A DNA stretch of 47,212 nt from the IMG/VR virus record IMGVR_UViG_3300009172_000010, positions 1 through 47,212 of that record, one strand, 5' to 3'. Below the pieces are notes generated by a model, which did not search any database, was not told the DNA's origin, and saw only the letters and a list, made by a program, of their open reading frames with translations. The translations under genes and the position numbers were made by a program. Of this stretch, positions 1-47,212 are shown piece after piece. Origin of the DNA: a virus. Positions within the stretch are counted from its first letter, which is position 1; each line of letters starts with the position of its first letter.

Positions 1-112
1 GATGCGCTGTCGACAGCATTTGCGCTGTCTCTAGCAACATTTTGCCGACATGCTGGTCGCAGTGCCACCGACCCGCTTGATACGGATCGGCAGCGATGTA
101 GAAGACGTTCAC
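1..112 (-). CDS. Conserved phage hypothetical protein, N-terminal part (runs off left edge)
   Basis: A GTG at 112 overlaps the TGA of the upstream 61-residue gene (GTGA), which argues for translational coupling. Only 37 residues lie in the window. They read MNVFYIAADP at the start, then WHCDQHVGKM and LLETAQMLSTAH. From memory, this matches the start of a small protein family frequent in phages, usually written with a W/YHCDKHVVKMILE-type signature. I know of no established function. The stop lies outside the window, so size and C-terminus are unknown. Confidence 0.7.
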   Translation of the reverse strand, partial: MNVFYIAADPYQAGRWHCDQHVGKMLLETAQMLSTAH

Positions 113-294
113 GAGTGGGTGTACCCATCCGGCTCAATACCGAGCCACATGCCGCACCATTCCACCATCATGCAGTCCATCGCCGAGTGAAAGGCGGCGC
201 GACGAAACTCGATGTAACTGGACGGCTTGTCTTCCCAGTCACGCTTGTAGACACGAAGCAGGGCTTCGCGTTGTTCGCGGGTTGTAACTTTCAT
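109..294 (-). CDS. Small hypothetical phage protein (61 aa)
   Basis: The ATG at 294 has a GAGG ribosome-binding site 8 bases upstream, and the stop overlaps the GTG start of the next gene. The protein begins MKVTTREQREALLRVYKRDW and is rich in Arg, Glu and Trp. It has no signal peptide or membrane segment. I recognise no domain with a known job. The opening resembles short phage proteins often found next to replication or packaging genes, but that is only an impression. The ribosome-binding site and coupling make it a likely real gene. Confidence 0.7.
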   Translation of the reverse strand: MKVTTREQREALLRVYKRDWEDKPSSYIEFRRAAFHSAMDCMMVEWCGMWLGIEPDGYTHS

Positions 295-351
295 TCAAAA
301 TCCTCGGTTGGTTTTGGTATTTGTCTAAGTACCTTCGGTATTAGGCCCGCG

Positions 352-681
352 TTAGCGCCACAATCCGGTGGCGTCGCTGCTCGCCAGAAACACGCATTGG
401 CCTGTCGACCATGTGCCATCTGCGGCGTGGATCGACTGTCCACACCCGACCGATGCCTCGATAAACACGACGGTGACGAGCACCGCGATTACTGTCGCCA
501 GCACGACGTTGATCGCCGGGACGACAATTCGGGCTAGTCCCGTGTAATGATTTGACCGGCTCCGTGAGAGCCCGTGTCGTGAGCGTCGCGGAGCGACACT
601 CAAAACGTCTGAATGGGGCCACATACGCGCTTGGCGTAGAGCCGCACCCCTGCGAAGGGTGGAGTTTCTGTTGTTTTTCAT
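352..681 (-). CDS. Putative small membrane protein (109 aa)
   Basis: The ATG at 681 follows GGAAGG with a 7-base gap, a good ribosome-binding site. The first 50 residues are basic and poorly conserved-looking. They are followed by one strongly hydrophobic segment, about residues 52-74 (VVPAINVVLATVIAVLVTVV), and a short tail with two cysteines. This suggests a single-pass membrane protein with its C-terminus outside the cytoplasm. A shorter version starting near the hydrophobic segment is possible. It could also be a chance reading frame in GC-rich DNA. No family is recognised. Confidence 0.4.
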   Translation of the reverse strand: MKNNRNSTLRRGAALRQARMWPHSDVLSVAPRRSRHGLSRSRSNHYTGLARIVVPAINVVLATVIAVLVTVVFIEASVGCGQSIHAADGTWSTGQCVFLASSDATGLWR

Positions 682-746
682 GGGGTTACCTTCCGGTGTG
701 TCGTTGATGTGCCTAAAACGGGCTGGACCGCCGCCGAACTTCGGGC

Positions 747-774
747 AAAAAAAACCAGCGCCCGAAGGCGCTGG
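747..774 (-). terminator. Rho-independent terminator of the leftward histone-like gene
   Basis: Read on the minus strand, a perfect 8-bp stem (CCAGCGCC / GGCGCTGG) closes on a TTCG tetraloop at 755-774 and is followed at once by eight T (747-754). It lies 18 bases after the stop of the 793-1158 gene. The plus-strand reading lacks a T run, so it is unidirectional. Confidence 0.93.
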
Positions 775-792
775 CTTGTGAGGTCAGGCGTG

Positions 793-1158
793 CTAGTCGG
801 CGAGCTTCGCCAGCACCAACTGCACGAGTTCCTCGCGGCTCATCTCGCCCACGAGACCTTCGAGGCCAACCGGCGCGGCCTTGGCGGCCTTCTTCGCGGG
901 CTTGGCGGCCTTCGCGGCCTTCTTCGCAGGCTTCGCCTTGGCGACGCCCCTCGCAGCGGCGAACGCCGCCTTGACGTCGAGGCTGGCCCCAGCGGTGAGC
1001 TGGGCAATCGCGCTGCTCGTGCGCTTCGCCTTGCCCGAACCGGGCTTCGCGTTGGCCAGACGCTCGTTGAGCGTCGCGATGGCTTCGACCGCCGTGGCGT
1101 CGCCTACGGCGACCAGGGTCGAGATTTCGTTGAGGGTCTTGCCTGTGCATGTCGTCAT
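793..1158 (-). CDS. Ala/Lys-rich histone H1-like protein (121 aa)
   Basis: Start chosen at 1158 (MTTCTGKTLN) because GAGG lies 9 bases upstream; the ATG at 1165-1167 directly abuts that GAGG and is less likely. The N-terminal half (about 1-60) is a mixed helix-forming region. Residues about 70-95 are a KPAKKAAKAAK-type repeat resembling the C-terminal tail of histone H1-like bacterial proteins. The C-terminal 25 residues (VGEMSREELVQLVLAKLAD) look like a short helical domain. A DNA- or RNA-binding role is inferred from the basic repeat. It is a single-gene leftward unit with its own terminator. Confidence 0.8.
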   Translation of the reverse strand: MTTCTGKTLNEISTLVAVGDATAVEAIATLNERLANAKPGSGKAKRTSSAIAQLTAGASLDVKAAFAAARGVAKAKPAKKAAKAAKPAKKAAKAAPVGLEGLVGEMSREELVQLVLAKLAD

Positions 1159-1340
1159 GTGTGTCATCCTCGTGGAGCGTGTTGCATGGGCCGCCCCCGC
1201 TCCATCAAATCGGCACAACATGAAGTTCCTTCGGATTGCGCGCGCGCGACACACATGGGGGGGGGAGGCCATGCCGCCGCCTGTGTTCGCGCGAGTTTGT
1301 CACCTCCCCTACCCACCGACCAATCGGAGTAAAAATCAAA
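1159..1340. other. Divergent intergenic region with no gene seen
   Basis: 182 bases separate the leftward histone-like gene and the rightward packaging/late genes, so promoters for both are expected here. I cannot pick convincing -35/-10 boxes. Visible oddities are an alternating GCGCGCGC stretch, a run of nine G near 1257-1265, and a CACCTCCCC segment just before the late genes. Confidence 0.5.
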
Positions 1341-1805
1341 ATGTCAGAGCTAAAGGTCTGCCCGAACTGCAAAAAGGAGTTCAAAGTCCCGCCAACGTGG
1401 GACGACCGCTTCGTCCACTGCTCGTTAAAGTGCAAAAGAGCCACAGAAAAAATTATCCGCGATGAAAAAGGACTCGCACCAATGACAAAAGCCATCGCAT
1501 TAGCGGACACAAATCGACTAACCCCTGGCCAAAGCGCTCAAATCCGGGGTGAAATATCGCGAGTTGTCCAAAAACACATCGATCTGGCCAATCAAGTTGT
1601 CACCGGCAGCGTGGAATGGTCACCCACGCAGGCAAGAGTGTTCTCAACTCTACTAAATAAGGTCGTCCCGGACTTATCCGCGTCCTATGTGCAGCACGAA
1701 CACTCGACAAAAAGCCTAGTGGACATGAGCCGCGACGAATTAGAGCGCATTGCATCAGGAATCGACGCAATCGACGTGGAGGTCGAAGACATTGACAGTG
1801 ATTAA
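1341..1805 (+). CDS. Zinc-finger protein, candidate small terminase subunit (154 aa)
   Basis: Start chosen at 1341 (MSELKVCPNC), preceded by GGAG 11 bases upstream; the longer reading frame begins in low-complexity GC-rich DNA. Residues 7-10 (CPNC) and a later C-x3-C pair (HCSLKCKR, about 31-38) form a likely zinc-binding N-terminal finger. The rest is predicted helical, ending in an acidic tail (VEVEDIDSD). First gene of the rightward cluster and three genes before the large terminase, a position typical of the small subunit that recognises the packaging site. I see no sequence signature that proves TerS, so this is inference from position, size and DNA-binding appearance. Confidence 0.65.
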   Translation: MSELKVCPNCKKEFKVPPTWDDRFVHCSLKCKRATEKIIRDEKGLAPMTKAIALADTNRLTPGQSAQIRGEISRVVQKHIDLANQVVTGSVEWSPTQARVFSTLLNKVVPDLSASYVQHEHSTKSLVDMSRDELERIASGIDAIDVEVEDIDSD

Positions 1806-2019
1806 CCGACAGAAAGACGCCTTAACGTCCAACATCAACTTGAACGAACTCGGCAAAGCGATGTCCCAGCTCGATACATCCGACATCCCACTGCATAACC
1901 GCAAAGCCGCCGTTTTCGACCACCTGATGCGCGTGATGATAGACACCGTCACCGACGGGCCAGCCGCCGCCAAGATACGTCAGGCCCGACTCGGACGAAT
2001 GATCCGTTTCCAGCAATGA
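1792..2019 (+). CDS. Hypothetical protein upstream of terminase (75 aa)
   Basis: Start placed at the TTG at 1792, because GGAGG lies 9 bases upstream inside the preceding gene. A GTG at 1798 is the alternative, and an ATG at 1750 would be deep in the upstream gene. The protein is helical, with NELGKAMSQLDTSDIPLHNR in its first half and a basic end (KIRQARLGRMIRFQQ). The stop overlaps the next ATG (ATGA). Its place between the zinc-finger gene and TerL suggests a packaging accessory role, including possibly TerS itself. No family is recognised. Confidence 0.6.
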   Translation: MTVINRQKDALTSNINLNELGKAMSQLDTSDIPLHNRKAAVFDHLMRVMIDTVTDGPAAAKIRQARLGRMIRFQQ

Positions 2020-2165
2020 AAAAAGACGACCCGAGCAAAGACTTCATAACTTGCCCTTGGTGCGGTCAGGTTACGCGTCTTGAGCAGGTCAGAGGACATT
2101 ACGAATGCGCATCCTGCCGCCGACCAGTCCTCGATTGCTGCGACGGGGAAACCGCCTGTGAATAA
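2016..2165 (+). CDS. Zinc-ribbon mini-protein (49 aa) before the large terminase
   Basis: The ATG at 2016 overlaps the preceding stop (ATGA), and its TAA overlaps the GTG start of terL. The 49 residues hold two CxxC knuckles, CPWC at 13-16 and CASC at 31-34, then a CC pair and one last Cys. That is a zinc-ribbon layout. Coupling on both sides supports it being real despite its size. A role in packaging or as a small DNA/RNA-binding adaptor is inferred only from position. Confidence 0.7.
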   Translation: MKKDDPSKDFITCPWCGQVTRLEQVRGHYECASCRRPVLDCCDGETACE

Positions 2166-3792
2166 GGAGCAGGCCAAAGCGGCCCGGTACGTTCTCCGCC
2201 TCAAAGACGCGCAAGAAGGGTTTAAGGGCTTCGTAAACCTCCTATACCCCGACTGGAAATTTCCCGGCTTCCAACTCGAGCTCATCGACGCACTAGACCG
2301 CCTCGAAAAAGACACCCTTGGCACGGACAACCTCCTCATAACCATGCCGCCAAGACACGCAAAGAGCACATTCGCCACCATCTTGTTCCCTTGCTACTTC
2401 ATGGCCCGTGATCCGCAGCGCTACATCATGTCTTGCTCGTATAATTCCCAGCTCGCCACCGACTTTGGCCGTCAAGTACGCACCATCGTAGAGGAAAAGA
2501 TAGTCCACCAGGCCTACCCGGACTTCGACCTATCAACTGAGTCCCGCGCCGCAGACGTCTGGCGCACCCAAGAGGGCGGCGCATACTTTGCCGTCGGCGT
2601 AGGCGGCACCACCTCCGGTCGCCCCGCCAATCTTCTCCTCGTCGATGACCCCATCAAGTCTCGCGAAGACGCCGAGAGCATGACCCAGCGCAACAAAACC
2701 TGGAACTATTACACCTCTGCACTCGCAACGCGCTTGCAGCCCTCGAAGACAACCCGCCCCAAGCAAATAATAATTCTAACGAGGTGGCATCCCGACGATC
2801 TTGCAGGCCGACTCATAGACAGCGCCGATTGGAAAGAGGGCCGCTGGACCCACATCAACTTCCCGGCCATCAAGACATCCAAGGGTGAGAAAATCTCCCG
2901 CCGATTTCTCCCGGAGGACGACCCAAGACACATGAAGTCGGGCGACCTTTCATCCGTCGCTCCCGGCCAGCGCACCGTGTACCAAGACAAGGAGGAGCCC
3001 CTCTGGCCCGAGCGCTTTCCGCTCGACGACCTCAAGCGCCGCGAGCGCCTGAACCCCAGGGAATTTGCCAGCCTCTACCAGCAACAGCCATACGTGGAGG
3101 GCGGCAACTTAATCAAGACAGAATGGTGGCAGTCGTATCCGAACGACCTCCGCCCCGAGAAATTCAGTACCATCGTTATCGGCGTAGACACCGCCTTCAA
3201 AAAAACCGAAACCGCCGATTATTCAGTTGCCGTCGTGGCTGGCCTAGACACGAATGGCGACATCTACATCATCGATGTCATGCGCGGGAAGTACGATTTC
3301 CCAGAACTCAAGCAGCGCTTGATACGCGTAAACAACCAATGGCGCGGCAAGGGCCTGCGCGCCCTTTACATAGAAGACAAAGCCTCTGGCCAATCGGTCA
3401 TTCAGGAACTCAAGCGAGAGAGCGGCGTCTCTGTCATTCCCTACAAGGTGGTCCACGACAAGGTCAGCCGCACCACCGCCATTCTCCCTCTCATCGAGGG
3501 TGGCCGTGTCTTCCTGCCAGACACCGCCCCATGGCTCGACGATTTCATCGAGGAAGCTGTCACTTTCCCGAACGGTAACCACGACGACCAGGTCGACGCT
3601 GCCGTCATTGCCATAGATGTTTTATCCCGAACTTCCGTCTCTGCCGACGCGTTCGAGCTAACAGGCGATATGTTTCAGAGCCTTAATCATAACGCAACGG
3701 CATACGGAAAATCACTGCACGAAAGCGTCGGGTCCAAGACATTAACATGGACTGGCTGGGGTATAGGCAGGACGACAGGTCTTAACGAGTAA
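2158..3792 (+). CDS. terL: Large terminase subunit, ATPase-nuclease (544 aa)
   Basis: This is the DNA packaging motor that translocates and cuts the phage concatemer. The start is taken as the GTG at 2158, overlapping the stop of the zinc-ribbon gene and preceded by GGGGAAA. A TTG at 2080 would force a long overlap. N-terminal ATPase: Walker A MPPRHAKST (63-71), Walker B LLLVDDPIK with D163/D164, and a TRWHPDDLAG coupling motif. C-terminal RNase H-like nuclease: VIGVDTAFK (D344), YIEDKASG (D407) and HDDQVDA (D476) give the three expected acidic residues. Length and layout fit the Terminase_6-type C-terminal family. The portal gene follows 15 bases later. Confidence 0.96.
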   Translation: MNKEQAKAARYVLRLKDAQEGFKGFVNLLYPDWKFPGFQLELIDALDRLEKDTLGTDNLLITMPPRHAKSTFATILFPCYFMARDPQRYIMSCSYNSQLATDFGRQVRTIVEEKIVHQAYPDFDLSTESRAADVWRTQEGGAYFAVGVGGTTSGRPANLLLVDDPIKSREDAESMTQRNKTWNYYTSALATRLQPSKTTRPKQIIILTRWHPDDLAGRLIDSADWKEGRWTHINFPAIKTSKGEKISRRFLPEDDPRHMKSGDLSSVAPGQRTVYQDKEEPLWPERFPLDDLKRRERLNPREFASLYQQQPYVEGGNLIKTEWWQSYPNDLRPEKFSTIVIGVDTAFKKTETADYSVAVVAGLDTNGDIYIIDVMRGKYDFPELKQRLIRVNNQWRGKGLRALYIEDKASGQSVIQELKRESGVSVIPYKVVHDKVSRTTAILPLIEGGRVFLPDTAPWLDDFIEEAVTFPNGNHDDQVDAAVIAIDVLSRTSVSADAFELTGDMFQSLNHNATAYGKSLHESVGSKTLTWTGWGIGRTTGLNE

Positions 3793-3807
3793 GGGTAATA
3801 ATTCACC

Positions 3808-5754
3808 ATGCCTATAAGTGGACCAAAACTATCGTCTCCAAAGATGTCGCACCAATCAGCGGAGTATTCTCCGCCGTTAGGTGAGGGCATGGTCGTCGAT
3901 CTTTCCGAGTTTGCGGACAAGCTCGTCAACTATGAAGACATCGCGCCTCTTCTCAACGATGAGCAAGAGAGGCGTATCGTCGACTATGTCAAATCAATGG
4001 TCGATATGAGCCATAGCAAGATACGAAAACGCTACGATCATTGGAAGGAGGCCGACCGTGCCCACGATGTCTACGTTCCAGCAGATACTACTGACTTCCG
4101 GGAAAAAGCTGTTATCGCTGACACTCGTGCTATCAGCGACACCGTTCTCACTTATCTCATGGCGGCTCTCTCGGGCCGCAACCCAATGTTCCAACTTGAG
4201 GGACTTAATAGAAAGAGCCGCCAAGCGTCTCTCATCCTAGAGCGCGTCCTACACCAACAAATGCGCCGCACAGCGGGCGAGGCCCGCCTTGCTCAGATGC
4301 TCCTAGACAGCATCCGCTATGGCTTCGCGCCAACGAAAATCGTTTGGGATGCCAAGGCGAACCAGAACCGCATCATAAACTTCGACCCGCGCCGTTGCTT
4401 TCCCGACCCCCGCGTAAACTGGGGCGATTGGGAGAACATGCAGTTCATCGTCTTCTCCGACCACGTCTCATTCAACAGCCTTCTCTATTCTGGCCTGTAC
4501 CCCAAGCTGCGCAAAAATCCCGAACTCCGTCACAAAGGAGCGCCACCCAGGAACGCTTGGGGCGCGCATCACTGGAATAAGGAAGAGGGTCGCGGCCTCT
4601 CAATCGATCCGTCTCAGCCCCATCAACGCGAGCGCTTTGACCACTCATACTTCACCCTCGGCGACGCCCGCGTAATCGACGAAGCATGGGTCCGCATCTC
4701 CGGTTTTGAGATTGGCATCCCGTCCATCGATCAAATCTATCTCGTCATCACCGTCCTCGACGAGAACGTCATCATTCGTTTCCAGCTCAACCCATATGGC
4801 AGGCAGTTTCCCGTCGTCATCGGCGGCCTGTACCAAGACCAGCACAAGACATACGGCCAAAGCCTGTACGATCTCCTGCTCCCCATGCACGACGTTGCAA
4901 CCTACCTGCTGCGCAGCCGCATCGACAACATCAGCGCCGCCCTCAACAACCTCATCTTCGTCGATCCGACCCAAGTCAGCGTACCCGACCTGATCGACCG
5001 CAACCCATGGGGCGTTGTCCGCACTTTACCGGGCAACAAACCTGGCGACGGCGTCTTCATCGCACAAGTACCCGACGTTACGCGTGGCCACCTAAGCGAC
5101 ATTGCGGCCATGACCGAACTCAAGCAGCGTGTCTCCGCTGCATCCGACGCCCAGCAAGGCGTTCCGACACCCGATGTGCGAACCGCGACAGAAATAACAC
5201 GCCTGACACAGCTCGGCAGCCAACGCCTCGGCGTCCTGTCTCGCATTATGTCTGCCACCACTGTCAGACCGATGGTCCGCATGATGGTAGCCAACATCCA
5301 AGACACGCTTGGCTTCGAGGGCAGCATCCGCATCGACAAGCAAAACATGCCGACCCAACTAGCCACGACGGTTGAGGACGGATACCTCGACTACGATGTT
5401 AAGAAAGACCTCCAAGGTGAGATCGACTATCTCGTCATAGACGGAACCCTCCCGCTTGAGCCAACACGCAACGCCGAAACGTGGATGCAAATGCTCCAGG
5501 TTATGAACGAGACCGGCCTTAACATGGAATACAATGTTGGCCAGATCGCCGAAGAGGCGATCCGCGCAATGGGCATTTCCAACCTCGACCGCTTCCGTAT
5601 CAGCGATGAAGAGCGTGAGGCCAAAGGTCTGAGCCCAAGCCAACAAATTGGCATGATGGAAAAGATGCGAGGCGCATCAGTGCAACCCGGTGAGAAAATC
5701 CAACGCGAGGTGGAAAAGGGCAACCTTGTGCCGATGAAGGAGAACGCGCGATGA
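3808..5754 (+). CDS. Portal protein, head-tail connector (648 aa)
   Basis: Portals form the dodecameric ring through which DNA enters and leaves the head. The assignment rests on position directly after terL, size (600-750 residues is usual for podovirus portals) and recognisable portal-like stretches such as DTVLTYLMAALSGRNPMFQL near the N-terminus, followed by alternating helix and beta segments. Start at 3808 with an AGGG upstream. A later ATG at 3889 with its own GGTGAGGG is possible and would remove 27 residues of poorly structured sequence. The stop overlaps the next start (ATGA). Confidence 0.85.
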   Translation: MPISGPKLSSPKMSHQSAEYSPPLGEGMVVDLSEFADKLVNYEDIAPLLNDEQERRIVDYVKSMVDMSHSKIRKRYDHWKEADRAHDVYVPADTTDFREKAVIADTRAISDTVLTYLMAALSGRNPMFQLEGLNRKSRQASLILERVLHQQMRRTAGEARLAQMLLDSIRYGFAPTKIVWDAKANQNRIINFDPRRCFPDPRVNWGDWENMQFIVFSDHVSFNSLLYSGLYPKLRKNPELRHKGAPPRNAWGAHHWNKEEGRGLSIDPSQPHQRERFDHSYFTLGDARVIDEAWVRISGFEIGIPSIDQIYLVITVLDENVIIRFQLNPYGRQFPVVIGGLYQDQHKTYGQSLYDLLLPMHDVATYLLRSRIDNISAALNNLIFVDPTQVSVPDLIDRNPWGVVRTLPGNKPGDGVFIAQVPDVTRGHLSDIAAMTELKQRVSAASDAQQGVPTPDVRTATEITRLTQLGSQRLGVLSRIMSATTVRPMVRMMVANIQDTLGFEGSIRIDKQNMPTQLATTVEDGYLDYDVKKDLQGEIDYLVIDGTLPLEPTRNAETWMQMLQVMNETGLNMEYNVGQIAEEAIRAMGISNLDRFRISDEEREAKGLSPSQQIGMMEKMRGASVQPGEKIQREVEKGNLVPMKENAR

Positions 5755-6035
5755 GCGAGGAAGTCAGGAACGCGCTGCGGCCAAGCGTCGATGTGTCCGT
5801 ATGCGATTTCGTCGACGCGTCTATTGCTGTCAAGCAAGGTTTAACTGCGGCAGACATTAGCGCCATAAAAACCGACCTCAGAATTTTAGTTAATCGCATA
5901 CAGAAAATAGAAGAGGACGTGTCGAAGTTATCTTTATCCAACCAAGACAAAGCCATCGCGTACACAGATGATAAGTACGCGCTAACCAAACAGAAGTTGG
6001 TTCGTCTTATGGTAGATATGGGATACATGAAATGA
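5751..6035 (+). CDS. Small coiled-coil protein between portal and fibre (94 aa)
   Basis: Coupled to the portal upstream and to the tail fibre downstream by ATGA overlaps. Residues 35-65 (KTDLRILVNRIQKIEEDVSK) form a good coiled coil, and the C-terminus is KLVRLMVDMGYMK. No signal peptide or membrane segment. The type is common near podovirus fibre genes, where such proteins may be structural adaptors. The function here is not known. Confidence 0.75.
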   Translation: MSEEVRNALRPSVDVSVCDFVDASIAVKQGLTAADISAIKTDLRILVNRIQKIEEDVSKLSLSNQDKAIAYTDDKYALTKQKLVRLMVDMGYMK

Positions 6036-7846
6036 GCGTTACGCAACCGACCAGCGAACAAATACGCTTTCGCAGCTCCAAGACAGGTGAGCACACGCTA
6101 GACACCTATCTCGAAGCAGCCGAGATTGGCAACCGCCAGCTATTCGACCTGCTCGACGACCTCTTTGATGGCTCAAACTCCGGCCTCCTAAAGACAGACA
6201 TATGGAGCTTCCGCTACAACGACTCCACAAAAAAACTGCAAGTCCGTTCCGGTGACGCGTCGTCCAGCTATCAAGACATTACAACCTTCTTCAACGCGCA
6301 AGGTACGTTCTCGACATCAACAGCCTATAACAACTTTGACCTCGTCACCGTCGCGAACTCCGACGTCTACATTGTTGACGGCCTGTCTGTTGGCACAGCC
6401 TACGGCAGTGAATCCGCCTTCACGTCCTCCGCCAACACAACCAAACTCGTGGACGTTAGTGGCGCGCAAACACACGCAACAGCCGCCGCCGCATCAGCCG
6501 CGACAGCAACAACCCAGGCCGGGATTTCCACAACCAAAGCTGGAGAGTCCGCAACTAGCGCAACAGCTTCAGCGACAGCAAAGACAGCAGCGGAAACCGC
6601 TCAAGCTGCGGCGGCGTCTAGCAACACGTCCGCAGCGGCCTCTGCTACATCTGCGACGGCCTCTGCAACGACAGCAACTAGCCAAGCAACTATTAGCACA
6701 ACCAAAGCCGCAGAGGCCGTCGTCTCAGCAGCTAGTGGTGCGACGTCTGCAAGCACCTCGACTGCGCAAGCCACCATCAGCACGACAAAAGCAGGTGAAG
6801 CCAGCACGTCTGCCACGACCTCAACAGCACAGGCTGCAATATCTACGACCAAAGCTGGCGAGGCTTCCACTTCAGAATCAAATGCTGCGACATCCAAGAC
6901 CGCCGCAGAGACTGCCAAGACAGCCGCAGAAACAGCCCAGGCGTCAGCCGAAAGTGCGCGCGATTTGGCCCAGGCTGCCTACGACAATTTCGATGACATA
7001 TATTTAGGAGCAAAAAGTTCCAATCCTTCTGTAGACAACGACGGCAACGCTCTTGTTGCGGGGGCGATGTATTTCAATACCACGACCGACATAATGAGGG
7101 TCTACGAAGGTTCGTCGTGGGTAGACGTTTACGTGTCCGGTTCTAGCGTCTTAGCTTTGTCTGGCGGCACTCTGACCGGGCCAGTGACTCTTGCTACTGA
7201 CAAAAAAGTTAAACTTCGCGACGACGCGATTTACATCAACTCTAGCGCGGATGGTCAACTGGACCTCGTCGCAGACACAGAGATTCAGATAGCGGCACCC
7301 ACCGTAGACATCAACGGCGCCGTTGCCTTGGACGGCGCTATTACTGGCGCAACGAACATTACATTGACTGGAGTGCTAGATTCCGCCGGGGACTCAATAT
7401 TCAGTTCTACAGGTGCACTTATAATCAGCAAGGGTACCACGGCTCAACGGCCTACGGCTGCCCTTGGGATGCTGCGCTACAACAGCACTACATCAGAGTT
7501 TGAGGGATATAGCGGCGGTACACCAGCATGGAAGTCGGTCGGTGGATCGGCAATTTCAAATGAAACGAGTAGTACTTCAAATCTATTTCCTCTGTCAGCA
7601 GATGCGGTAAGCGGCACAGCTTCACAGGTATTTACGAGCAGCGCTAAATATTTATACAAACCTTCTGACGGATCGCTGCAAGCACCTGCAATGGTCAGCA
7701 CGAATGGCCTTGTTGTGAATAGCGCCACAGTGTCGACAAGTTACACAATCCCTACGGGTAGTAATGCGATGAGTATTGGCACAATGACTGTCGCGTCAGG
7801 CGCAACAGTGACGGTCTCTAGTGGATCAAAGTGGGTGGTGATTTAA
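6032..7846 (+). CDS. Tail fibre protein with N-terminal anchor and Ala/Thr-rich shaft (604 aa)
   Basis: Residues 1-60 (starting MSVTQPTSEQIRFRSSKTGE, then YLEAAEIGNRQLFDLLDDLF) look like a particle-binding anchor seen in podovirus fibres. About residues 150-320 are a shaft of repeats with STTKAGEA-type units rich in Ala, Ser and Thr. It continues into YDNFDDIYLGAKSSNPSVDN and MYFNTTTDIMRVYEGSSW, a module frequent in marine phage fibres, then beta-rich distal repeats. No chaperone or enzymatic domain is seen. It is the first of a fibre block placed between portal and scaffold, an uncommon position. Probably trimeric and used for host contact, by family knowledge. Confidence 0.88.
   Translation: MSVTQPTSEQIRFRSSKTGEHTLDTYLEAAEIGNRQLFDLLDDLFDGSNSGLLKTDIWSFRYNDSTKKLQVRSGDASSSYQDITTFFNAQGTFSTSTAYNNFDLVTVANSDVYIVDGLSVGTAYGSESAFTSSANTTKLVDVSGAQTHATAAAASAATATTQAGISTTKAGESATSATASATAKTAAETAQAAAASSNTSAAASATSATASATTATSQATISTTKAAEAVVSAASGATSASTSTAQATISTTKAGEASTSATTSTAQAAISTTKAGEASTSESNAATSKTAAETAKTAAETAQASAESARDLAQAAYDNFDDIYLGAKSSNPSVDNDGNALVAGAMYFNTTTDIMRVYEGSSWVDVYVSGSSVLALSGGTLTGPVTLATDKKVKLRDDAIYINSSADGQLDLVADTEIQIAAPTVDINGAVALDGAITGATNITLTGVLDSAGDSIFSSTGALIISKGTTAQRPTAALGMLRYNSTTSEFEGYSGGTPAWKSVGGSAISNETSSTSNLFPLSADAVSGTASQVFTSSAKYLYKPSDGSLQAPAMVSTNGLVVNSATVSTSYTIPTGSNAMSIGTMTVASGATVTVSSGSKWVVI
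6510..6960 (+). repeat. Imperfect coding repeats in the fibre shaft
   Basis: At least four copies of a unit encoding STTKA(G/A)E(A/S) flanked by Ala/Ser/Thr-rich sequence, with ACNACNAAAGC-type DNA near 6530, 6700, 6785 and 6848. Further SKTAAETAKTAAETAQAS units follow to about 6960. The translated pattern suggests a trimeric coiled or fibrous shaft. DNA-level repetition would allow length change by recombination. Confidence 0.75.
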
Positions 7847-7847
7847 T

Positions 7848-8267
7848 ATGGCAGTAACAATTGATGGGACAAACGGAATCAATGATATCGTGTTGGGAAG
7901 TAGTACCCCAGCAGCTGCAACGGTAACTACATTCACTTCAAATGGTATAGATGATAACGCTAACGCTGTAGCTATTACAATTGATAGTTCTGAAAATGTT
8001 GGCATCGGAACTAGTGCGCCCAAAACTCGCCTTCAGTCTACTGGTGGTGGTGCGTTAAATGCCCCATCATTAGGGAATGCATCAGCCAATGCACCGCTGT
8101 ATCTAACAAACAGCGATTCATCATACGGTTTAGTTGTTGGCACCAACGCCGGAACTGGCCACGTCTGGTTACAGGCTCAAAGAACAGATGGTACAGCAAC
8201 AGCCTATAACATCACTTTGAACGAAGCGGGCGGAACGTCGGGATTGGCACGACGGCTCCGGGGGTAA
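7848..8267 (+). CDS. Fibre/receptor-binding protein, N-terminal fragment of a frameshifted gene
   Basis: 139 residues starting MAVTIDGTNGINDIVLGSST, with PAAATVTTF and SENVGIGTSAPKTRLQSTG motifs as in the neighbouring fibre genes. The last 10 or so residues (GTSGLARRLRG) break the pattern. If one C is restored after base 8233, the frame reads GGNVGIGTTAPGVMLEVTG and runs straight into the next reading frame. The 8267 start overlaps this stop (TAATG), so reinitiation might give two polypeptides. The simplest reading is one 470-residue gene with a 1-base deletion or sequencing error. The shared linker LGSSTPAAATVTT marks it as a member of the fibre family. Confidence 0.7.
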   Translation: MAVTIDGTNGINDIVLGSSTPAAATVTTFTSNGIDDNANAVAITIDSSENVGIGTSAPKTRLQSTGGGALNAPSLGNASANAPLYLTNSDSSYGLVVGTNAGTGHVWLQAQRTDGTATAYNITLNEAGGTSGLARRLRG

Positions 8268-9259
8268 TGCTTGAAGTTACTGGTGCTGCTCATTTTAGTT
8301 CTCATTCAAATCTTGCCGACGATAATGCAGTGTTAATAGGCACGGCAGCTAAAGGCACAGCGCCGAGTGGTAATCAAGGTACTTTAGGAATTTACTCTGA
8401 TGATGCAGCGGCTGCCCAACTACAGGGTACAATCACTCTTATTGGTTCTTCTACAGCCAGTGAGAGGCGTCTTGTAATTGGTGCTATTGAGCAAGGCACA
8501 GGGTATCGCAACATAACGCTTGCGGAGTCAGGCGGCAACGTCGGGATTGGCACGACGGCCCCCGGCAATCATAAAGTGGCTATCGATTACGGCGGTAATG
8601 CGGCAGTAACTGCTGGCTCAAATCTTGCATTGATGACAGGGAGTGGATCAAGTTCTCGGAGAGCAGTTTTATCTTTGTGGTCCACTTTTGTAACGGCGTC
8701 TGATACCGGTCAAAGGAGAACAGCAGATATTACAGCAGGTTTTCGTGTCGATAACTGGGGAAATGAATTTTTAGATTTCGGTGTCGGAACTGGAGGCGGC
8801 AACGACACCGGTGCTGTGACTACAACGAGGATGACTATTACAGGTGCTGGTCATGTGACCATACCGGGTCAGCCAGCGGCCTCTGCCTCATACAGCGGCG
8901 CTGATATAGCTGCTGGTGCTAGTGTTCTTATTCCTCTTAACGGAAATGGTATAACTAGGGGCGGTATTACAATAAGCGGTAATAGATTCACTGTACCCGT
9001 TGCTGGTACTTACGTTGTTGGTTATCACCACTTAGCTACATTAACGGGTACTCAAATAAATATAAAGATAAACGGGGCAAGTATAAATTCAGGGTATGGT
9101 GCAGTCACACAATGTACTCTAGTTAATCAACATAATAACTTCTCAGCTCAGAATTTAGTAGCTATGTCAGCTAGTGACTATATTGAATTTAATGTGAATT
9201 CAGGAGTCATCCACGGAAACGTCAGTTATAACCGCATGTATATATATTTATTGGGATAA
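8267..9259 (+). CDS. Fibre/receptor-binding protein, C-terminal fragment with C1q-like head
   Basis: 330 residues, probably the continuation of the upstream fragment. Repeats of the NVGIGTTAPG type (about residue 90) are followed by beta-rich sequence. The last 130 residues (ITISGNRFTVPVAGTYVVGY, then AMSASDYIEFNVNSG and YNRMYIYLLG) look like a C1q/TNF-type jelly-roll head, a common receptor-binding tip. The ATG at 8267 has no good ribosome-binding site and coincides with the premature stop of the upstream frame. This makes independent expression doubtful unless by coupled reinitiation. Confidence 0.75.
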   Translation: MLEVTGAAHFSSHSNLADDNAVLIGTAAKGTAPSGNQGTLGIYSDDAAAAQLQGTITLIGSSTASERRLVIGAIEQGTGYRNITLAESGGNVGIGTTAPGNHKVAIDYGGNAAVTAGSNLALMTGSGSSSRRAVLSLWSTFVTASDTGQRRTADITAGFRVDNWGNEFLDFGVGTGGGNDTGAVTTTRMTITGAGHVTIPGQPAASASYSGADIAAGASVLIPLNGNGITRGGITISGNRFTVPVAGTYVVGYHHLATLTGTQINIKINGASINSGYGAVTQCTLVNQHNNFSAQNLVAMSASDYIEFNVNSGVIHGNVSYNRMYIYLLG

Positions 9260-9276
9260 CCCAAAGGAAAAAGACT

Positions 9277-9534
9277 ATGACAACATACACAATCACACTT
9301 TCAGACGCAGAAGATAAAGCCCTTCATGTCGTAGCATTATCCGCACAAGACTGGATTGACAACGCAGTGCATGTACGATGCAGTATTTCCATTGAGGAAA
9401 TCGTAGCGGCTGAAGTCCAACGCAAACTAGCAGCCGGTGAATCCATTACTGGTTCTAAAGATGACATCGTGATGGCGGCTACTATTGAGTCAGCAGAAGA
9501 CCGTAATAAACGGTTAGCAACAGAAAAGGTATAA
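9277..9534 (+). CDS. Small fibre-block protein of marine-phage type (85 aa)
   Basis: Start at 9277 with AAAGGAAA upstream. Begins MTTYTITLSDAEDKALHVVA and contains QDWIDNAVHVRCSISIEEIV. I recognise this short pattern from proteins next to tail fibre genes in marine phages, but know of no assigned function. It ends two bases before the next fibre start, so the two are probably co-translated. No membrane or signal sequence. Confidence 0.8.
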   Translation: MTTYTITLSDAEDKALHVVALSAQDWIDNAVHVRCSISIEEIVAAEVQRKLAAGESITGSKDDIVMAATIESAEDRNKRLATEKV

Positions 9535-9535
9535 C

Positions 9536-10861
9536 ATGGCAACCTCAATAATCTCAGCAGGTGATGCAGCTAACCTAGGCGTCCAGACTACAGGCGGCGA
9601 TGATGGCGTTCTAGTGCTTCGCTCAGGTGCTGCAGGTGCTAAGGTTGACGCACTTAGTATTGCTGCTGTTGGTACTGGTGCATTCGTAGGAGAGGTCACA
9701 GCCACAGGCTTTACTGGGACGCTAGATGGTGTGCTAGGTGGTGGAACACCTGCTGCTGCGACTGTAACAACGCTGGCTGCAAGTGGTGACCTCAGTGCTA
9801 ACAACTTTGCTGGCAGGAATAAAATCATCAACGGTGCTATGGTGATTGACCAGAGAAATGCGGGGGCAAGTGTTACAGGAAATAACAGTGTATTTTCTGT
9901 TGATAGATGGAAAGTTGGAGCTACACAAACATCTAAATTTACAATGCAGCAAGTTACTGATGCTCCTGCTGGATTTAAAAACAGTTTAAAGATTACATCA
10001 AGTTCTGCATATTCTGTTACATCAGCAGATGAGTTTGAGATGTTTCACACTATCGAAGGCAATAACGTAGCTGATTTAAATTGGGGAACTGCTAATGCAG
10101 CATCCGTTACGCTATCTTTTCAAACAAAAAGTTCTTTAACAGGGACGTTTGGTGGGGTGCTCTATAACAGCGCAACAAATCGTAGTTATATTTTTAGTTA
10201 CACAATTAATAGTGCAAATACATGGGAATCAAAATCAGTAACAATTGCTGGTGATACAACTGGAACATGGGAAACAGGAACAGCTGTTGGAATTTCTGTT
10301 TTATTCTGTATCGGTGCAGGTTCAACATTGTTATCAACTGCTGGATCGTGGAGTTCTACTTTTTATCGTGGTCCGACAGGTCAAGTTTCTGTTGTAGGTA
10401 CTAATGCAGCCACATGGCAAATCACAGGCGTACAACTAGAGAAAAGCTCAACAGCCACAGAGTTTGATTATCGGAGTGTTGGGACAGAGTTGGCTTTGTG
10501 CCAGCGGTATTTTAGTAAATCTTTTGCTCAAGGAACGGCACCAGTTAATCAGAGTTATTATGCTGCTGGGTTTAGTGATGTAACAATAGGTAGTAATATA
10601 TCAACTACTGCATCAGTAGGAGTTATTAATTATCCAATAATAATGAGAGCAGCACCAACAATTGCTTTTTACTCGGCTCAGGGTGGTGGTAATGATGATG
10701 GTAAATGGTCAACTTATGACGGAGTAGACCATGTTGATGGAACTGCAGTAGCATCAGCTTATGATAATAAATTTAAAGTAGTTGTCACAGTTGCATCTGG
10801 ACTTACTTCTGGAAATGGAACACTGGTTCTGGGAAACTGGACAGCATCAGCGGAGTTATAA
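9536..10861 (+). CDS. Tail fibre protein with carbohydrate-binding-like C-terminal domain (441 aa)
   Basis: Residues 1-95 (MATSIISAGDAANLGVQTTG, then TGFTGTLDGVLGGGTPAAAT) are nearly the same as the start of the 11051-12271 fibre and form a shared anchor module. From about residue 98 (NKIINGAMVIDQRNAGASVT) to 330 the sequence matches my memory of a beta-sandwich module common in cyanophage and marine phage fibres, ending ITGVQLEKSSTATEFDYRS. The C-terminal 110 residues start LALCQRYFSKS. A glycan-binding role is inferred from fold type. The DNA of this gene is clearly more AT-rich than the capsid genes, which suggests separate origin. Confidence 0.85.
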   Translation: MATSIISAGDAANLGVQTTGGDDGVLVLRSGAAGAKVDALSIAAVGTGAFVGEVTATGFTGTLDGVLGGGTPAAATVTTLAASGDLSANNFAGRNKIINGAMVIDQRNAGASVTGNNSVFSVDRWKVGATQTSKFTMQQVTDAPAGFKNSLKITSSSAYSVTSADEFEMFHTIEGNNVADLNWGTANAASVTLSFQTKSSLTGTFGGVLYNSATNRSYIFSYTINSANTWESKSVTIAGDTTGTWETGTAVGISVLFCIGAGSTLLSTAGSWSSTFYRGPTGQVSVVGTNAATWQITGVQLEKSSTATEFDYRSVGTELALCQRYFSKSFAQGTAPVNQSYYAAGFSDVTIGSNISTTASVGVINYPIIMRAAPTIAFYSAQGGGNDDGKWSTYDGVDHVDGTAVASAYDNKFKVVVTVASGLTSGNGTLVLGNWTASAEL

Positions 10862-10863
10862 TA

Positions 10864-11019
10864 ATGTATCAAATAATTAAAGACACATACAATAATACTG
10901 ATATGGCAATTCGTAGAATTGAAGACGGTGCGAGTATCCCCTTCGATCCAGCCAACACAGATTACCAAGCCTACTTAGAGTGGATCGAAGACGGTAACAC
11001 GCCAGAAGCGGCAGACTGA
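10864..11019 (+). CDS. Very small fibre-associated protein (51 aa)
   Basis: ATG at 10864, three bases after the previous stop. Starts MYQIIKDTYNNTDMAIRRIE and ends with FDPANTDYQAYLEWIEDGNT then PEAAD. The second half is a motif I know from many short proteins or C-terminal segments in phage tail fibre regions. Function unknown. AT-rich like the fibre before it. No ribosome-binding site stronger than AATAAT is seen, so it is probably coupled to the upstream gene. Confidence 0.75.
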   Translation: MYQIIKDTYNNTDMAIRRIEDGASIPFDPANTDYQAYLEWIEDGNTPEAAD

Positions 11020-11050
11020 AATTAAAAATGGAATACCGGAGTAATTTAAC

Positions 11051-12271
11051 ATGACAACTTCAGTAATTAGGGCTGGCGGTACTGGTGTTGCCGGTGTCCA
11101 GACAACGGGCGGGGATGACGGCGCTCTAGCTTTGAAGGTTGGACCTCTGGCAGCAACTGTCGAGGCACTTAATATTAGTTCTACTGGTACTGGTGCGTTT
11201 GTAGGGCAGGTTACAGCTACAGGCTTTACAGGTACGCTTGATGGTATCTTAGGCTCAGGCACCCCAGCAGCTGCGACTGTGACGACCATTGACGCGTCGG
11301 GTGTGGTGACTGCAACCGATACAGTAGGTTCATCGTACAACCAATTCTACGCGCTTGGAAATGGCAATGTTGGTGGTATCCGTTTTGGGAATACAACCGT
11401 AACGAACGGATACATATATTACGACAACGGCGCGAATATGAATTTCAACCTTGGCGGCGAAAAGATGCGCATCACCTCCGCTGGAAACGTCGGTATTGGC
11501 ACGGCGGCTCCTAGTGGAGCGTTCCATGTCAAAGGCGGCAGAAGTTTTCATGCCGCCGCGAATGAACCATTCGCCCTCGCCGCCGCATACGATGCCACCG
11601 GCGGCTCAGTATATTTCGGCGCAAAATCGGGTTCCGCCACTCCGGATGCTCAAATATCTGCTGCCAGTGGTGCCGCTTTGATGACCCTCCAGAATAATGG
11701 CTACATCGGTATTGGCACAGGGACTCCTGCGTACAAGCTTGATGTCTTTGGCACCCAGCGAGTTAGCGGGATTGTTGGCGGCGTAAGTAATGCCGCTGGC
11801 AATTTCCACGTCGATTCCGGCAATGTCCAGCTGCCTGCTACAAACATACTGACCGGCTCTTTCTATATAAATTACAGCTACGGTACAGGCGGCATTCGCT
11901 GCATGAACGGCGCCGGTAATTATGGTACTGCTTACGCCGCAGCGTTTTCAGTTGTATCAGATAGGCGACTAAAAGAAAATATTTCATATTTCGATAGTGG
12001 ATTGGCTAAAATTCTTCAACTCAAGCCAGCGACATTTGATTTCATCAACGGCGAAAATAATCAGAAGGGTTTCATTGCTCAAGATGTCGAGACAGTGATC
12101 CCAGAAGTAGTTAGGTCTGTCGATACACTAATCAATATCGACACTGGAGAGACTAAAGAATACTTGTCGGTCGATAAAGCCGCAATGGTTCCTTATTTGG
12201 TCGCTGCGATCAAAGAACAACAGGTCACAATCGAAGCATTAACAGCACGAATTACAGCATTAGAAGGATAA
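11051..12271 (+). CDS. Tail fibre/spike with self-cleaving S74 chaperone domain (406 aa)
   Basis: Shared anchor at residues 1-95 (MTTSVIRAGGTGVAGVQTTG), a middle with VGIGTAAPSGAFHVKG and IGIGTGTPAYKLDVFG repeats, and a C-terminal intramolecular chaperone from about residue 300. The hallmark SDRRLKENI is present: S303-D304 is the expected autocleavage position, with K309 nearby. The end is the usual helical bundle (MVPYLVAAIKEQQVTIEALT). In this family the domain drives trimer folding, then cuts itself off. GC content is higher here than in the two genes before it. The preceding ribosome-binding site is weak (CCGGAGTAATTTAAC). Confidence 0.92.
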   Translation: MTTSVIRAGGTGVAGVQTTGGDDGALALKVGPLAATVEALNISSTGTGAFVGQVTATGFTGTLDGILGSGTPAAATVTTIDASGVVTATDTVGSSYNQFYALGNGNVGGIRFGNTTVTNGYIYYDNGANMNFNLGGEKMRITSAGNVGIGTAAPSGAFHVKGGRSFHAAANEPFALAAAYDATGGSVYFGAKSGSATPDAQISAASGAALMTLQNNGYIGIGTGTPAYKLDVFGTQRVSGIVGGVSNAAGNFHVDSGNVQLPATNILTGSFYINYSYGTGGIRCMNGAGNYGTAYAAAFSVVSDRRLKENISYFDSGLAKILQLKPATFDFINGENNQKGFIAQDVETVIPEVVRSVDTLINIDTGETKEYLSVDKAAMVPYLVAAIKEQQVTIEALTARITALEG

Positions 12272-12276
12272 GTAAA

Positions 12277-12612
12277 ATGGCAACTACATACAAATGGTCG
12301 TACGACTCACTAGAAAGAGATGTTACTAAGGATGGTCTCGATGACGTTATCGTAACATCCTACTGGAGGATCACTGGGGTTGATGGAGATCACTCTGCAA
12401 CCAACTACGGTGCCGCTAGTATTGCAGCGCCTGACCCAGATGACTTCACATCTTTCGCCGATGTAACACAGGCTCAAGTTAAGGCGTGGACATTATCTTC
12501 GCTTGCAGATCATGATATTACAGAGGCTACGTTAGAAGCTGGGCTACAAGCTCAGATTGACCTTCAGAAAACACCCGTCACTAAGGCCGGTGTTCCATCC
12601 AATTGGAGTTAG
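12277..12612 (+). CDS. Fibre-block hypothetical protein, DUF7936-like (111 aa)
   Basis: Five bases after the S74 fibre. Starts MATTYKWSYDSLERDVTKDG, contains VIVTSYWRITGVDGDHSA, and ends with AQIDLQKTPVTKAGVPSNW. From memory this is a family abundant in marine phage tail regions; I assign it to DUF7936 without a search. The first half is beta-rich and the second helical. The role is unknown, but it is linked to fibres or their chaperoning by position. Confidence 0.75.
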   Translation: MATTYKWSYDSLERDVTKDGLDDVIVTSYWRITGVDGDHSATNYGAASIAAPDPDDFTSFADVTQAQVKAWTLSSLADHDITEATLEAGLQAQIDLQKTPVTKAGVPSNWS

Positions 12613-12616
12613 ATTA

Positions 12617-12850
12617 ATGGCTGATGAAAGTAATATTATTAATATAGACGGAGAAGAGTACAACTGCTTAGAGGATTTTGACGATAAGCAACGGTATATC
12701 GTCGATCAATGCCGGGACTTACAAGCCAAGCGCCAACAGGCACAGTTTCAGGTCGACCAACTCACGGGTGCGTTGGACTTTTTCACGAAGTCTTTAATCG
12801 AGAGTGTGTCTTCTGACGGGAAAGCAGACACACAAATGGCCAAAAGATAG
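12617..12850 (+). CDS. Small coiled-coil protein (77 aa)
   Basis: Start at 12617, since the preceding gene stops at 12612; GGAG lies about 10 bases upstream. N-terminus is beta-like (IINIDGEEYNCLEDFDDKQR) and the rest is a coiled coil (QCRDLQAKRQQAQFQVDQLT). Similar short proteins with an IDGxEY start follow fibre genes in marine phages. Function unknown. Confidence 0.75.
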   Translation: MADESNIINIDGEEYNCLEDFDDKQRYIVDQCRDLQAKRQQAQFQVDQLTGALDFFTKSLIESVSSDGKADTQMAKR

Positions 12851-12860
12851 GATCGGCTTG

Positions 12861-13103
12861 ATGATGTCGAAAGAAACAAAACTGCTAATCGAGGAGGCTG
12901 CCGAAGAGGGCGCGAAGCGTGCCTTCGAGAAGGTCGGCCTCTCCGACAGTGATGCAGGCGATGACATCAAAGAGCTACGAAATTTACTTGACGCATGGCG
13001 CGGCGCGAAGAGGACGATAGGCCAAACCTTCGTTCGCATGGTCACCACCGCGTTGTTGATGGCGCTTGCCGTCGGGATATATGCAAAATTTGGTGGAAAG
13101 TAA
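12861..13103 (+). CDS. DUF6127-like membrane protein (80 aa)
   Basis: Start at 12861 (MMSKETKLLIEEAAEEGAKR) with AGGA 8 bases upstream. The N-terminal half is amphipathic helix with KELRNLLDAWRGAKR. Residues about 57-76 (MVTTALLMALAVGIYAKFGG) are one transmembrane helix. The pattern EEAAExGAxRxxExxGL...LRxLLxAWRxAKR fits my recollection of DUF6127, found in alphaproteobacterial phages and gene-transfer agents. Possible holin-like or virion membrane role, unproven. Confidence 0.8.
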   Translation: MMSKETKLLIEEAAEEGAKRAFEKVGLSDSDAGDDIKELRNLLDAWRGAKRTIGQTFVRMVTTALLMALAVGIYAKFGGK

Positions 13104-13173
13104 CTGAGAAAGTAGGACGATAGCTCGGCCTACAACCCATATCATACGCCTGTCTATTCAGAGAGGGAAAAAT

Positions 13174-13293
13174 ATGTGGAAAGAAACAAGCTGTAATATC
13201 CCGCACGCACGGTCGGGCGGAAAGAAAGGCCATGGCGCAGTCATGGCGGGCAAGGCGCAAGTCCGCAAGGGCAAGAAACAGTCTCGGAAGTGA
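13174..13293 (+). CDS. Basic mini-protein (39 aa)
   Basis: ATG at 13174 after GAGAGGG with a 6-base gap, a strong site. Stop overlaps the GTG of the next gene (GTGA). Sequence begins MWKETSCNIPHARSGGKKGH and ends with KGKKQSRK, giving a highly positive charge. May bind nucleic acid or be a virion component. No family recognised. Confidence 0.65.
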   Translation: MWKETSCNIPHARSGGKKGHGAVMAGKAQVRKGKKQSRK

Positions 13294-13556
13294 AGCCTAA
13301 CCAAGCGCACGCATCAATTTCTTCGCTAGAGCGGAGCAAGGGATGGCAAGTCCTCCACGAGATCATGGAGAAAGAGGTTCTGGCCGCAGCTATGGCGATA
13401 GCTGAAACGGCGAACATGACGTCGGAAGAAGTAAACTTCCGGCGTGGTTCGATCTGGGCGGCAAAAGCACTTCTGGACTTGCCTGCGAGGATCAAACTCC
13501 AACTCGAAAATGAGGTGGCCCTGACAAGGGACGATAAGGCTATGCCTGATCTGTAA
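13290..13556 (+). CDS. Hypothetical protein before scaffold (88 aa)
   Basis: GTG at 13290 overlapping the previous TGA. All-helical appearance: SSLERSKGWQVLHEIMEKEV, then AAMAIAETANMTSEEVNFRR and a C-terminal DLPARIKLQLENEVAL. Similar small helical proteins sit near scaffold genes in podoviruses. No known domain seen, and no membrane segment. Confidence 0.75.
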   Translation: MKPNQAHASISSLERSKGWQVLHEIMEKEVLAAAMAIAETANMTSEEVNFRRGSIWAAKALLDLPARIKLQLENEVALTRDDKAMPDL

Positions 13557-13603
13557 TATATGCGCCACAACCAAACTCAGAAGGTCTCAGGAGGGACTAC
13601 TCA

Positions 13604-14677
13604 ATGGCGATAAACCCACAAGACCCCCAAGCCATGGCCGCAGCCGTTGATCGGATTGCCGCCACTCAAATGGGCGTCGACCCGCAGCAGCCGCAACCAG
13701 CCGCCGCTCCAGAAACACAAGCGACCAGAGAAGACACAGGCTCGGACAAGGCCGCAGAGAAAGGCAGCCCGAAAACCGAGGGCGACGCAATACAGGATGA
13801 AGCGGTCACATATATCGAAATTGAGATGGGCGAGCCGGGAGAGGGAAAAACTCGAAAGCTCACACCCGAATCCATAAAAGGCACTCTTTCTCGATACGCG
13901 GCTATGAATGCTAAAAACGCAGCTATGGCCCCAGTCAACAAGGTTCTGGAAGGCATCCTGCGAGCCAACCCAGGTCTCACGCCCCAAACCCTTGCAGAAA
14001 AAATGGACGCCCTGGCTAGAGGCCAGCAGTCAAACCCGACGTTGGGAAATGTTGATAATGATCGACCGACCCAGCCAAGTCAGCCGTCCAAAGACACGAC
14101 CCCTGACTTCAAAGACCTCGATACAGCTTTGGCTGACTACGAGGAGTCAGAAGGCGTTCGACTTCCACCAGGCTATAAAGACATGCTCTCCGGCAACCCC
14201 GGTAAAATGGCCAGCCTTGAACAGCAGGTCGCGGCCAACAGCGAAATGCTCCAAAAAGTTTTAGCTATGGCTCAAGGGCAAACGGACGCAGCCCGCGATG
14301 GGATGCAGAAAGCCCAGACGACGCAAGTAGACGCGATCAGGCAGCAAATCGCGAACAACCTGAACCAGGCCCAACAGAAGCACAACCTCCCGGATAGTGA
14401 CGTCGACGAATTTATGATGTTCATCGCCGAGCGCGGTTATATGATGGAGGATTTAGCCGATCCGACATTGTCTGCTAACTTGGTCGGAGATTACGCTAAC
14501 ACCCGCAACTCTCCAGAGATGGACCGGCTTCGCAGCATCGCGGAACGTAGACAGGCGTTCACCGGCTCTATTGGCCAGTCAACACCCACGGCTGCCGGGA
14601 CAGAGCCCGGATCGCCACCGAGCGCAACCTTTGACAGCTTCCTCGACAAAGCTATGAACCAAAGGAATATGGGGTAA
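13604..14677 (+). CDS. Capsid scaffolding protein (357 aa)
   Basis: Start at 13604 with GGAGGG upstream. The protein is Gln/Ala/Pro-rich and acidic at the N-terminus (MAINPQDPQAMAAAVDRIAA), then mostly helical with a coiled coil around residues 195-260 (MASLEQQVAANSEMLQKVLA). The C-terminus is FDSFLDKAMNQRNMG. This composition and its position one gene before the major capsid protein are typical of podovirus scaffolds, which guide procapsid assembly and are then released. No protease motif is seen in it. Confidence 0.85.
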   Translation: MAINPQDPQAMAAAVDRIAATQMGVDPQQPQPAAAPETQATREDTGSDKAAEKGSPKTEGDAIQDEAVTYIEIEMGEPGEGKTRKLTPESIKGTLSRYAAMNAKNAAMAPVNKVLEGILRANPGLTPQTLAEKMDALARGQQSNPTLGNVDNDRPTQPSQPSKDTTPDFKDLDTALADYEESEGVRLPPGYKDMLSGNPGKMASLEQQVAANSEMLQKVLAMAQGQTDAARDGMQKAQTTQVDAIRQQIANNLNQAQQKHNLPDSDVDEFMMFIAERGYMMEDLADPTLSANLVGDYANTRNSPEMDRLRSIAERRQAFTGSIGQSTPTAAGTEPGSPPSATFDSFLDKAMNQRNMG

Positions 14678-14967
14678 TGTTTCGTTTCTTCATCGTCTTC
14701 CTCGCGTTAGTTTTCGTCTACTCGTCAGGCGCGCTCGCGGGGGGCGCATGTGGAAATAGGGACGACATAATCAAGCGCCTTGAGACAGAGTACGGCGAAA
14801 AAAAAGCGGCTGATGGCCGCGCAATTACTAGCCAAATTATGGAAATCTTCGTTGCACAGAATGGCAGTTACACAGTCATCCTGACCGGGGAAGATGGCGA
14901 GTCGTGCGTAGCTTCTACGGGACAGAACTTCCGAATGAAGAAACCCGTATATGGTGTTGATATTTAG
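14677..14967 (+). CDS. Exported small protein between scaffold and capsid (96 aa)
   Basis: TAATG overlap with the scaffold. Residues 1-21 are a classic signal peptide (MFRFFIVFLALVFVYSSGAL then AGG). The mature part has CGNRDDIIKRLETEYGEKKA, a segment EIFVAQNGSYTVILTG and one further Cys (GESCVAST), so a disulphide is likely. I recall short periplasmic proteins of this shape in alphaproteobacteria and their phages, with no assigned function. Being exported and inserted between two head genes, it looks like an accessory (moron) gene acting at the host envelope. Confidence 0.8.
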   Translation: MFRFFIVFLALVFVYSSGALAGGACGNRDDIIKRLETEYGEKKAADGRAITSQIMEIFVAQNGSYTVILTGEDGESCVASTGQNFRMKKPVYGVDI

Positions 14968-15109
14968 CATAGGACGACCACCCCCAAGACAGGCGCTAGT
15001 CTTATCATGTCTAGCCGCTCGCGCCGCCAGACAACCAGAGTACGCGAAGGTAATCCCGCAACTCGACCGAACCGTTATTTTTTGAACCCCACGCCATAAG
15101 GAGAAAACC
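14968..15109 (+). other. Intergenic leader upstream of the capsid gene
   Basis: 142 bases without a gene. It begins with TAGGACGAC (14970-14978), a motif that recurs after three other stops in the late region. It ends with AAGGAG 8 bases before the capsid ATG. A separate promoter or RNA processing site for high-level capsid expression is plausible, but I see no clear -35/-10 pair. Confidence 0.4.
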
Positions 15110-16297
15110 ATGGCTGCTATCACAGGTATGCGTGGGTCGGGCGAGTTTTCGACCGATCAACGACCGAAAAACTACCGGGAATTGTTTACGCTTTTGGAAC
15201 CCAACGGCAATGCACCGCTGAATGCGATGTTGTCCATGGGCTCCTCCGACAGCACGGACGATCCCGAGTTTAAGAACTTCCGGGATGAACTCCCGGATCG
15301 CAAGTTGAAAGTTAATGGGGCAGTCGCCTCGACTTCAACTGCTTCCATCACTGTCGACGCCTCCGACGATAACAAATACGCTATCGCTGGCAGCATCGTC
15401 ATCAACAGCGAAACCGGCGAGGTCATGCACGTTACCGCTGACACCACCGGCACCACGGTTACGGCTACTCGTAACATTGGGGGCACCGCCCATCAGGTTG
15501 CTGACAACGCCGAGCTATTCGTAGCTGGCTATGCAGCGGCTGAAGGTGGGTCCAGTCCATCTGCTATCAGTTTCGATTCGACTGTCAGCAGCAACTATTG
15601 TCAAATTTTCCGCACGGCTTTCCAGGTGTCAAACACCTTGCAGTCGACCTACTTGCGGACTGGCGACAAAATGGACGAGTCCATGACCAAGGCTCTCAAG
15701 TTGCACATGAGCGACATTGAGCGTGCCATGTTCTTTGGCTTCAAGCACGAAAGTGGCGGCAGTACGGCTACCCCAACTCGTTTCACGGGCGGCTTTACCA
15801 ACTCCATTACTAATGTTGTCGATATCAACACTAGCTACGCATCCTATGGCGGCTCGGCTGCCAAACAGATGACGGAAGCTGGCTTCGACAGCTTGTTGAT
15901 GAGCACTGTTTTCAAATACGGCAGCAAACAAAAAATTGCTTTCGTCGGCGAAACGGTGGCCAACAACCTCCAGCAGATCGGTAAGACCCGCTGGCAACCA
16001 ACCGCCATCGACGGCACCTACGGCATCAATGTCGTGCGGTACAACACGTTCGCTGGCGACCTCATGGTCCACCTCCATCCTCAGTTCCGCCAGGTTCCGG
16101 GAATGAAATCGGCCATGATTATCGTTGACTTTCCATACCTCAACTATCGCTACCTCGAAGGTCGCGATACTGCGTTGTTGGAAAATCGGCAGAGCCCGGA
16201 CGCTGACAGCCAGAAGCATGAATACCTGACCGAGTGTGGTCTGGAGCTGCTTCAGGACAAGGTTCACACCTACGTCAAAAACTGGGAAACCAAGTAG
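15110..16297 (+). CDS. Major capsid protein, DUF5309 / SU10-type (395 aa)
   Basis: Starts MAAITGMRGSGEFSTDQRPK and reads through NYRELFTLLEPNGNAPLNAM, a start I recognise from the DUF5309 capsid family (HK97 fold). A beta-rich insertion at about 75-140 (ITVDASDDNKYAIAGSIVIN) looks like a decorating or insertion domain. After it come TAFQVSNTLQSTYLRTGDKM and the long helix region, and KTRWQPTAIDGTYGINVVRY. Strong ribosome-binding site (AAGGAG), and a strong terminator follows, both usual for the most abundant virion protein. No processing site is obvious. Confidence 0.93.
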   Translation: MAAITGMRGSGEFSTDQRPKNYRELFTLLEPNGNAPLNAMLSMGSSDSTDDPEFKNFRDELPDRKLKVNGAVASTSTASITVDASDDNKYAIAGSIVINSETGEVMHVTADTTGTTVTATRNIGGTAHQVADNAELFVAGYAAAEGGSSPSAISFDSTVSSNYCQIFRTAFQVSNTLQSTYLRTGDKMDESMTKALKLHMSDIERAMFFGFKHESGGSTATPTRFTGGFTNSITNVVDINTSYASYGGSAAKQMTEAGFDSLLMSTVFKYGSKQKIAFVGETVANNLQQIGKTRWQPTAIDGTYGINVVRYNTFAGDLMVHLHPQFRQVPGMKSAMIIVDFPYLNYRYLEGRDTALLENRQSPDADSQKHEYLTECGLELLQDKVHTYVKNWETK

Positions 16298-16329
16298 GGA
16301 CGACAGTCCTTAGTGTAGGTGCGATTTTA

Positions 16330-16354
16330 GGGGGCGCGAAAGCGCCCCCTTTTT
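16330..16354 (+). terminator. Rho-independent terminator after the capsid gene
   Basis: A perfect 8-bp stem (GGGGGCGC / GCGCCCCC) closes on a GAAA tetraloop at 16330-16349, followed by five T (16350-16354). It lies 33 bases after the capsid stop. It probably reduces, rather than abolishes, transcription into the tail genes. Confidence 0.93.
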
Positions 16355-16373
16355 CCTATTGGAGACAAACAAT

Positions 16374-16580
16374 ATGGCCGACGCAAAAAAGAAATCTGAG
16401 CCGAAAGAGGTCGTCTATGAAAGCCGCAACCCGGAGCCCGCTATGTTTGATTGCGCTGACATAGCCTCTGTTCGTGTTTTCTCCGACAACCGATTGCAGT
16501 GGACAATCGATTCCGCTGACGAGGCCCGTTTCAGACAGCACCACTTTGTCTCAACCGGACGCATCGTAAAGAAGTCCTGA
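16374..16580 (+). CDS. Small structural-region hypothetical protein (68 aa)
   Basis: ATG at 16374 preceded by GGAG. The N-terminus is very charged (MADAKKKSEPKEVVYESRNP) and the rest is beta-like (FDCADIASVRVFSDNRLQWT), ending in basic residues. Located between capsid terminator and adaptor, where small head completion or decoration proteins are usual. Function not known. Confidence 0.75.
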   Translation: MADAKKKSEPKEVVYESRNPEPAMFDCADIASVRVFSDNRLQWTIDSADEARFRQHHFVSTGRIVKKS

Positions 16581-16581
16581 G

Positions 16582-17049
16582 ATGGCAGAGGTAAGCACCA
16601 CAAACCCCCAGATCACCGACGGCAACACGCCACTACGTGTCTTGGCATTACAGGCATTAAGACGGTTCGGCGAGTTTGCCCCTGGCACCGTCGACGGTGA
16701 TGTAATGCTTATGTTCCTAGAATTTGCTAACCTTGTCATCGACGATGTGCGGATGCACCCGTATCACACGCCCACGACAGAAATCAACTACTACCAAAGT
16801 ATAGACGAGAGCCGAGCTGTCGACGACACGGTAATAATTGCGGGACTTCTGGCTCATTATGCGGCGCAACAAGGTTCTGATCGTCTGAGCCTACTCATGC
16901 CACAGTACCTTCAAACCTTAAATCGTCAGCTTTGGCGCTCATTCAACGGGAACACCGCAATCCAGTTACGTGTTGTGGATGACGGGACACACCCCCGAAA
17001 TAAGAATGGTGGAAAGACTAGCGTCAAAAACGGTTCGGTTACCTTCTGA
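16582..17049 (+). CDS. Head-tail adaptor, P22 gp4-like candidate (155 aa)
   Basis: Helical protein (LRVLALQALRRFGEFAPGTV, FLEFANLVIDDVRMHPYHTP) of the size and pattern of adaptor proteins that dock under the portal. The stop overlaps the start of the next gene. The C-terminal 20 residues (PRNKNGGKTSVKNGSVTF) are flexible, as in adaptor proteins that become ordered on binding. Assignment is by position before the gp10-like gene, plus shape; there is no diagnostic motif. Confidence 0.65.
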   Translation: MAEVSTTNPQITDGNTPLRVLALQALRRFGEFAPGTVDGDVMLMFLEFANLVIDDVRMHPYHTPTTEINYYQSIDESRAVDDTVIIAGLLAHYAAQQGSDRLSLLMPQYLQTLNRQLWRSFNGNTAIQLRVVDDGTHPRNKNGGKTSVKNGSVTF

Positions 17050-18560
17050 TGACGACACAGTCGGGTTCAGGCGTCAGAATGAAGTCGTGGGTCTACGAGG
17101 ACTTCCAGGGGCTCGACACGTCTCGGGACGTGACCAGTTTAGACACGGGCAAACAGCAACATCTGACAGTTTTAAAAAATGCGACATGCGATTGGCGCGG
17201 CCAGATCGTGCGAGATGCAACCGCCGTCCACCGAAAGGGCTTACAGCGGATTGACCACGTTCGTTTCTTTACACGCGATGAGGCAATTTTTGCGGAGAAC
17301 GACGGTTCAAACATCGATATCATTTCCGAACGAGAGCATAAGCTCTCCGAAAGCGCCTTCGCTTACAATTATCCACCAAATGCGGTCATCTCTTCTACAG
17401 TCTTCAACCGGAATGTATTTGTCGGCGCGCGTAGCCTTCCGACATTCAAATACGATGGCGTCAATTATACGGCTTCCGCATCGAAAGCTCTTGATGTTTT
17501 GCGTCCAGCATATCTGGCGTCGATACAGCGGCGGCTTGTTGTCTCGGGCATCCAAGGGAAAGAAACGCAAATCCACTTTTCTCGCGTCGACAACGAGGAT
17601 GTCTTTTCGGACGACGAAGACCCAGGTACGACAACCGTTCTTCGCGGCGGCTTCATAGATGTCGCCAACCTCCTTGGCACGGCTGACGAAATAACGGGCA
17701 TCGGTGTCTTTGAACAGAACCGGCTGGTCGTGTTCACGGCAGACAAGGCCATAATCTACCGAATCGATCCGAACATCGACCTGTGGACGTTGGACGACAA
17801 CTCATTCATCAACATCGGCTGCGCAAGCCACAACACAATTACCAACGCCGGAACGGACCTACTGTTCTGCTCCCGCTCTGGCATACACTCGATCAAACGA
17901 TCTGAAGACAACGGCATCCTTGTCTACAGCTACAGCCTGTCCGACAAGGTGGATGTCTTGTACCGAGAGCTTTTCCAGAGTGTCGAGAACAAGGAGGAAA
18001 TAAGCTCTGTCTTCGATCAAGACCAGGCGCATTACCACATCTTCTTCCCCCAGCCCGGAGGCGAAACCTGTCGCCGTTTGACATTGGCCATGAACCCTGA
18101 AAGCGGGGAGGCAGTGCCTAAATTTTCGACGGGTGACTTCCTAAATTCTCGATGCGGAGATTTCCTTGCAGGACAGTTAGTCTTGGGTACGTCGGGGGGT
18201 CTCCACAACGTCAATAATGTCGAGAGCCTCACGGGGGTAGTGCCTGACGTCACCGTCGAAACGCCGCTTTTATGGCATGGAAGCCTCACTGAAACTAAAG
18301 AGACTCACTCCGTAGTCATTCAGGCAGCCGGTGCCGGGACAGTCACGATGGTTGGTTTTGATGAGACCGGACAAATCCTGGGTACGTTGGTTTTCGAGGT
18401 CAACGATACGGACGACAACAACTTCGCGGATGTGCCACTTTCACAACAATACGAGAGGAAATGGTCGCATCGATATCGCGCTGCACGTTACGTGTTCACA
18501 ACCAAGGGTGGCGGCGGCATTCTTCGGATCATCGGGTTCGCCGTCAATGTGAGGCAATAA
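17049..18560 (+). CDS. Tail hub / DNA stabilisation protein, P22 gp10-like (503 aa)
   Basis: Repeated beta blades, e.g. NVFVGARSLPTFKYDGVNYT, NRLVVFTADKAIIYRIDPNI and GTDLLFCSRSGIHSIKRS, point to the beta-propeller/tail-nozzle family of P22 gp10. Its length (P22 gp10 is about 470 residues) and place right after the adaptor fit. This protein plugs the portal and carries fibres or spikes. Start TGATG overlaps the previous stop; end TAATG overlaps the next gene. Confidence 0.82.
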   Translation: MTTQSGSGVRMKSWVYEDFQGLDTSRDVTSLDTGKQQHLTVLKNATCDWRGQIVRDATAVHRKGLQRIDHVRFFTRDEAIFAENDGSNIDIISEREHKLSESAFAYNYPPNAVISSTVFNRNVFVGARSLPTFKYDGVNYTASASKALDVLRPAYLASIQRRLVVSGIQGKETQIHFSRVDNEDVFSDDEDPGTTTVLRGGFIDVANLLGTADEITGIGVFEQNRLVVFTADKAIIYRIDPNIDLWTLDDNSFINIGCASHNTITNAGTDLLFCSRSGIHSIKRSEDNGILVYSYSLSDKVDVLYRELFQSVENKEEISSVFDQDQAHYHIFFPQPGGETCRRLTLAMNPESGEAVPKFSTGDFLNSRCGDFLAGQLVLGTSGGLHNVNNVESLTGVVPDVTVETPLLWHGSLTETKETHSVVIQAAGAGTVTMVGFDETGQILGTLVFEVNDTDDNNFADVPLSQQYERKWSHRYRAARYVFTTKGGGGILRIIGFAVNVRQ

Positions 18561-20122
18561 TGGCAAGATTAAGACAGCAGTTTCCGCAGAACTATGGCTC
18601 CTCGGGCAACATAAACACCGAGTTCGAGCAAGTCGTCAGATACGTCAATGCGGCGGAATTTGGCGGCAATACGCTTGCCGAATTACTGGCAAAGATTTTC
18701 GATGCAAATGGTGTCTGGGACGGTCCTATCGAGCTGCGCAAGGACTCTTCTGCTGGCCTACAGTATCGCATCGGTGAGTACACCGACACAATTACCGGAT
18801 GGAAAGCCCTCGCCACGCTCGCAGAGATTCGAGGCGAAAAGGGAGAAGACTTTGGTACAATCGGTGCCCCTATTATACATAGCAGGCAGGATACAGTATC
18901 GACTAACGCGCAAACCGTTTTCGATTATGCCCACGACACGACAGACACGATCCTCGTTTACGTCAACGGTGTCTTAAAGCGGCCAGGTGCGACATACGAT
19001 TATCAGACAAGCCCGACAGCCGGTACATCCAACGCTGGCGCTGTCACATTTAATGCTGGCCAGACGACTAGCGCAGTTGCTTCTTTTTACAAAATTAGGG
19101 CAACTGCGGTCACTGGGTTTTTGCGTAGCGATGCTGTTACAACCGCGTCTCAAACCGTTTTCGCATTTGCGCATACAGAAGACACCCAACTCCAAGTTTT
19201 CAAGAACGGAATACTCCAGCGCGAAGGTGGTACAAACGACTACACCGGACAACCAGCTAATAACACCGTCACATTTGTGGTCGCCGTTCCCAGCGGTAAC
19301 ACGATAACAATTATCACGGTCGAAAACACGAGCACGACGGCGGCAACTGGCATGATGTTCGAGTCGAATTTTGCGAATACCGCAACCGGCCTGATCCAGT
19401 TTGCCAAGATTGGGATAGCGGATGGCGAAATCACTCAGGCAAAGGTCGCTGACCTTGTCACTGGCCTTGGCGCAAAAGCAAAATTGACAGTCTCGTCATC
19501 AACACCGTCTAGCCCAGCAAGCGGCGATCTGTGGGTGGACACCTCGATCTCTCCAAACCAATTGAAATTTTATGATGGGACACAGTTTTTACGGACAAGC
19601 CCTGAATCCTCGCTTCCGACTTTCTCTTCCTCGGACAGCGCCAAAGTTGTTCGGGTCAACGGCACAGGGACGGCCCTCGAATATGTCGCGGCATCTACGT
19701 TTCAGTCTGGGCTTCTCCAGTCAACCCAACGCGGCGCGGCCAATGGTGTTGCCAGCCTGGACAGCAGCGGTAAATTGCCAGCGGCACAGTTGCCATCGAT
19801 CTTGTCAACAGAGAGCTTCTATAATTTAACTGCCGCGCCAACGAACAGCGATACTTACATCAAGCGTATTTTCAAACAAAAAATACAAATCACCGGCGCA
19901 GCCGTTTACACATCGACAGGCACGATAGATGTTCAAGTGCTTCTTAACGGGGTGGCTTCGGGTTCGACCCTTACCGCCAGTTCGGCTGGCGTAACGTCCA
20001 CGTTTTCGACAGCAATCGAGGCAGACGCTACGACAAATTCAATCAGGGTCGGCTTTCAAACGACGAACAATGCCAGCTCTGCAAACTTGGAGGTTGTTTT
20101 TGCGGTCCAGGTGGTGAGCTAA
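18560..20122 (+). CDS. Tail protein with N-terminal particle-binding domain (520 aa)
   Basis: Start at 18560 (MARLRQQFPQNYGSSGNINT) is coupled to the previous stop (TAATG). Residues 1-50 (EFEQVVRYVNAAEFGGNTLA) are a short anchor type I know from marine podoviruses. Two related beta modules follow: TVFDYAHDTTDTILVYVNGV and TVFAFAHTEDTQLQVFKNGI, each resembling T7-like fibre modules. It then has SGDLWVDTSISPNQLKFYDG and a beta-rich C-terminus. Probably a nozzle-attached fibre or appendage. No enzyme motif. Confidence 0.8.
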   Translation: MARLRQQFPQNYGSSGNINTEFEQVVRYVNAAEFGGNTLAELLAKIFDANGVWDGPIELRKDSSAGLQYRIGEYTDTITGWKALATLAEIRGEKGEDFGTIGAPIIHSRQDTVSTNAQTVFDYAHDTTDTILVYVNGVLKRPGATYDYQTSPTAGTSNAGAVTFNAGQTTSAVASFYKIRATAVTGFLRSDAVTTASQTVFAFAHTEDTQLQVFKNGILQREGGTNDYTGQPANNTVTFVVAVPSGNTITIITVENTSTTAATGMMFESNFANTATGLIQFAKIGIADGEITQAKVADLVTGLGAKAKLTVSSSTPSSPASGDLWVDTSISPNQLKFYDGTQFLRTSPESSLPTFSSSDSAKVVRVNGTGTALEYVAASTFQSGLLQSTQRGAANGVASLDSSGKLPAAQLPSILSTESFYNLTAAPTNSDTYIKRIFKQKIQITGAAVYTSTGTIDVQVLLNGVASGSTLTASSAGVTSTFSTAIEADATTNSIRVGFQTTNNASSANLEVVFAVQVVS

Positions 20123-20577
20123 TGACGATACGTGCGGCAATGCTTGGTGACATCAGCAAGGTTGTGGACCTTGGTGAGATTATGCACGGCGAGAGCGTCT
20201 TCTCGAAGTACGATTTCGACAAGTATTACCTACATCACTACACCAAGAATGCCATAGAAAACCCTGATAGGTTTGGTGTTTTTGTGAATGATGTCGACGA
20301 TGAAATAATTGGCATGATTTGCGGTTTTATAACGCCTCATTATTTCTCGCCAGAGGTCAAAGTTGCGCACGATTTTTTGACATACGTCCATCCATCAAAG
20401 CGTGGCGGCACGGCAGCGGTCAGGCTTGTAAAACGATACGAAGACTGGGCCAAAGCCGTCGGCGCGAAAGAAGTTAAGTTTGGCATATCTGCGGGTATCG
20501 ACAACGAGCGGGCCGAAAAGTTTTACAGCGGTCTCGGGTATGTCCGATCTGCCACCATTTTTATGAAAGAGTTTTGA
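20122..20577 (+). CDS. GNAT-family N-acetyltransferase (151 aa)
   Basis: MTIRAAMLGDISKVVDLGEI is the usual GNAT start. Acetyl-CoA site: a beta4 strand (VAHDFLTYVHPSKRGGTAAV) containing the R-G-G-T-A loop equivalent of Q/RxxGxG/A, then the alpha3 helix. End: ERAEKFYSGLGYVRSATIFM, the common C-terminal GNAT pattern with AxxFYxxxGY. GNATs occur between tail genes in many marine phages. The substrate is unknown; it may modify virion or host proteins. Coupled to the tail gene by TAATG. Confidence 0.9.
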   Translation: MTIRAAMLGDISKVVDLGEIMHGESVFSKYDFDKYYLHHYTKNAIENPDRFGVFVNDVDDEIIGMICGFITPHYFSPEVKVAHDFLTYVHPSKRGGTAAVRLVKRYEDWAKAVGAKEVKFGISAGIDNERAEKFYSGLGYVRSATIFMKEF

Positions 20578-20578
20578 T

Positions 20579-22504
20579 ATGTGTGGAAGTTCTTCTCCTC
20601 CTCCTCCTCCGCCGCCGCCAGATTATAGCAATCAAATCAGTTCTGCTAAGGACGATATGCGGGCCTACAACACCAAACTTGCCAATGAATATAATCAATC
20701 CGTCAGCGACTGGAACACGGGTGCCGGGGGATACGACCCTACGAAAAGTAAAGGCAATGTGAACCCGTATGCGGCAGCGTTTGGCGGCTCTTCCGGTGTC
20801 GACCAAGGCGTCATGGATTCATTTCTCGGCGGCTCGGACGGTTTCCAAATGGAAGACCTCAATAGTAGCGCACAGAAGGATGCTCTCAGAAATCAGATCA
20901 GTGGTGCTCGTTCCGGCATGGACTACCTGGACAGTCTGAATTTTGATACCGACATCCCGGAGTTTAGGACGCACACAAGCGGGGATGGGTGGTCCACCAG
21001 CGTGTACGATACACCAACCTTAAATCGTCCCAACCAAGGGATGGTAGATGATTATCGACGAAAATATTCTGACGCTCTTTCCCAATTAGAAAGCGTAAAC
21101 AAGCAAAGGGGAGCCGAAGAAAAACGAATCACTGACTTCCGCTCTGGCCTGATGAATAACCTCAGTGAAGCAGACGTCGGTCTTGGCCAAATGACGATTG
21201 CCGATCTGTCTGACATGGACAGACTAGACCGTGATATGGCACGAGGGCAGAACCAGGTAGACCAGTTTTCGTCTACGATCCTAGACCAAATGTACCCCGA
21301 AGGTTTTACTGAAGTATCTTCCAGGCGAAGTGGTCTTTCAGACCGCTTAGGTACGTTACGTGGCGAGCGAACGGCAGAAGAAAACCGCATATCAGATTTT
21401 GAATCGGGCATCTTAAATTTTGTCGACAAAGGCTTAACCGACTTTGGAACCTACGACATAACGAACCTGCCCGAGCTTGAGGCAATGCGTGATTCTATCG
21501 AGGAGCAAAATCGCGGCATTGGTCGGTTTAGCTCTCTATTAGGTACGGACTTCTTGGACGAACAGAGTGAGCTTTCAGGATTGGGTGGCGACGTCCAAGA
21601 CATGCTTGCTAAACGAGATGCTGAAGAGCGGCGAATTAAACGTGATGCAGGAGCCTTTGGAAACACCGCCGAATATCTGAGGGATGCTGCCCTCGGGGGC
21701 AACCCATATAGCCAGAAGTCACTGGATGCGATGGCAACTGGCATCAGTGATTTGCGCGGCGATATGGACAGCTACGAAAGCCTGCTCGACACCGACTTCA
21801 CGGGAACTGCTGGCGCACTTGGGGAAGCGGACACAGCTCTCCAAGGGTTTATCGATGAGCGCAAGACAAGCATCGACGACCTGATGAGCCGTGCGACAGA
21901 TGCAAATGTTGGCTTGGAGGACATCGCTCTTCACGACGAAGACGCAATGAAAAAAATGATCTCTGATAACAGAGGCATCACCGGGGATTTATCTGCTTAT
22001 ACAGGCGGTCGAGTTGGAGGCATCCAGGATGTAATCGGCGGCAACGTAACTGCTGTAGAGAAGAAAATAGGGGAGTTGGGCGAGATGAGGGGCGATCTTG
22101 AAGTCCAAGCACAAACATTGCGTGACAAATTGAAAGAAATGACTTTCCGTTCGAGCGGTGACTTTGCTGACCCCCAATCCGAATACGACACGCTCAAGAC
22201 CCAAATCGATCTGTACAATGCCCAGCAGGCATTGGACGAGTTGGCTGAGATGATGGACCAACTAACCACGGAACGTAGCCGGGTGAGCACAGATGAAGCA
22301 CAGACAGCGGCTCGGGAAAAAGAAGCGCAAGCCCGAATAAACAACTCGATGGTCGGCGGCGTTCCGCAATTCGGTTCCTCCGGCGCATCAGGCCAACTGA
22401 CAGCAGAGCAGTACATGTCTCTCCTCCAAAGCGGCGGTAAAGAAGAAGAGGAGGTCACTACTTCAGGAGGCAACCCATTCTCGCTTAACTTTGGAGCTGC
22501 ATAA
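20579..22504 (+). CDS. Internal virion (ejection) protein, polyproline N-terminus (641 aa)
   Basis: Begins MCGSSSPPPPPPPPDYSNQI, a Cys-Gly/Pro-rich start I know from podovirus proteins at the head of the ejection block. The body is long helices with coiled coils, including two related segments (EEKRITDFRSGLMNN and EENRISDFESGILNF) about 90 residues apart, which suggest internal duplication. C-terminus is Gly/Ser-rich. The Cys at position 2 without a signal peptide is not a lipobox. Followed by two more helical ejection proteins, coupled by TAATG. Confidence 0.8.
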   Translation: MCGSSSPPPPPPPPDYSNQISSAKDDMRAYNTKLANEYNQSVSDWNTGAGGYDPTKSKGNVNPYAAAFGGSSGVDQGVMDSFLGGSDGFQMEDLNSSAQKDALRNQISGARSGMDYLDSLNFDTDIPEFRTHTSGDGWSTSVYDTPTLNRPNQGMVDDYRRKYSDALSQLESVNKQRGAEEKRITDFRSGLMNNLSEADVGLGQMTIADLSDMDRLDRDMARGQNQVDQFSSTILDQMYPEGFTEVSSRRSGLSDRLGTLRGERTAEENRISDFESGILNFVDKGLTDFGTYDITNLPELEAMRDSIEEQNRGIGRFSSLLGTDFLDEQSELSGLGGDVQDMLAKRDAEERRIKRDAGAFGNTAEYLRDAALGGNPYSQKSLDAMATGISDLRGDMDSYESLLDTDFTGTAGALGEADTALQGFIDERKTSIDDLMSRATDANVGLEDIALHDEDAMKKMISDNRGITGDLSAYTGGRVGGIQDVIGGNVTAVEKKIGELGEMRGDLEVQAQTLRDKLKEMTFRSSGDFADPQSEYDTLKTQIDLYNAQQALDELAEMMDQLTTERSRVSTDEAQTAAREKEAQARINNSMVGGVPQFGSSGASGQLTAEQYMSLLQSGGKEEEEVTTSGGNPFSLNFGAA

Positions 22505-24084
22505 TGTGGGGTCAAATAATAGGGGCTGGCGTTAGCTTCATGGGGCAAAGGGCCGCTGCGAAGCAGCATCAAGAAAGCCTTGCCCTACAGCGATGGTCGA
22601 TGGAGCGCCAGGTCGAGATGCAAAACCAGCAGCTCAATCTGCAACGCGAGAATATGTCTATGGCCCATGCCGCAGACAACGAAAGGCGGGCAGAGAATGA
22701 ATACACCCGTTATCAAGAAATACTTAACCGGGGCATCAAGGCTCGTGAACGTGATGAAGAGAAAAAACAAATCGATAAATACAGGAATCAAAAAGCAGAA
22801 GAACAGCGCTATGCCATCGACAGGCAGCTAAAGACTGACCGCGCTGCTGCAAGGTCGAGAGAGCTTCAGCTCCGGGAGTTCCTGCGCAATCAGCAGATTA
22901 CAAAGGACGAGAGGCAGGAAGCGTTGGATGAGCTTGCCATCGTGAAAGAGATTGCGAGTGGAGAGCGAGACGACGACAAGCGTCAATACCTGAATGAGCG
23001 CGCCAAGAAAGAAGCGGAACGCGAATTTTCAACGAAGCAATACCTCGAAGCAAAGAATCAAGCGAGTGTGGAAAGAGGCGAAGGTTTGCAGCGGAATGAC
23101 ATGATCCTGGCCCAGATAGGTAGGATGGAATCTGGTTTACAGCAGGCTGCCCTTGGTATCCAAGAGGTTCCTGACATCGCTACTTTCTCGCCGACCGACA
23201 TTCAAGGCGAAATAGACAGCCGCACAGACGAGTATATGATCGACGTTGATCGTGCAGCCGACCGTGTCGCCAGCGTTGGCGAGGCAGACTTAATCCGTAC
23301 TGGCATGGACGCCTCAACAACTGGGAGCAAAAAACGCGCAGAAATCGCAAGCCAACTTTCGCGAGAATACCAGAATGCACGCAACCGTGCATATGACGAC
23401 AGTCTGAACTACATCCAGGGCAGACAAAAAATAAGTCAGTCTGACGCCGGGTCGATTGCAGACATGCGCCAGCAGAGACTATCCGAAGTCGCAGGGATTG
23501 AGGGCATCGGGCTAGACCCATTGCTTCGCATGACAGACGCCAGGTCTGCGCTAACCGCGCCAGCGAGTTATCTCAGTCAAGTTGGCAGCGGTGTTTACGA
23601 CCGCCGCCTTGTATCAGGCGGGGGTTATCGAGGGCCGCTTGCAGTCGGCAGTGGTGTCTACGACAAAAGCGGAACGATAGGTTCGGGGCTTGGCGGCAAC
23701 GCAACCCTGCCGACTGCGGCTTACTATCAAAATCCCCAGACTGCCGTCTTTGGCACGTACCCGCAAACTATCGGCACCGCCAGTAACTACCTACAAAACG
23801 CCGGGAGCATGGGCTCCACGCTGCTAAACAGCGGAGACAGACTAATGGGTTACGCAAACACGGGTGCCACTAATTCAGCCAAAGCCCTCTCGGGTGCAAG
23901 CGCGGGATTTGGCGGCTCGCTGAAAAAACTATCAAACGACTGGGACTTTGAAGACCTGTCTAAAGGATGGAACAATCTGTTCGGAACTGGTGGGAACGAT
24001 CTGAACTCGGGCGGGAGCAACTTAATGAGTGATTACGATTCATCATACCAATCCTCATTCTGGGGATCGAGTGATTACGCATGA
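22504..24084 (+). CDS. Internal virion protein, T7 gp14-like type (526 aa)
   Basis: MWGQIIGAGVSFMGQRAAAK is a short hydrophobic/Gly-rich start typical of the smallest ejection protein of T7-like phages, which inserts in the outer membrane. Residues 20-190 form a very long charged coiled coil (MERQVEMQNQQLNLQRENMS). The C-terminal third is Gly/Ser/Tyr-rich (GSGVYDRRL, GSGVYDKSG repeats). Assignment is by position, first segment and composition. The next gene overlaps by ATGA. Confidence 0.78.
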   Translation: MWGQIIGAGVSFMGQRAAAKQHQESLALQRWSMERQVEMQNQQLNLQRENMSMAHAADNERRAENEYTRYQEILNRGIKARERDEEKKQIDKYRNQKAEEQRYAIDRQLKTDRAAARSRELQLREFLRNQQITKDERQEALDELAIVKEIASGERDDDKRQYLNERAKKEAEREFSTKQYLEAKNQASVERGEGLQRNDMILAQIGRMESGLQQAALGIQEVPDIATFSPTDIQGEIDSRTDEYMIDVDRAADRVASVGEADLIRTGMDASTTGSKKRAEIASQLSREYQNARNRAYDDSLNYIQGRQKISQSDAGSIADMRQQRLSEVAGIEGIGLDPLLRMTDARSALTAPASYLSQVGSGVYDRRLVSGGGYRGPLAVGSGVYDKSGTIGSGLGGNATLPTAAYYQNPQTAVFGTYPQTIGTASNYLQNAGSMGSTLLNSGDRLMGYANTGATNSAKALSGASAGFGGSLKKLSNDWDFEDLSKGWNNLFGTGGNDLNSGGSNLMSDYDSSYQSSFWGSSDYA

Positions 24085-26000
24085 TAGATTACTCAGCATT
24101 TTCGCAAGGGTGGAACCAGGCGGACGATAAAGACCGGAAGAGCCGCCTCGACAACCTAGACGCTTGGCGGAAATTCAAGACGGGCAACCCGTATGCAAAT
24201 TTTCAACAACTATCAGAGTACCGCGACGCGCTGACTGGAGGCCGCAACTATCTTGGCGATGTCCTGCCGAACAACGATTTACTGCAAAGCGTTGCGGACT
24301 TGAATGCCGAAAATAAAGGCCAAGCGGAGCTGGAGAAAAACTACGCCAACATGACCAAGCAGGCGTCGCTTTTAGGAACGATGGATGCAGACATTGACGA
24401 AGCTCTTCTTGCGTCAGGTGGCAAAAAGCTTGTTGACGCTGCCAATAATTTTGTTGGTCGTTTCGAGAACATAGCGAACACACCGAATTTGATGCGGCGC
24501 ATCACGTCAAGGTTCAACGAACCTGCGTATAAAGCCCTCGTAATGGAGAGAACACAGAAAAATCTACCCAGAGCTGCGGCGTTCCTCAAGGATAACCCCG
24601 TTGCAACTTCGAGCGATATCGAACAGCACTTTGGTCTACCTCCGGCAATCGCCGAGGGGCTCCACAAGCAGGCCATAAAGATGAACCAACGTGAAACGAC
24701 TGAATGGTACAGCAAGAACCGAGAAAGACTTATTAAGTCTGCGCTGGAATATGGAAAAGAAGGCGAAGACGTAACGCCATGGCTAACAAGACAGGCGGAA
24801 TTGCTCGGCGAAGACTTAGATGTGAATAGTGCCGAATTTCAATCTTTACTAAACCTCGTCAAAGCTCGATCCGACAGAGCGAATAGAGAGAAAGAGGAGA
24901 AAATGGGTGAGGCTGTCTCCGCAGCAGCAACTAGAGTTCGGGGTGTTTTAAACAGCAGCGATGCGGTTAAGGCGCTTGTTAGGCTAAACGATACTGATGG
25001 ACTCAGAGCATTAGTCGAGGAGACACTTAGTGACGTTCCATCTCATGTTAAGAAGAGCATGGAGGAAAATAATACGTGGGAACCGTGGGTTGACGGAATT
25101 ATAAATAGTTCCTTTGCAAAGGGGGCAGCGGCACAAAGTCAAACAATAGATGCGGCAAACGAAAAATCGGCTGAAGAAAATGCGGCGAGGCGTGTGAAAT
25201 TACGAGAACGTAACATAAAAGATGCACGCGAATATTATCTCGGGTTTGAGGGTGCTAAGAGCCGTGGTGCGGACGAAAAAGATAGGGTATGGCTACCGGA
25301 TGCCACCGAGCAATTGGCAAGAACATTTTACATGGACGCAAGTGCTTTCGGCGTCTTAAACAAGGCGTGGTATAACATATCCGCAGATGACGCGACCATG
25401 GAGACATTAGTCAAAACCGGACGCGAGGCATTGGAGAATGCCGGTACGTCTCACGCCGACACGATGCATGACCACTTGGCATCCCAAGTAGAGATAGGAT
25501 CAGGTCGCTGGATTAAGACCCAGCCAGTCGAAATGTTTCTTGGCACTATGGAAAAAGCCGTCAAGAAGGATGACGGTGAGTATCAGCAATTTCAGAATAA
25601 CATATTCCGCTCTACCGGCAGCAACCAAAAAAAGATCGGCGCGCTAATGCGACTGGGCGCTCAACTTACTATGAAAGCGAAAAGATATAAACAGGAATTA
25701 GACGTCGCAGAGAGGAGCGCCATGGGCGACGACAATTGGATAAAGGTAGAAAAAGATGGGGCTCAATGGGATAGGAAACGGGCCCAAAAACTAACCGAGA
25801 ATCTTGATAAAAAACTTGCTGAATACAAACAGGAAATAATGGACGCAATTCGCGTACTGAAGGTAGAAGAAGAGGCAAAAAACGCAGACAGGCTGGGTAA
25901 ATCTTCACTAAAGAGAACCCCCGCCCCGGCAGGTAATATCCCCGCCGATGTGAAAAAAATAGTAGACGGGTATGCCGCGTCTTACAGCGGTAACAAGTAG
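24081..26000 (+). CDS. Internal virion protein, T7 gp15-like position (639 aa)
   Basis: Starts MIDYSAFSQGWNQADDKDRK. Almost wholly helical and highly charged, with PVATSSDIEQHFGLPPAIAE in the first third and a basic C-terminus. No enzymatic motif found. Position between the gp14-like gene and the giant protein matches the T7 order gp14-gp15-gp16. It is presumably ejected with DNA to form part of a periplasmic channel, by analogy only. Confidence 0.75.
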   Translation: MIDYSAFSQGWNQADDKDRKSRLDNLDAWRKFKTGNPYANFQQLSEYRDALTGGRNYLGDVLPNNDLLQSVADLNAENKGQAELEKNYANMTKQASLLGTMDADIDEALLASGGKKLVDAANNFVGRFENIANTPNLMRRITSRFNEPAYKALVMERTQKNLPRAAAFLKDNPVATSSDIEQHFGLPPAIAEGLHKQAIKMNQRETTEWYSKNRERLIKSALEYGKEGEDVTPWLTRQAELLGEDLDVNSAEFQSLLNLVKARSDRANREKEEKMGEAVSAAATRVRGVLNSSDAVKALVRLNDTDGLRALVEETLSDVPSHVKKSMEENNTWEPWVDGIINSSFAKGAAAQSQTIDAANEKSAEENAARRVKLRERNIKDAREYYLGFEGAKSRGADEKDRVWLPDATEQLARTFYMDASAFGVLNKAWYNISADDATMETLVKTGREALENAGTSHADTMHDHLASQVEIGSGRWIKTQPVEMFLGTMEKAVKKDDGEYQQFQNNIFRSTGSNQKKIGALMRLGAQLTMKAKRYKQELDVAERSAMGDDNWIKVEKDGAQWDRKRAQKLTENLDKKLAEYKQEIMDAIRVLKVEEEAKNADRLGKSSLKRTPAPAGNIPADVKKIVDGYAASYSGNK

Positions 26001-26061
26001 GACGACCCCAGCGCGTACATCGCGGTAGCTTCGGTTCACATACGGCGAACTGGAGTTCCGC
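26001..26061 (+). other. Short gap before the giant gene
   Basis: 61 bases. It opens with the recurring motif AAGTAGGACGAC, which overlaps the previous stop (25995-26006). It ends with GGAG 8 bases before the ATG of the giant gene. It contains a GCGTACATCGCGG segment but no strong hairpin. Confidence 0.4.
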
Positions 26062-29000
26062 ATGAGCTACAAGCAACAAACTGGTGGATTGAACATTGAT
26101 CTCGAAGAGGCCCTAGATTCTGGGGGCGCCTCTGGAGATTATACCTCTGTAATAAATACAAACGACGCGCTTCGCGATCCACGTTTCTTATTGGATTTAC
26201 GCGAGCACTATGATGAGACTGGCGGGCGCGGAATTTCCGACGAGCAGCTCATTGAAAAATTCTATCGCGACAAAGTCTGGGCTGACTTCAACACCTTCAG
26301 CGCGGTATCTGATGCTGCATCAGCCTACGGCATGGGTGAAGACGCGCGCAAGCGCGCGAAGCGTATCGAAACAGTCTACCGTCAACTACCTATGCCCTGG
26401 CAGGAGGGTGGTCGAGGCATGGCGTCGGCAACCGGAGATGTCGCCGGAGCGGTCATCATGGACCCGGTCAATCTCATACCCGGCTTCGCTGCCGGGAAGG
26501 CGGCGTTGACAGCAGGTCGGGCTGCAATGATTGCTGGCAAAAGCGCCCCTATCTTGCGCGGCGTGGGTAAAGGTGCTGCCGTTGGTGCTGGTTCCGAGGC
26601 GCTAATCTCTGGCGGCCAAGCCGCTGTCCACGACACGGCCCTCCAAGCCCGCGACGTGCAGCTTGGCCTGCAAGATGAAATAGACCTCGGACGAACCGCA
26701 CTGGCCACTACAGTTGGCACTGTAGCTGGCGGCGGTATTGGTGGCCTTATCGGTGCAGGCGCTGGTGCTATAGGCGCAAAGCGAGGCGTTTCACAGGTAG
26801 AAAATGCAATACGCCTTGGCCTGACGCCTGAACAAATTGACAATATGACCCCCGCCGATTGGGCGGAGTTTACTAAAGCAACCCAAGACACCGCTGCCTT
26901 ACTTCCCGACGAGCAAGACACCGCTGGCCTAATTCCCGACGAGACTGTCGAGGCACCTCCCGAAGTTGTTCCCGATGCCCCGCCAGACAATCGCACTGTC
27001 TTAGAGCAGCAATTCGACCTGATGGGCGACGAGCTTGACCGGAAACTTGGGTTAGAGCGCCAAGCAGCAGCAGCTTTAAAGGCTGATGGGGGAACAGCGG
27101 AGCAGCTTGAAGAAGCAAGCGACAACCTGCGCCGTTACAACGTCTTTAAAAATCTTAGCAAACGGCTCCGCGCCAGTGAGAAGGAGATAGACGTACTCCT
27201 TCAGTCATCAGATTTGAAGAAACAGAAGCTGGGGCAGCAGCGCCAAGCACTTCTTGACGATGCAATCACCGATCTTCTGGCCGCGACGAGGAAAGACGAC
27301 GGCACTATCGACGTATCCGTACTAAACCGGAAGGTCGATGAGGCAGTAGGCACTTCGACAGAAGCTCCCGCACCCACGACAGAAGCCACGACAGAAGCTG
27401 CGCCGGGGAATGTCCCCGAAGCAGAAGCGCCTGCGTCTGCGCCTGAAGCTCCGACTGCCGAGGTAGTTGATGTAAATTATTCCACTCCTACGGTGGCGAG
27501 TTCCACTGAATCCGCACTCGCTCTTGTGGGAAAATCAACTCCAGACATCCAGCGTTACATCGACGAAGGAAAAGTTCAGCTCGGTAGGTCAGGTAAGTTT
27601 ACAAACAAAAGTTTTAAGCAGTTAAAGACTGCTCTCGATTCAGAAGAACCAGCCGCAGCCCCCCAGGCCGATGCGCCTGCATCCACCCGAACGTGGGAAG
27701 ATGTCGAGAAGGACGTCGAGAACGGCGTGATTAACCTGGACGAAGCAGGAACGCAGCTTGAAGCGATGGGCATAGACCCAGCGGATTTGGGCGGCGAAAT
27801 GATGACGGCCCGCGAATACTTCGAGGCGATCAGGGCCGCAGAAATTGAGAGCGATGCCACCCCCGTATTTTCTCCAATAGCGCTAAAGCAGCGACAACAA
27901 GCCCTGATAAAAGGCACCGATTGGCGCAACATTACCGGCACAGGTGCGAAGGGAAAAATAACTAAAAAGGACATCACCAACGCTTCGGTAGACCCGGCGT
28001 ACACGAAGTCCGTGATGGACGACCTAGACACCATCTTACCTGAAGCGTCTGTAATCGGTGATGAACTGACGCGGTCGGAGATGCGTAATCTTGTCCGCGC
28101 GCTGGCTAATGACCCCGAGTTTTCTTCAGACGCCGACGACGTCCTCGCGATGTTTGATTATCATCATGCTCGCTCTCTCGACGAGGTTCTCTCCGATGTA
28201 AAATTCGGTCGATTAACCAAAGAAGATGCGGCCTTAGAAATAAAACAATCCGGTCGGCAACCGAAAAATTCTGAAGGAAAGTCTGTCTCAAAAAAAGAAT
28301 GGGAGGCACGACTCAATAGGCAAAAACTAGACAGCATATCAAACGAAATCGTCCAGTGGACGCAAAGCGAAATTAAATTGATGCGGGACTTGTCCCGAAA
28401 AATAATGGAGGACGGCGCTACATCCAAGGTAGATGCCGACAGCCAAGCCCAATTGCAGGTCTTGCAGCGCAAACTCAAAGGCAAGACAGCGGTAAGCTCC
28501 GGCGATCTTAGCTCTAGCGCGAAGCGAGTCGCTGAGACAAAGAACATTGAAGGGGCAGGGCGCGACCCTAACACAGGGAAAATACAAGGCATCCTCCGCG
28601 CAGGGATACCGACCAGCGAAGGTCGAACGATAAACACTTCCGGTTTGGATCAGGGAGAAGAGAAATTCATAAGCACCGCTAGTTTCGGAGCGCAGGAGGC
28701 ATTGCTCAGGGCGAAGCAGAACGGTGTAATTACAGAATTTTCTCCAGCGCAATCAGTCCGTCAGGTAATGACGATGTCGGGGAAGAAAGACTTCCCGGCA
28801 GGCAGTGCGCTATTTGCTGACCCACGTACAAACAGGATTTATGACAGCAGAGAGACAGCACTTACCGCTCGGGGAGAGCTAACATCGAAGCCTTCTCCAG
28901 TGTCGACTTCAGCCCCCGGCGCACCCTCTGAACTCTTGGCGTTAATCCGGGCTGCAATTGCGAGCAACGATGGCGCAGCTTTAAAGAGGCTTATCAAAAG

Positions 29001-32000
29001 ACAGAAGCAACCAGATCAAAATATCACTCCTGATACCCTAACAGACCCCCTTCCTAATACCCTAACAGCCCCCCGCGCGACGGAAGACACACCTCTCGTA
29101 TATGGCGACCGTGTCTTGGTCGTGCAGAGAGTAGGCAACGAGGCTGACATCCGCCTCGCTGGCCCATCACAGCGGGTAGACGGGAAGGGCGTACAGAATC
29201 TAATCGGCGCTAACCAAAAGCCAGAAAACTGGAGTGTTCGCTACGCATTGGCCAATGAGGCCGAGGGCGTTCGGAACGCGGCAGACAGGCGTGAACTCTG
29301 GAATAGCGCGAACACGGTGGAGCAGCCATCTGGCACAGAAGATGCACCAGGAATGCGTAGGTTCGTAGGCGATGCGACTGGTATCGGCTCACCTATGCCC
29401 GCGCATGAGTTCGACGAGCTTAGTCTTAGCAATTTAAAGACCAAAGGTCTCCTCCTAAAAGGCGAGCCCGTCGATGTCCAAACATTCTTGGATAACCTCA
29501 TCTCGGAAGTAGAATTTATCAACCCGGATGGGCGAAGACTGGGACTCAAATCTGGACAGGATTTACGGCGACAGATTGTTAGTCTTGAGAAATTACCCTA
29601 CGGGAAGCAGCGGTCTAATCACCGACAGATTGCTGAATGGCTATCTGGACTACACGCCATTGAGCGAGATATTTCGCCGGGTGGCGTGGTAAGAAATACG
29701 GTAGATCGTGCGGAATCAATTCGTCAGGTGGAGGCTATATTCACGCGGTTCTCGCCGGATGAAGTAGCCATTGCTGGTCGAATAATCTCCAGACTTGGCG
29801 GTGATCCGTCAGTTGGCCCTGTTCTTAGAGAGGCCCCTAACAGCCAGTACAGCGCCTATTCAGCCGGTCCTGATGACAACTTCATTCGTCTGTCTTCCAC
29901 GTTAAATGGTTCTACAGAACGGGTATCCTCCCCTGCAACAGAAAACCTCCTGCATGAGCTAGGCCACTGGTCCTATCGTAATATACTTACGCCAGAGGAC
30001 AGGTCGGAGTTTTGGCGAACAGCCGAGAATAGTATGTACCGAGGAGGTGAGGATGACGCTGGGCTCGTTATGCCAGAATCTCCGCCTCACATAAATAATC
30101 AAGTCAATCCTCAAGAATATTTCGCAAATCAGTTCGCGCACTGGGCGATGAAAAATCGCACCGATGGTGTCTTTGCGACCGAAACTTACTGGCGAAAGAT
30201 CAATCGGTATGTTGAGCAAATTTTTAACTGGTTCGTTAAGCGCCAACCCGTCGACAGCGACTTAGTCCCTCTCTTCTCAAAAATCCTTCCAGAAGAAGAT
30301 CGCCAGGTTTATCGTCTGGGAGTAGACGATCCGGTGGGGGATTTCCAGACGGCTATCGTAAAGCATAGCCTCAACATTCGCCTCGCAAGGGATAGCATTA
30401 ATAGCGCGATAAGAGAAGGTAACGATGACGCTATCATCAATGCCTTTTCGCAGGCTCAAAGCGCTCTAGCAGCGGCAGCGCCAGGGCGTGTAATTCCCGG
30501 CCAAGCCACAAATGCTGGCGCAACTTTCAGCGCGCTCCGCCCTCTCGAAAAAATGATCCGAGACCGCTTCGGCGACATCAACCAGGTCATGTCGGGTAAG
30601 GTGGATGGTCCTGTCGAGGCCAACACTGCCGCGCCAGAATTTGGAACTAGCATCTTGGGCGATGCCCAAGAACAGGCCAGCGTGCTGCAAGAATTGTGGT
30701 TAGAGGGCCACGCTGGCGGCTTCACACCGCTTGTCCGTCCGGTCGACCCCGGCGAGGAGTCCAAATTTGCGGGCAACACCTCAATTGAGGCCCTCTTTAA
30801 TATGATGGATCGTACTCTTGAGGCCGCCTTTGCAAGCGAGGGTAAAAAATTAGCAGGCGTTCCCGCCTCGATACGCTCGACGGAGACAGCCACACCGTCG
30901 GCGACAGGTAAGGCCGCTGTCGAGCGGGTAAAGAAAGGGACTAAAGCAACCGAACGCTCGGCTATACAAACCGCCAAGACACCGCGCAAAAAACGCAAAT
31001 CAAGCGGGAAGACATCTGCGGCGGAGCCGAGTGATGCTGCCGAGATTCGGTCAGCAAGTACCAAAGAGCTGGTTGACCTTTACCGCCGGGAGGCTGGCAC
31101 CGACAGGGGCCAACAGATTGCGGAGGTTATTCTGGCCCGGAGGAAAGCGGAGCCGCTGCCTGCAAAATATATAAGTCGCCCGCAGGAGATAAAATCTGCG
31201 ACAAAGTCTGATCTCTCTACAATGCTGGCCAGCGCCCTCGACGCTGCCGACAGCAAAAAGATAGACCAAATTCTTTTCGAGGTTCAACGTCGTAGCCACA
31301 ACAAAGGGAACAAAGGCATCCCTGGGTTTAAGCCTGTCTACCGCGAGGTAGGTGCGGCAATAGAGCGCGAGTTGGCCGACCATGCGGGCGTCCAGACAAA
31401 CGACGGAATACCAGCCAACGCGCGTGGCCAGGTCCGGTCGATGTTGTCGTACCTGACGCACCGCGATCCTGAAGTTCAGACGACGATGCGGACAATGACC
31501 TACAGGATGGTCAACCTACTCGGCAAGTCTCAACGCGGTGGCATCGAAGACACCAACTTTATGACAATGGGTGACATCGCCCGGATGTCTGGAGAAGACC
31601 TATCCGGTCTGGAGACAGGGGCCTTTATGGACTTCAGGGGACCGGAGTTTGGTAGTCTGCGGAAAGACCTGAGACGTCTGTCGGTCGGTCTTAACAAAGG
31701 TAAATCGACCCCCTTCGATGTAGTCCACGAGGTTAGCCATATGCTGACCCGATCTGGTCTCCTGCCAGATCGCGAGATCGATGCTATCCGTGAATCTTGG
31801 CGGTCTCTTGATATCAATGACCCCCTCAAAAAACAGACCATCGACACGTACACGAGCAAGTACGCCAACCGTGAATACACAGACATTGAAATGGACAACG
31901 TCCTCGCAGACGAATGGTTCGCGGAGAGCTTCACACGATATCTATCCGAGCGCGTAGCGAAGGGCGACATAACGCAAGCCGCTCTGACGGGTAACATGAA

Positions 32001-35000
32001 CTCGGTGGCGCTGCGAGGCACTGTCAGCCGCGCCATCGACAGGCTTGTCGAGTATGTAAGCTATGTCTTAAACGGACTGATCGGCAGGACGGACATCAAG
32101 CAGACCTTTAGGCGGATTACATTTTCCGCAGACATGCTTGAAGATGTGGGCCGCGCACCAATGTCAGCGCGTCGGCTCGCCGTCGGGCCAGAGAATGCGG
32201 CGGCTTACTCAGCAGACCGATACATGGCATCGCCACGAAATAAGAAGGCGCACATATCTAGGTTCGTCGGCAACGGTCTTGGATACGACGTGGCGAGCGA
32301 CACGCCCGTCGTTTGGTATCACGCAACGCCGGTCGCTCATAAATTTGATGCGAACACGAATCCAGATGAAGTTTTTAATGGGTCGGTGAATGGAAACTAC
32401 GGACCTGGCCAGTACCTCTCTCTTGATCCTGGCTCGACCCGAGTTTACGGGGATGCCCCGACAGCATCGGCAATCCTGCGTGCCATAGATGAAGCAGACA
32501 TCGGGGTTGAACTCAAGACAGAGCTATCCATTGACGCGCTTTACGTTTCTTCGATACGGAAAGAAATGGCGGCTCTGCGTCGCGAATACTCGATGCTCCG
32601 AGAGAACCCGTCGGGAGACGAGGTGTCGGATTTCCTGAACGGAGAACAACTCGATAGGCTGAAGGCAGAGATCGAGTCAATGGCAGAGATTGAGGTCGGG
32701 ATTAACACGAGATTTGCACGGCATGACATTGCAAGTAATCCTGGGGTGATACCCTTTTATATTAGGGCTCTCAAACCAGCAGATTTCAGTGTCAAAAAAT
32801 TCTACGAACCGGACGACCAGTTTGTTCGGTTGCTGCAAACCAATCTTCGAGACGCCGGAATAGTAAATGAAAAAGAAGTTTCTCGATTTGCGAACAGAAC
32901 GTCGGAGGGCGTAGATGGCAGGCAATTATACCAAGCCTACGTCAGTGCTTTCCGTGGTGATGGGGGCACATCAGATGGAGCGGCCAAAGAACTAGCCACT
33001 ATCTCTCTCGTAGACAACGGCTACGACAGTCTGAAAACGACGCACTACAATAGTGTCGACAGTGTAGATGTCGGTGAGGCTCTGCCTGACGGTCGGCCCT
33101 ATGGGGCAGACATTCGAGGACACGAGACAGTTGTTCTTTTCGATGAGACCCAGTCGAAAAATATCGACGCTGAGTTTTTCGACCAGTCCGACCCGAGGAT
33201 GCACTATCGCGAAGAAGGTCGCCGCAACGACTTCAGTAGTCTCAACGCCACGATTGCCGATGCTGTTATGGACGGCGCAAGCCCCAAAGATATGAACCTC
33301 GACGCGCTTGTCGAAGGTCTTGAGCAGGTCGGTGCATCCAGGCTAGAGGCAGATGCGCTTCGCTCGACAGCAGCGGGCCGACCATTAAGCGCGCCGGAGG
33401 AGCAGGCTATTCGCAAACTGTCTCCGCTCCGTCATCTTCAGGAGCAGTCTCAACGGATGGAAGGGATGGGCCTGAGATGGCTAGGAAGCTGGTATAAAGA
33501 CCACTTCCCAGATATCAACCAGCGGTTTGCCAAGACATACATGCCAATCCGTAATAAATTACGGAAGTTGCCGGATTCTGATGGCAGGGTCCGCGCTTGG
33601 GCTCGGGCAAGCAGCGGCGGTGTCGGACAAAAGCAACCAAAATCATATACGCGCATCGTCAAGGCATTGCGGCGTGGTGAAGGGTCGGCGCAGCACAAGG
33701 CGCTGTCTCCTCAAGAGCGTGAGGTTTTTACTATGGTCCGGTCGGCCATGGAAACCGAACGCGGCAACATGGTTAAGGCCGGGATGAGCGTCGGCTACCG
33801 GGAGAACTATGTTCCACAGGTCTGGAACAAAGCCTTTATCCAAAAAAATCGTGTCGAGTTTCTTCAGGATATGTCTGATTATTTCAAGCGTGAGAAGACG
33901 CGGCAAGTTCCGCCCGTGCTTGCAGATGATGCCGAAGCTATTGCCTTTGCCGAACGGATGTATCTCACACTAGCCGACGATAGTGCCGACGGAGTTCTGT
34001 CTCCCATTCATGGGTCAACGCGTAACCCCAAATTTGAGCACGCCGATTTTTCCCGCATGATCGAACTCGATCAGGACAAGTTCTCGCTCGATGCGATGGA
34101 AAAATATCTGGAAAGCGACCTCGAATTTCTTCTGACGAAGTACCTTGAGGGATCAACCCGACGCCTTAGTCACACCGAGAAACTCGGTCTGAACAGCCAC
34201 GGCGTATATGACTACATGAAGGTAATACACGGAGGCCAAGACGGCATCGCGAGTCTTTTGAGCACCAACCGCGAGTTTAGGAAAGACGTCCGGTTCGTGG
34301 GGCCTGATGGATATCCTGAATCTGCTGTGGTTATTGATACAACAAAAATGCCTTTTGTTGGGAAGGAGGCCGAGTCACAGGTTTTTTCGCGTAATCTTAT
34401 CGAGACGCACGCGACCCAAGGTAGTGGGGCAGCGAGAAAAATGCTCGACGAAGTCGCCCCAACCAGCGTGGATGGGGCTATTCCACCGACGTACCAACGT
34501 CGAGCTGACGCCATTGTTGCAGCTCTCGACGACTTCAAGGGTCAAGCAAGTCCTAAAATTATTGATGACCAATATAACTTCATCGACAACGCGATGCGCG
34601 TTGCTCGACGCCAAGCATTAACATCCGGCGGCGGGCAAGCCGCGCATAAAGCAAGTCGAGCCTTGAAGAATTTCAACTCGGTGACGCTACTGAGCTACAC
34701 CGCGCTGACGTCAATACCCGATCTGGCTCTGCCGATTGTTAGGAGCGGTAGCTTCAAATCGTGGGCCAAAGGATTGTCTCGCTGGGCATCCGACCCCGAA
34801 TACAGACAGATGCTTGGGAACATAGGCGTCGCGATGGAGAACATTATCCACGACCGAATGACATATATGTACGGCGCAGCCGACGGCAAGACAACACACG
34901 CATTCTTCAATGCGACCATGCTTACGCCGTGGACGGATATGAACCGCCAGATCGCTGGCGCGACAGCCATCGAGGCTTTCGCGACAATGCAGCGGAAGGC

Positions 35001-35916
35001 AATCAAATCACATGACCCAGAGAAATCTCTCGTTGACCAGTCGCGCGCGTACAAGACAGCGTATCGGTTTCTCAAGCGATACGGCCTAGAAGAGTTTTCG
35101 CCGCACGGGAAGAGGATTGGTGAGACATTGTCTGACGCGCGTCTGCTCGATGGTGAAATGGCAAGTGATGAGCTTCGTCGAGGCATCATAAAGTTTGCAG
35201 ACGAGAGCATTTTTACTCCAAATCCAAACGACATTCCGCTTTGGGCGCAGACACCCTTTGGCAGCCTTGCTTTCCAACTGAAATCTTTCCCGCTGATGAT
35301 GACACGGCTGACCGGCTATACGCTGTCTGAGTTTAAGAAGGGCAATGTGGCACCGCTTGCCTACCTCACGACAATCGGTCCAGCGCTAGGCGCTGGGTCG
35401 CTCGCGATCAAAGACGTTGTTCAAATGCGCGGAGGCGACGATGGAACCGATGCGGAAGTCCGCAAGCGCAACATATTGAAATCGCTTGGCTACGACGAGA
35501 AGCAGCACGGGAACGTGGACGACTTCCTGGGTTGGTATGTGACAGGGGCTGGCGCGATAGGGTGGGGCGGCCTTGCTTCCGCCCTCGCTTCTGAAGCCTA
35601 CGACGCGTCGGGTGGCGGGAACTACAGCAAGAACCGCCTTGCCTCATGGATATTTGGTCCGACGTTTGGTCTGATTAACCCCGTTGTGGATGTATTATCA
35701 GGAGTGAAAAATGCTGTGGTCGGGGGTAATGCCAGCAACGCTAAACAGCGAACAGGGGTGCGCGCAGTAGCAGGTCGACTCCCTGTTGTTGGAGGGAACA
35801 GAGCCGTCAGAGAAGGATTAGTTGATTCAATTGCCGGTGAGACACCAGAAGAATCAAGCGGTTGGGGTGGTTGGGGTGGTAGTGGGAACAGCGGATGGGG
35901 CGGCGGATGGAAATGA
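26062..35916 (+). CDS. Giant ejection/polyvalent protein with two HEXXH sites and an ART-like domain (3284 aa)
   Basis: Largest gene of the window, last in the ejection block (T7 gp16 position). Residues about 130-240 are Gly/Ala-rich hydrophobic segments (MDPVNLIPGFAAGKAALTAG; VGTVAGGGIGGLIGAGAGAI), possible membrane-penetrating parts. Low-complexity linkers follow (for instance Ala/Pro/Glu-rich 430-475, Lys-rich near 1630). Zincin 1: HELGH at 1298-1302, third ligand candidate E1352 in NPQEYFANQF. Zincin 2: HEVSH at 1889-1893 with DEWFAESF (E1951/E1955). ADP-ribosyltransferase-like: VVWYHAT (H2087), GPGQY (Y2118), GHETVVLFDE (E2355). Helical C-terminal 900 residues end in a Gly/Trp tail (GWGGWGGSGNSGWGGGWK). 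It fits the polyvalent proteins that phages inject; activities are untested. No transglycosylase or RNA polymerase motif was seen. Confidence 0.85.
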   Translation: MSYKQQTGGLNIDLEEALDSGGASGDYTSVINTNDALRDPRFLLDLREHYDETGGRGISDEQLIEKFYRDKVWADFNTFSAVSDAASAYGMGEDARKRAKRIETVYRQLPMPWQEGGRGMASATGDVAGAVIMDPVNLIPGFAAGKAALTAGRAAMIAGKSAPILRGVGKGAAVGAGSEALISGGQAAVHDTALQARDVQLGLQDEIDLGRTALATTVGTVAGGGIGGLIGAGAGAIGAKRGVSQVENAIRLGLTPEQIDNMTPADWAEFTKATQDTAALLPDEQDTAGLIPDETVEAPPEVVPDAPPDNRTVLEQQFDLMGDELDRKLGLERQAAAALKADGGTAEQLEEASDNLRRYNVFKNLSKRLRASEKEIDVLLQSSDLKKQKLGQQRQALLDDAITDLLAATRKDDGTIDVSVLNRKVDEAVGTSTEAPAPTTEATTEAAPGNVPEAEAPASAPEAPTAEVVDVNYSTPTVASSTESALALVGKSTPDIQRYIDEGKVQLGRSGKFTNKSFKQLKTALDSEEPAAAPQADAPASTRTWEDVEKDVENGVINLDEAGTQLEAMGIDPADLGGEMMTAREYFEAIRAAEIESDATPVFSPIALKQRQQALIKGTDWRNITGTGAKGKITKKDITNASVDPAYTKSVMDDLDTILPEASVIGDELTRSEMRNLVRALANDPEFSSDADDVLAMFDYHHARSLDEVLSDVKFGRLTKEDAALEIKQSGRQPKNSEGKSVSKKEWEARLNRQKLDSISNEIVQWTQSEIKLMRDLSRKIMEDGATSKVDADSQAQLQVLQRKLKGKTAVSSGDLSSSAKRVAETKNIEGAGRDPNTGKIQGILRAGIPTSEGRTINTSGLDQGEEKFISTASFGAQEALLRAKQNGVITEFSPAQSVRQVMTMSGKKDFPAGSALFADPRTNRIYDSRETALTARGELTSKPSPVSTSAPGAPSELLALIRAAIASNDGAALKRLIKRQKQPDQNITPDTLTDPLPNTLTAPRATEDTPLVYGDRVLVVQRVGNEADIRLAGPSQRVDGKGVQNLIGANQKPENWSVRYALANEAEGVRNAADRRELWNSANTVEQPSGTEDAPGMRRFVGDATGIGSPMPAHEFDELSLSNLKTKGLLLKGEPVDVQTFLDNLISEVEFINPDGRRLGLKSGQDLRRQIVSLEKLPYGKQRSNHRQIAEWLSGLHAIERDISPGGVVRNTVDRAESIRQVEAIFTRFSPDEVAIAGRIISRLGGDPSVGPVLREAPNSQYSAYSAGPDDNFIRLSSTLNGSTERVSSPATENLLHELGHWSYRNILTPEDRSEFWRTAENSMYRGGEDDAGLVMPESPPHINNQVNPQEYFANQFAHWAMKNRTDGVFATETYWRKINRYVEQIFNWFVKRQPVDSDLVPLFSKILPEEDRQVYRLGVDDPVGDFQTAIVKHSLNIRLARDSINSAIREGNDDAIINAFSQAQSALAAAAPGRVIPGQATNAGATFSALRPLEKMIRDRFGDINQVMSGKVDGPVEANTAAPEFGTSILGDAQEQASVLQELWLEGHAGGFTPLVRPVDPGEESKFAGNTSIEALFNMMDRTLEAAFASEGKKLAGVPASIRSTETATPSATGKAAVERVKKGTKATERSAIQTAKTPRKKRKSSGKTSAAEPSDAAEIRSASTKELVDLYRREAGTDRGQQIAEVILARRKAEPLPAKYISRPQEIKSATKSDLSTMLASALDAADSKKIDQILFEVQRRSHNKGNKGIPGFKPVYREVGAAIERELADHAGVQTNDGIPANARGQVRSMLSYLTHRDPEVQTTMRTMTYRMVNLLGKSQRGGIEDTNFMTMGDIARMSGEDLSGLETGAFMDFRGPEFGSLRKDLRRLSVGLNKGKSTPFDVVHEVSHMLTRSGLLPDREIDAIRESWRSLDINDPLKKQTIDTYTSKYANREYTDIEMDNVLADEWFAESFTRYLSERVAKGDITQAALTGNMNSVALRGTVSRAIDRLVEYVSYVLNGLIGRTDIKQTFRRITFSADMLEDVGRAPMSARRLAVGPENAAAYSADRYMASPRNKKAHISRFVGNGLGYDVASDTPVVWYHATPVAHKFDANTNPDEVFNGSVNGNYGPGQYLSLDPGSTRVYGDAPTASAILRAIDEADIGVELKTELSIDALYVSSIRKEMAALRREYSMLRENPSGDEVSDFLNGEQLDRLKAEIESMAEIEVGINTRFARHDIASNPGVIPFYIRALKPADFSVKKFYEPDDQFVRLLQTNLRDAGIVNEKEVSRFANRTSEGVDGRQLYQAYVSAFRGDGGTSDGAAKELATISLVDNGYDSLKTTHYNSVDSVDVGEALPDGRPYGADIRGHETVVLFDETQSKNIDAEFFDQSDPRMHYREEGRRNDFSSLNATIADAVMDGASPKDMNLDALVEGLEQVGASRLEADALRSTAAGRPLSAPEEQAIRKLSPLRHLQEQSQRMEGMGLRWLGSWYKDHFPDINQRFAKTYMPIRNKLRKLPDSDGRVRAWARASSGGVGQKQPKSYTRIVKALRRGEGSAQHKALSPQEREVFTMVRSAMETERGNMVKAGMSVGYRENYVPQVWNKAFIQKNRVEFLQDMSDYFKREKTRQVPPVLADDAEAIAFAERMYLTLADDSADGVLSPIHGSTRNPKFEHADFSRMIELDQDKFSLDAMEKYLESDLEFLLTKYLEGSTRRLSHTEKLGLNSHGVYDYMKVIHGGQDGIASLLSTNREFRKDVRFVGPDGYPESAVVIDTTKMPFVGKEAESQVFSRNLIETHATQGSGAARKMLDEVAPTSVDGAIPPTYQRRADAIVAALDDFKGQASPKIIDDQYNFIDNAMRVARRQALTSGGGQAAHKASRALKNFNSVTLLSYTALTSIPDLALPIVRSGSFKSWAKGLSRWASDPEYRQMLGNIGVAMENIIHDRMTYMYGAADGKTTHAFFNATMLTPWTDMNRQIAGATAIEAFATMQRKAIKSHDPEKSLVDQSRAYKTAYRFLKRYGLEEFSPHGKRIGETLSDARLLDGEMASDELRRGIIKFADESIFTPNPNDIPLWAQTPFGSLAFQLKSFPLMMTRLTGYTLSEFKKGNVAPLAYLTTIGPALGAGSLAIKDVVQMRGGDDGTDAEVRKRNILKSLGYDEKQHGNVDDFLGWYVTGAGAIGWGGLASALASEAYDASGGGNYSKNRLASWIFGPTFGLINPVVDVLSGVKNAVVGGNASNAKQRTGVRAVAGRLPVVGGNRAVREGLVDSIAGETPEESSGWGGWGGSGNSGWGGGWK

Positions 35917-35944
35917 CGGGATTACTCTACCTAAGAGCCATCGA

Positions 35945-36088
35945 GTGGAGCAATTCGACTGGGCAATCGATAGCAAAAGATCATGGTCCGTCGCGATTAA
36001 AGCATTGCGTGCCGAGTACCTTGCCCACCGAAAAGAGGGTGAGAGCGCGGCGGAATACATGGATAGAGGAAGGAACCTGAATGTTTAG
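35945..36088 (+). CDS. Small protein before holin (47 aa)
   Basis: Chosen frame reads MEQFDWAIDSKRSWSVAIKA then LRAEYLAHRKEGESAAEYMD from the GTG at 35945, with AAGAG 7 bases upstream, and its stop overlaps the holin start. A competing frame (from ATG 35911, overlapping the giant gene stop) gives a less protein-like sequence. Function unknown; could belong to the lysis cassette. Confidence 0.5.
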   Translation: MEQFDWAIDSKRSWSVAIKALRAEYLAHRKEGESAAEYMDRGRNLNV

Positions 36089-36482
36089 TCTAGCTGAATC
36101 TGTGATAGGTGTAGCTGGTAAAGTCCTCGACAAGTTCGTCGAAGACAAAGACCTAAAGACAAAACTCGATGCTGAACTGCGCAAGGAAATGATCTCGCTT
36201 GATGCCTTGCAGGCCCAAGCCAATGTAGAAAGTGCGAAGCATCCATCGCTGTTCGTCAGCGGCGCACGTCCTTTCCTACTCTGGGGAACCGGCTTCGGTC
36301 TCCTATGGGGCACGCTCTTCGGGCCAATCGCCGCATGGGCCTGCGCGATCTGGGCACCCGAGGCTGTCTTACCTGAGATAGAAACAGAGCAACTGACCAG
36401 TCTCGTCATGGCTCTTCTCGGGCTGGCCGGGATGCGCAGCTTTGACAAGACCAAGGGAAATGGTCGGGACAACATGCGATGA
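36081..36482 (+). CDS. Holin, GTA-type three-transmembrane family (133 aa)
   Basis: Strong ribosome-binding site (GAGGAAGGA). N-terminal charged helix (VLDKFVEDKDLKTKLDAEL), then hydrophobic stretches: PFLLWGTGFGLLWGTLFGPI, AAWACAIWAPEAVL, and LVMALLGLAGMRSFDK. This matches the holin class found next to endolysins in alphaproteobacterial phages and gene-transfer agents (PF11351-like, by recollection). It would open the inner membrane so the M15 endolysin reaches the wall. ATGA overlap with the next gene. Confidence 0.9.
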   Translation: MFSLAESVIGVAGKVLDKFVEDKDLKTKLDAELRKEMISLDALQAQANVESAKHPSLFVSGARPFLLWGTGFGLLWGTLFGPIAAWACAIWAPEAVLPEIETEQLTSLVMALLGLAGMRSFDKTKGNGRDNMR

Positions 36483-36691
36483 GTCAAAGTTGGACGTACC
36501 CGTCGCTACTAAAACTATATGGCGATTGGCGTGATGGGTCAGATATTGACGAGTTGGCAGCAAAGTACAGCCGCACAGCTAATGCAATACGGCAACAGCT
36601 ACATCTCGCTGGGGTGAAACGGTCTACCAGAAAGCTGAGTGAGGTTCGCAGAGACGCTGTCGTCGCTCGTTGGTTAGTCGATGATGTTTAG
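36479..36691 (+). CDS. Small helix-turn-helix-like protein in the lysis cassette (70 aa)
   Basis: Coupled to the holin (ATGA). The middle, YGDWRDGSDIDELAAKYSRT then ANAIRQQLHLAGVKR, looks like a helix-turn-helix. A basic C-terminus follows. It overlaps the endolysin start by 11 bases. A DNA-binding regulatory role is inferred from the fold pattern only. No other clue. Confidence 0.7.
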   Translation: MSQSWTYPSLLKLYGDWRDGSDIDELAAKYSRTANAIRQQLHLAGVKRSTRKLSEVRRDAVVARWLVDDV

Positions 36692-37139
36692 ACTATCACC
36701 TCGCAGCAAGGCTAACCTGGTGGGTGTGGAGGGTTCGCTTGTCTCTGTCGTGGAGCGCGCAATCGACGTGACGCCCATAGATTTCGGAGTTATCTGCGGC
36801 CTGAGAACAGAGGCAGAGCAGACCGCTCTTTACAACAAAGGAGCGAGTCAGATTAAGATGGACGGCCCCCATACGCGTGGCCAAGCCGTCGACTTGATGG
36901 CTTATATCGGTGGTCGCGCGTGTTGGGAGCTGGCAGTCTACGATAACATCGCCGACGTTATGAGGGATGCTGCGATAGAAGAAGATATCTCTATCCGGTG
37001 GGGCTGCTGCTGGCACATCCCAGACATCCGACTGCATAGTGGCACAATGGAAGAGGCTATGAACGAGTACATCGATCTCCGCCGATCAGAAGGGCGGCGA
37101 CCGTTCCTCGACGGGCCGCACTTCGAGCTTAGTGGGTGA
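36681..37139 (+). CDS. Endolysin, M15-family peptidase (152 aa)
   Basis: Zinc peptidase that cuts peptidoglycan cross-links (L-Ala-D-Glu or D-Ala-D-Ala type). Metal ligands are visible: H64 and D71 in GPHTRGQAVDL, and H147 in DGPHFEL. The substrate-binding part FGVICGLRTEAEQTALY (R42) is also typical. Length of about 150 fits single-domain M15 lysins of phages. No signal peptide, so it needs the holin upstream. The gene converges with, and overlaps by 54 bases, the leftward 106-residue gene. Confidence 0.93.
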   Translation: MMFRLSPRSKANLVGVEGSLVSVVERAIDVTPIDFGVICGLRTEAEQTALYNKGASQIKMDGPHTRGQAVDLMAYIGGRACWELAVYDNIADVMRDAAIEEDISIRWGCCWHIPDIRLHSGTMEEAMNEYIDLRRSEGRRPFLDGPHFELSG

Positions 37140-37406
37140 GGTAATCTCACCTCCGAGCGCGGCATATCCGCAGACGTCGACCCAACTGTCTGGGTGATCC
37201 ATGTCTGGCCGCAGTGGGTTGGCCAGCCTAGCCAGCTTGGCACCGATCATAGCCGCCATAACTTGCTGCGGTGTGACGTCGACATTAAAGATGACAGACC
37301 AAATCTGTGCGATCCTGGCGTGGTTCAGTCGGGCCGACCCGTAGTCCTCGGCGCGCGAACCGTTTATCAATCCTTTGGCCGTGTCGAGTACGTCATCTCT
37401 AGTCAT
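37086..37406 (-). CDS. DUF6378-like phage protein (106 aa)
   Basis: Last gene of the leftward operon; ATGACTAG overlap with the preceding gene. TAKGLINGSRAEDYGSARLN, then VTPQQVMAAMIGAKLARLAN and DSWVDVCGYAALGGEI match a conserved phage domain (DUF6378 by recollection). It occurs near replication or nucleotide metabolism genes; the biochemical role is not known to me. A well supported family signature even though the 3' end overlaps the endolysin gene on the other strand. Confidence 0.88.
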   Translation of the reverse strand: MTRDDVLDTAKGLINGSRAEDYGSARLNHARIAQIWSVIFNVDVTPQQVMAAMIGAKLARLANPLRPDMDHPDSWVDVCGYAALGGEITSPTKLEVRPVEERSPPF

Positions 37407-37650
37407 CGTACAGACCCGGTATAGTTGCCGCGCCGATGTTCGCGTCTATTAATCTTTTTTTGTGCGACAGCTCGGCGATATGTTCTTCCAGATATCGTTG
37501 CTTCGTTGCCGCTCTGTTCGTCTCTTCTTCAGGCAGGTCCATTGTATCGATACGATCCTTGATAGATTCAACTGCGACTTTTGTGAGATCGATTTCCTTC
37601 ATCATCAGCGATCTCGCTGTCATTTTTTCGACATATTCTTTACGCGTCAT
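37399..37650 (-). CDS. Coiled-coil hypothetical protein (83 aa)
   Basis: Start at 37650 (MTRKEYVEKMTARSLMMKEI) preceded by GAGGG, with a long helical DTMDLPEEETNRAATKQRYL. Upstream frame extension to 37797 lies inside the nuclease gene and has no ribosome-binding site. Function unknown; conserved position in a recombination operon. Confidence 0.75.
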   Translation of the reverse strand: MTRKEYVEKMTARSLMMKEIDLTKVAVESIKDRIDTMDLPEEETNRAATKQRYLEEHIAELSHKKRLIDANIGAATIPGLYDD

Positions 37651-38462
37651 AATCTTTCCCTCGGTCTCCAAGGAGCGAAGTGCTCGCACACATTGACAGC
37701 TTCGTCGCCGGTCTTGGTGCAATCCCAAAGCCCCTTTTCGTTGGCTTGCGCGTGTGCACATCCAGTACATTTTTTGTATTCTGTCTGCTCCCAGCATACC
37801 GTTCTATGAAAGCAGCCCTTACATCTCCAATCAGTTTGGCTGGCACTTATCTTCTCGACATCTCCGAGGAGTACCGTCGTCACTTTCTGCTTTAAATACG
37901 AAATTTCCAGCTCATCGGCAGCGACAATTTCAGCGTGATAGGCAGAGTTGTTTTTATTTATAGCAATGAATAAAGTTTCACCCATCCCCGACATCGCCAT
38001 CATCATCTGCACCTGCGCGTAGTAGCTGGGGTGTGATATTTTAACGCCTGACTTCAAGAACTTTTTGAAGCTGGCATCGTTCATGGATTTGATTTCAAGG
38101 ATTCGGACAACGCCATCATCAAGCTCAACGTGTCCATCTGTATGGCACACCAGATGACCGCCTAGTTCCTCGTATGCATACTGCTTACCCGTCAGTCCGT
38201 CGGTCTCCCAGACGCGAACGTCGGCACGCTTCTTTAGATCGCGCACGACGAAGTCCTCCAGGAGGTGTCCGAAATTAAATATCCGTTGGAGCTGCGGGCC
38301 AGGGCTGTCCTGCGGATAACCTCTCAGCGAGAAAGCGAGGTTGGCAAGACAGTCTTGACCCACGATGGATGCGCCAAGGTATTCCCTAGACTTTTGTTTA
38401 GGGGCATCTCTATACCCCTCGTCGATTGCCTCGACGACATCAGGCGCGTTCATAATTTTCAT
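37647..38462 (-). CDS. PD-(D/E)XK exonuclease with Cas4/AddB-like cysteines (271 aa)
   Basis: RecB/Cas4-like nuclease fold: E69 in GHLLED, D109 in HTDGH, E123-x-K125 in ILEIKS, and the Q/Y motif YYAQVQM. A cysteine at 38 (VGQDCLANLAF) plus C214-x2-C217-x5-C223 gives the four-Cys arrangement of Cas4/AddB Fe-S cluster enzymes. A second set (C232, C235, C248, C259) may bind zinc. The start overlaps the SSB-like gene (TGATG). With the SSB-like and RecA-like neighbours it likely resects DNA ends for annealing-type recombination. Strand direction and cluster content are untested. Confidence 0.9.
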   Translation of the reverse strand: MKIMNAPDVVEAIDEGYRDAPKQKSREYLGASIVGQDCLANLAFSLRGYPQDSPGPQLQRIFNFGHLLEDFVVRDLKKRADVRVWETDGLTGKQYAYEELGGHLVCHTDGHVELDDGVVRILEIKSMNDASFKKFLKSGVKISHPSYYAQVQMMMAMSGMGETLFIAINKNNSAYHAEIVAADELEISYLKQKVTTVLLGDVEKISASQTDWRCKGCFHRTVCWEQTEYKKCTGCAHAQANEKGLWDCTKTGDEAVNVCEHFAPWRPRERL

Positions 38463-38926
38463 CAAAAAGGTATTTCGTCATCTATGTCAGAGCCGACTTT
38501 GGCGACAGCTTTAGTCGGCGGCATGAAGCTCTTGATTTCGCTATACTGCTTTGTCTCTCCGTTTCGGTTTTGATACGGCTTCCCCATCCCAATGAAGACG
38601 CGGCACGACAACCCGTTCAAAGAGGACATTTCCCCCGGCCTATCTGGTGAGGGATGACCGCTTGCTATCAGGAATTGTTTGAGCTTTTCCTTGCCGATCT
38701 TGATCGCGGCCTCGGAAAATCCGTGCATCCGAAAATCATTTCGGATGTCACCTGCCTTGTCTACGTCTGTGAAAGTAACGCGCACAACTTTCTTATTTCC
38801 ATCTAGTGTCTCAATCGTTGCGCCATTTGTTTCGACGACGTACTCACCAGGCTCAAGCCTAGACACCCGATCTTCGACCTTGACGTCACTCAGATCGAGA
38901 CCGTTGAAACCACTCCATTCCGACAT
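38462..38926 (-). CDS. Single-strand DNA-binding-like protein with acidic SSB tip (154 aa)
   Basis: AGGAGAA ribosome-binding site in the end of the upstream gene. The body has OB-fold-like beta strands (PGEYVVETNGATIETLDGNK, VVRVTFTDVD), as in the DUF669 group. The last eight residues are DIDDEIPF, nearly the canonical bacterial SSB C-terminal tip that docks partners. Placed between the nuclease and the RecA-like ATPase. It probably coats single strands and recruits host or phage repair enzymes. The tip is clear; the fold is inferred. Confidence 0.85.
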   Translation of the reverse strand: MSEWSGFNGLDLSDVKVEDRVSRLEPGEYVVETNGATIETLDGNKKVVRVTFTDVDKAGDIRNDFRMHGFSEAAIKIGKEKLKQFLIASGHPSPDRPGEMSSLNGLSCRVFIGMGKPYQNRNGETKQYSEIKSFMPPTKAVAKVGSDIDDEIPF

Positions 38927-38927
38927 T

Positions 38928-39680
38928 TTATTCTCCTGCTATTCTAGTTAATAATTTTGTCACATCGTCGCAGTCCTCGAACGGCTTTAGCGTGCCCTTC
39001 GGATCACGAGTTTTGCCATGCCATCCGCTAACCTCGTCGGTCACGATCCAGCGTTTCACGCGGGGGATACCGGCGTCGGTCGTCTCGGTAGTGCGAACGC
39101 CGCACATGACATGGTCAAACAGCGCTGGCACCAGCTTGGCCACGCCCCGGCCTGGAAGTGATGGCCAGTATTGTGTCGTGTCGTTCGCGTCTTTTTCTTC
39201 GGCGGCCAGACACGTTACGTAAACGTGCATGTCGAGGTCGCGTATTGCTTTCAACGCACCGAGCATTGCACGCTTGTAGTCGGCCCAAACTTTGAACCCG
39301 TTGTCAGCACCGGCGTTATCTTTTTCGCATTGCTCAAAGCACCGCTCCCCCATCTCTGTGAGGCTGTCTATTGCAATCCATTTGTAGCCAACCGCCTTAA
39401 ATTCATCTGACTGCATCATCTTCCAGATGCCCTTGAATGAAAATTTCCCAGCTTTCGGATCGTGTGGCCCATCCCATGAACCGAACGGGATGAAATCAAT
39501 ATGCACATCTTCGAGGGATTTGAGCCCGGCTTCGCCAGACAGGATTAAACCCTTGCCAAATCGCTCGGCATAGAAGCGGCATTGGTATGTCTTGCCAAAT
39601 CCGTGGTGGCTATAGAGCAACGTCTTCGTCGGCCCCTGGACTAACGATGACGTCGAAAGAAAGTGATCGATAAATGCCAT
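38928..39680 (-). CDS. RecA-like phage ATPase, Sak4/AAA_24 type (250 aa)
   Basis: P-loop SHHGFGKT (24-31), a slightly deviant Walker A in which the first Gly is Ser, and Walker B KWIAIDSLTEM (D105). The rest (DNGFKVWADYKRAMLGALKA, DMHVYVTCLAAEEKD) fits the phage nucleotide-binding family containing Sak4, which promotes single-strand annealing with an SSB. TAATG overlap with the upstream gene. Together with the SSB-like and nuclease genes it forms a compact recombination set. Confidence 0.9.
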   Translation of the reverse strand: MAFIDHFLSTSSLVQGPTKTLLYSHHGFGKTYQCRFYAERFGKGLILSGEAGLKSLEDVHIDFIPFGSWDGPHDPKAGKFSFKGIWKMMQSDEFKAVGYKWIAIDSLTEMGERCFEQCEKDNAGADNGFKVWADYKRAMLGALKAIRDLDMHVYVTCLAAEEKDANDTTQYWPSLPGRGVAKLVPALFDHVMCGVRTTETTDAGIPRVKRWIVTDEVSGWHGKTRDPKGTLKPFEDCDDVTKLLTRIAGE

Positions 39681-40120
39681 TATCTTCGTACCTCTACCTT
39701 GGGGGTGTTTAAGTTTTTCGTAAGTGCATGTGATACCTTGCCCTTTTCGTCTTCTGGCATTCGATCATATGTGCGCTTATGAATTGATAATGTCCGCGAC
39801 AGGAACTCAGGCAACTCGCCTTGCTCGTATATTCTTTCTAACTCGGCCCGGTCCCAGACATATTTTTCTGTTCGCTTAACCGTGATGTGAAGATCATCGA
39901 GGGTCTCTGTTTTCTCCCCCGCCTCGACGGGGAAAAGGTGTGCAATCTCGCCTGAGATTTTCTCGTAGCGTTTTTGCAACTCCGTGATGGCGATGGAAGT
40001 ATCAAAGTATTCCTCCGCGAGTTCGCGAAGGACATCCCTTCGGGAGGCTTCCATCTTTCTTGTTGATAACGGCGGCTTGCCGTCGACAGGGTTGGTCGTA
40101 AATATATCCCAGCTACTCAT
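39680..40120 (-). CDS. Hypothetical protein, first gene of the leftward operon (146 aa)
   Basis: ATG at 40120 with GAAGGA upstream, directly below the divergent promoter. Helical N-terminal half (RRDVLRELAEEYFDTSIAIT), beta-type middle (LDDLHITVKRTEKYVWDRAE), helical end. I have seen similar proteins at the head of phage recombination operons but know no function. No catalytic motif seen. Confidence 0.82.
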   Translation of the reverse strand: MSSWDIFTTNPVDGKPPLSTRKMEASRRDVLRELAEEYFDTSIAITELQKRYEKISGEIAHLFPVEAGEKTETLDDLHITVKRTEKYVWDRAELERIYEQGELPEFLSRTLSIHKRTYDRMPEDEKGKVSHALTKNLNTPKVEVRR

Positions 40121-40140
40121 TTTTTTCCTTCTCGTTTAGT

Positions 40141-40176
40141 TTGACACCTTGTGTATTAATAAGGTGTATATTATAC
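40141..40176. promoter_or_regulatory. Divergent early promoters with a 7-bp inverted-repeat operator
   Basis: ACACCTT (40144-40150) and AAGGTGT (40161-40167) are a perfect inverted repeat with a 10-base spacer. Rightward: TTGACA at 40141-40146 overlaps the left arm and TGTATA at 40165-40170 overlaps the right (18-base gap). Leftward: TATAAT on the minus strand at 40175-40170; its -35 is weak. A dimer of the Cro-like protein (40186 gene) binding here would block both operons. Confidence 0.7.
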
Positions 40177-40185
40177 AATACTATT

Positions 40186-40434
40186 ATGCAAGAAAACACA
40201 TCAAAAAAAATGAGGCTAGACATAAAGCTCCTGATCCAAGAGCTAGGTGGGGCCAGTTTAGTCGCAGAAATCTGCGGCATTCATCGCACTGCGCCCTACG
40301 GATGGCTTCGCCGAGATTTTGTCAGCAGCACAAATCTTGCTAAAATTAAAACGGCACACCCTAACTTAATATTAGACAACTTTTTTAGGATAGAAAATGA
40401 CGACGAAGATAGACGCCGCGCTGGAGTACCTTGA
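40186..40434 (+). CDS. Cro/repressor-like helix-turn-helix regulator (82 aa)
   Basis: Start at 40186 (MQENTSKKMRLDIKLLIQEL); an earlier TTG would read through the promoter. Helix-turn-helix: LGGASLVAEICGIHRTAPYG followed by WLRRDFVSSTNLAKIKTAHP, like Cro-type phage regulators (GxxxxAxxxGvxxxavxxWxx). No Shine-Dalgarno is seen, and with the mapped -10 the leader would be about 9 bases, so it may be leaderless. It overlaps the primase gene by 38 bases. The likely operator is its own promoter region. Confidence 0.85.
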   Translation: MQENTSKKMRLDIKLLIQELGGASLVAEICGIHRTAPYGWLRRDFVSSTNLAKIKTAHPNLILDNFFRIENDDEDRRRAGVP

Positions 40435-42283
40435 CCGAGGATGGTCAATCATCCCGACAAGACCAACGACGAAGCGACCAAGATTCGTTTGGAAAAAATA
40501 TCAATCCGAGCTACCAACTGAAGAAGAAGTAATAGACTGGTGGACTGACCATCCGCAGGATGGAATGGCTATTATAACTGGCGATCTATCGGGTGTAGTT
40601 GTCGTCGACTGCGATAACCCGGCGGCCCTAGATGCGGCGCTGGCAGCGGGTATGACCAGCCCAGTTACAGCAACCACCAAGCGTGGCAAACACCTCTACT
40701 TTTCTCACCCGCGCGACGGAATCAGACGTGGTCCGCGCGCAGGGAACAATAGCCGAGGCACTGATTGGCCGCGCATAGACGGCCTAGATTTCCGGGGGGA
40801 TGGAAGCTACGCGCTTCTCCCTGGCTCAACTAATTATGCGTGGGACATAGCCGTAGGCCACGACATCGATGACATGCCCGAATGGAGAGACTGGCGACCT
40901 CGCGTGTCTTGCGATGACCCGCATCACTTCGAGTTTTCTGACCTTGATCTAACCGATATAGCGGTTCGGCGACCCGATGACTTTCTTGACGAGTGGGAGC
41001 GCACCGCTCGATATGTGCGCGAGCGTTTCCCATCCACGTTGAAAATTCCGACAGGGCTGGGCAACTCTCGCAACGAGCGCGTTATGTCCTACGCCAGCGA
41101 ATGCGTACTCGAAGGCGTCTTCGGTGCAGAGTTGCGTGTGAGATGTCATGCGTTTCAAAACGAGTTCTTTGAACAGCCCCTGGGAGAAGCAGAGTTCGAG
41201 GCGACATGCCGTAGCATGGAGGAAGCAGAGCGACGCAATCATCCAGAACGCTTCGGTGATGATGGCCTTTATATATACAAAGAGGATAAGCCCGCCATAT
41301 CGGACAAGCCGCGACGCCTCATCACCATGGCAGACGCCGAAGAACTCATGGAGCGGAGTAAGACACGCGAGTATTTGATCGAGCCATGGCTGCCGCCAGC
41401 CACGATCTGCCAGGTCTACGGCTACAGCGGACACGGCAAGTCGATGTTCGTCCAACACGCCATGGGCTGTCTTGCTACCGGCACTCGACGCTTTGGCCCG
41501 TTCGAGATTGCAAAGCCAGCGCGTGTTCTCTACCTCGACTTTGAGATGGGCATGGGCACCATAGCCCGCCGCCTGTCCGAGCTAAGACAGATGCACGGCG
41601 AGGCTGACGACCGGCTCCAGATTTGGGCACCCTTTGTCGACAACTCGGAGATCAATCTCAAGACGGCGGAGGGGCGGCAAGAATTATCGAGATGGATAGA
41701 CTACGTGAAGCCCGACGTTGTCGTGATCGACACGATCCGCAGCGCCTTCCCCGGTCTTGCCGAGAACTCAGCCGATGAGTGGGCCAAGGTAAACGGCCTT
41801 GCTGTTCGTTTACGCAATGCGGGAATGTCTGTGATCCTCGTGCATCACTCGAACAAACCCGGCGAGAACGGCATGGGCCGTGAGGCTGGCTCAACCAACC
41901 AGCTCACGGTTCTCGATACTCAGATCAGAGTGGCCCAAGTCTTCACCGATGAAGAGACGGCAAAACAAAACGCCGCGATCCTCGATACCACGTACTCGAC
42001 GCCTGTCTGGCCAATGCTGCAATCAGCATTGCCGGTTATGTCTAACCTCTACATGGTGATGGAGCTGCGATACGGTAAGGTTCGCGAGTGGACAGAGGAG
42101 CACGACAGGGTGCAGTGGGTCGGCTTCGGTGCCTCGACAGTGACGGATGAGCGGCACCTCGTGTCGAGTCGGTCGACTAAGCAGCGAGCGAAGGAGTTAG
42201 CTTTGAGCGGCGAGACTGTAGAGGTTATTGCTAACCGGCTGTCTCGTCCTCAACGTCTGGTTGAGGATTGGCTTTCGATCTGA
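40397..42283 (+). CDS. Primase-polymerase fused to RepA-like helicase (628 aa)
   Basis: N-terminal PrimPol (bifunctional DNA primase/polymerase, PF09250-like): YLDRGWSIIPTRPTTKRPRF, the metal motif VVVVDCDNP (D71, D73), GKHLYF (H99) and IDGLDFRGDGSYALLPGS (D131). C-terminal RecA-like helicase: Walker A GYSGHGKS (342-349), DFEMG, Walker B DVVVIDTI (D445), then VHHSNKPG. Together these start DNA synthesis and unwind the fork. No family A/B polymerase is seen in the window, so the host replicase or this PrimPol must extend. The C-terminal 45 residues include a helix-turn-helix-like ALSGETVEVIANRLSRPQRL. Confidence 0.94.
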   Translation: MTTKIDAALEYLDRGWSIIPTRPTTKRPRFVWKKYQSELPTEEEVIDWWTDHPQDGMAIITGDLSGVVVVDCDNPAALDAALAAGMTSPVTATTKRGKHLYFSHPRDGIRRGPRAGNNSRGTDWPRIDGLDFRGDGSYALLPGSTNYAWDIAVGHDIDDMPEWRDWRPRVSCDDPHHFEFSDLDLTDIAVRRPDDFLDEWERTARYVRERFPSTLKIPTGLGNSRNERVMSYASECVLEGVFGAELRVRCHAFQNEFFEQPLGEAEFEATCRSMEEAERRNHPERFGDDGLYIYKEDKPAISDKPRRLITMADAEELMERSKTREYLIEPWLPPATICQVYGYSGHGKSMFVQHAMGCLATGTRRFGPFEIAKPARVLYLDFEMGMGTIARRLSELRQMHGEADDRLQIWAPFVDNSEINLKTAEGRQELSRWIDYVKPDVVVIDTIRSAFPGLAENSADEWAKVNGLAVRLRNAGMSVILVHHSNKPGENGMGREAGSTNQLTVLDTQIRVAQVFTDEETAKQNAAILDTTYSTPVWPMLQSALPVMSNLYMVMELRYGKVREWTEEHDRVQWVGFGASTVTDERHLVSSRSTKQRAKELALSGETVEVIANRLSRPQRLVEDWLSI

Positions 42284-42536
42284 CTGCGACAAGAGTTGCG
42301 CCTGGGAAGTATATTCTGGTCGTTGCCAAAATCTCGGCGACCTCAGTATCCGTTCCCCATTGCGCGATTATGTCAGCCATCGCAGCAGCAATCTCTTCAG
42401 GTTCAGGAACTGCGACGGCGGCTTGTTCATCGGCACGCGGTACACATTTGTGAGCAGATAATACTCTCTCTTTTTCCTGCGACGCCTGAACGGATGCCAG
42501 CCATACTTCATATTTTTTATCCGTTTTTGTTTTCAT
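42231..42536 (-). CDS. Hypothetical leftward protein (101 aa)
   Basis: Starts MKTKTDKKYEVWLASVQASQ at 42536. The 3' end overlaps the primase gene end by 53 bases (tail-to-tail). Remaining sequence is helical and acidic (PEPEEIAAAMADIIAQWGTD). A TTGACA-like promoter on the same strand lies about 110 bases upstream. The ribosome-binding site is poor (CACCTTAA), which lowers confidence. No family recognised. Confidence 0.6.
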   Translation of the reverse strand: MKTKTDKKYEVWLASVQASQEKERVLSAHKCVPRADEQAAVAVPEPEEIAAAMADIIAQWGTDTEVAEILATTRIYFPGATLVAVRSKANPQPDVEDETAG

Positions 42537-42619
42537 TTAAGGTGATATTTCGCCGTCTTGCCTCGTCGTTTACGGTGAGAGCTTATGGCTCTCGCCGCCT
42601 CTCCTCCGTCTACGTCGTC

Positions 42620-42690
42620 GAAATATCATATTTTGAGGCCGGTGTCAACTATTTCACATATATATCTTTACTTTGTACACCGAAAGGTGT
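42620..42690. promoter_or_regulatory. Second divergent regulatory region with ACACC/GGTGT palindrome
   Basis: Leftward: TTGACA at 42648-42643 (followed by CC as in the 40141 promoter) and TATTTC at 42625-42620, 17-base gap. Rightward side: ACACCGAAAGGTGT (42677-42690), arms ACACC/GGTGT, 30 bases before the next gene. The same half-site (ACACC) forms the operator at 40144. The Cro-like protein may act at both. Confidence 0.5.
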
Positions 42691-42719
42691 GATAAAAACA
42701 TAACAACGGAGGATTTTCT

Positions 42720-43013
42720 ATGCCACGCACGGTAGTACTTACTGTGGACGACAAGAGTTGGCTTAAAAAAAATCATCGTAACCAATCTTACAACGCAATG
42801 GCTCGCCATTTATCTGTCTGTCCTGATACGCTCAAGCGCATTCTCGTGCGCGAGGGCTTGCAAGAATTTGACGGTGCTAAATACGCTTGCGCCAGAGACA
42901 TGCACGTAAAGATGTGGGAAAGACCCTGCAACGCATGTGGCTCCGACGAGCGCCGCCCGAAGAATTATTTCTATTGCACTCCCTGTCGTCGACGGATGGG
43001 CTACGACGATTGA
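42720..43013 (+). CDS. HTH plus zinc-finger protein (97 aa)
   Basis: Strong ribosome-binding site (GGAGG, 7 bases). Residues 5-50 resemble a homeodomain-like helix-turn-helix (VDDKSWLKKNHRNQSYNAMA, LSVCPDTLKRILVREGL). The C-terminus has CNACGSDE and YCTPCRRRMGYDD, two CxxC pairs that suit one zinc. Likely a DNA-binding phage regulator or a recombination accessory protein. TTGA overlap with the next gene. Confidence 0.8.
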   Translation: MPRTVVLTVDDKSWLKKNHRNQSYNAMARHLSVCPDTLKRILVREGLQEFDGAKYACARDMHVKMWERPCNACGSDERRPKNYFYCTPCRRRMGYDD

Positions 43014-43453
43014 CCACATCGTCTCAACGCAAAGGTAACGGCTTCGAGCGCGAGCTTGCCGCGTACATCAACGCCGCCACTGGCCTGTCCTCATTCCGCG
43101 CACCGCTATCCGGCGGCGGGACAATCGAATACTCTGGCGGAGCCGACCTTGTCGGAACGCCTGACCTGTTTGTTGAAGCCAAGCGTGTCGAGCGTCTTAA
43201 CTTCCATGCTGCCCTGGCCCAGGCGGAGAAGGCGATAGCCAAGACAGGCTGCCCGGATATGCCACTCGTAATAAACCGACGCAACAGACAGACAACCGGC
43301 GAGGCTTTATGTCTGCTGCGGTTGGACGACTTTCTACGCTTATACCGTTACTTTTTAGAGGCGGAAGGGCACACAACAGGAGAGAAAAATGAAGGTCGTA
43401 AAGCTCAAGACGCGCCAGACATTGAACACCGAGGAGGTGCTCGCAATGCTTGA
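43010..43453 (+). CDS. PD-(D/E)XK nuclease, Holliday-junction-resolvase-like (147 aa)
   Basis: Start taken as the TTG at 43010 overlapping the previous TGA. The ATG at 42887 would lie inside the upstream gene. GFERELAAYINAATG (E13/E15), GGADLVGTPDLFVEAKRVER (D46, D52, E56, K58) give the D-E-x-K core, then VINRRNRQTTGEALCLLRLD. The protein resembles small phage resolvase or restriction-type nucleases. Probably processes branched DNA during packaging or recombination. The last 25 residues are charged and disordered. Confidence 0.83.
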   Translation: MTTSSQRKGNGFERELAAYINAATGLSSFRAPLSGGGTIEYSGGADLVGTPDLFVEAKRVERLNFHAALAQAEKAIAKTGCPDMPLVINRRNRQTTGEALCLLRLDDFLRLYRYFLEAEGHTTGEKNEGRKAQDAPDIEHRGGARNA

Positions 43454-43634
43454 GAATTTGATGGAGCTGGCGACCGAGGGAAAGATCGAAAGCCTTTGTC
43501 ACGTCGTGAAATTTGCAGACGGAGACACTGGTAGTGCGTACAGCGAGGGCTTCACCGACGATCTGTTCGCGTCAATCGCGAGCTTGGAGTGCTTGAAAAC
43601 AAAGTTCGTGGTCATGGCTCTGGAAAATGATTGA
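43389..43634 (+). CDS. Hypothetical protein (81 aa)
   Basis: ATG at 43389 with AGGAGA upstream, inside the previous gene's 3' end. MKVVKLKTRQTLNTEEVLAM then LENLMELATEGKIESLCHVV, a mixed helix/strand small protein. Its end overlaps the next nuclease gene (TGATG). Conserved-looking but not recognised. Confidence 0.75.
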   Translation: MKVVKLKTRQTLNTEEVLAMLENLMELATEGKIESLCHVVKFADGDTGSAYSEGFTDDLFASIASLECLKTKFVVMALEND

Positions 43635-43948
43635 TGAATATTGTAGACGATCATCGCATCGGCGCGCTATGCGAGGCTATCGTCAGACGTAAGCTAATCT
43701 CCGACGGCTACTGGGTGTTTGGCTCCACGATGGGTGGCCCTGTCGATCTGATAGCTATAAAGGGCGACCCCGCCGAGATAAAACTGATCGACGTGAAGCA
43801 CGATTACTTTACCGCCCGCAAAGCTGGGCGCGCGCGAACCAAGCGGCGACATCGAGCGAGATCGGAAACGCAAAAGCGTCTGAATGTCCAGATCGTTTAC
43901 GTCGAGGTCGAGACAGAGACCGTCTATTGCCCAACGCACAATGTCTAA
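43634..43948 (+). CDS. Second small PD-(D/E)XK nuclease-like protein (104 aa)
   Basis: Start at ATG 43634 coupled to the previous stop. E14 in GALCEAIVRRK, D38 in GGPVDLIAIKG, D53-x-K55 in IKLIDVKHDYF give an archaeal-Hjc-like E-D-DxK order. The following basic part (RKAGRARTKRRHRARSETQK) would bind DNA. Size is near Hjc (about 120). It is probably a second branched-DNA nuclease. Two such nucleases 180 bases apart is unusual. Confidence 0.78.
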   Translation: MNIVDDHRIGALCEAIVRRKLISDGYWVFGSTMGGPVDLIAIKGDPAEIKLIDVKHDYFTARKAGRARTKRRHRARSETQKRLNVQIVYVEVETETVYCPTHNV

Positions 43949-44483
43949 TCAGATTAAATTACACACGCATCAGCTTTTCAATGCTGACGAGTGCGATGAA
44001 ATAATCCTACGCTCTAAGGAGTTAGGGCTGTCTCGCGCAACAACAATCGACAACAAACACTTCTCGCGTAATTGCTCTGCTGTCTGGCTCGATGACTCGG
44101 GGGGCAACCTCGACTGGGTGCTCCAAGCTCTTTATGATTTCGTCGATGATGCCAACAAGGAATTTGGTTTCGAGATTTCAGAACTGGAAACGCCGCAGTT
44201 TCTACGGTATCGCTGGCTACAGCGTTACCTTGCACACTTCGACAGCGCAGCCGACGAGGTTAGCCAACGCAAACTGACTGTCGTGGTGCAACTTTCTAAT
44301 CCACTGGCCTATCTCGGCGGTAACCTACGCGTCTGGTCGTCCTCTCCGATGCGCCATGCACCGCGCGAGCGCGGCATGGCTGTCGCCTTCCCAAGTTTCT
44401 GCCGCCACCAGGCTAATCCTGTCTGGCTCGGAACACGTTACGCACTGGTATCATGGGTAGACGGACCAAATCCGCTCCGGTAA
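43941..44483 (+). CDS. 2-oxoglutarate/Fe(II)-dependent oxygenase, PKHD-like (180 aa)
   Basis: Start at 43941 overlapping the preceding stop; a longer frame from 43884 lies inside the nuclease gene. Iron ligands H99-x-D101 (LAHFDSA) and H156 (FCRHQANP); R166 (LGTRYALVSW) binds 2-oxoglutarate. The double-stranded beta-helix strands KLTVVVQLSN and GMAVAFPSF frame them. Marine phages often carry such hydroxylases; the substrate here is unknown and might be a protein, DNA base or host effector. It overlaps the next gene by 31 bases. Confidence 0.92.
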   Translation: MSNQIKLHTHQLFNADECDEIILRSKELGLSRATTIDNKHFSRNCSAVWLDDSGGNLDWVLQALYDFVDDANKEFGFEISELETPQFLRYRWLQRYLAHFDSAADEVSQRKLTVVVQLSNPLAYLGGNLRVWSSSPMRHAPRERGMAVAFPSFCRHQANPVWLGTRYALVSWVDGPNPLR

Positions 44484-45010
44484 TCGAAAGGCTTCGCGCC
44501 TTCGTGGAAGATTACGTGACGAAACCGTCCACACTTTACAACGACATGCCCGCGTGCCCATTCGCAAAGGGAGCCTTCACAAGCGGCTCAGTCATCTGTC
44601 ATCTCTCAGACAGCCTACAGTTTGTCGACGTGGTCAAACAATCCGATCCAACGGAAGGTCTTAGCCACGTAATCTTTGTCCCTGTCGAGTACAGCCCGGT
44701 CGATACCTTCGATGAGTTTATCGCATCGCATAATAAAAATACGTTCGGCCATTGGACGATGGGCTATCACCCGAAAGCCGAGCTTCGCGCGCCTCTCTGG
44801 CAGCACTATGAAGAGGACGACCACGTACTAATTTTGGTGCAATCTCTGCATGAGTTGGTCGAGGCATCCGCACAGATTGCCGCCAACGGATATTACGATA
44901 AAGCAAAGACGTGGCAGATCGAAGAAATCATAGACAGACAAGGAGCAAGCCATGATTGGCAGCAAATCGAAGCGCGCATCTACAAGCAAGCCGAGCCGGA
45001 AATCCACTAA
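44453..45010 (+). CDS. CPF-motif protein paired with the oxygenase (185 aa)
   Basis: 31-base overlap with the oxygenase gene. N-terminus ERLRAFVEDYVTKPSTLYND then MPACPFAKGAFTSGSVICHL. I recall short marine phage proteins with a P(A/P)CPFAKxA motif near 2OG oxygenases. The rest has YHPKAELRAPLWQHYEEDDH and a beta/helix mix. The function is unknown; the tight coupling suggests the same pathway, with the two proteins possibly acting as a pair. Confidence 0.82.
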   Translation: MGRRTKSAPVIERLRAFVEDYVTKPSTLYNDMPACPFAKGAFTSGSVICHLSDSLQFVDVVKQSDPTEGLSHVIFVPVEYSPVDTFDEFIASHNKNTFGHWTMGYHPKAELRAPLWQHYEEDDHVLILVQSLHELVEASAQIAANGYYDKAKTWQIEEIIDRQGASHDWQQIEARIYKQAEPEIH

Positions 45011-45032
45011 GAAAAAAGCGAGGCGCAAGTAG
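44952..45032 (+). CDS. Very basic peptide (26 aa)
   Basis: AAGGAG six bases before the ATG, and a stop (TAG) that overlaps the GTG of the next gene. Nearly half of the residues are Lys or Arg (MIGSKSKRASTSKPSRKSTK then KKARRK). It overlaps the 3' end of the 185-residue gene in another frame. Unusual, but the ribosome-binding site is too good to ignore. Confidence 0.45.
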   Translation: MIGSKSKRASTSKPSRKSTKKKARRK

Positions 45033-45175
45033 TGTATAATAAAAAATCTGGTGCAGTTTTCGGCAGTCGGCGTACGCCCATGCCCATGGCCAACCGGACT
45101 CAACAATCAGCGTGGCGCGCAAACCTACCCAGTCAATTCGGTCGTGCGTTGACCGGACGATCTACTAAGAAGTAG
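45032..45175 (+). CDS. Small basic protein (47 aa)
   Basis: GTG at 45032 overlapping the previous TAG, with GAGG 8 bases upstream. Begins MYNKKSGAVFGSRRTPMPMA and ends RALTGRSTKK; strongly positive and without hydrophobic segments. Possibly nucleic-acid binding. Its 3' end lies in a strong stem-loop. Confidence 0.5.
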   Translation: MYNKKSGAVFGSRRTPMPMANRTQQSAWRANLPSQFGRALTGRSTKK

Positions 45176-45185
45176 ATGGCCCGGT
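45152..45185 (+). promoter_or_regulatory. Strong RNA stem-loop before the membrane coiled-coil gene
   Basis: ACCGG and ATCTACT pair with AGTAGAT and CCGGT around an AAGA loop (5 + 7 bp, internal ACG/GGC loop with one C-G pair). No T run follows, so it is not a classic terminator. It ends 14 bases before the ATG at 45200 and overlaps the preceding gene's stop. A translation-control or RNA-processing role is conceivable. Confidence 0.6.
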
Positions 45186-45199
45186 GATGAGGGTGACAG

Positions 45200-45487
45200 A
45201 TGGACTTCGACCTACGTCTACTGATGTCGCTGGGAGCAATTTTTGCGTCTGTGGTCGCCAGCTATGCGGTCGTCCGCAGTCAAGTGGAACGACTGAAGAA
45301 AGACGTCGACAATCTGTCGAAGAAAATGTCGAATCTCGACACGCGCCTCGACAAGAATGATGTTACGACCGGCGCCACATCGCAGCGCCTCGATATTTTT
45401 GCACAAATTTTAAGCCCGCAGGAACTGCGCGACAGCGCTCGCCAGATTGAGCGTCTCCGCGCAGACCTCGATAACTTAATGAGGTAG
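45200..45487 (+). CDS. Membrane-anchored coiled-coil protein, possible i-spanin (95 aa)
   Basis: GAGGGT upstream. One N-terminal transmembrane segment (MDFDLRLLMSLGAIFASVVA), then a long periplasmic coiled coil (VERLKKDVDNLSKKMSNLDT, RQIERLRADLDNLMR). Topology is that of an inner-membrane spanin, but no outer-membrane partner is seen and it lies 8 kb from the holin. It may instead be a superinfection or membrane-stress protein. Confidence 0.78.
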   Translation: MDFDLRLLMSLGAIFASVVASYAVVRSQVERLKKDVDNLSKKMSNLDTRLDKNDVTTGATSQRLDIFAQILSPQELRDSARQIERLRADLDNLMR

Positions 45488-45489
45488 GT

Positions 45490-45654
45490 TTACTCGCGCC
45501 AGTTGCGCAGCTCGTCGTGAATCATATCCTCGATAGCAACAACGGCTATCTCAATGGACTCGATGGGTATTTCTTTACTCGGCACCATCTTCTCTATCTT
45601 GTCTCTCAGCCTAGAGAGACCGCGAATAGCTTTCATTTGCATTGGCTCGGTCAT
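45490..45654 (-). CDS. Small hypothetical protein (54 aa)
   Basis: ATG at 45654 (MTEPMQMKAIRGLSRLRDKI), helical, ends AIEDMIHDELRNWRE. Weak GCAGAGAA ribosome-binding site. Tail-to-tail with the membrane protein gene (2 bases apart). Its upstream region is the palindrome array at 45740-45811, so it may be controlled by it. Confidence 0.6.
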   Translation of the reverse strand: MTEPMQMKAIRGLSRLRDKIEKMVPSKEIPIESIEIAVVAIEDMIHDELRNWRE

Positions 45655-45739
45655 TTTTTCTCTGCCCCGGCGTATGCGTCATGCCCGCTCGGTTCATTGA
45701 ATATAACTCTTCCGAAAGTAGTAGCCGCTATACTATTTT

Positions 45740-45811
45740 CGACCACTTGGTGGTCGGAATCCGACCTCCAGAGGTCGGAACGCGACCTCTTAGTGGTCGG
45801 AACGCGACCTC
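45740..45811. repeat. Phased palindrome array (operator, iteron or centromere candidate)
   Basis: Seven half-sites of CGACC(A/T)C alternate in orientation: CGACCAC 45740, GTGGTCG 45750, CGACCTC 45762, GAGGTCG 45771, CGACCTC 45783, GTGGTCG 45793, CGACCTC 45805. Units repeat every 21-22 bases, two DNA turns. The first two pairs are perfect palindromes and the third has one mismatch. It lies between two leftward genes, just after a winged-helix-like gene. Confidence 0.85.
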
Positions 45812-45814
45812 TCT

Positions 45815-46498
45815 TTAGCTATCGAGGTCGTCAATCTCAGAGTCGTAATCGCCTCGTTCCATGGCCTCGATGAGGGTGTACAGGAATTTTTCCGTCGTGT
45901 GTGTAGTCAAATAATCCGAAGCAGCTTCTCCAAGCGCTGCTTGTTTTCGTGTCTCATCGAACATCACAACATACCGACAGAACTCTATGACATCGTCGTT
46001 AAGCATTCCCGCTATTATTCGTTCTTCGACTTCTGATACGCATTCTTCCGTGAGCGAATACCCGTCATTTACACGCTTGAGCAGCCCCAATTCGACTCCT
46101 GTTTTGAGTACCGATTTGACCGCTGAACGTCCGGCCATACCGTCTACCCCTTCCTCGATTTGCGAGAGACGCACGGGTGCCATTGTGAGCATCGCTTGCG
46201 CGATGATTTCCTTCGAGACATACGGCGCGGCCTTGTTCGATTCCCGCCACTCCGCCATGGTCGGGCCGACTGGCGGATCAATCGGATTTTTCTCGAGCAA
46301 ATTGCGTGTGCGCATCATTCGCATCGAGCATTTCTGCCAGAGGTAAGTTGCTCGCTGCCGGGTTGAGTAAAAAGACGTATGCGCATTCACCGAAAATGGC
46401 TTGTTGTATGCCGCATAGATTTGACGAGCGCGGCTGATCTTTCTTTTCGCACGCACAATATGATCGCGCATTGGGGATGTCTTCGTCGGTTTTTTCAT
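45815..46498 (-). CDS. Winged-helix-like DNA-binding protein candidate (227 aa)
   Basis: GGAG ribosome-binding site 8 bases before the ATG at 46498. Basic N-terminus (MRDHIVRAKRKISRARQIYA). Residues about 100-160 (APVRLSQIEEGVDGMAGRSA then VKSVLKTGVELGLLKRVNDG) look like a winged helix. The C-terminal 65 residues are acidic and helical. It ends 4 bases from the palindrome array, making it the leading candidate to bind it. Could be a repressor, a partition/centromere protein or a replication initiator; sequence alone does not decide. Confidence 0.75.
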   Translation of the reverse strand: MKKPTKTSPMRDHIVRAKRKISRARQIYAAYNKPFSVNAHTSFYSTRQRATYLWQKCSMRMMRTRNLLEKNPIDPPVGPTMAEWRESNKAAPYVSKEIIAQAMLTMAPVRLSQIEEGVDGMAGRSAVKSVLKTGVELGLLKRVNDGYSLTEECVSEVEERIIAGMLNDDVIEFCRYVVMFDETRKQAALGEAASDYLTTHTTEKFLYTLIEAMERGDYDSEIDDLDS

Positions 46499-46529
46499 GG
46501 TGTATCTCCGGGTAATTTTAAGATTTATG

Positions 46530-46552
46530 TTGTGCGCTATTTGTGCGTTTTT
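46530..46552 (+). promoter_or_regulatory. Integrase arm-type repeats, left of the tRNA
   Basis: TTGTGCG at 46530-46536 and TTGTGCGTTTTT at 46541-46552, 11 bases apart; a weaker TTGTGCTTATTT lies at 46586-46597. They are the same in sequence and orientation as the three repeats on the other side of the tRNA. Direct repeats like these flank phage attP cores as integrase arm sites. Confidence 0.65.
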
Positions 46553-46591
46553 ACGGTTACATAATCGGCAAGGTGTGTCAAAAAGTTGTGC

Positions 46592-47212
46592 TTATTTAAT
46601 CTTTATTACCCCCTTACTTACCCCTTGGGTGTCCCGCACACCATTGGTAATGGGTACGGTTTTGTTTATACTGAGAAATTGAGGGACCATAATTAGCTCC
46701 ATGGAATCCTCTGAAAGCCGCCGTAGCTCAGGGGTAGAGCACGTCATTGGTAATGCCGGGGTCAGTGGTTCAATTCCACTCGGCGGCACCATTTCAGGGT
46801 GTTGTGCGTTTTTTGTGCGTTTTTGTGCGTTTTCTGGAGGGGTCAGTGTGCTTATTGCATCGACCAGGTTGTGATGTGCGAGATACGCATAGCGCATCAC
46901 CATCGCCAAACTGGTGTGACCCAGTAGGTCAGCCACACCACGCAAGCTCGTGCCGTTTTGGACAAGCAGCGACGCGAATGTTGACCGGCAATCATACGTC
47001 CTGAAATCCTCAATCTTTGCGCGGCTTACAGCACGTCGCATGTGGCTTGCCCAGTTACTCGCGCCCCACTTCCGGCCCTCGGTATTCGGGAATAGCAATC
47101 CGCTGTCACTTGTTTCGGCTACCATGGCCCGCCTAAATACCATCTCGGATATCGCACCCGACAATGGCACAGCGCGCACACGTTTCTTTCTCCCGCGACC
47201 TTTGTGCGAAAA
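46592..47212 (-). CDS. int: Tyrosine integrase, C-terminal part (N-terminus off right edge)
   Basis: The frame is open to the window edge (FSHKGRGRKKRVRAVPLSGA), covering the catalytic-Lys hairpin. The C-terminal core: YDCRSTFASLLVQNGTS (box II Arg, with Tyr where HxxR normally has His), LLGHTSLAMVMRY (His and the Tyr nucleophile region). From about 46791 downward the frame reads antisense through the tRNA (VPPSGIEPLTPALPMTC) and 125 bases beyond it, so the real functional end may be earlier. Catalyses integration and excision at tRNA-Thr. The unusual Tyr for His lowers certainty about activity. Confidence 0.9.
   Translation of the reverse strand, partial: FSHKGRGRKKRVRAVPLSGAISEMVFRRAMVAETSDSGLLFPNTEGRKWGASNWASHMRRAVSRAKIEDFRTYDCRSTFASLLVQNGTSLRGVADLLGHTSLAMVMRYAYLAHHNLVDAISTLTPPENAQKRTKNAQHPEMVPPSGIEPLTPALPMTCSTPELRRLSEDSMELIMVPQFLSINKTVPITNGVRDTQGVSKGVIKIK
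46642..46652 (+). repeat. Second copy of the tRNA anticodon-loop sequence (possible att core relic)
   Basis: CATTGGTAATG at 46642-46652 is identical to tRNA bases 46745-46755 (anticodon loop). The surrounding CCATTGGTAATGG is a perfect inverted repeat centred on GGT. GCAC precedes both copies at the same place. It may be a relic of an att core or tRNA fragment. Confidence 0.6.
46717..46791 (+). tRNA. tRNA-Thr (anticodon GGT), complete, probable att site
   Basis: Complete cloverleaf: acceptor GCCGCCG/CGGCGGC, D stem GCTC/GAGC, anticodon stem CGTCA/TGCCG with loop TTGGTAA (anticodon GGT at 46749-46751, codon ACC), T stem AGTGG/CCACT with TTCAATT loop, encoded CCA. One T-C mismatch (46744/46756) disturbs the anticodon stem. 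The integrase gene runs antisense through it, and repeats flank it. It fits an attP carrying a whole tRNA copy. Confidence 0.93.
46802..46834 (+). promoter_or_regulatory. Integrase arm-type repeats, right of the tRNA
   Basis: Three direct TTGTGCGTTTT copies start at 46802, 46813 and 46823 (spacing 11 and 10), directly after the tRNA. They match the left arm repeats, so one protein probably binds both sides. They lie inside the integrase reading frame. Confidence 0.7.

What the first reader, a model, noticed from the sequence alone, without database searches (positions are those of the whole stretch)
26062..35916. 3284-residue injected protein carrying an ADP-ribosyltransferase-like domain
Near residues 2087-2360 the order YHA(T), GxGQY and (G)HETVVLFDE matches ART-type polyvalent phage domains. 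In a virion ejection protein this implies that an effector modifying host proteins enters with the DNA. The rest of the protein is mostly undescribed sequence.
Basis: partly seen in the sequence, partly recalled or inferred. Interest (0 to 1): 0.7.

Follow-up and report, generated by a model that had tools for sequence, protein, structure and literature searches.

The report
ART-like domain in phage ejection protein
A very large protein that a marine phage probably packs in its head and injects with its DNA carries a domain of a known phage family of predicted ADP-ribosyltransferases; this is a new, divergent member of a known kind, and its enzyme activity has not been shown.

Summary
ORF 26062-35916 encodes 3284 aa with YHAT (2086-2089), GPGQY (2114-2118) and GHETVVLFDE (2353-2362) in that order. 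The window protein alone matches no ART profile, but 19 of 21 aligned relatives match Pfam ART-PolyVal, best E 1.1e-11. In 37 aligned domains H2087 and Y2118 never vary; position 2355 is E/D in 28 and Q/K/T/M/S in 9, the 9 needing two changes on the tree. AlphaFold2 gives a confident model (pLDDT 92.7) with H, Y and E on strands. Its best solved match is chain B of the cyanophage A4 pre-ejectosome (Z 10.5), whose sequence has its own YHGT...GSGTYF. The N-terminus matches pelagiphage 'internal virion protein D', so packaging and injection are plausible but inferred. Polyvalent ART proteins were described in 2017 (PMC5512222). Best reading: an ART-PolyVal domain inside a giant ejection protein of CRP-810-like phages, probably an injected host-protein modifier. 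Main rival: the domain has become a structural piece of the ejectosome, at least in the clade lacking the acid. New member of a known kind.

The parts
26062..35916 (+). 3284-aa giant ejection-type protein gene
   Evidence: relatives with complete ORFs of 3157-4070 aa
26128..26886 (+). N-terminal region (res. 23-275), similar to internal virion protein D of CRP-810 (gp36) and of pelagiphages
   Evidence: CRP-810 47% identity E 3e-36; HTVC105P E 8e-9; 20 records in all
27901..27975 (+). sub-threshold match to E3_binding (peripheral subunit-binding domain), res. 614-638
   Evidence: E 3e-4 and 8e-5, 21.4-23.2 bits against cut-off 23.7; 4 of 14 full-length members match, best E 1.2e-6
29674..30336 (+). 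region with first HExxH (HELGH 1298-1302) and downstream E1352; possible metallopeptidase
   Evidence: H1298 29, E1299 25, H1302 25, E1352 25 of 33 (2 of the 33 do not reach here); no informative Pfam match
31219..32181 (+). region with second HExxH (HEVSH 1889-1893) and downstream E1951; possible metallopeptidase
   Evidence: H1889 27, E1890 29, H1893 27, E1951 28 of 33; all-helical AF2 model pLDDT 81.2; no clear fold match
32224..33216 (+). ART-PolyVal-like domain, res. 2055-2385
32320..32322 (+). H2087, strand 1 of the model
   Evidence: 37 of 37; strand 30-35 of the model
32413..32415 (+). Y2118, strand 2 of the model
   Evidence: 37 of 37; strand 62-66 of the model
32506..32721 (+). two long helices (res. 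2149-2220) inserted between the H/Y half and the E half
   Evidence: helices 95-127 and 133-166; PF18760 matches several relatives in two pieces around it
33124..33126 (+). E2355, predicted third active-site position
   Evidence: D 15, E 13, Q 4, K 2, T, M, S 1 each of 37; strand 295-305 of the model
33217..35913 (+). C-terminal region (res. 2386-3284), the best conserved part; similar to proteins of other phages
   Evidence: (55 records)
22504..26000 (+). two upstream ORFs (526 and 639 aa) in the place of other core proteins, no family match
   Evidence: position only

Best explanation
The gene encodes a giant ejection (internal virion) protein of a CRP-810-like marine phage. It has an N-terminal region shared with pelagiphage internal virion protein D, a conserved C-terminal region shared with other phages, and between them an ADP-ribosyltransferase domain of the ART-PolyVal family with H2087, Y2118 and E2355 as the predicted active site. 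Proposed mechanism: the protein is packed in the head, enters the cell with or ahead of the DNA, and its middle part reaches the cytoplasm, where the ART domain uses NAD to modify host proteins early in infection, as T4 Alt does. Shown here: the ORF, the domain's family by way of relatives, the conserved residues, a confident model. Inferred: packaging, injection, topology, NAD use, target. My own odds: ART-family domain about 0.9; in the virion about 0.85; active modifier in this phage about 0.5.
For: PF18760 matched by 19 of 21 aligned domains, 9 of 14 full-length members and, among 16 records, over its cut-off in the prototype Roseovarius podovirus and in relative L018. H and Y 37 of 37, acid 28 of 37 at a mean column identity of 32%. 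Window plus L005 and L006 form a supported clade that keeps the acid. AF2 model pLDDT 92.7, pTM 0.87. Best solved match is cyanophage A4 ejectosome protein 9k3a_B, Z 10.5, rmsd 3.9, 171 aligned; that chain is A4 gp27, which has YHGT 1424, GSGTY 1444, DTTLVINPD 1586 (the YHGT is residues 1425-1428 in the printed LYHGT starting at 1424), and profile comparison aligns the first two motifs (E 7e-4). BFVD matches include one protein named large polyvalent and one named ART-PolyVal-like among the six at E 0.001 or better. N-terminal match to internal virion protein D. Precedent: ART in N4-like virion RNA polymerases.
Against: No profile matches the window protein itself. Foldseek gives no PDB match at E 0.001 or better, and no biochemically characterised ART appears in the rows shown. 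The acid is missing in 9 of 37. The ART region is less conserved than the C-terminus (0.26-0.39 against 0.37-0.54 mean identity per 100 residues). In A4 the domain sits in the assembled pre-ejectosome, which also fits a structural role. I found no virion proteomics or activity data for this phage.
Confidence: 0.6

Rival explanations
1. Structural relic: an ART-fold domain that now serves only as a building block of the pre-ejectosome, with no NAD chemistry.
For: Acid missing in 9 of 37 and K in CRP-810; matching domain is resolved inside the assembled A4 pre-ejectosome; the A4 match to PF18760 is weak (E 0.0035); the domain carries a long inserted helical pair.
Against: H and Y 37 of 37; the window's own clade keeps the acid; E and D together make up 28 of 37.
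Confidence: 0.3
2. ART-like domain acting on NAD itself, nucleic acid or a small molecule (NAD-consuming or counter-defence enzyme) and not on host proteins.
For: The ART superfamily in viruses includes a range of activities (passages of PMC9503650); nothing here identifies a target.
Against: The authors who defined the family favour protein targets by kinship.
Confidence: 0.2
3. The resemblance to ART is spurious.
For: No profile match of the window sequence alone; no significant Foldseek PDB match.
Against: Relatives match PF18760 to E 1.1e-11; 0 of 20,000 shuffles; A4 and prototype alignments.
Confidence: 0.04

Closest known systems
ART-PolyVal (Pfam PF18760), Tox-ART-HYD2 clade; prototype Roseovarius Plymouth podovirus 1 vRNAP CBX87992.1 (PMC5512222)
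   Same: H on strand 1, Y on strand 2, acid on a late strand; embedded in a giant late-gene phage protein that also bears HExxH motifs.
   Different: E in place of the published D; a long inserted helical pair; no match of this sequence alone to the profile; joined to an internal-virion-protein-D-like N-terminus; no RNA polymerase family match seen.
Cyanophage A4 (Anabaena phage A-4L) gp27, chain B of PDB 9k3a
   Same: Domain with YHGT...GxGxY...acid-strand in a protein resolved in a podophage pre-ejectosome.
   Different: 1717 aa; sequence similarity to the window protein seen only at the ART motifs.
Roseobacter phage CRP-810 gp36-gp35-gp34 (OR671924)
   Same: Collinear relative from the N-terminus to the C-terminus.
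   Different: Annotated as three overlapping genes; K in place of E2355; no 'ADP-ribosyl' in the main text of its paper (find in PMC11288001).
Phage T4 Alt
   Same: Virion-delivered ART as a model of action (PMC5512222 section 9).
   Different: Different ART clade (R-S-E); myovirus protein not part of a polyvalent protein.

Membership tests
ART-PolyVal / Tox-ART-HYD2 | Match to profile PF18760 | tested here: inconclusive
   Window alone: none. Aligned domains: 19 of 21 at E up to 10; 9 of 14 full-length at E up to 0.1; 11 of 16 records at E up to 1, 2 of 16 over the cut-off.
ART-PolyVal / Tox-ART-HYD2 | Histidine in strand 1 | tested here: met
   H2087, model strand 30-35; 37 of 37.
ART-PolyVal / Tox-ART-HYD2 | Tyrosine in strand 2 | tested here: met
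   Y2118, model strand 62-66; 37 of 37.
ART-PolyVal / Tox-ART-HYD2 | Acid (published: aspartate) in strand 5 | tested here: met
   E2355 in the window (glutamate, not aspartate), on model strand 295-305; D/E in 28 of 37, not in 9.
ART-PolyVal / Tox-ART-HYD2 | ART fold | tested here: inconclusive
   Model matches 9k3a_B and BFVD proteins incl. one ART-PolyVal-like; no characterised ART in the PDB rows shown.
ART-PolyVal / Tox-ART-HYD2 | NAD-dependent ADP-ribosylation | not testable with these tools
   Needs biochemistry.
Podophage ejection protein (internal virion protein D class) | Sequence similarity to annotated members | tested here: met
   20 records, 18 of them pelagiphages, most annotated internal virion protein D.
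Podophage ejection protein (internal virion protein D class) | Late structural gene position | tested here: met
   Capsid and tail genes upstream, holin and endolysin downstream.
Podophage ejection protein (internal virion protein D class) | Presence in virion and ejection | not testable with these tools
   Inferred only.
Phage polyvalent protein | Several enzymatic domains in one polypeptide (ART plus zincin-like peptidase) | tested here: inconclusive
   Two HExxH plus downstream E, each intact in most of 33; no peptidase family or fold match; second region models as all-helical.
N4-like virion RNA polymerase | vRNAP module | not tested
   No such family appeared in Pfam or PHROGs scans, but polymerase motifs were not examined.

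The most novel reading that the evidence does not exclude
The ejectosome is itself the effector: an active ART sits in the giant protein that conducts the DNA into the cytoplasm, so every particle delivers several copies of a host-modifying enzyme at the entry site, and a clade that kept H and Y but lost the acid has changed its chemistry and not merely decayed.
Probability: 0.3. Interest if true: 0.7.

Novelty: new member of a known kind. Interest (0 to 1): 0.42.

Why it matters
If active, it would extend virion-delivered ADP-ribosylation (known for T4 Alt, predicted for N4-like phages) to a marine phage family with a cultured member, CRP-810, in which it can be tested. The match to a solved pre-ejectosome chain ties the predicted polyvalent ART domains to a physical place in the particle, and the natural split between acid-bearing and acid-lacking relatives gives a built-in comparison for whether the domain is enzyme or scaffold.

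Tried and rejected
Bacterial genome contigs: 120 pattern hits, no relative by tblastn. PDB sequence searches with the domain, its profiles and the whole protein gave nothing or only unrelated weak matches. NCBIfam gave only weak chance-like matches. Foldseek on the ART model was filled by helical proteins, because of the inserted helices; characterised ARTs did not appear in the rows shown, which excludes nothing. The idea that the ART lies between two membrane-inserting ends, as in T7 gp16 (passages of PMC8954989), is only weakly suggested: mildly hydrophobic windows cluster at res. 119-240 and 2873-3222 with one between, but shuffled sequences give as many windows in all (mean 13 against 12). 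hhalign of the domain profile with A4 gp27 and with the prototype ART covered only the H/Y half; the alignment of the third position there is mine by eye, and agrees with the end of the structural alignment (model 315 with chain residue 1600) only if no gap lies in the last strand. In the prototype the second motif reads GLFF, without the tyrosine at the place I aligned. A search for peripheral subunit-binding domains in phages listed three unrelated papers.

Rows left out: the 37-row alignment A5 used 36 of the 64 IMG/VR loci found; the other 28 (L001, identical to the window, and 27 judged near-copies from similar identity, E-value and length in the tables, not by alignment) were dropped, and CRP-810 was left out of A5 because the structure tool takes no such locus. 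Full-length counts used 33 sequences, window included, 2 of which do not reach the first HExxH.

Papers: PMC5512222 (passages, sections 8 and 9); PMC9503650, PMC11654794, PMC11288001, PMC8954989, PMC12810830, PMC11699363 (passages only). The A4 structure paper (PNAS 2025) is not held; I saw only its citation, so whether its authors noted the ART-like domain is unknown to me. One search for 'ejection protein' with 'ADP-ribosyltransferase domain' listed one paper, on a prophage MuF toxin of Bacteroides.

Full report
The observation. The ORF at 26062-35916 is intact and encodes 3284 residues; the three motifs are at the residues named. The order is not a chance product of composition (0 of 20,000 shuffles, pattern written afterwards). 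The window is an IMG/VR virus record; an identical stretch occurs in a second IMG/VR contig (L001).

What family. The window sequence alone finds no ART profile. Its relatives do. From CRP-810 and one IMG/VR contig a first profile was made, which brought 20 loci, and a second scan brought 61, many shared with the first. Of 21 aligned members 19 match PF18760 ART-PolyVal at E up to 10, best E 1.1e-11. Over 16 whole records, 11 match at E up to 1 and 2 pass the cut-off: the prototype Roseovarius podovirus (E 1.5e-11) and relative L018; several relatives match in two pieces, front and back of the profile, with a gap between. The AF2 model explains the gap: two long helices, residues 2149-2220, lie between the H/Y half and the E half.

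The active-site residues. In 37 domains H2087, Y2118 and D2322 never vary, at a mean column identity of 32%. Position 2355 is D in 15, E in 13, Q in 4, K in 2, and T, M, S in one each; CRP-810, not in that set, has K. On the tree the non-acid state needs two changes: one within a group of ten rows, eight without the acid and two with E, and one in L052; window, L005 and L006 form a supported clade that keeps the acid. Iyer et al. 2017 (PMC5512222, section 9 read) define the family by H in strand 1, Y in strand 2 and D in strand 5. In the model H2087, Y2118 and E2355 are in the strands at 30-35, 62-66 and 295-305.

Structure. The model is confident (pLDDT 92.7, pTM 0.87). Against BFVD six phage proteins match at E 0.001 or better (4.8e-8 to 7.2e-4); the first is named large polyvalent and the sixth ART-PolyVal-like, the others are unnamed or uncharacterised. 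Against the PDB Foldseek gives nothing at E 0.001, but the second aligner ranks chain B of 9k3a, the cyanophage A4 pre-ejectosome, first with Z 10.5, rmsd 3.9 over 171 residues; the next rows, Z 8.6 and less, are mostly helical proteins matched on the inserted helices. By the tool's own note Z up to about 13 can be a common arrangement for helical models, so the sequence matters: the chain is A4 gp27, and it carries LYHGT at 1424, GSGTY at 1444 and an acid-strand at 1586; profile comparison aligns the first two motifs (E 7e-4) and PF18760 itself matches there weakly (E 0.0035). I conclude that an ART-PolyVal-like domain has very probably been resolved inside a podophage ejectosome.

What protein. 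Residues 23-275 match internal virion protein D of CRP-810 and of pelagiphages (20 records). The C-terminal 900 residues, the best conserved part, match proteins of CRP-810 and other phages (55 records). Capsid and tail genes lie upstream and holin and endolysin downstream. Relatives with complete ORFs are 3157-4070 aa. This is an ejection-type protein far larger than the gp16-like proteins of 609-1337 aa reported in PMC8954989 (passages). Two HExxH motifs, each with a downstream glutamate, stand before the ART domain; of the sequences, 6 of 31 that reach it lack the first, 6 of 33 the second, none both. Zincin-like peptidases are the most common domains of polyvalent proteins and some are fused to ARTs (PMC5512222), but no peptidase family or fold was found here, so peptidase is only a motif-level guess.

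How it probably works. By T4 Alt and by the published reasoning for polyvalent proteins, the domain would be packed, injected and would modify host proteins in the first minutes. Packaging, injection, cytoplasmic exposure, NAD use and target are all inferred. The main rival is a structural role, favoured by the missing acid in one group and by the folded domain in the A4 particle. I put an active modifier in this phage at about one half.

Novelty. Fusion of this ART family to giant virion proteins of short-tailed phages was described in 2017, so this is a new member of a known kind. What I did not find in print, in searches, is the domain in CRP-810-like phages or its link to the A4 ejectosome chain; the A4 paper itself was not available.

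Noticed in passing
res. 614-638 (27901-27975): A sub-threshold peripheral subunit-binding (E3_binding) match, also seen in 4 of 14 full-length members (best E 1.2e-6); such domains bind 2-oxoacid dehydrogenase subunits in cells (recalled), so an injected copy would be curious.
   Followed up: partly
res. 1298-1302 and 1889-1893 (29953-29967, 31726-31740): Two HExxH motifs; among the sequences, 6 lack the first, 6 lack the second and none lacks both. Few independent events, so possibly chance.
   Followed up: partly
L003:14048-23688: In CRP-810 the collinear relative is annotated as three overlapping genes in three different frames (gp36, gp35, gp34), whereas the IMG/VR relatives with complete ORFs have one ORF; real splitting or sequencing frameshifts.
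   Followed up: no
20122-20577: A GNAT-type acetyltransferase gene (PHROG 1249, E 4.5e-31) sits among the structural genes, as CRP-810 gp40 does.
   Followed up: no
res. 1776-1822 (31387-31527): A strongly conserved stretch before the second HExxH (G1776, H1800-R-D, R1815, N1818 invariant in 21) with no known family.
   Followed up: no
46717-46791: A tRNA-Thr (GGT) gene near the right end of the record.
   Followed up: no

Follow-up and report, generated by a model that had tools for sequence, protein, structure and literature searches.

The locus described here lies at the right end of the window, by which we mean the whole 47 kb record, from a marine bacterial virus, that was analysed (47,212 nucleotides). 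The window and the isolate CRP-810, a Roseobacter phage, are collinear across 26 ORFs, including that of the primase-polymerase, and the window thus represents a temperate phage of the CRP-810 type; primase-polymerase, Sak4 and exonuclease genes are common to both. Reading leftward from the right end, the record carries a tyrosine integrase gene, a tRNA-Thr gene, a probable attP core, the gene orf227, a repeat array and a 54-aa ORF. Only the C-terminal part of the integrase is present (46592..47212, minus strand), the gene being truncated where the record stops; its frame runs through the tRNA, and its true end is uncertain. The phage-carried tRNA-Thr (GGT; 46717..46791, plus strand) is complete. 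The probable attP core, CATTGGTAATG, is located at 46642..46652, with a second copy at 46745-46755 inside the tRNA, and within an attP-like layout at 46530-46836 the core is flanked by TTGTGCGTTTT (TTGTGCG) repeats resembling integrase arm sites. For CRP-810, integration at tRNA-Thr has been shown by PCR (PMC11288001). In an integrated prophage, orf227 (227 aa; 45815..46498, minus strand) would be the outermost gene on the attP side. The 54-aa ORF (45490..45654, minus strand) follows the array, on the same strand, and is not common to relatives. Elsewhere in the window, a 154-aa ORF with no family match (38462-38926) ends in DIDDEIPF, a C-terminal tip like that of single-strand-binding proteins (SSBs), and positions 26062-35916 form a single ORF of 3284 codons; over 856 residues its product shares 54% identity with a region that is annotated in CRP-810 as separate large ORFs.

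The array (45740..45811, minus strand in the sense of the gene) was delimited by half-site positions, Tandem Repeats Finder and shuffles. It consists of seven half-sites, alternately CGACC and GGTCG, starting at 45740, 45752, 45762, 45773, 45783, 45795 and 45805; successive starts are 12, 10, 11, 10, 12 and 10 bp apart, giving a period of 21-22 bp. Tandem Repeats Finder reports a single array (45740-45812; period 22, 3.4 copies, score 97), and the longest exact chain with the array spacing comprises seven half-sites in the 47 kb window as compared to two in 200 Markov-1 shuffles. Read in the direction of the gene, the array divides naturally into GGTCG-N5-CGACC units: three are perfect palindromes (45795-45809, 45773-45787 and 45752-45766, minus strand, with outer half-sites at 45805 and 45740), and a fourth, degenerate one, GGTCGAAAATAGTAT, comes after them and was recognised by direct reading of the sequence (45730..45744, minus strand). 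This last unit occupies the position of the conserved last unit of relatives, GGTCGnnCAAAGWCC, and of the single unit of a distant clade, GGTCAAAAATAGACC. An outlying in-phase CGACC half-site (45826..45830, minus strand) lies within the coding end of orf227, 21 bp from the next half-site. Scanning the whole record revealed no exact GGTCG-N5-CGACC site outside the array, and the ORFs that cover the array are spurious overlapping ones. The first-pass annotation, which had described seven alternating half-sites forming three palindromes plus a half with a 21-22 bp period, unique in the window and with no gene inside, was therefore accurate on these points; the DNA-binding protein gene that it placed 4 bases away is indeed adjacent, with an actual gap of 3 bases (the orf227 stop codon starts at 45815). 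The window flank beyond the array is not A+T-rich (50% A+T), and GC skew shows no turning point at the array. The array was also considered as an attP or integrase arm site and rejected, as the attachment core and arms lie at 46530-46836.

The protein encoded by orf227 probably binds DNA and belongs to a family not yet described. Searches against Pfam, PHROGs and NCBIfam returned nothing above cut-off, and comparison with solved structures gave no useful match. Overall confidence in the AlphaFold models is poor (mean pLDDT 55 and 68), with one confident part, a central winged helix (approximately residues 95-150; pLDDT ~70-81 in the window protein and 86-94 in a relative), in agreement with the winged-helix-like character noted in the first-pass annotation. 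Structure searches returned generic winged helices, with those of the MarR family leading in the PDB and none below E 0.001 (best ~2e-3); in a viral structure library several replication-initiation proteins were among the matches, none of them significant. As in the dimeric MarR-family regulators, a winged helix sits in an all-helical protein for which palindromic sites are expected; unlike them, orf227 has no Pfam MarR match, and long downstream arrays are atypical of that family. Neither an HTH_36 nor a Phage_rep_O domain was matched above the Pfam cut-off in orf227, and PF13730 (HTH_36) is absent from the window record. Profile comparison with HTH_36 proteins gave a weak match restricted to the recognition helix (probability 3.7%, E 0.012). 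Relatives of orf227 have in common an acidic C-terminal stretch (YDDDIF / LDDIIF; alignment columns 205-235) that lies just before the array-encoded tail and recalls the acidic tip found on single-strand-binding proteins.

Searching viral contigs by profile yielded 17 other distinct records with relatives of orf227 (27-37% identity; L011 is the same contig as L002), most of them short metagenomic fragments in which the gene content of the phage is only partly visible. A clear equivalent array is found at the 3' end of the gene in 13 of the 17, or 14 records including the window, so that the conservation beside the gene proposed earlier as a check was borne out. In L004 the array at this position is degenerate only, and in the distant records L018-L020 no more than a single unit remains (GGTCAAAAATAGACC). 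Across the 14 clear arrays the forward-to-reverse spacing is mostly 10 and the reverse-to-forward spacing mostly 11-12; arrays of relatives often overlap the stop codon, and chains at the gene end comprise 4-7 half-sites versus 2-3 elsewhere on the same contigs (one mismatch allowed). The letters of the half-sites vary between relatives while the spacing is kept: L003 and L005, for example, use GGCCG-N5-CGTCC. In group A records, the 60 bp beyond the array are 62-77% A+T, as compared to ~48% overall. Blastn of the array against isolated phages, tblastn of the window, L009 and L019 proteins against phages and of the L012 protein against plasmids, and two scans of bacterial and archaeal genomes gave no match.

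The same comparison bears on whether the array acts as RNA, forming hairpins or terminators between convergent operons. The transcript across the array is predicted to fold well (z = -3.9), and in group A the array closes the operon of the integrase strand at the point where late genes converge. However, most stems in L003 and L005 carry a central mismatch despite exact 21-bp spacing, and an RNA role is weakened because these mismatches are conserved. Moreover, it is the half-sites that are conserved and not the loops, and in the window no T-run follows the array on the gene strand, the one terminator-like match scored being weak and on the plus strand. We therefore consider an RNA function highly improbable.

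The surroundings of the gene differ between groups. In group A a tyrosine integrase gene overlaps the start of the orf227 relative, and in group B a small serine recombinase gene lies upstream, with an AlpA-like gene and a tyrosine integrase gene downstream. The serine recombinase gene is immediately upstream in L003, L005, L008, L009 and L010, and a tyrosine integrase gene is also found downstream in L003, L008, L009 and L010. In L018-L020 no recombinase gene lies upstream, and a gene for a CI-type repressor follows downstream. The gene downstream of the array is thus variable (a 51-aa ORF, AlpA-like plus integrase, a 54-aa ORF, or CI). Since flanking genes change while gene and array stay linked, we take the gene plus its array to be the unit.

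Two explanations draw on these neighbourhoods. The first is that orf227, bound to the array, shapes the DNA for a neighbouring integrase or resolvase as a recombination accessory complex. A recombinase gene is immediately upstream, or across attP in the case of the window, in 14 of 18 records; L006 ends too near the gene to tell, and only the distant L018-L020 are without one. However, the array accompanies tyrosine integrases and serine recombinases alike, no crossover site is seen at it, and the attP of the window lies, together with its repeat arms, at a distance of 0.8-0.9 kb; these points make this role very unlikely. The second explanation is that the array is a transcriptional operator, cooperatively bound by a MarR-like orf227 and controlling the downstream gene or antisense or late transcription into the integrase region. 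This would agree with the MarR-family winged helices that lead the structure matches, with the location of the array between orf227 and a downstream gene on the same strand, and with the position of the gene in relatives, which is either immediately ahead of CI or on the strand of integrase and CI. On the other hand, the downstream gene differs among groups that all retain the linkage, no sigma-70-like promoter was scored at the array (although promoters of the host may differ), and the array follows the gene and is not at its promoter. The same sites also occur inside initiator genes, as detailed below, and on balance we regard an operator as rather unlikely.

To look for such arrays independently of the gene, we searched 2.9 million viral contigs for a pair of exact units. 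The pattern was found on 17 contigs, of which 4 are orf227 loci, the others representing 10 independent arrays. Six of the 10 (L022, L024, L026, L032, L033 and L037) lie inside genes with a Pfam HTH_36 match above cut-off, in one case together with Phg_2220_C. A further array, in L029, lies inside a gene similar to those of Streptomyces and Gordonia phages that carry the annotation 'replication initiation protein', and that of L028 adjoins a TrfA-like gene; L021 and L034 have a winged-helix look, as judged by eye only. A stricter form of the pattern gave no match, and the pattern GGTCGCNCAAAGTCC gave 79 contigs; among the pieces examined, the gene was present only in those already known. With the same half-sites in the wrong spacing, N8 instead of N5, we found a single contig. 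Shuffled letters in the same geometry (GTGCG-N5-CGCAC), initially intended as a negative control, gave three contigs (L117:3072-3617, L118:5762-6607 and L119:2361-2771), all of them with the match inside a small gene that reads like a winged-helix initiator; this set was dropped as a negative control, being positive for the geometry, and the spacing control was added. Palindromes of the 5-N5-5 type at 21-22 bp are thus a mark of initiator iterons, of which the GGTCG version is one common form, and may be a general signature of such iterons in phages. The letters of the array alone are no proof of what binds them.

The occurrence of the same sites at the same spacing inside phage replication-initiator genes specifically supports reading the array as iterons. 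Like orf227, the HTH_36 (PF13730) initiators, including those with HTH_36 plus Phg_2220_C, have GGTCG-N5-CGACC units spaced at 21-22 bp and linked in cis to a winged-helix gene; they differ in that their arrays are located mid-gene, after the part coding for the winged helix, and in that orf227 lacks a PF13730 match and is not significantly related to them in profile comparison. In phage lambda, likewise, the iterons of ori-lambda lie in the gene of their own initiator, O, beside an A+T-rich tract, and are tandem palindromic sites bound cooperatively (PMC7466680 and general knowledge), as the orf227 sites may be. In contrast to lambda, orf227 has its array at the 3' end and is neighboured by an integrase, not by a helicase loader gene (none accompanies it), and the window has no A+T-rich tract; the winged helix is N-terminal in O and central in orf227, and no sequence relation between the two was detected. 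The RepA_N initiator of PLEs, the phage satellites of Vibrio cholerae, also binds a few semi-palindromic iterons, which, however, are ~30 bp in size and lie in a separate noncoding region (PMC7145576, PMC8263062); here too no sequence relation to orf227 was detected.

Three lines of evidence, namely conservation at the gene end, autonomy of the module and the finding of identical sites in arrays within initiator genes, make the case for an initiator module. We propose that orf227 binds the array in cis through its winged helix, with a dimer probably occupying each GGTCG-N5-CGACC palindrome, so that dimers recur every two helical turns on the same face of the DNA. Packing cooperatively, they would open the DNA or load the phage helicase, and the module would be an initiator-type origin laid out like that of lambda O. 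We put the chances at about even that orf227 and its array form such a self-contained, lambda-O-like module, acting as an accessory or conditional origin or in replication control rather than as the only origin. That preference follows from the close relative CRP-810, which has the same replication genes but neither orf227 nor an array of this kind. Also counting against a main origin, a group B relative, L008, encodes a separate HTH_36 protein (1018-1833) with its own 21-bp repeats mid-gene (array 1472-1541) that differ in sequence, one phage fragment thus carrying two initiator-like modules. In favour of an initiator role, the records of the window, L004 and L018 encode an AAA_25 ATPase, in the window as a Prim-Pol fusion, but no HTH_36 protein. 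The module is probably an accessory replicon or a replication-control module. Of the functions suggested in the first-pass annotation (replication, partition or immunity), replication gains from the arrays inside initiator genes. An immunity role is conceivable. A partition site, or centromere, would fit phased repeats adjoining a DNA-binding protein gene; it is disfavoured because no ParA- or ParM-like NTPase gene travels with the module among the neighbours inspected in related loci, and the phages encode integrases, so that we give it next to no weight.

Another explanation is that the prophage uses the protein, the array or both to capture the initiator or iterons of competing phages with GGTCG iterons and so blocks their replication. 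The half-site is common to the iterons of unrelated phage initiators, the module is optional, being absent from CRP-810, and adjoins attP or the integrase gene, and the second HTH_36 protein and repeats of L008 are compatible with such competition. However, no same-host phage with matching iterons was identified, and if the array were just a decoy, no conserved protein would be needed; we consider interference decidedly unlikely. We attach a similarly slim chance to a broader scenario, in which temperate marine phages carry orf227 and its array as a new mobile module for replication control, the protein having acquired the HTH_36 iteron code, GGTCG-N5-CGACC at 21-22 bp, so that the prophage blocks, or is driven by, the replication of another phage.

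Should the initiator module that we favour prove correct, the phage initiators would gain a protein family with no match in the libraries searched, and 5-N5-5 palindromes every 21-22 bp in or beside a winged-helix gene would provide a simple signature of phage origins in metagenomes. One iteron code used across initiators with no clear sequence relation would, in turn, make competition between phage origins directly testable.
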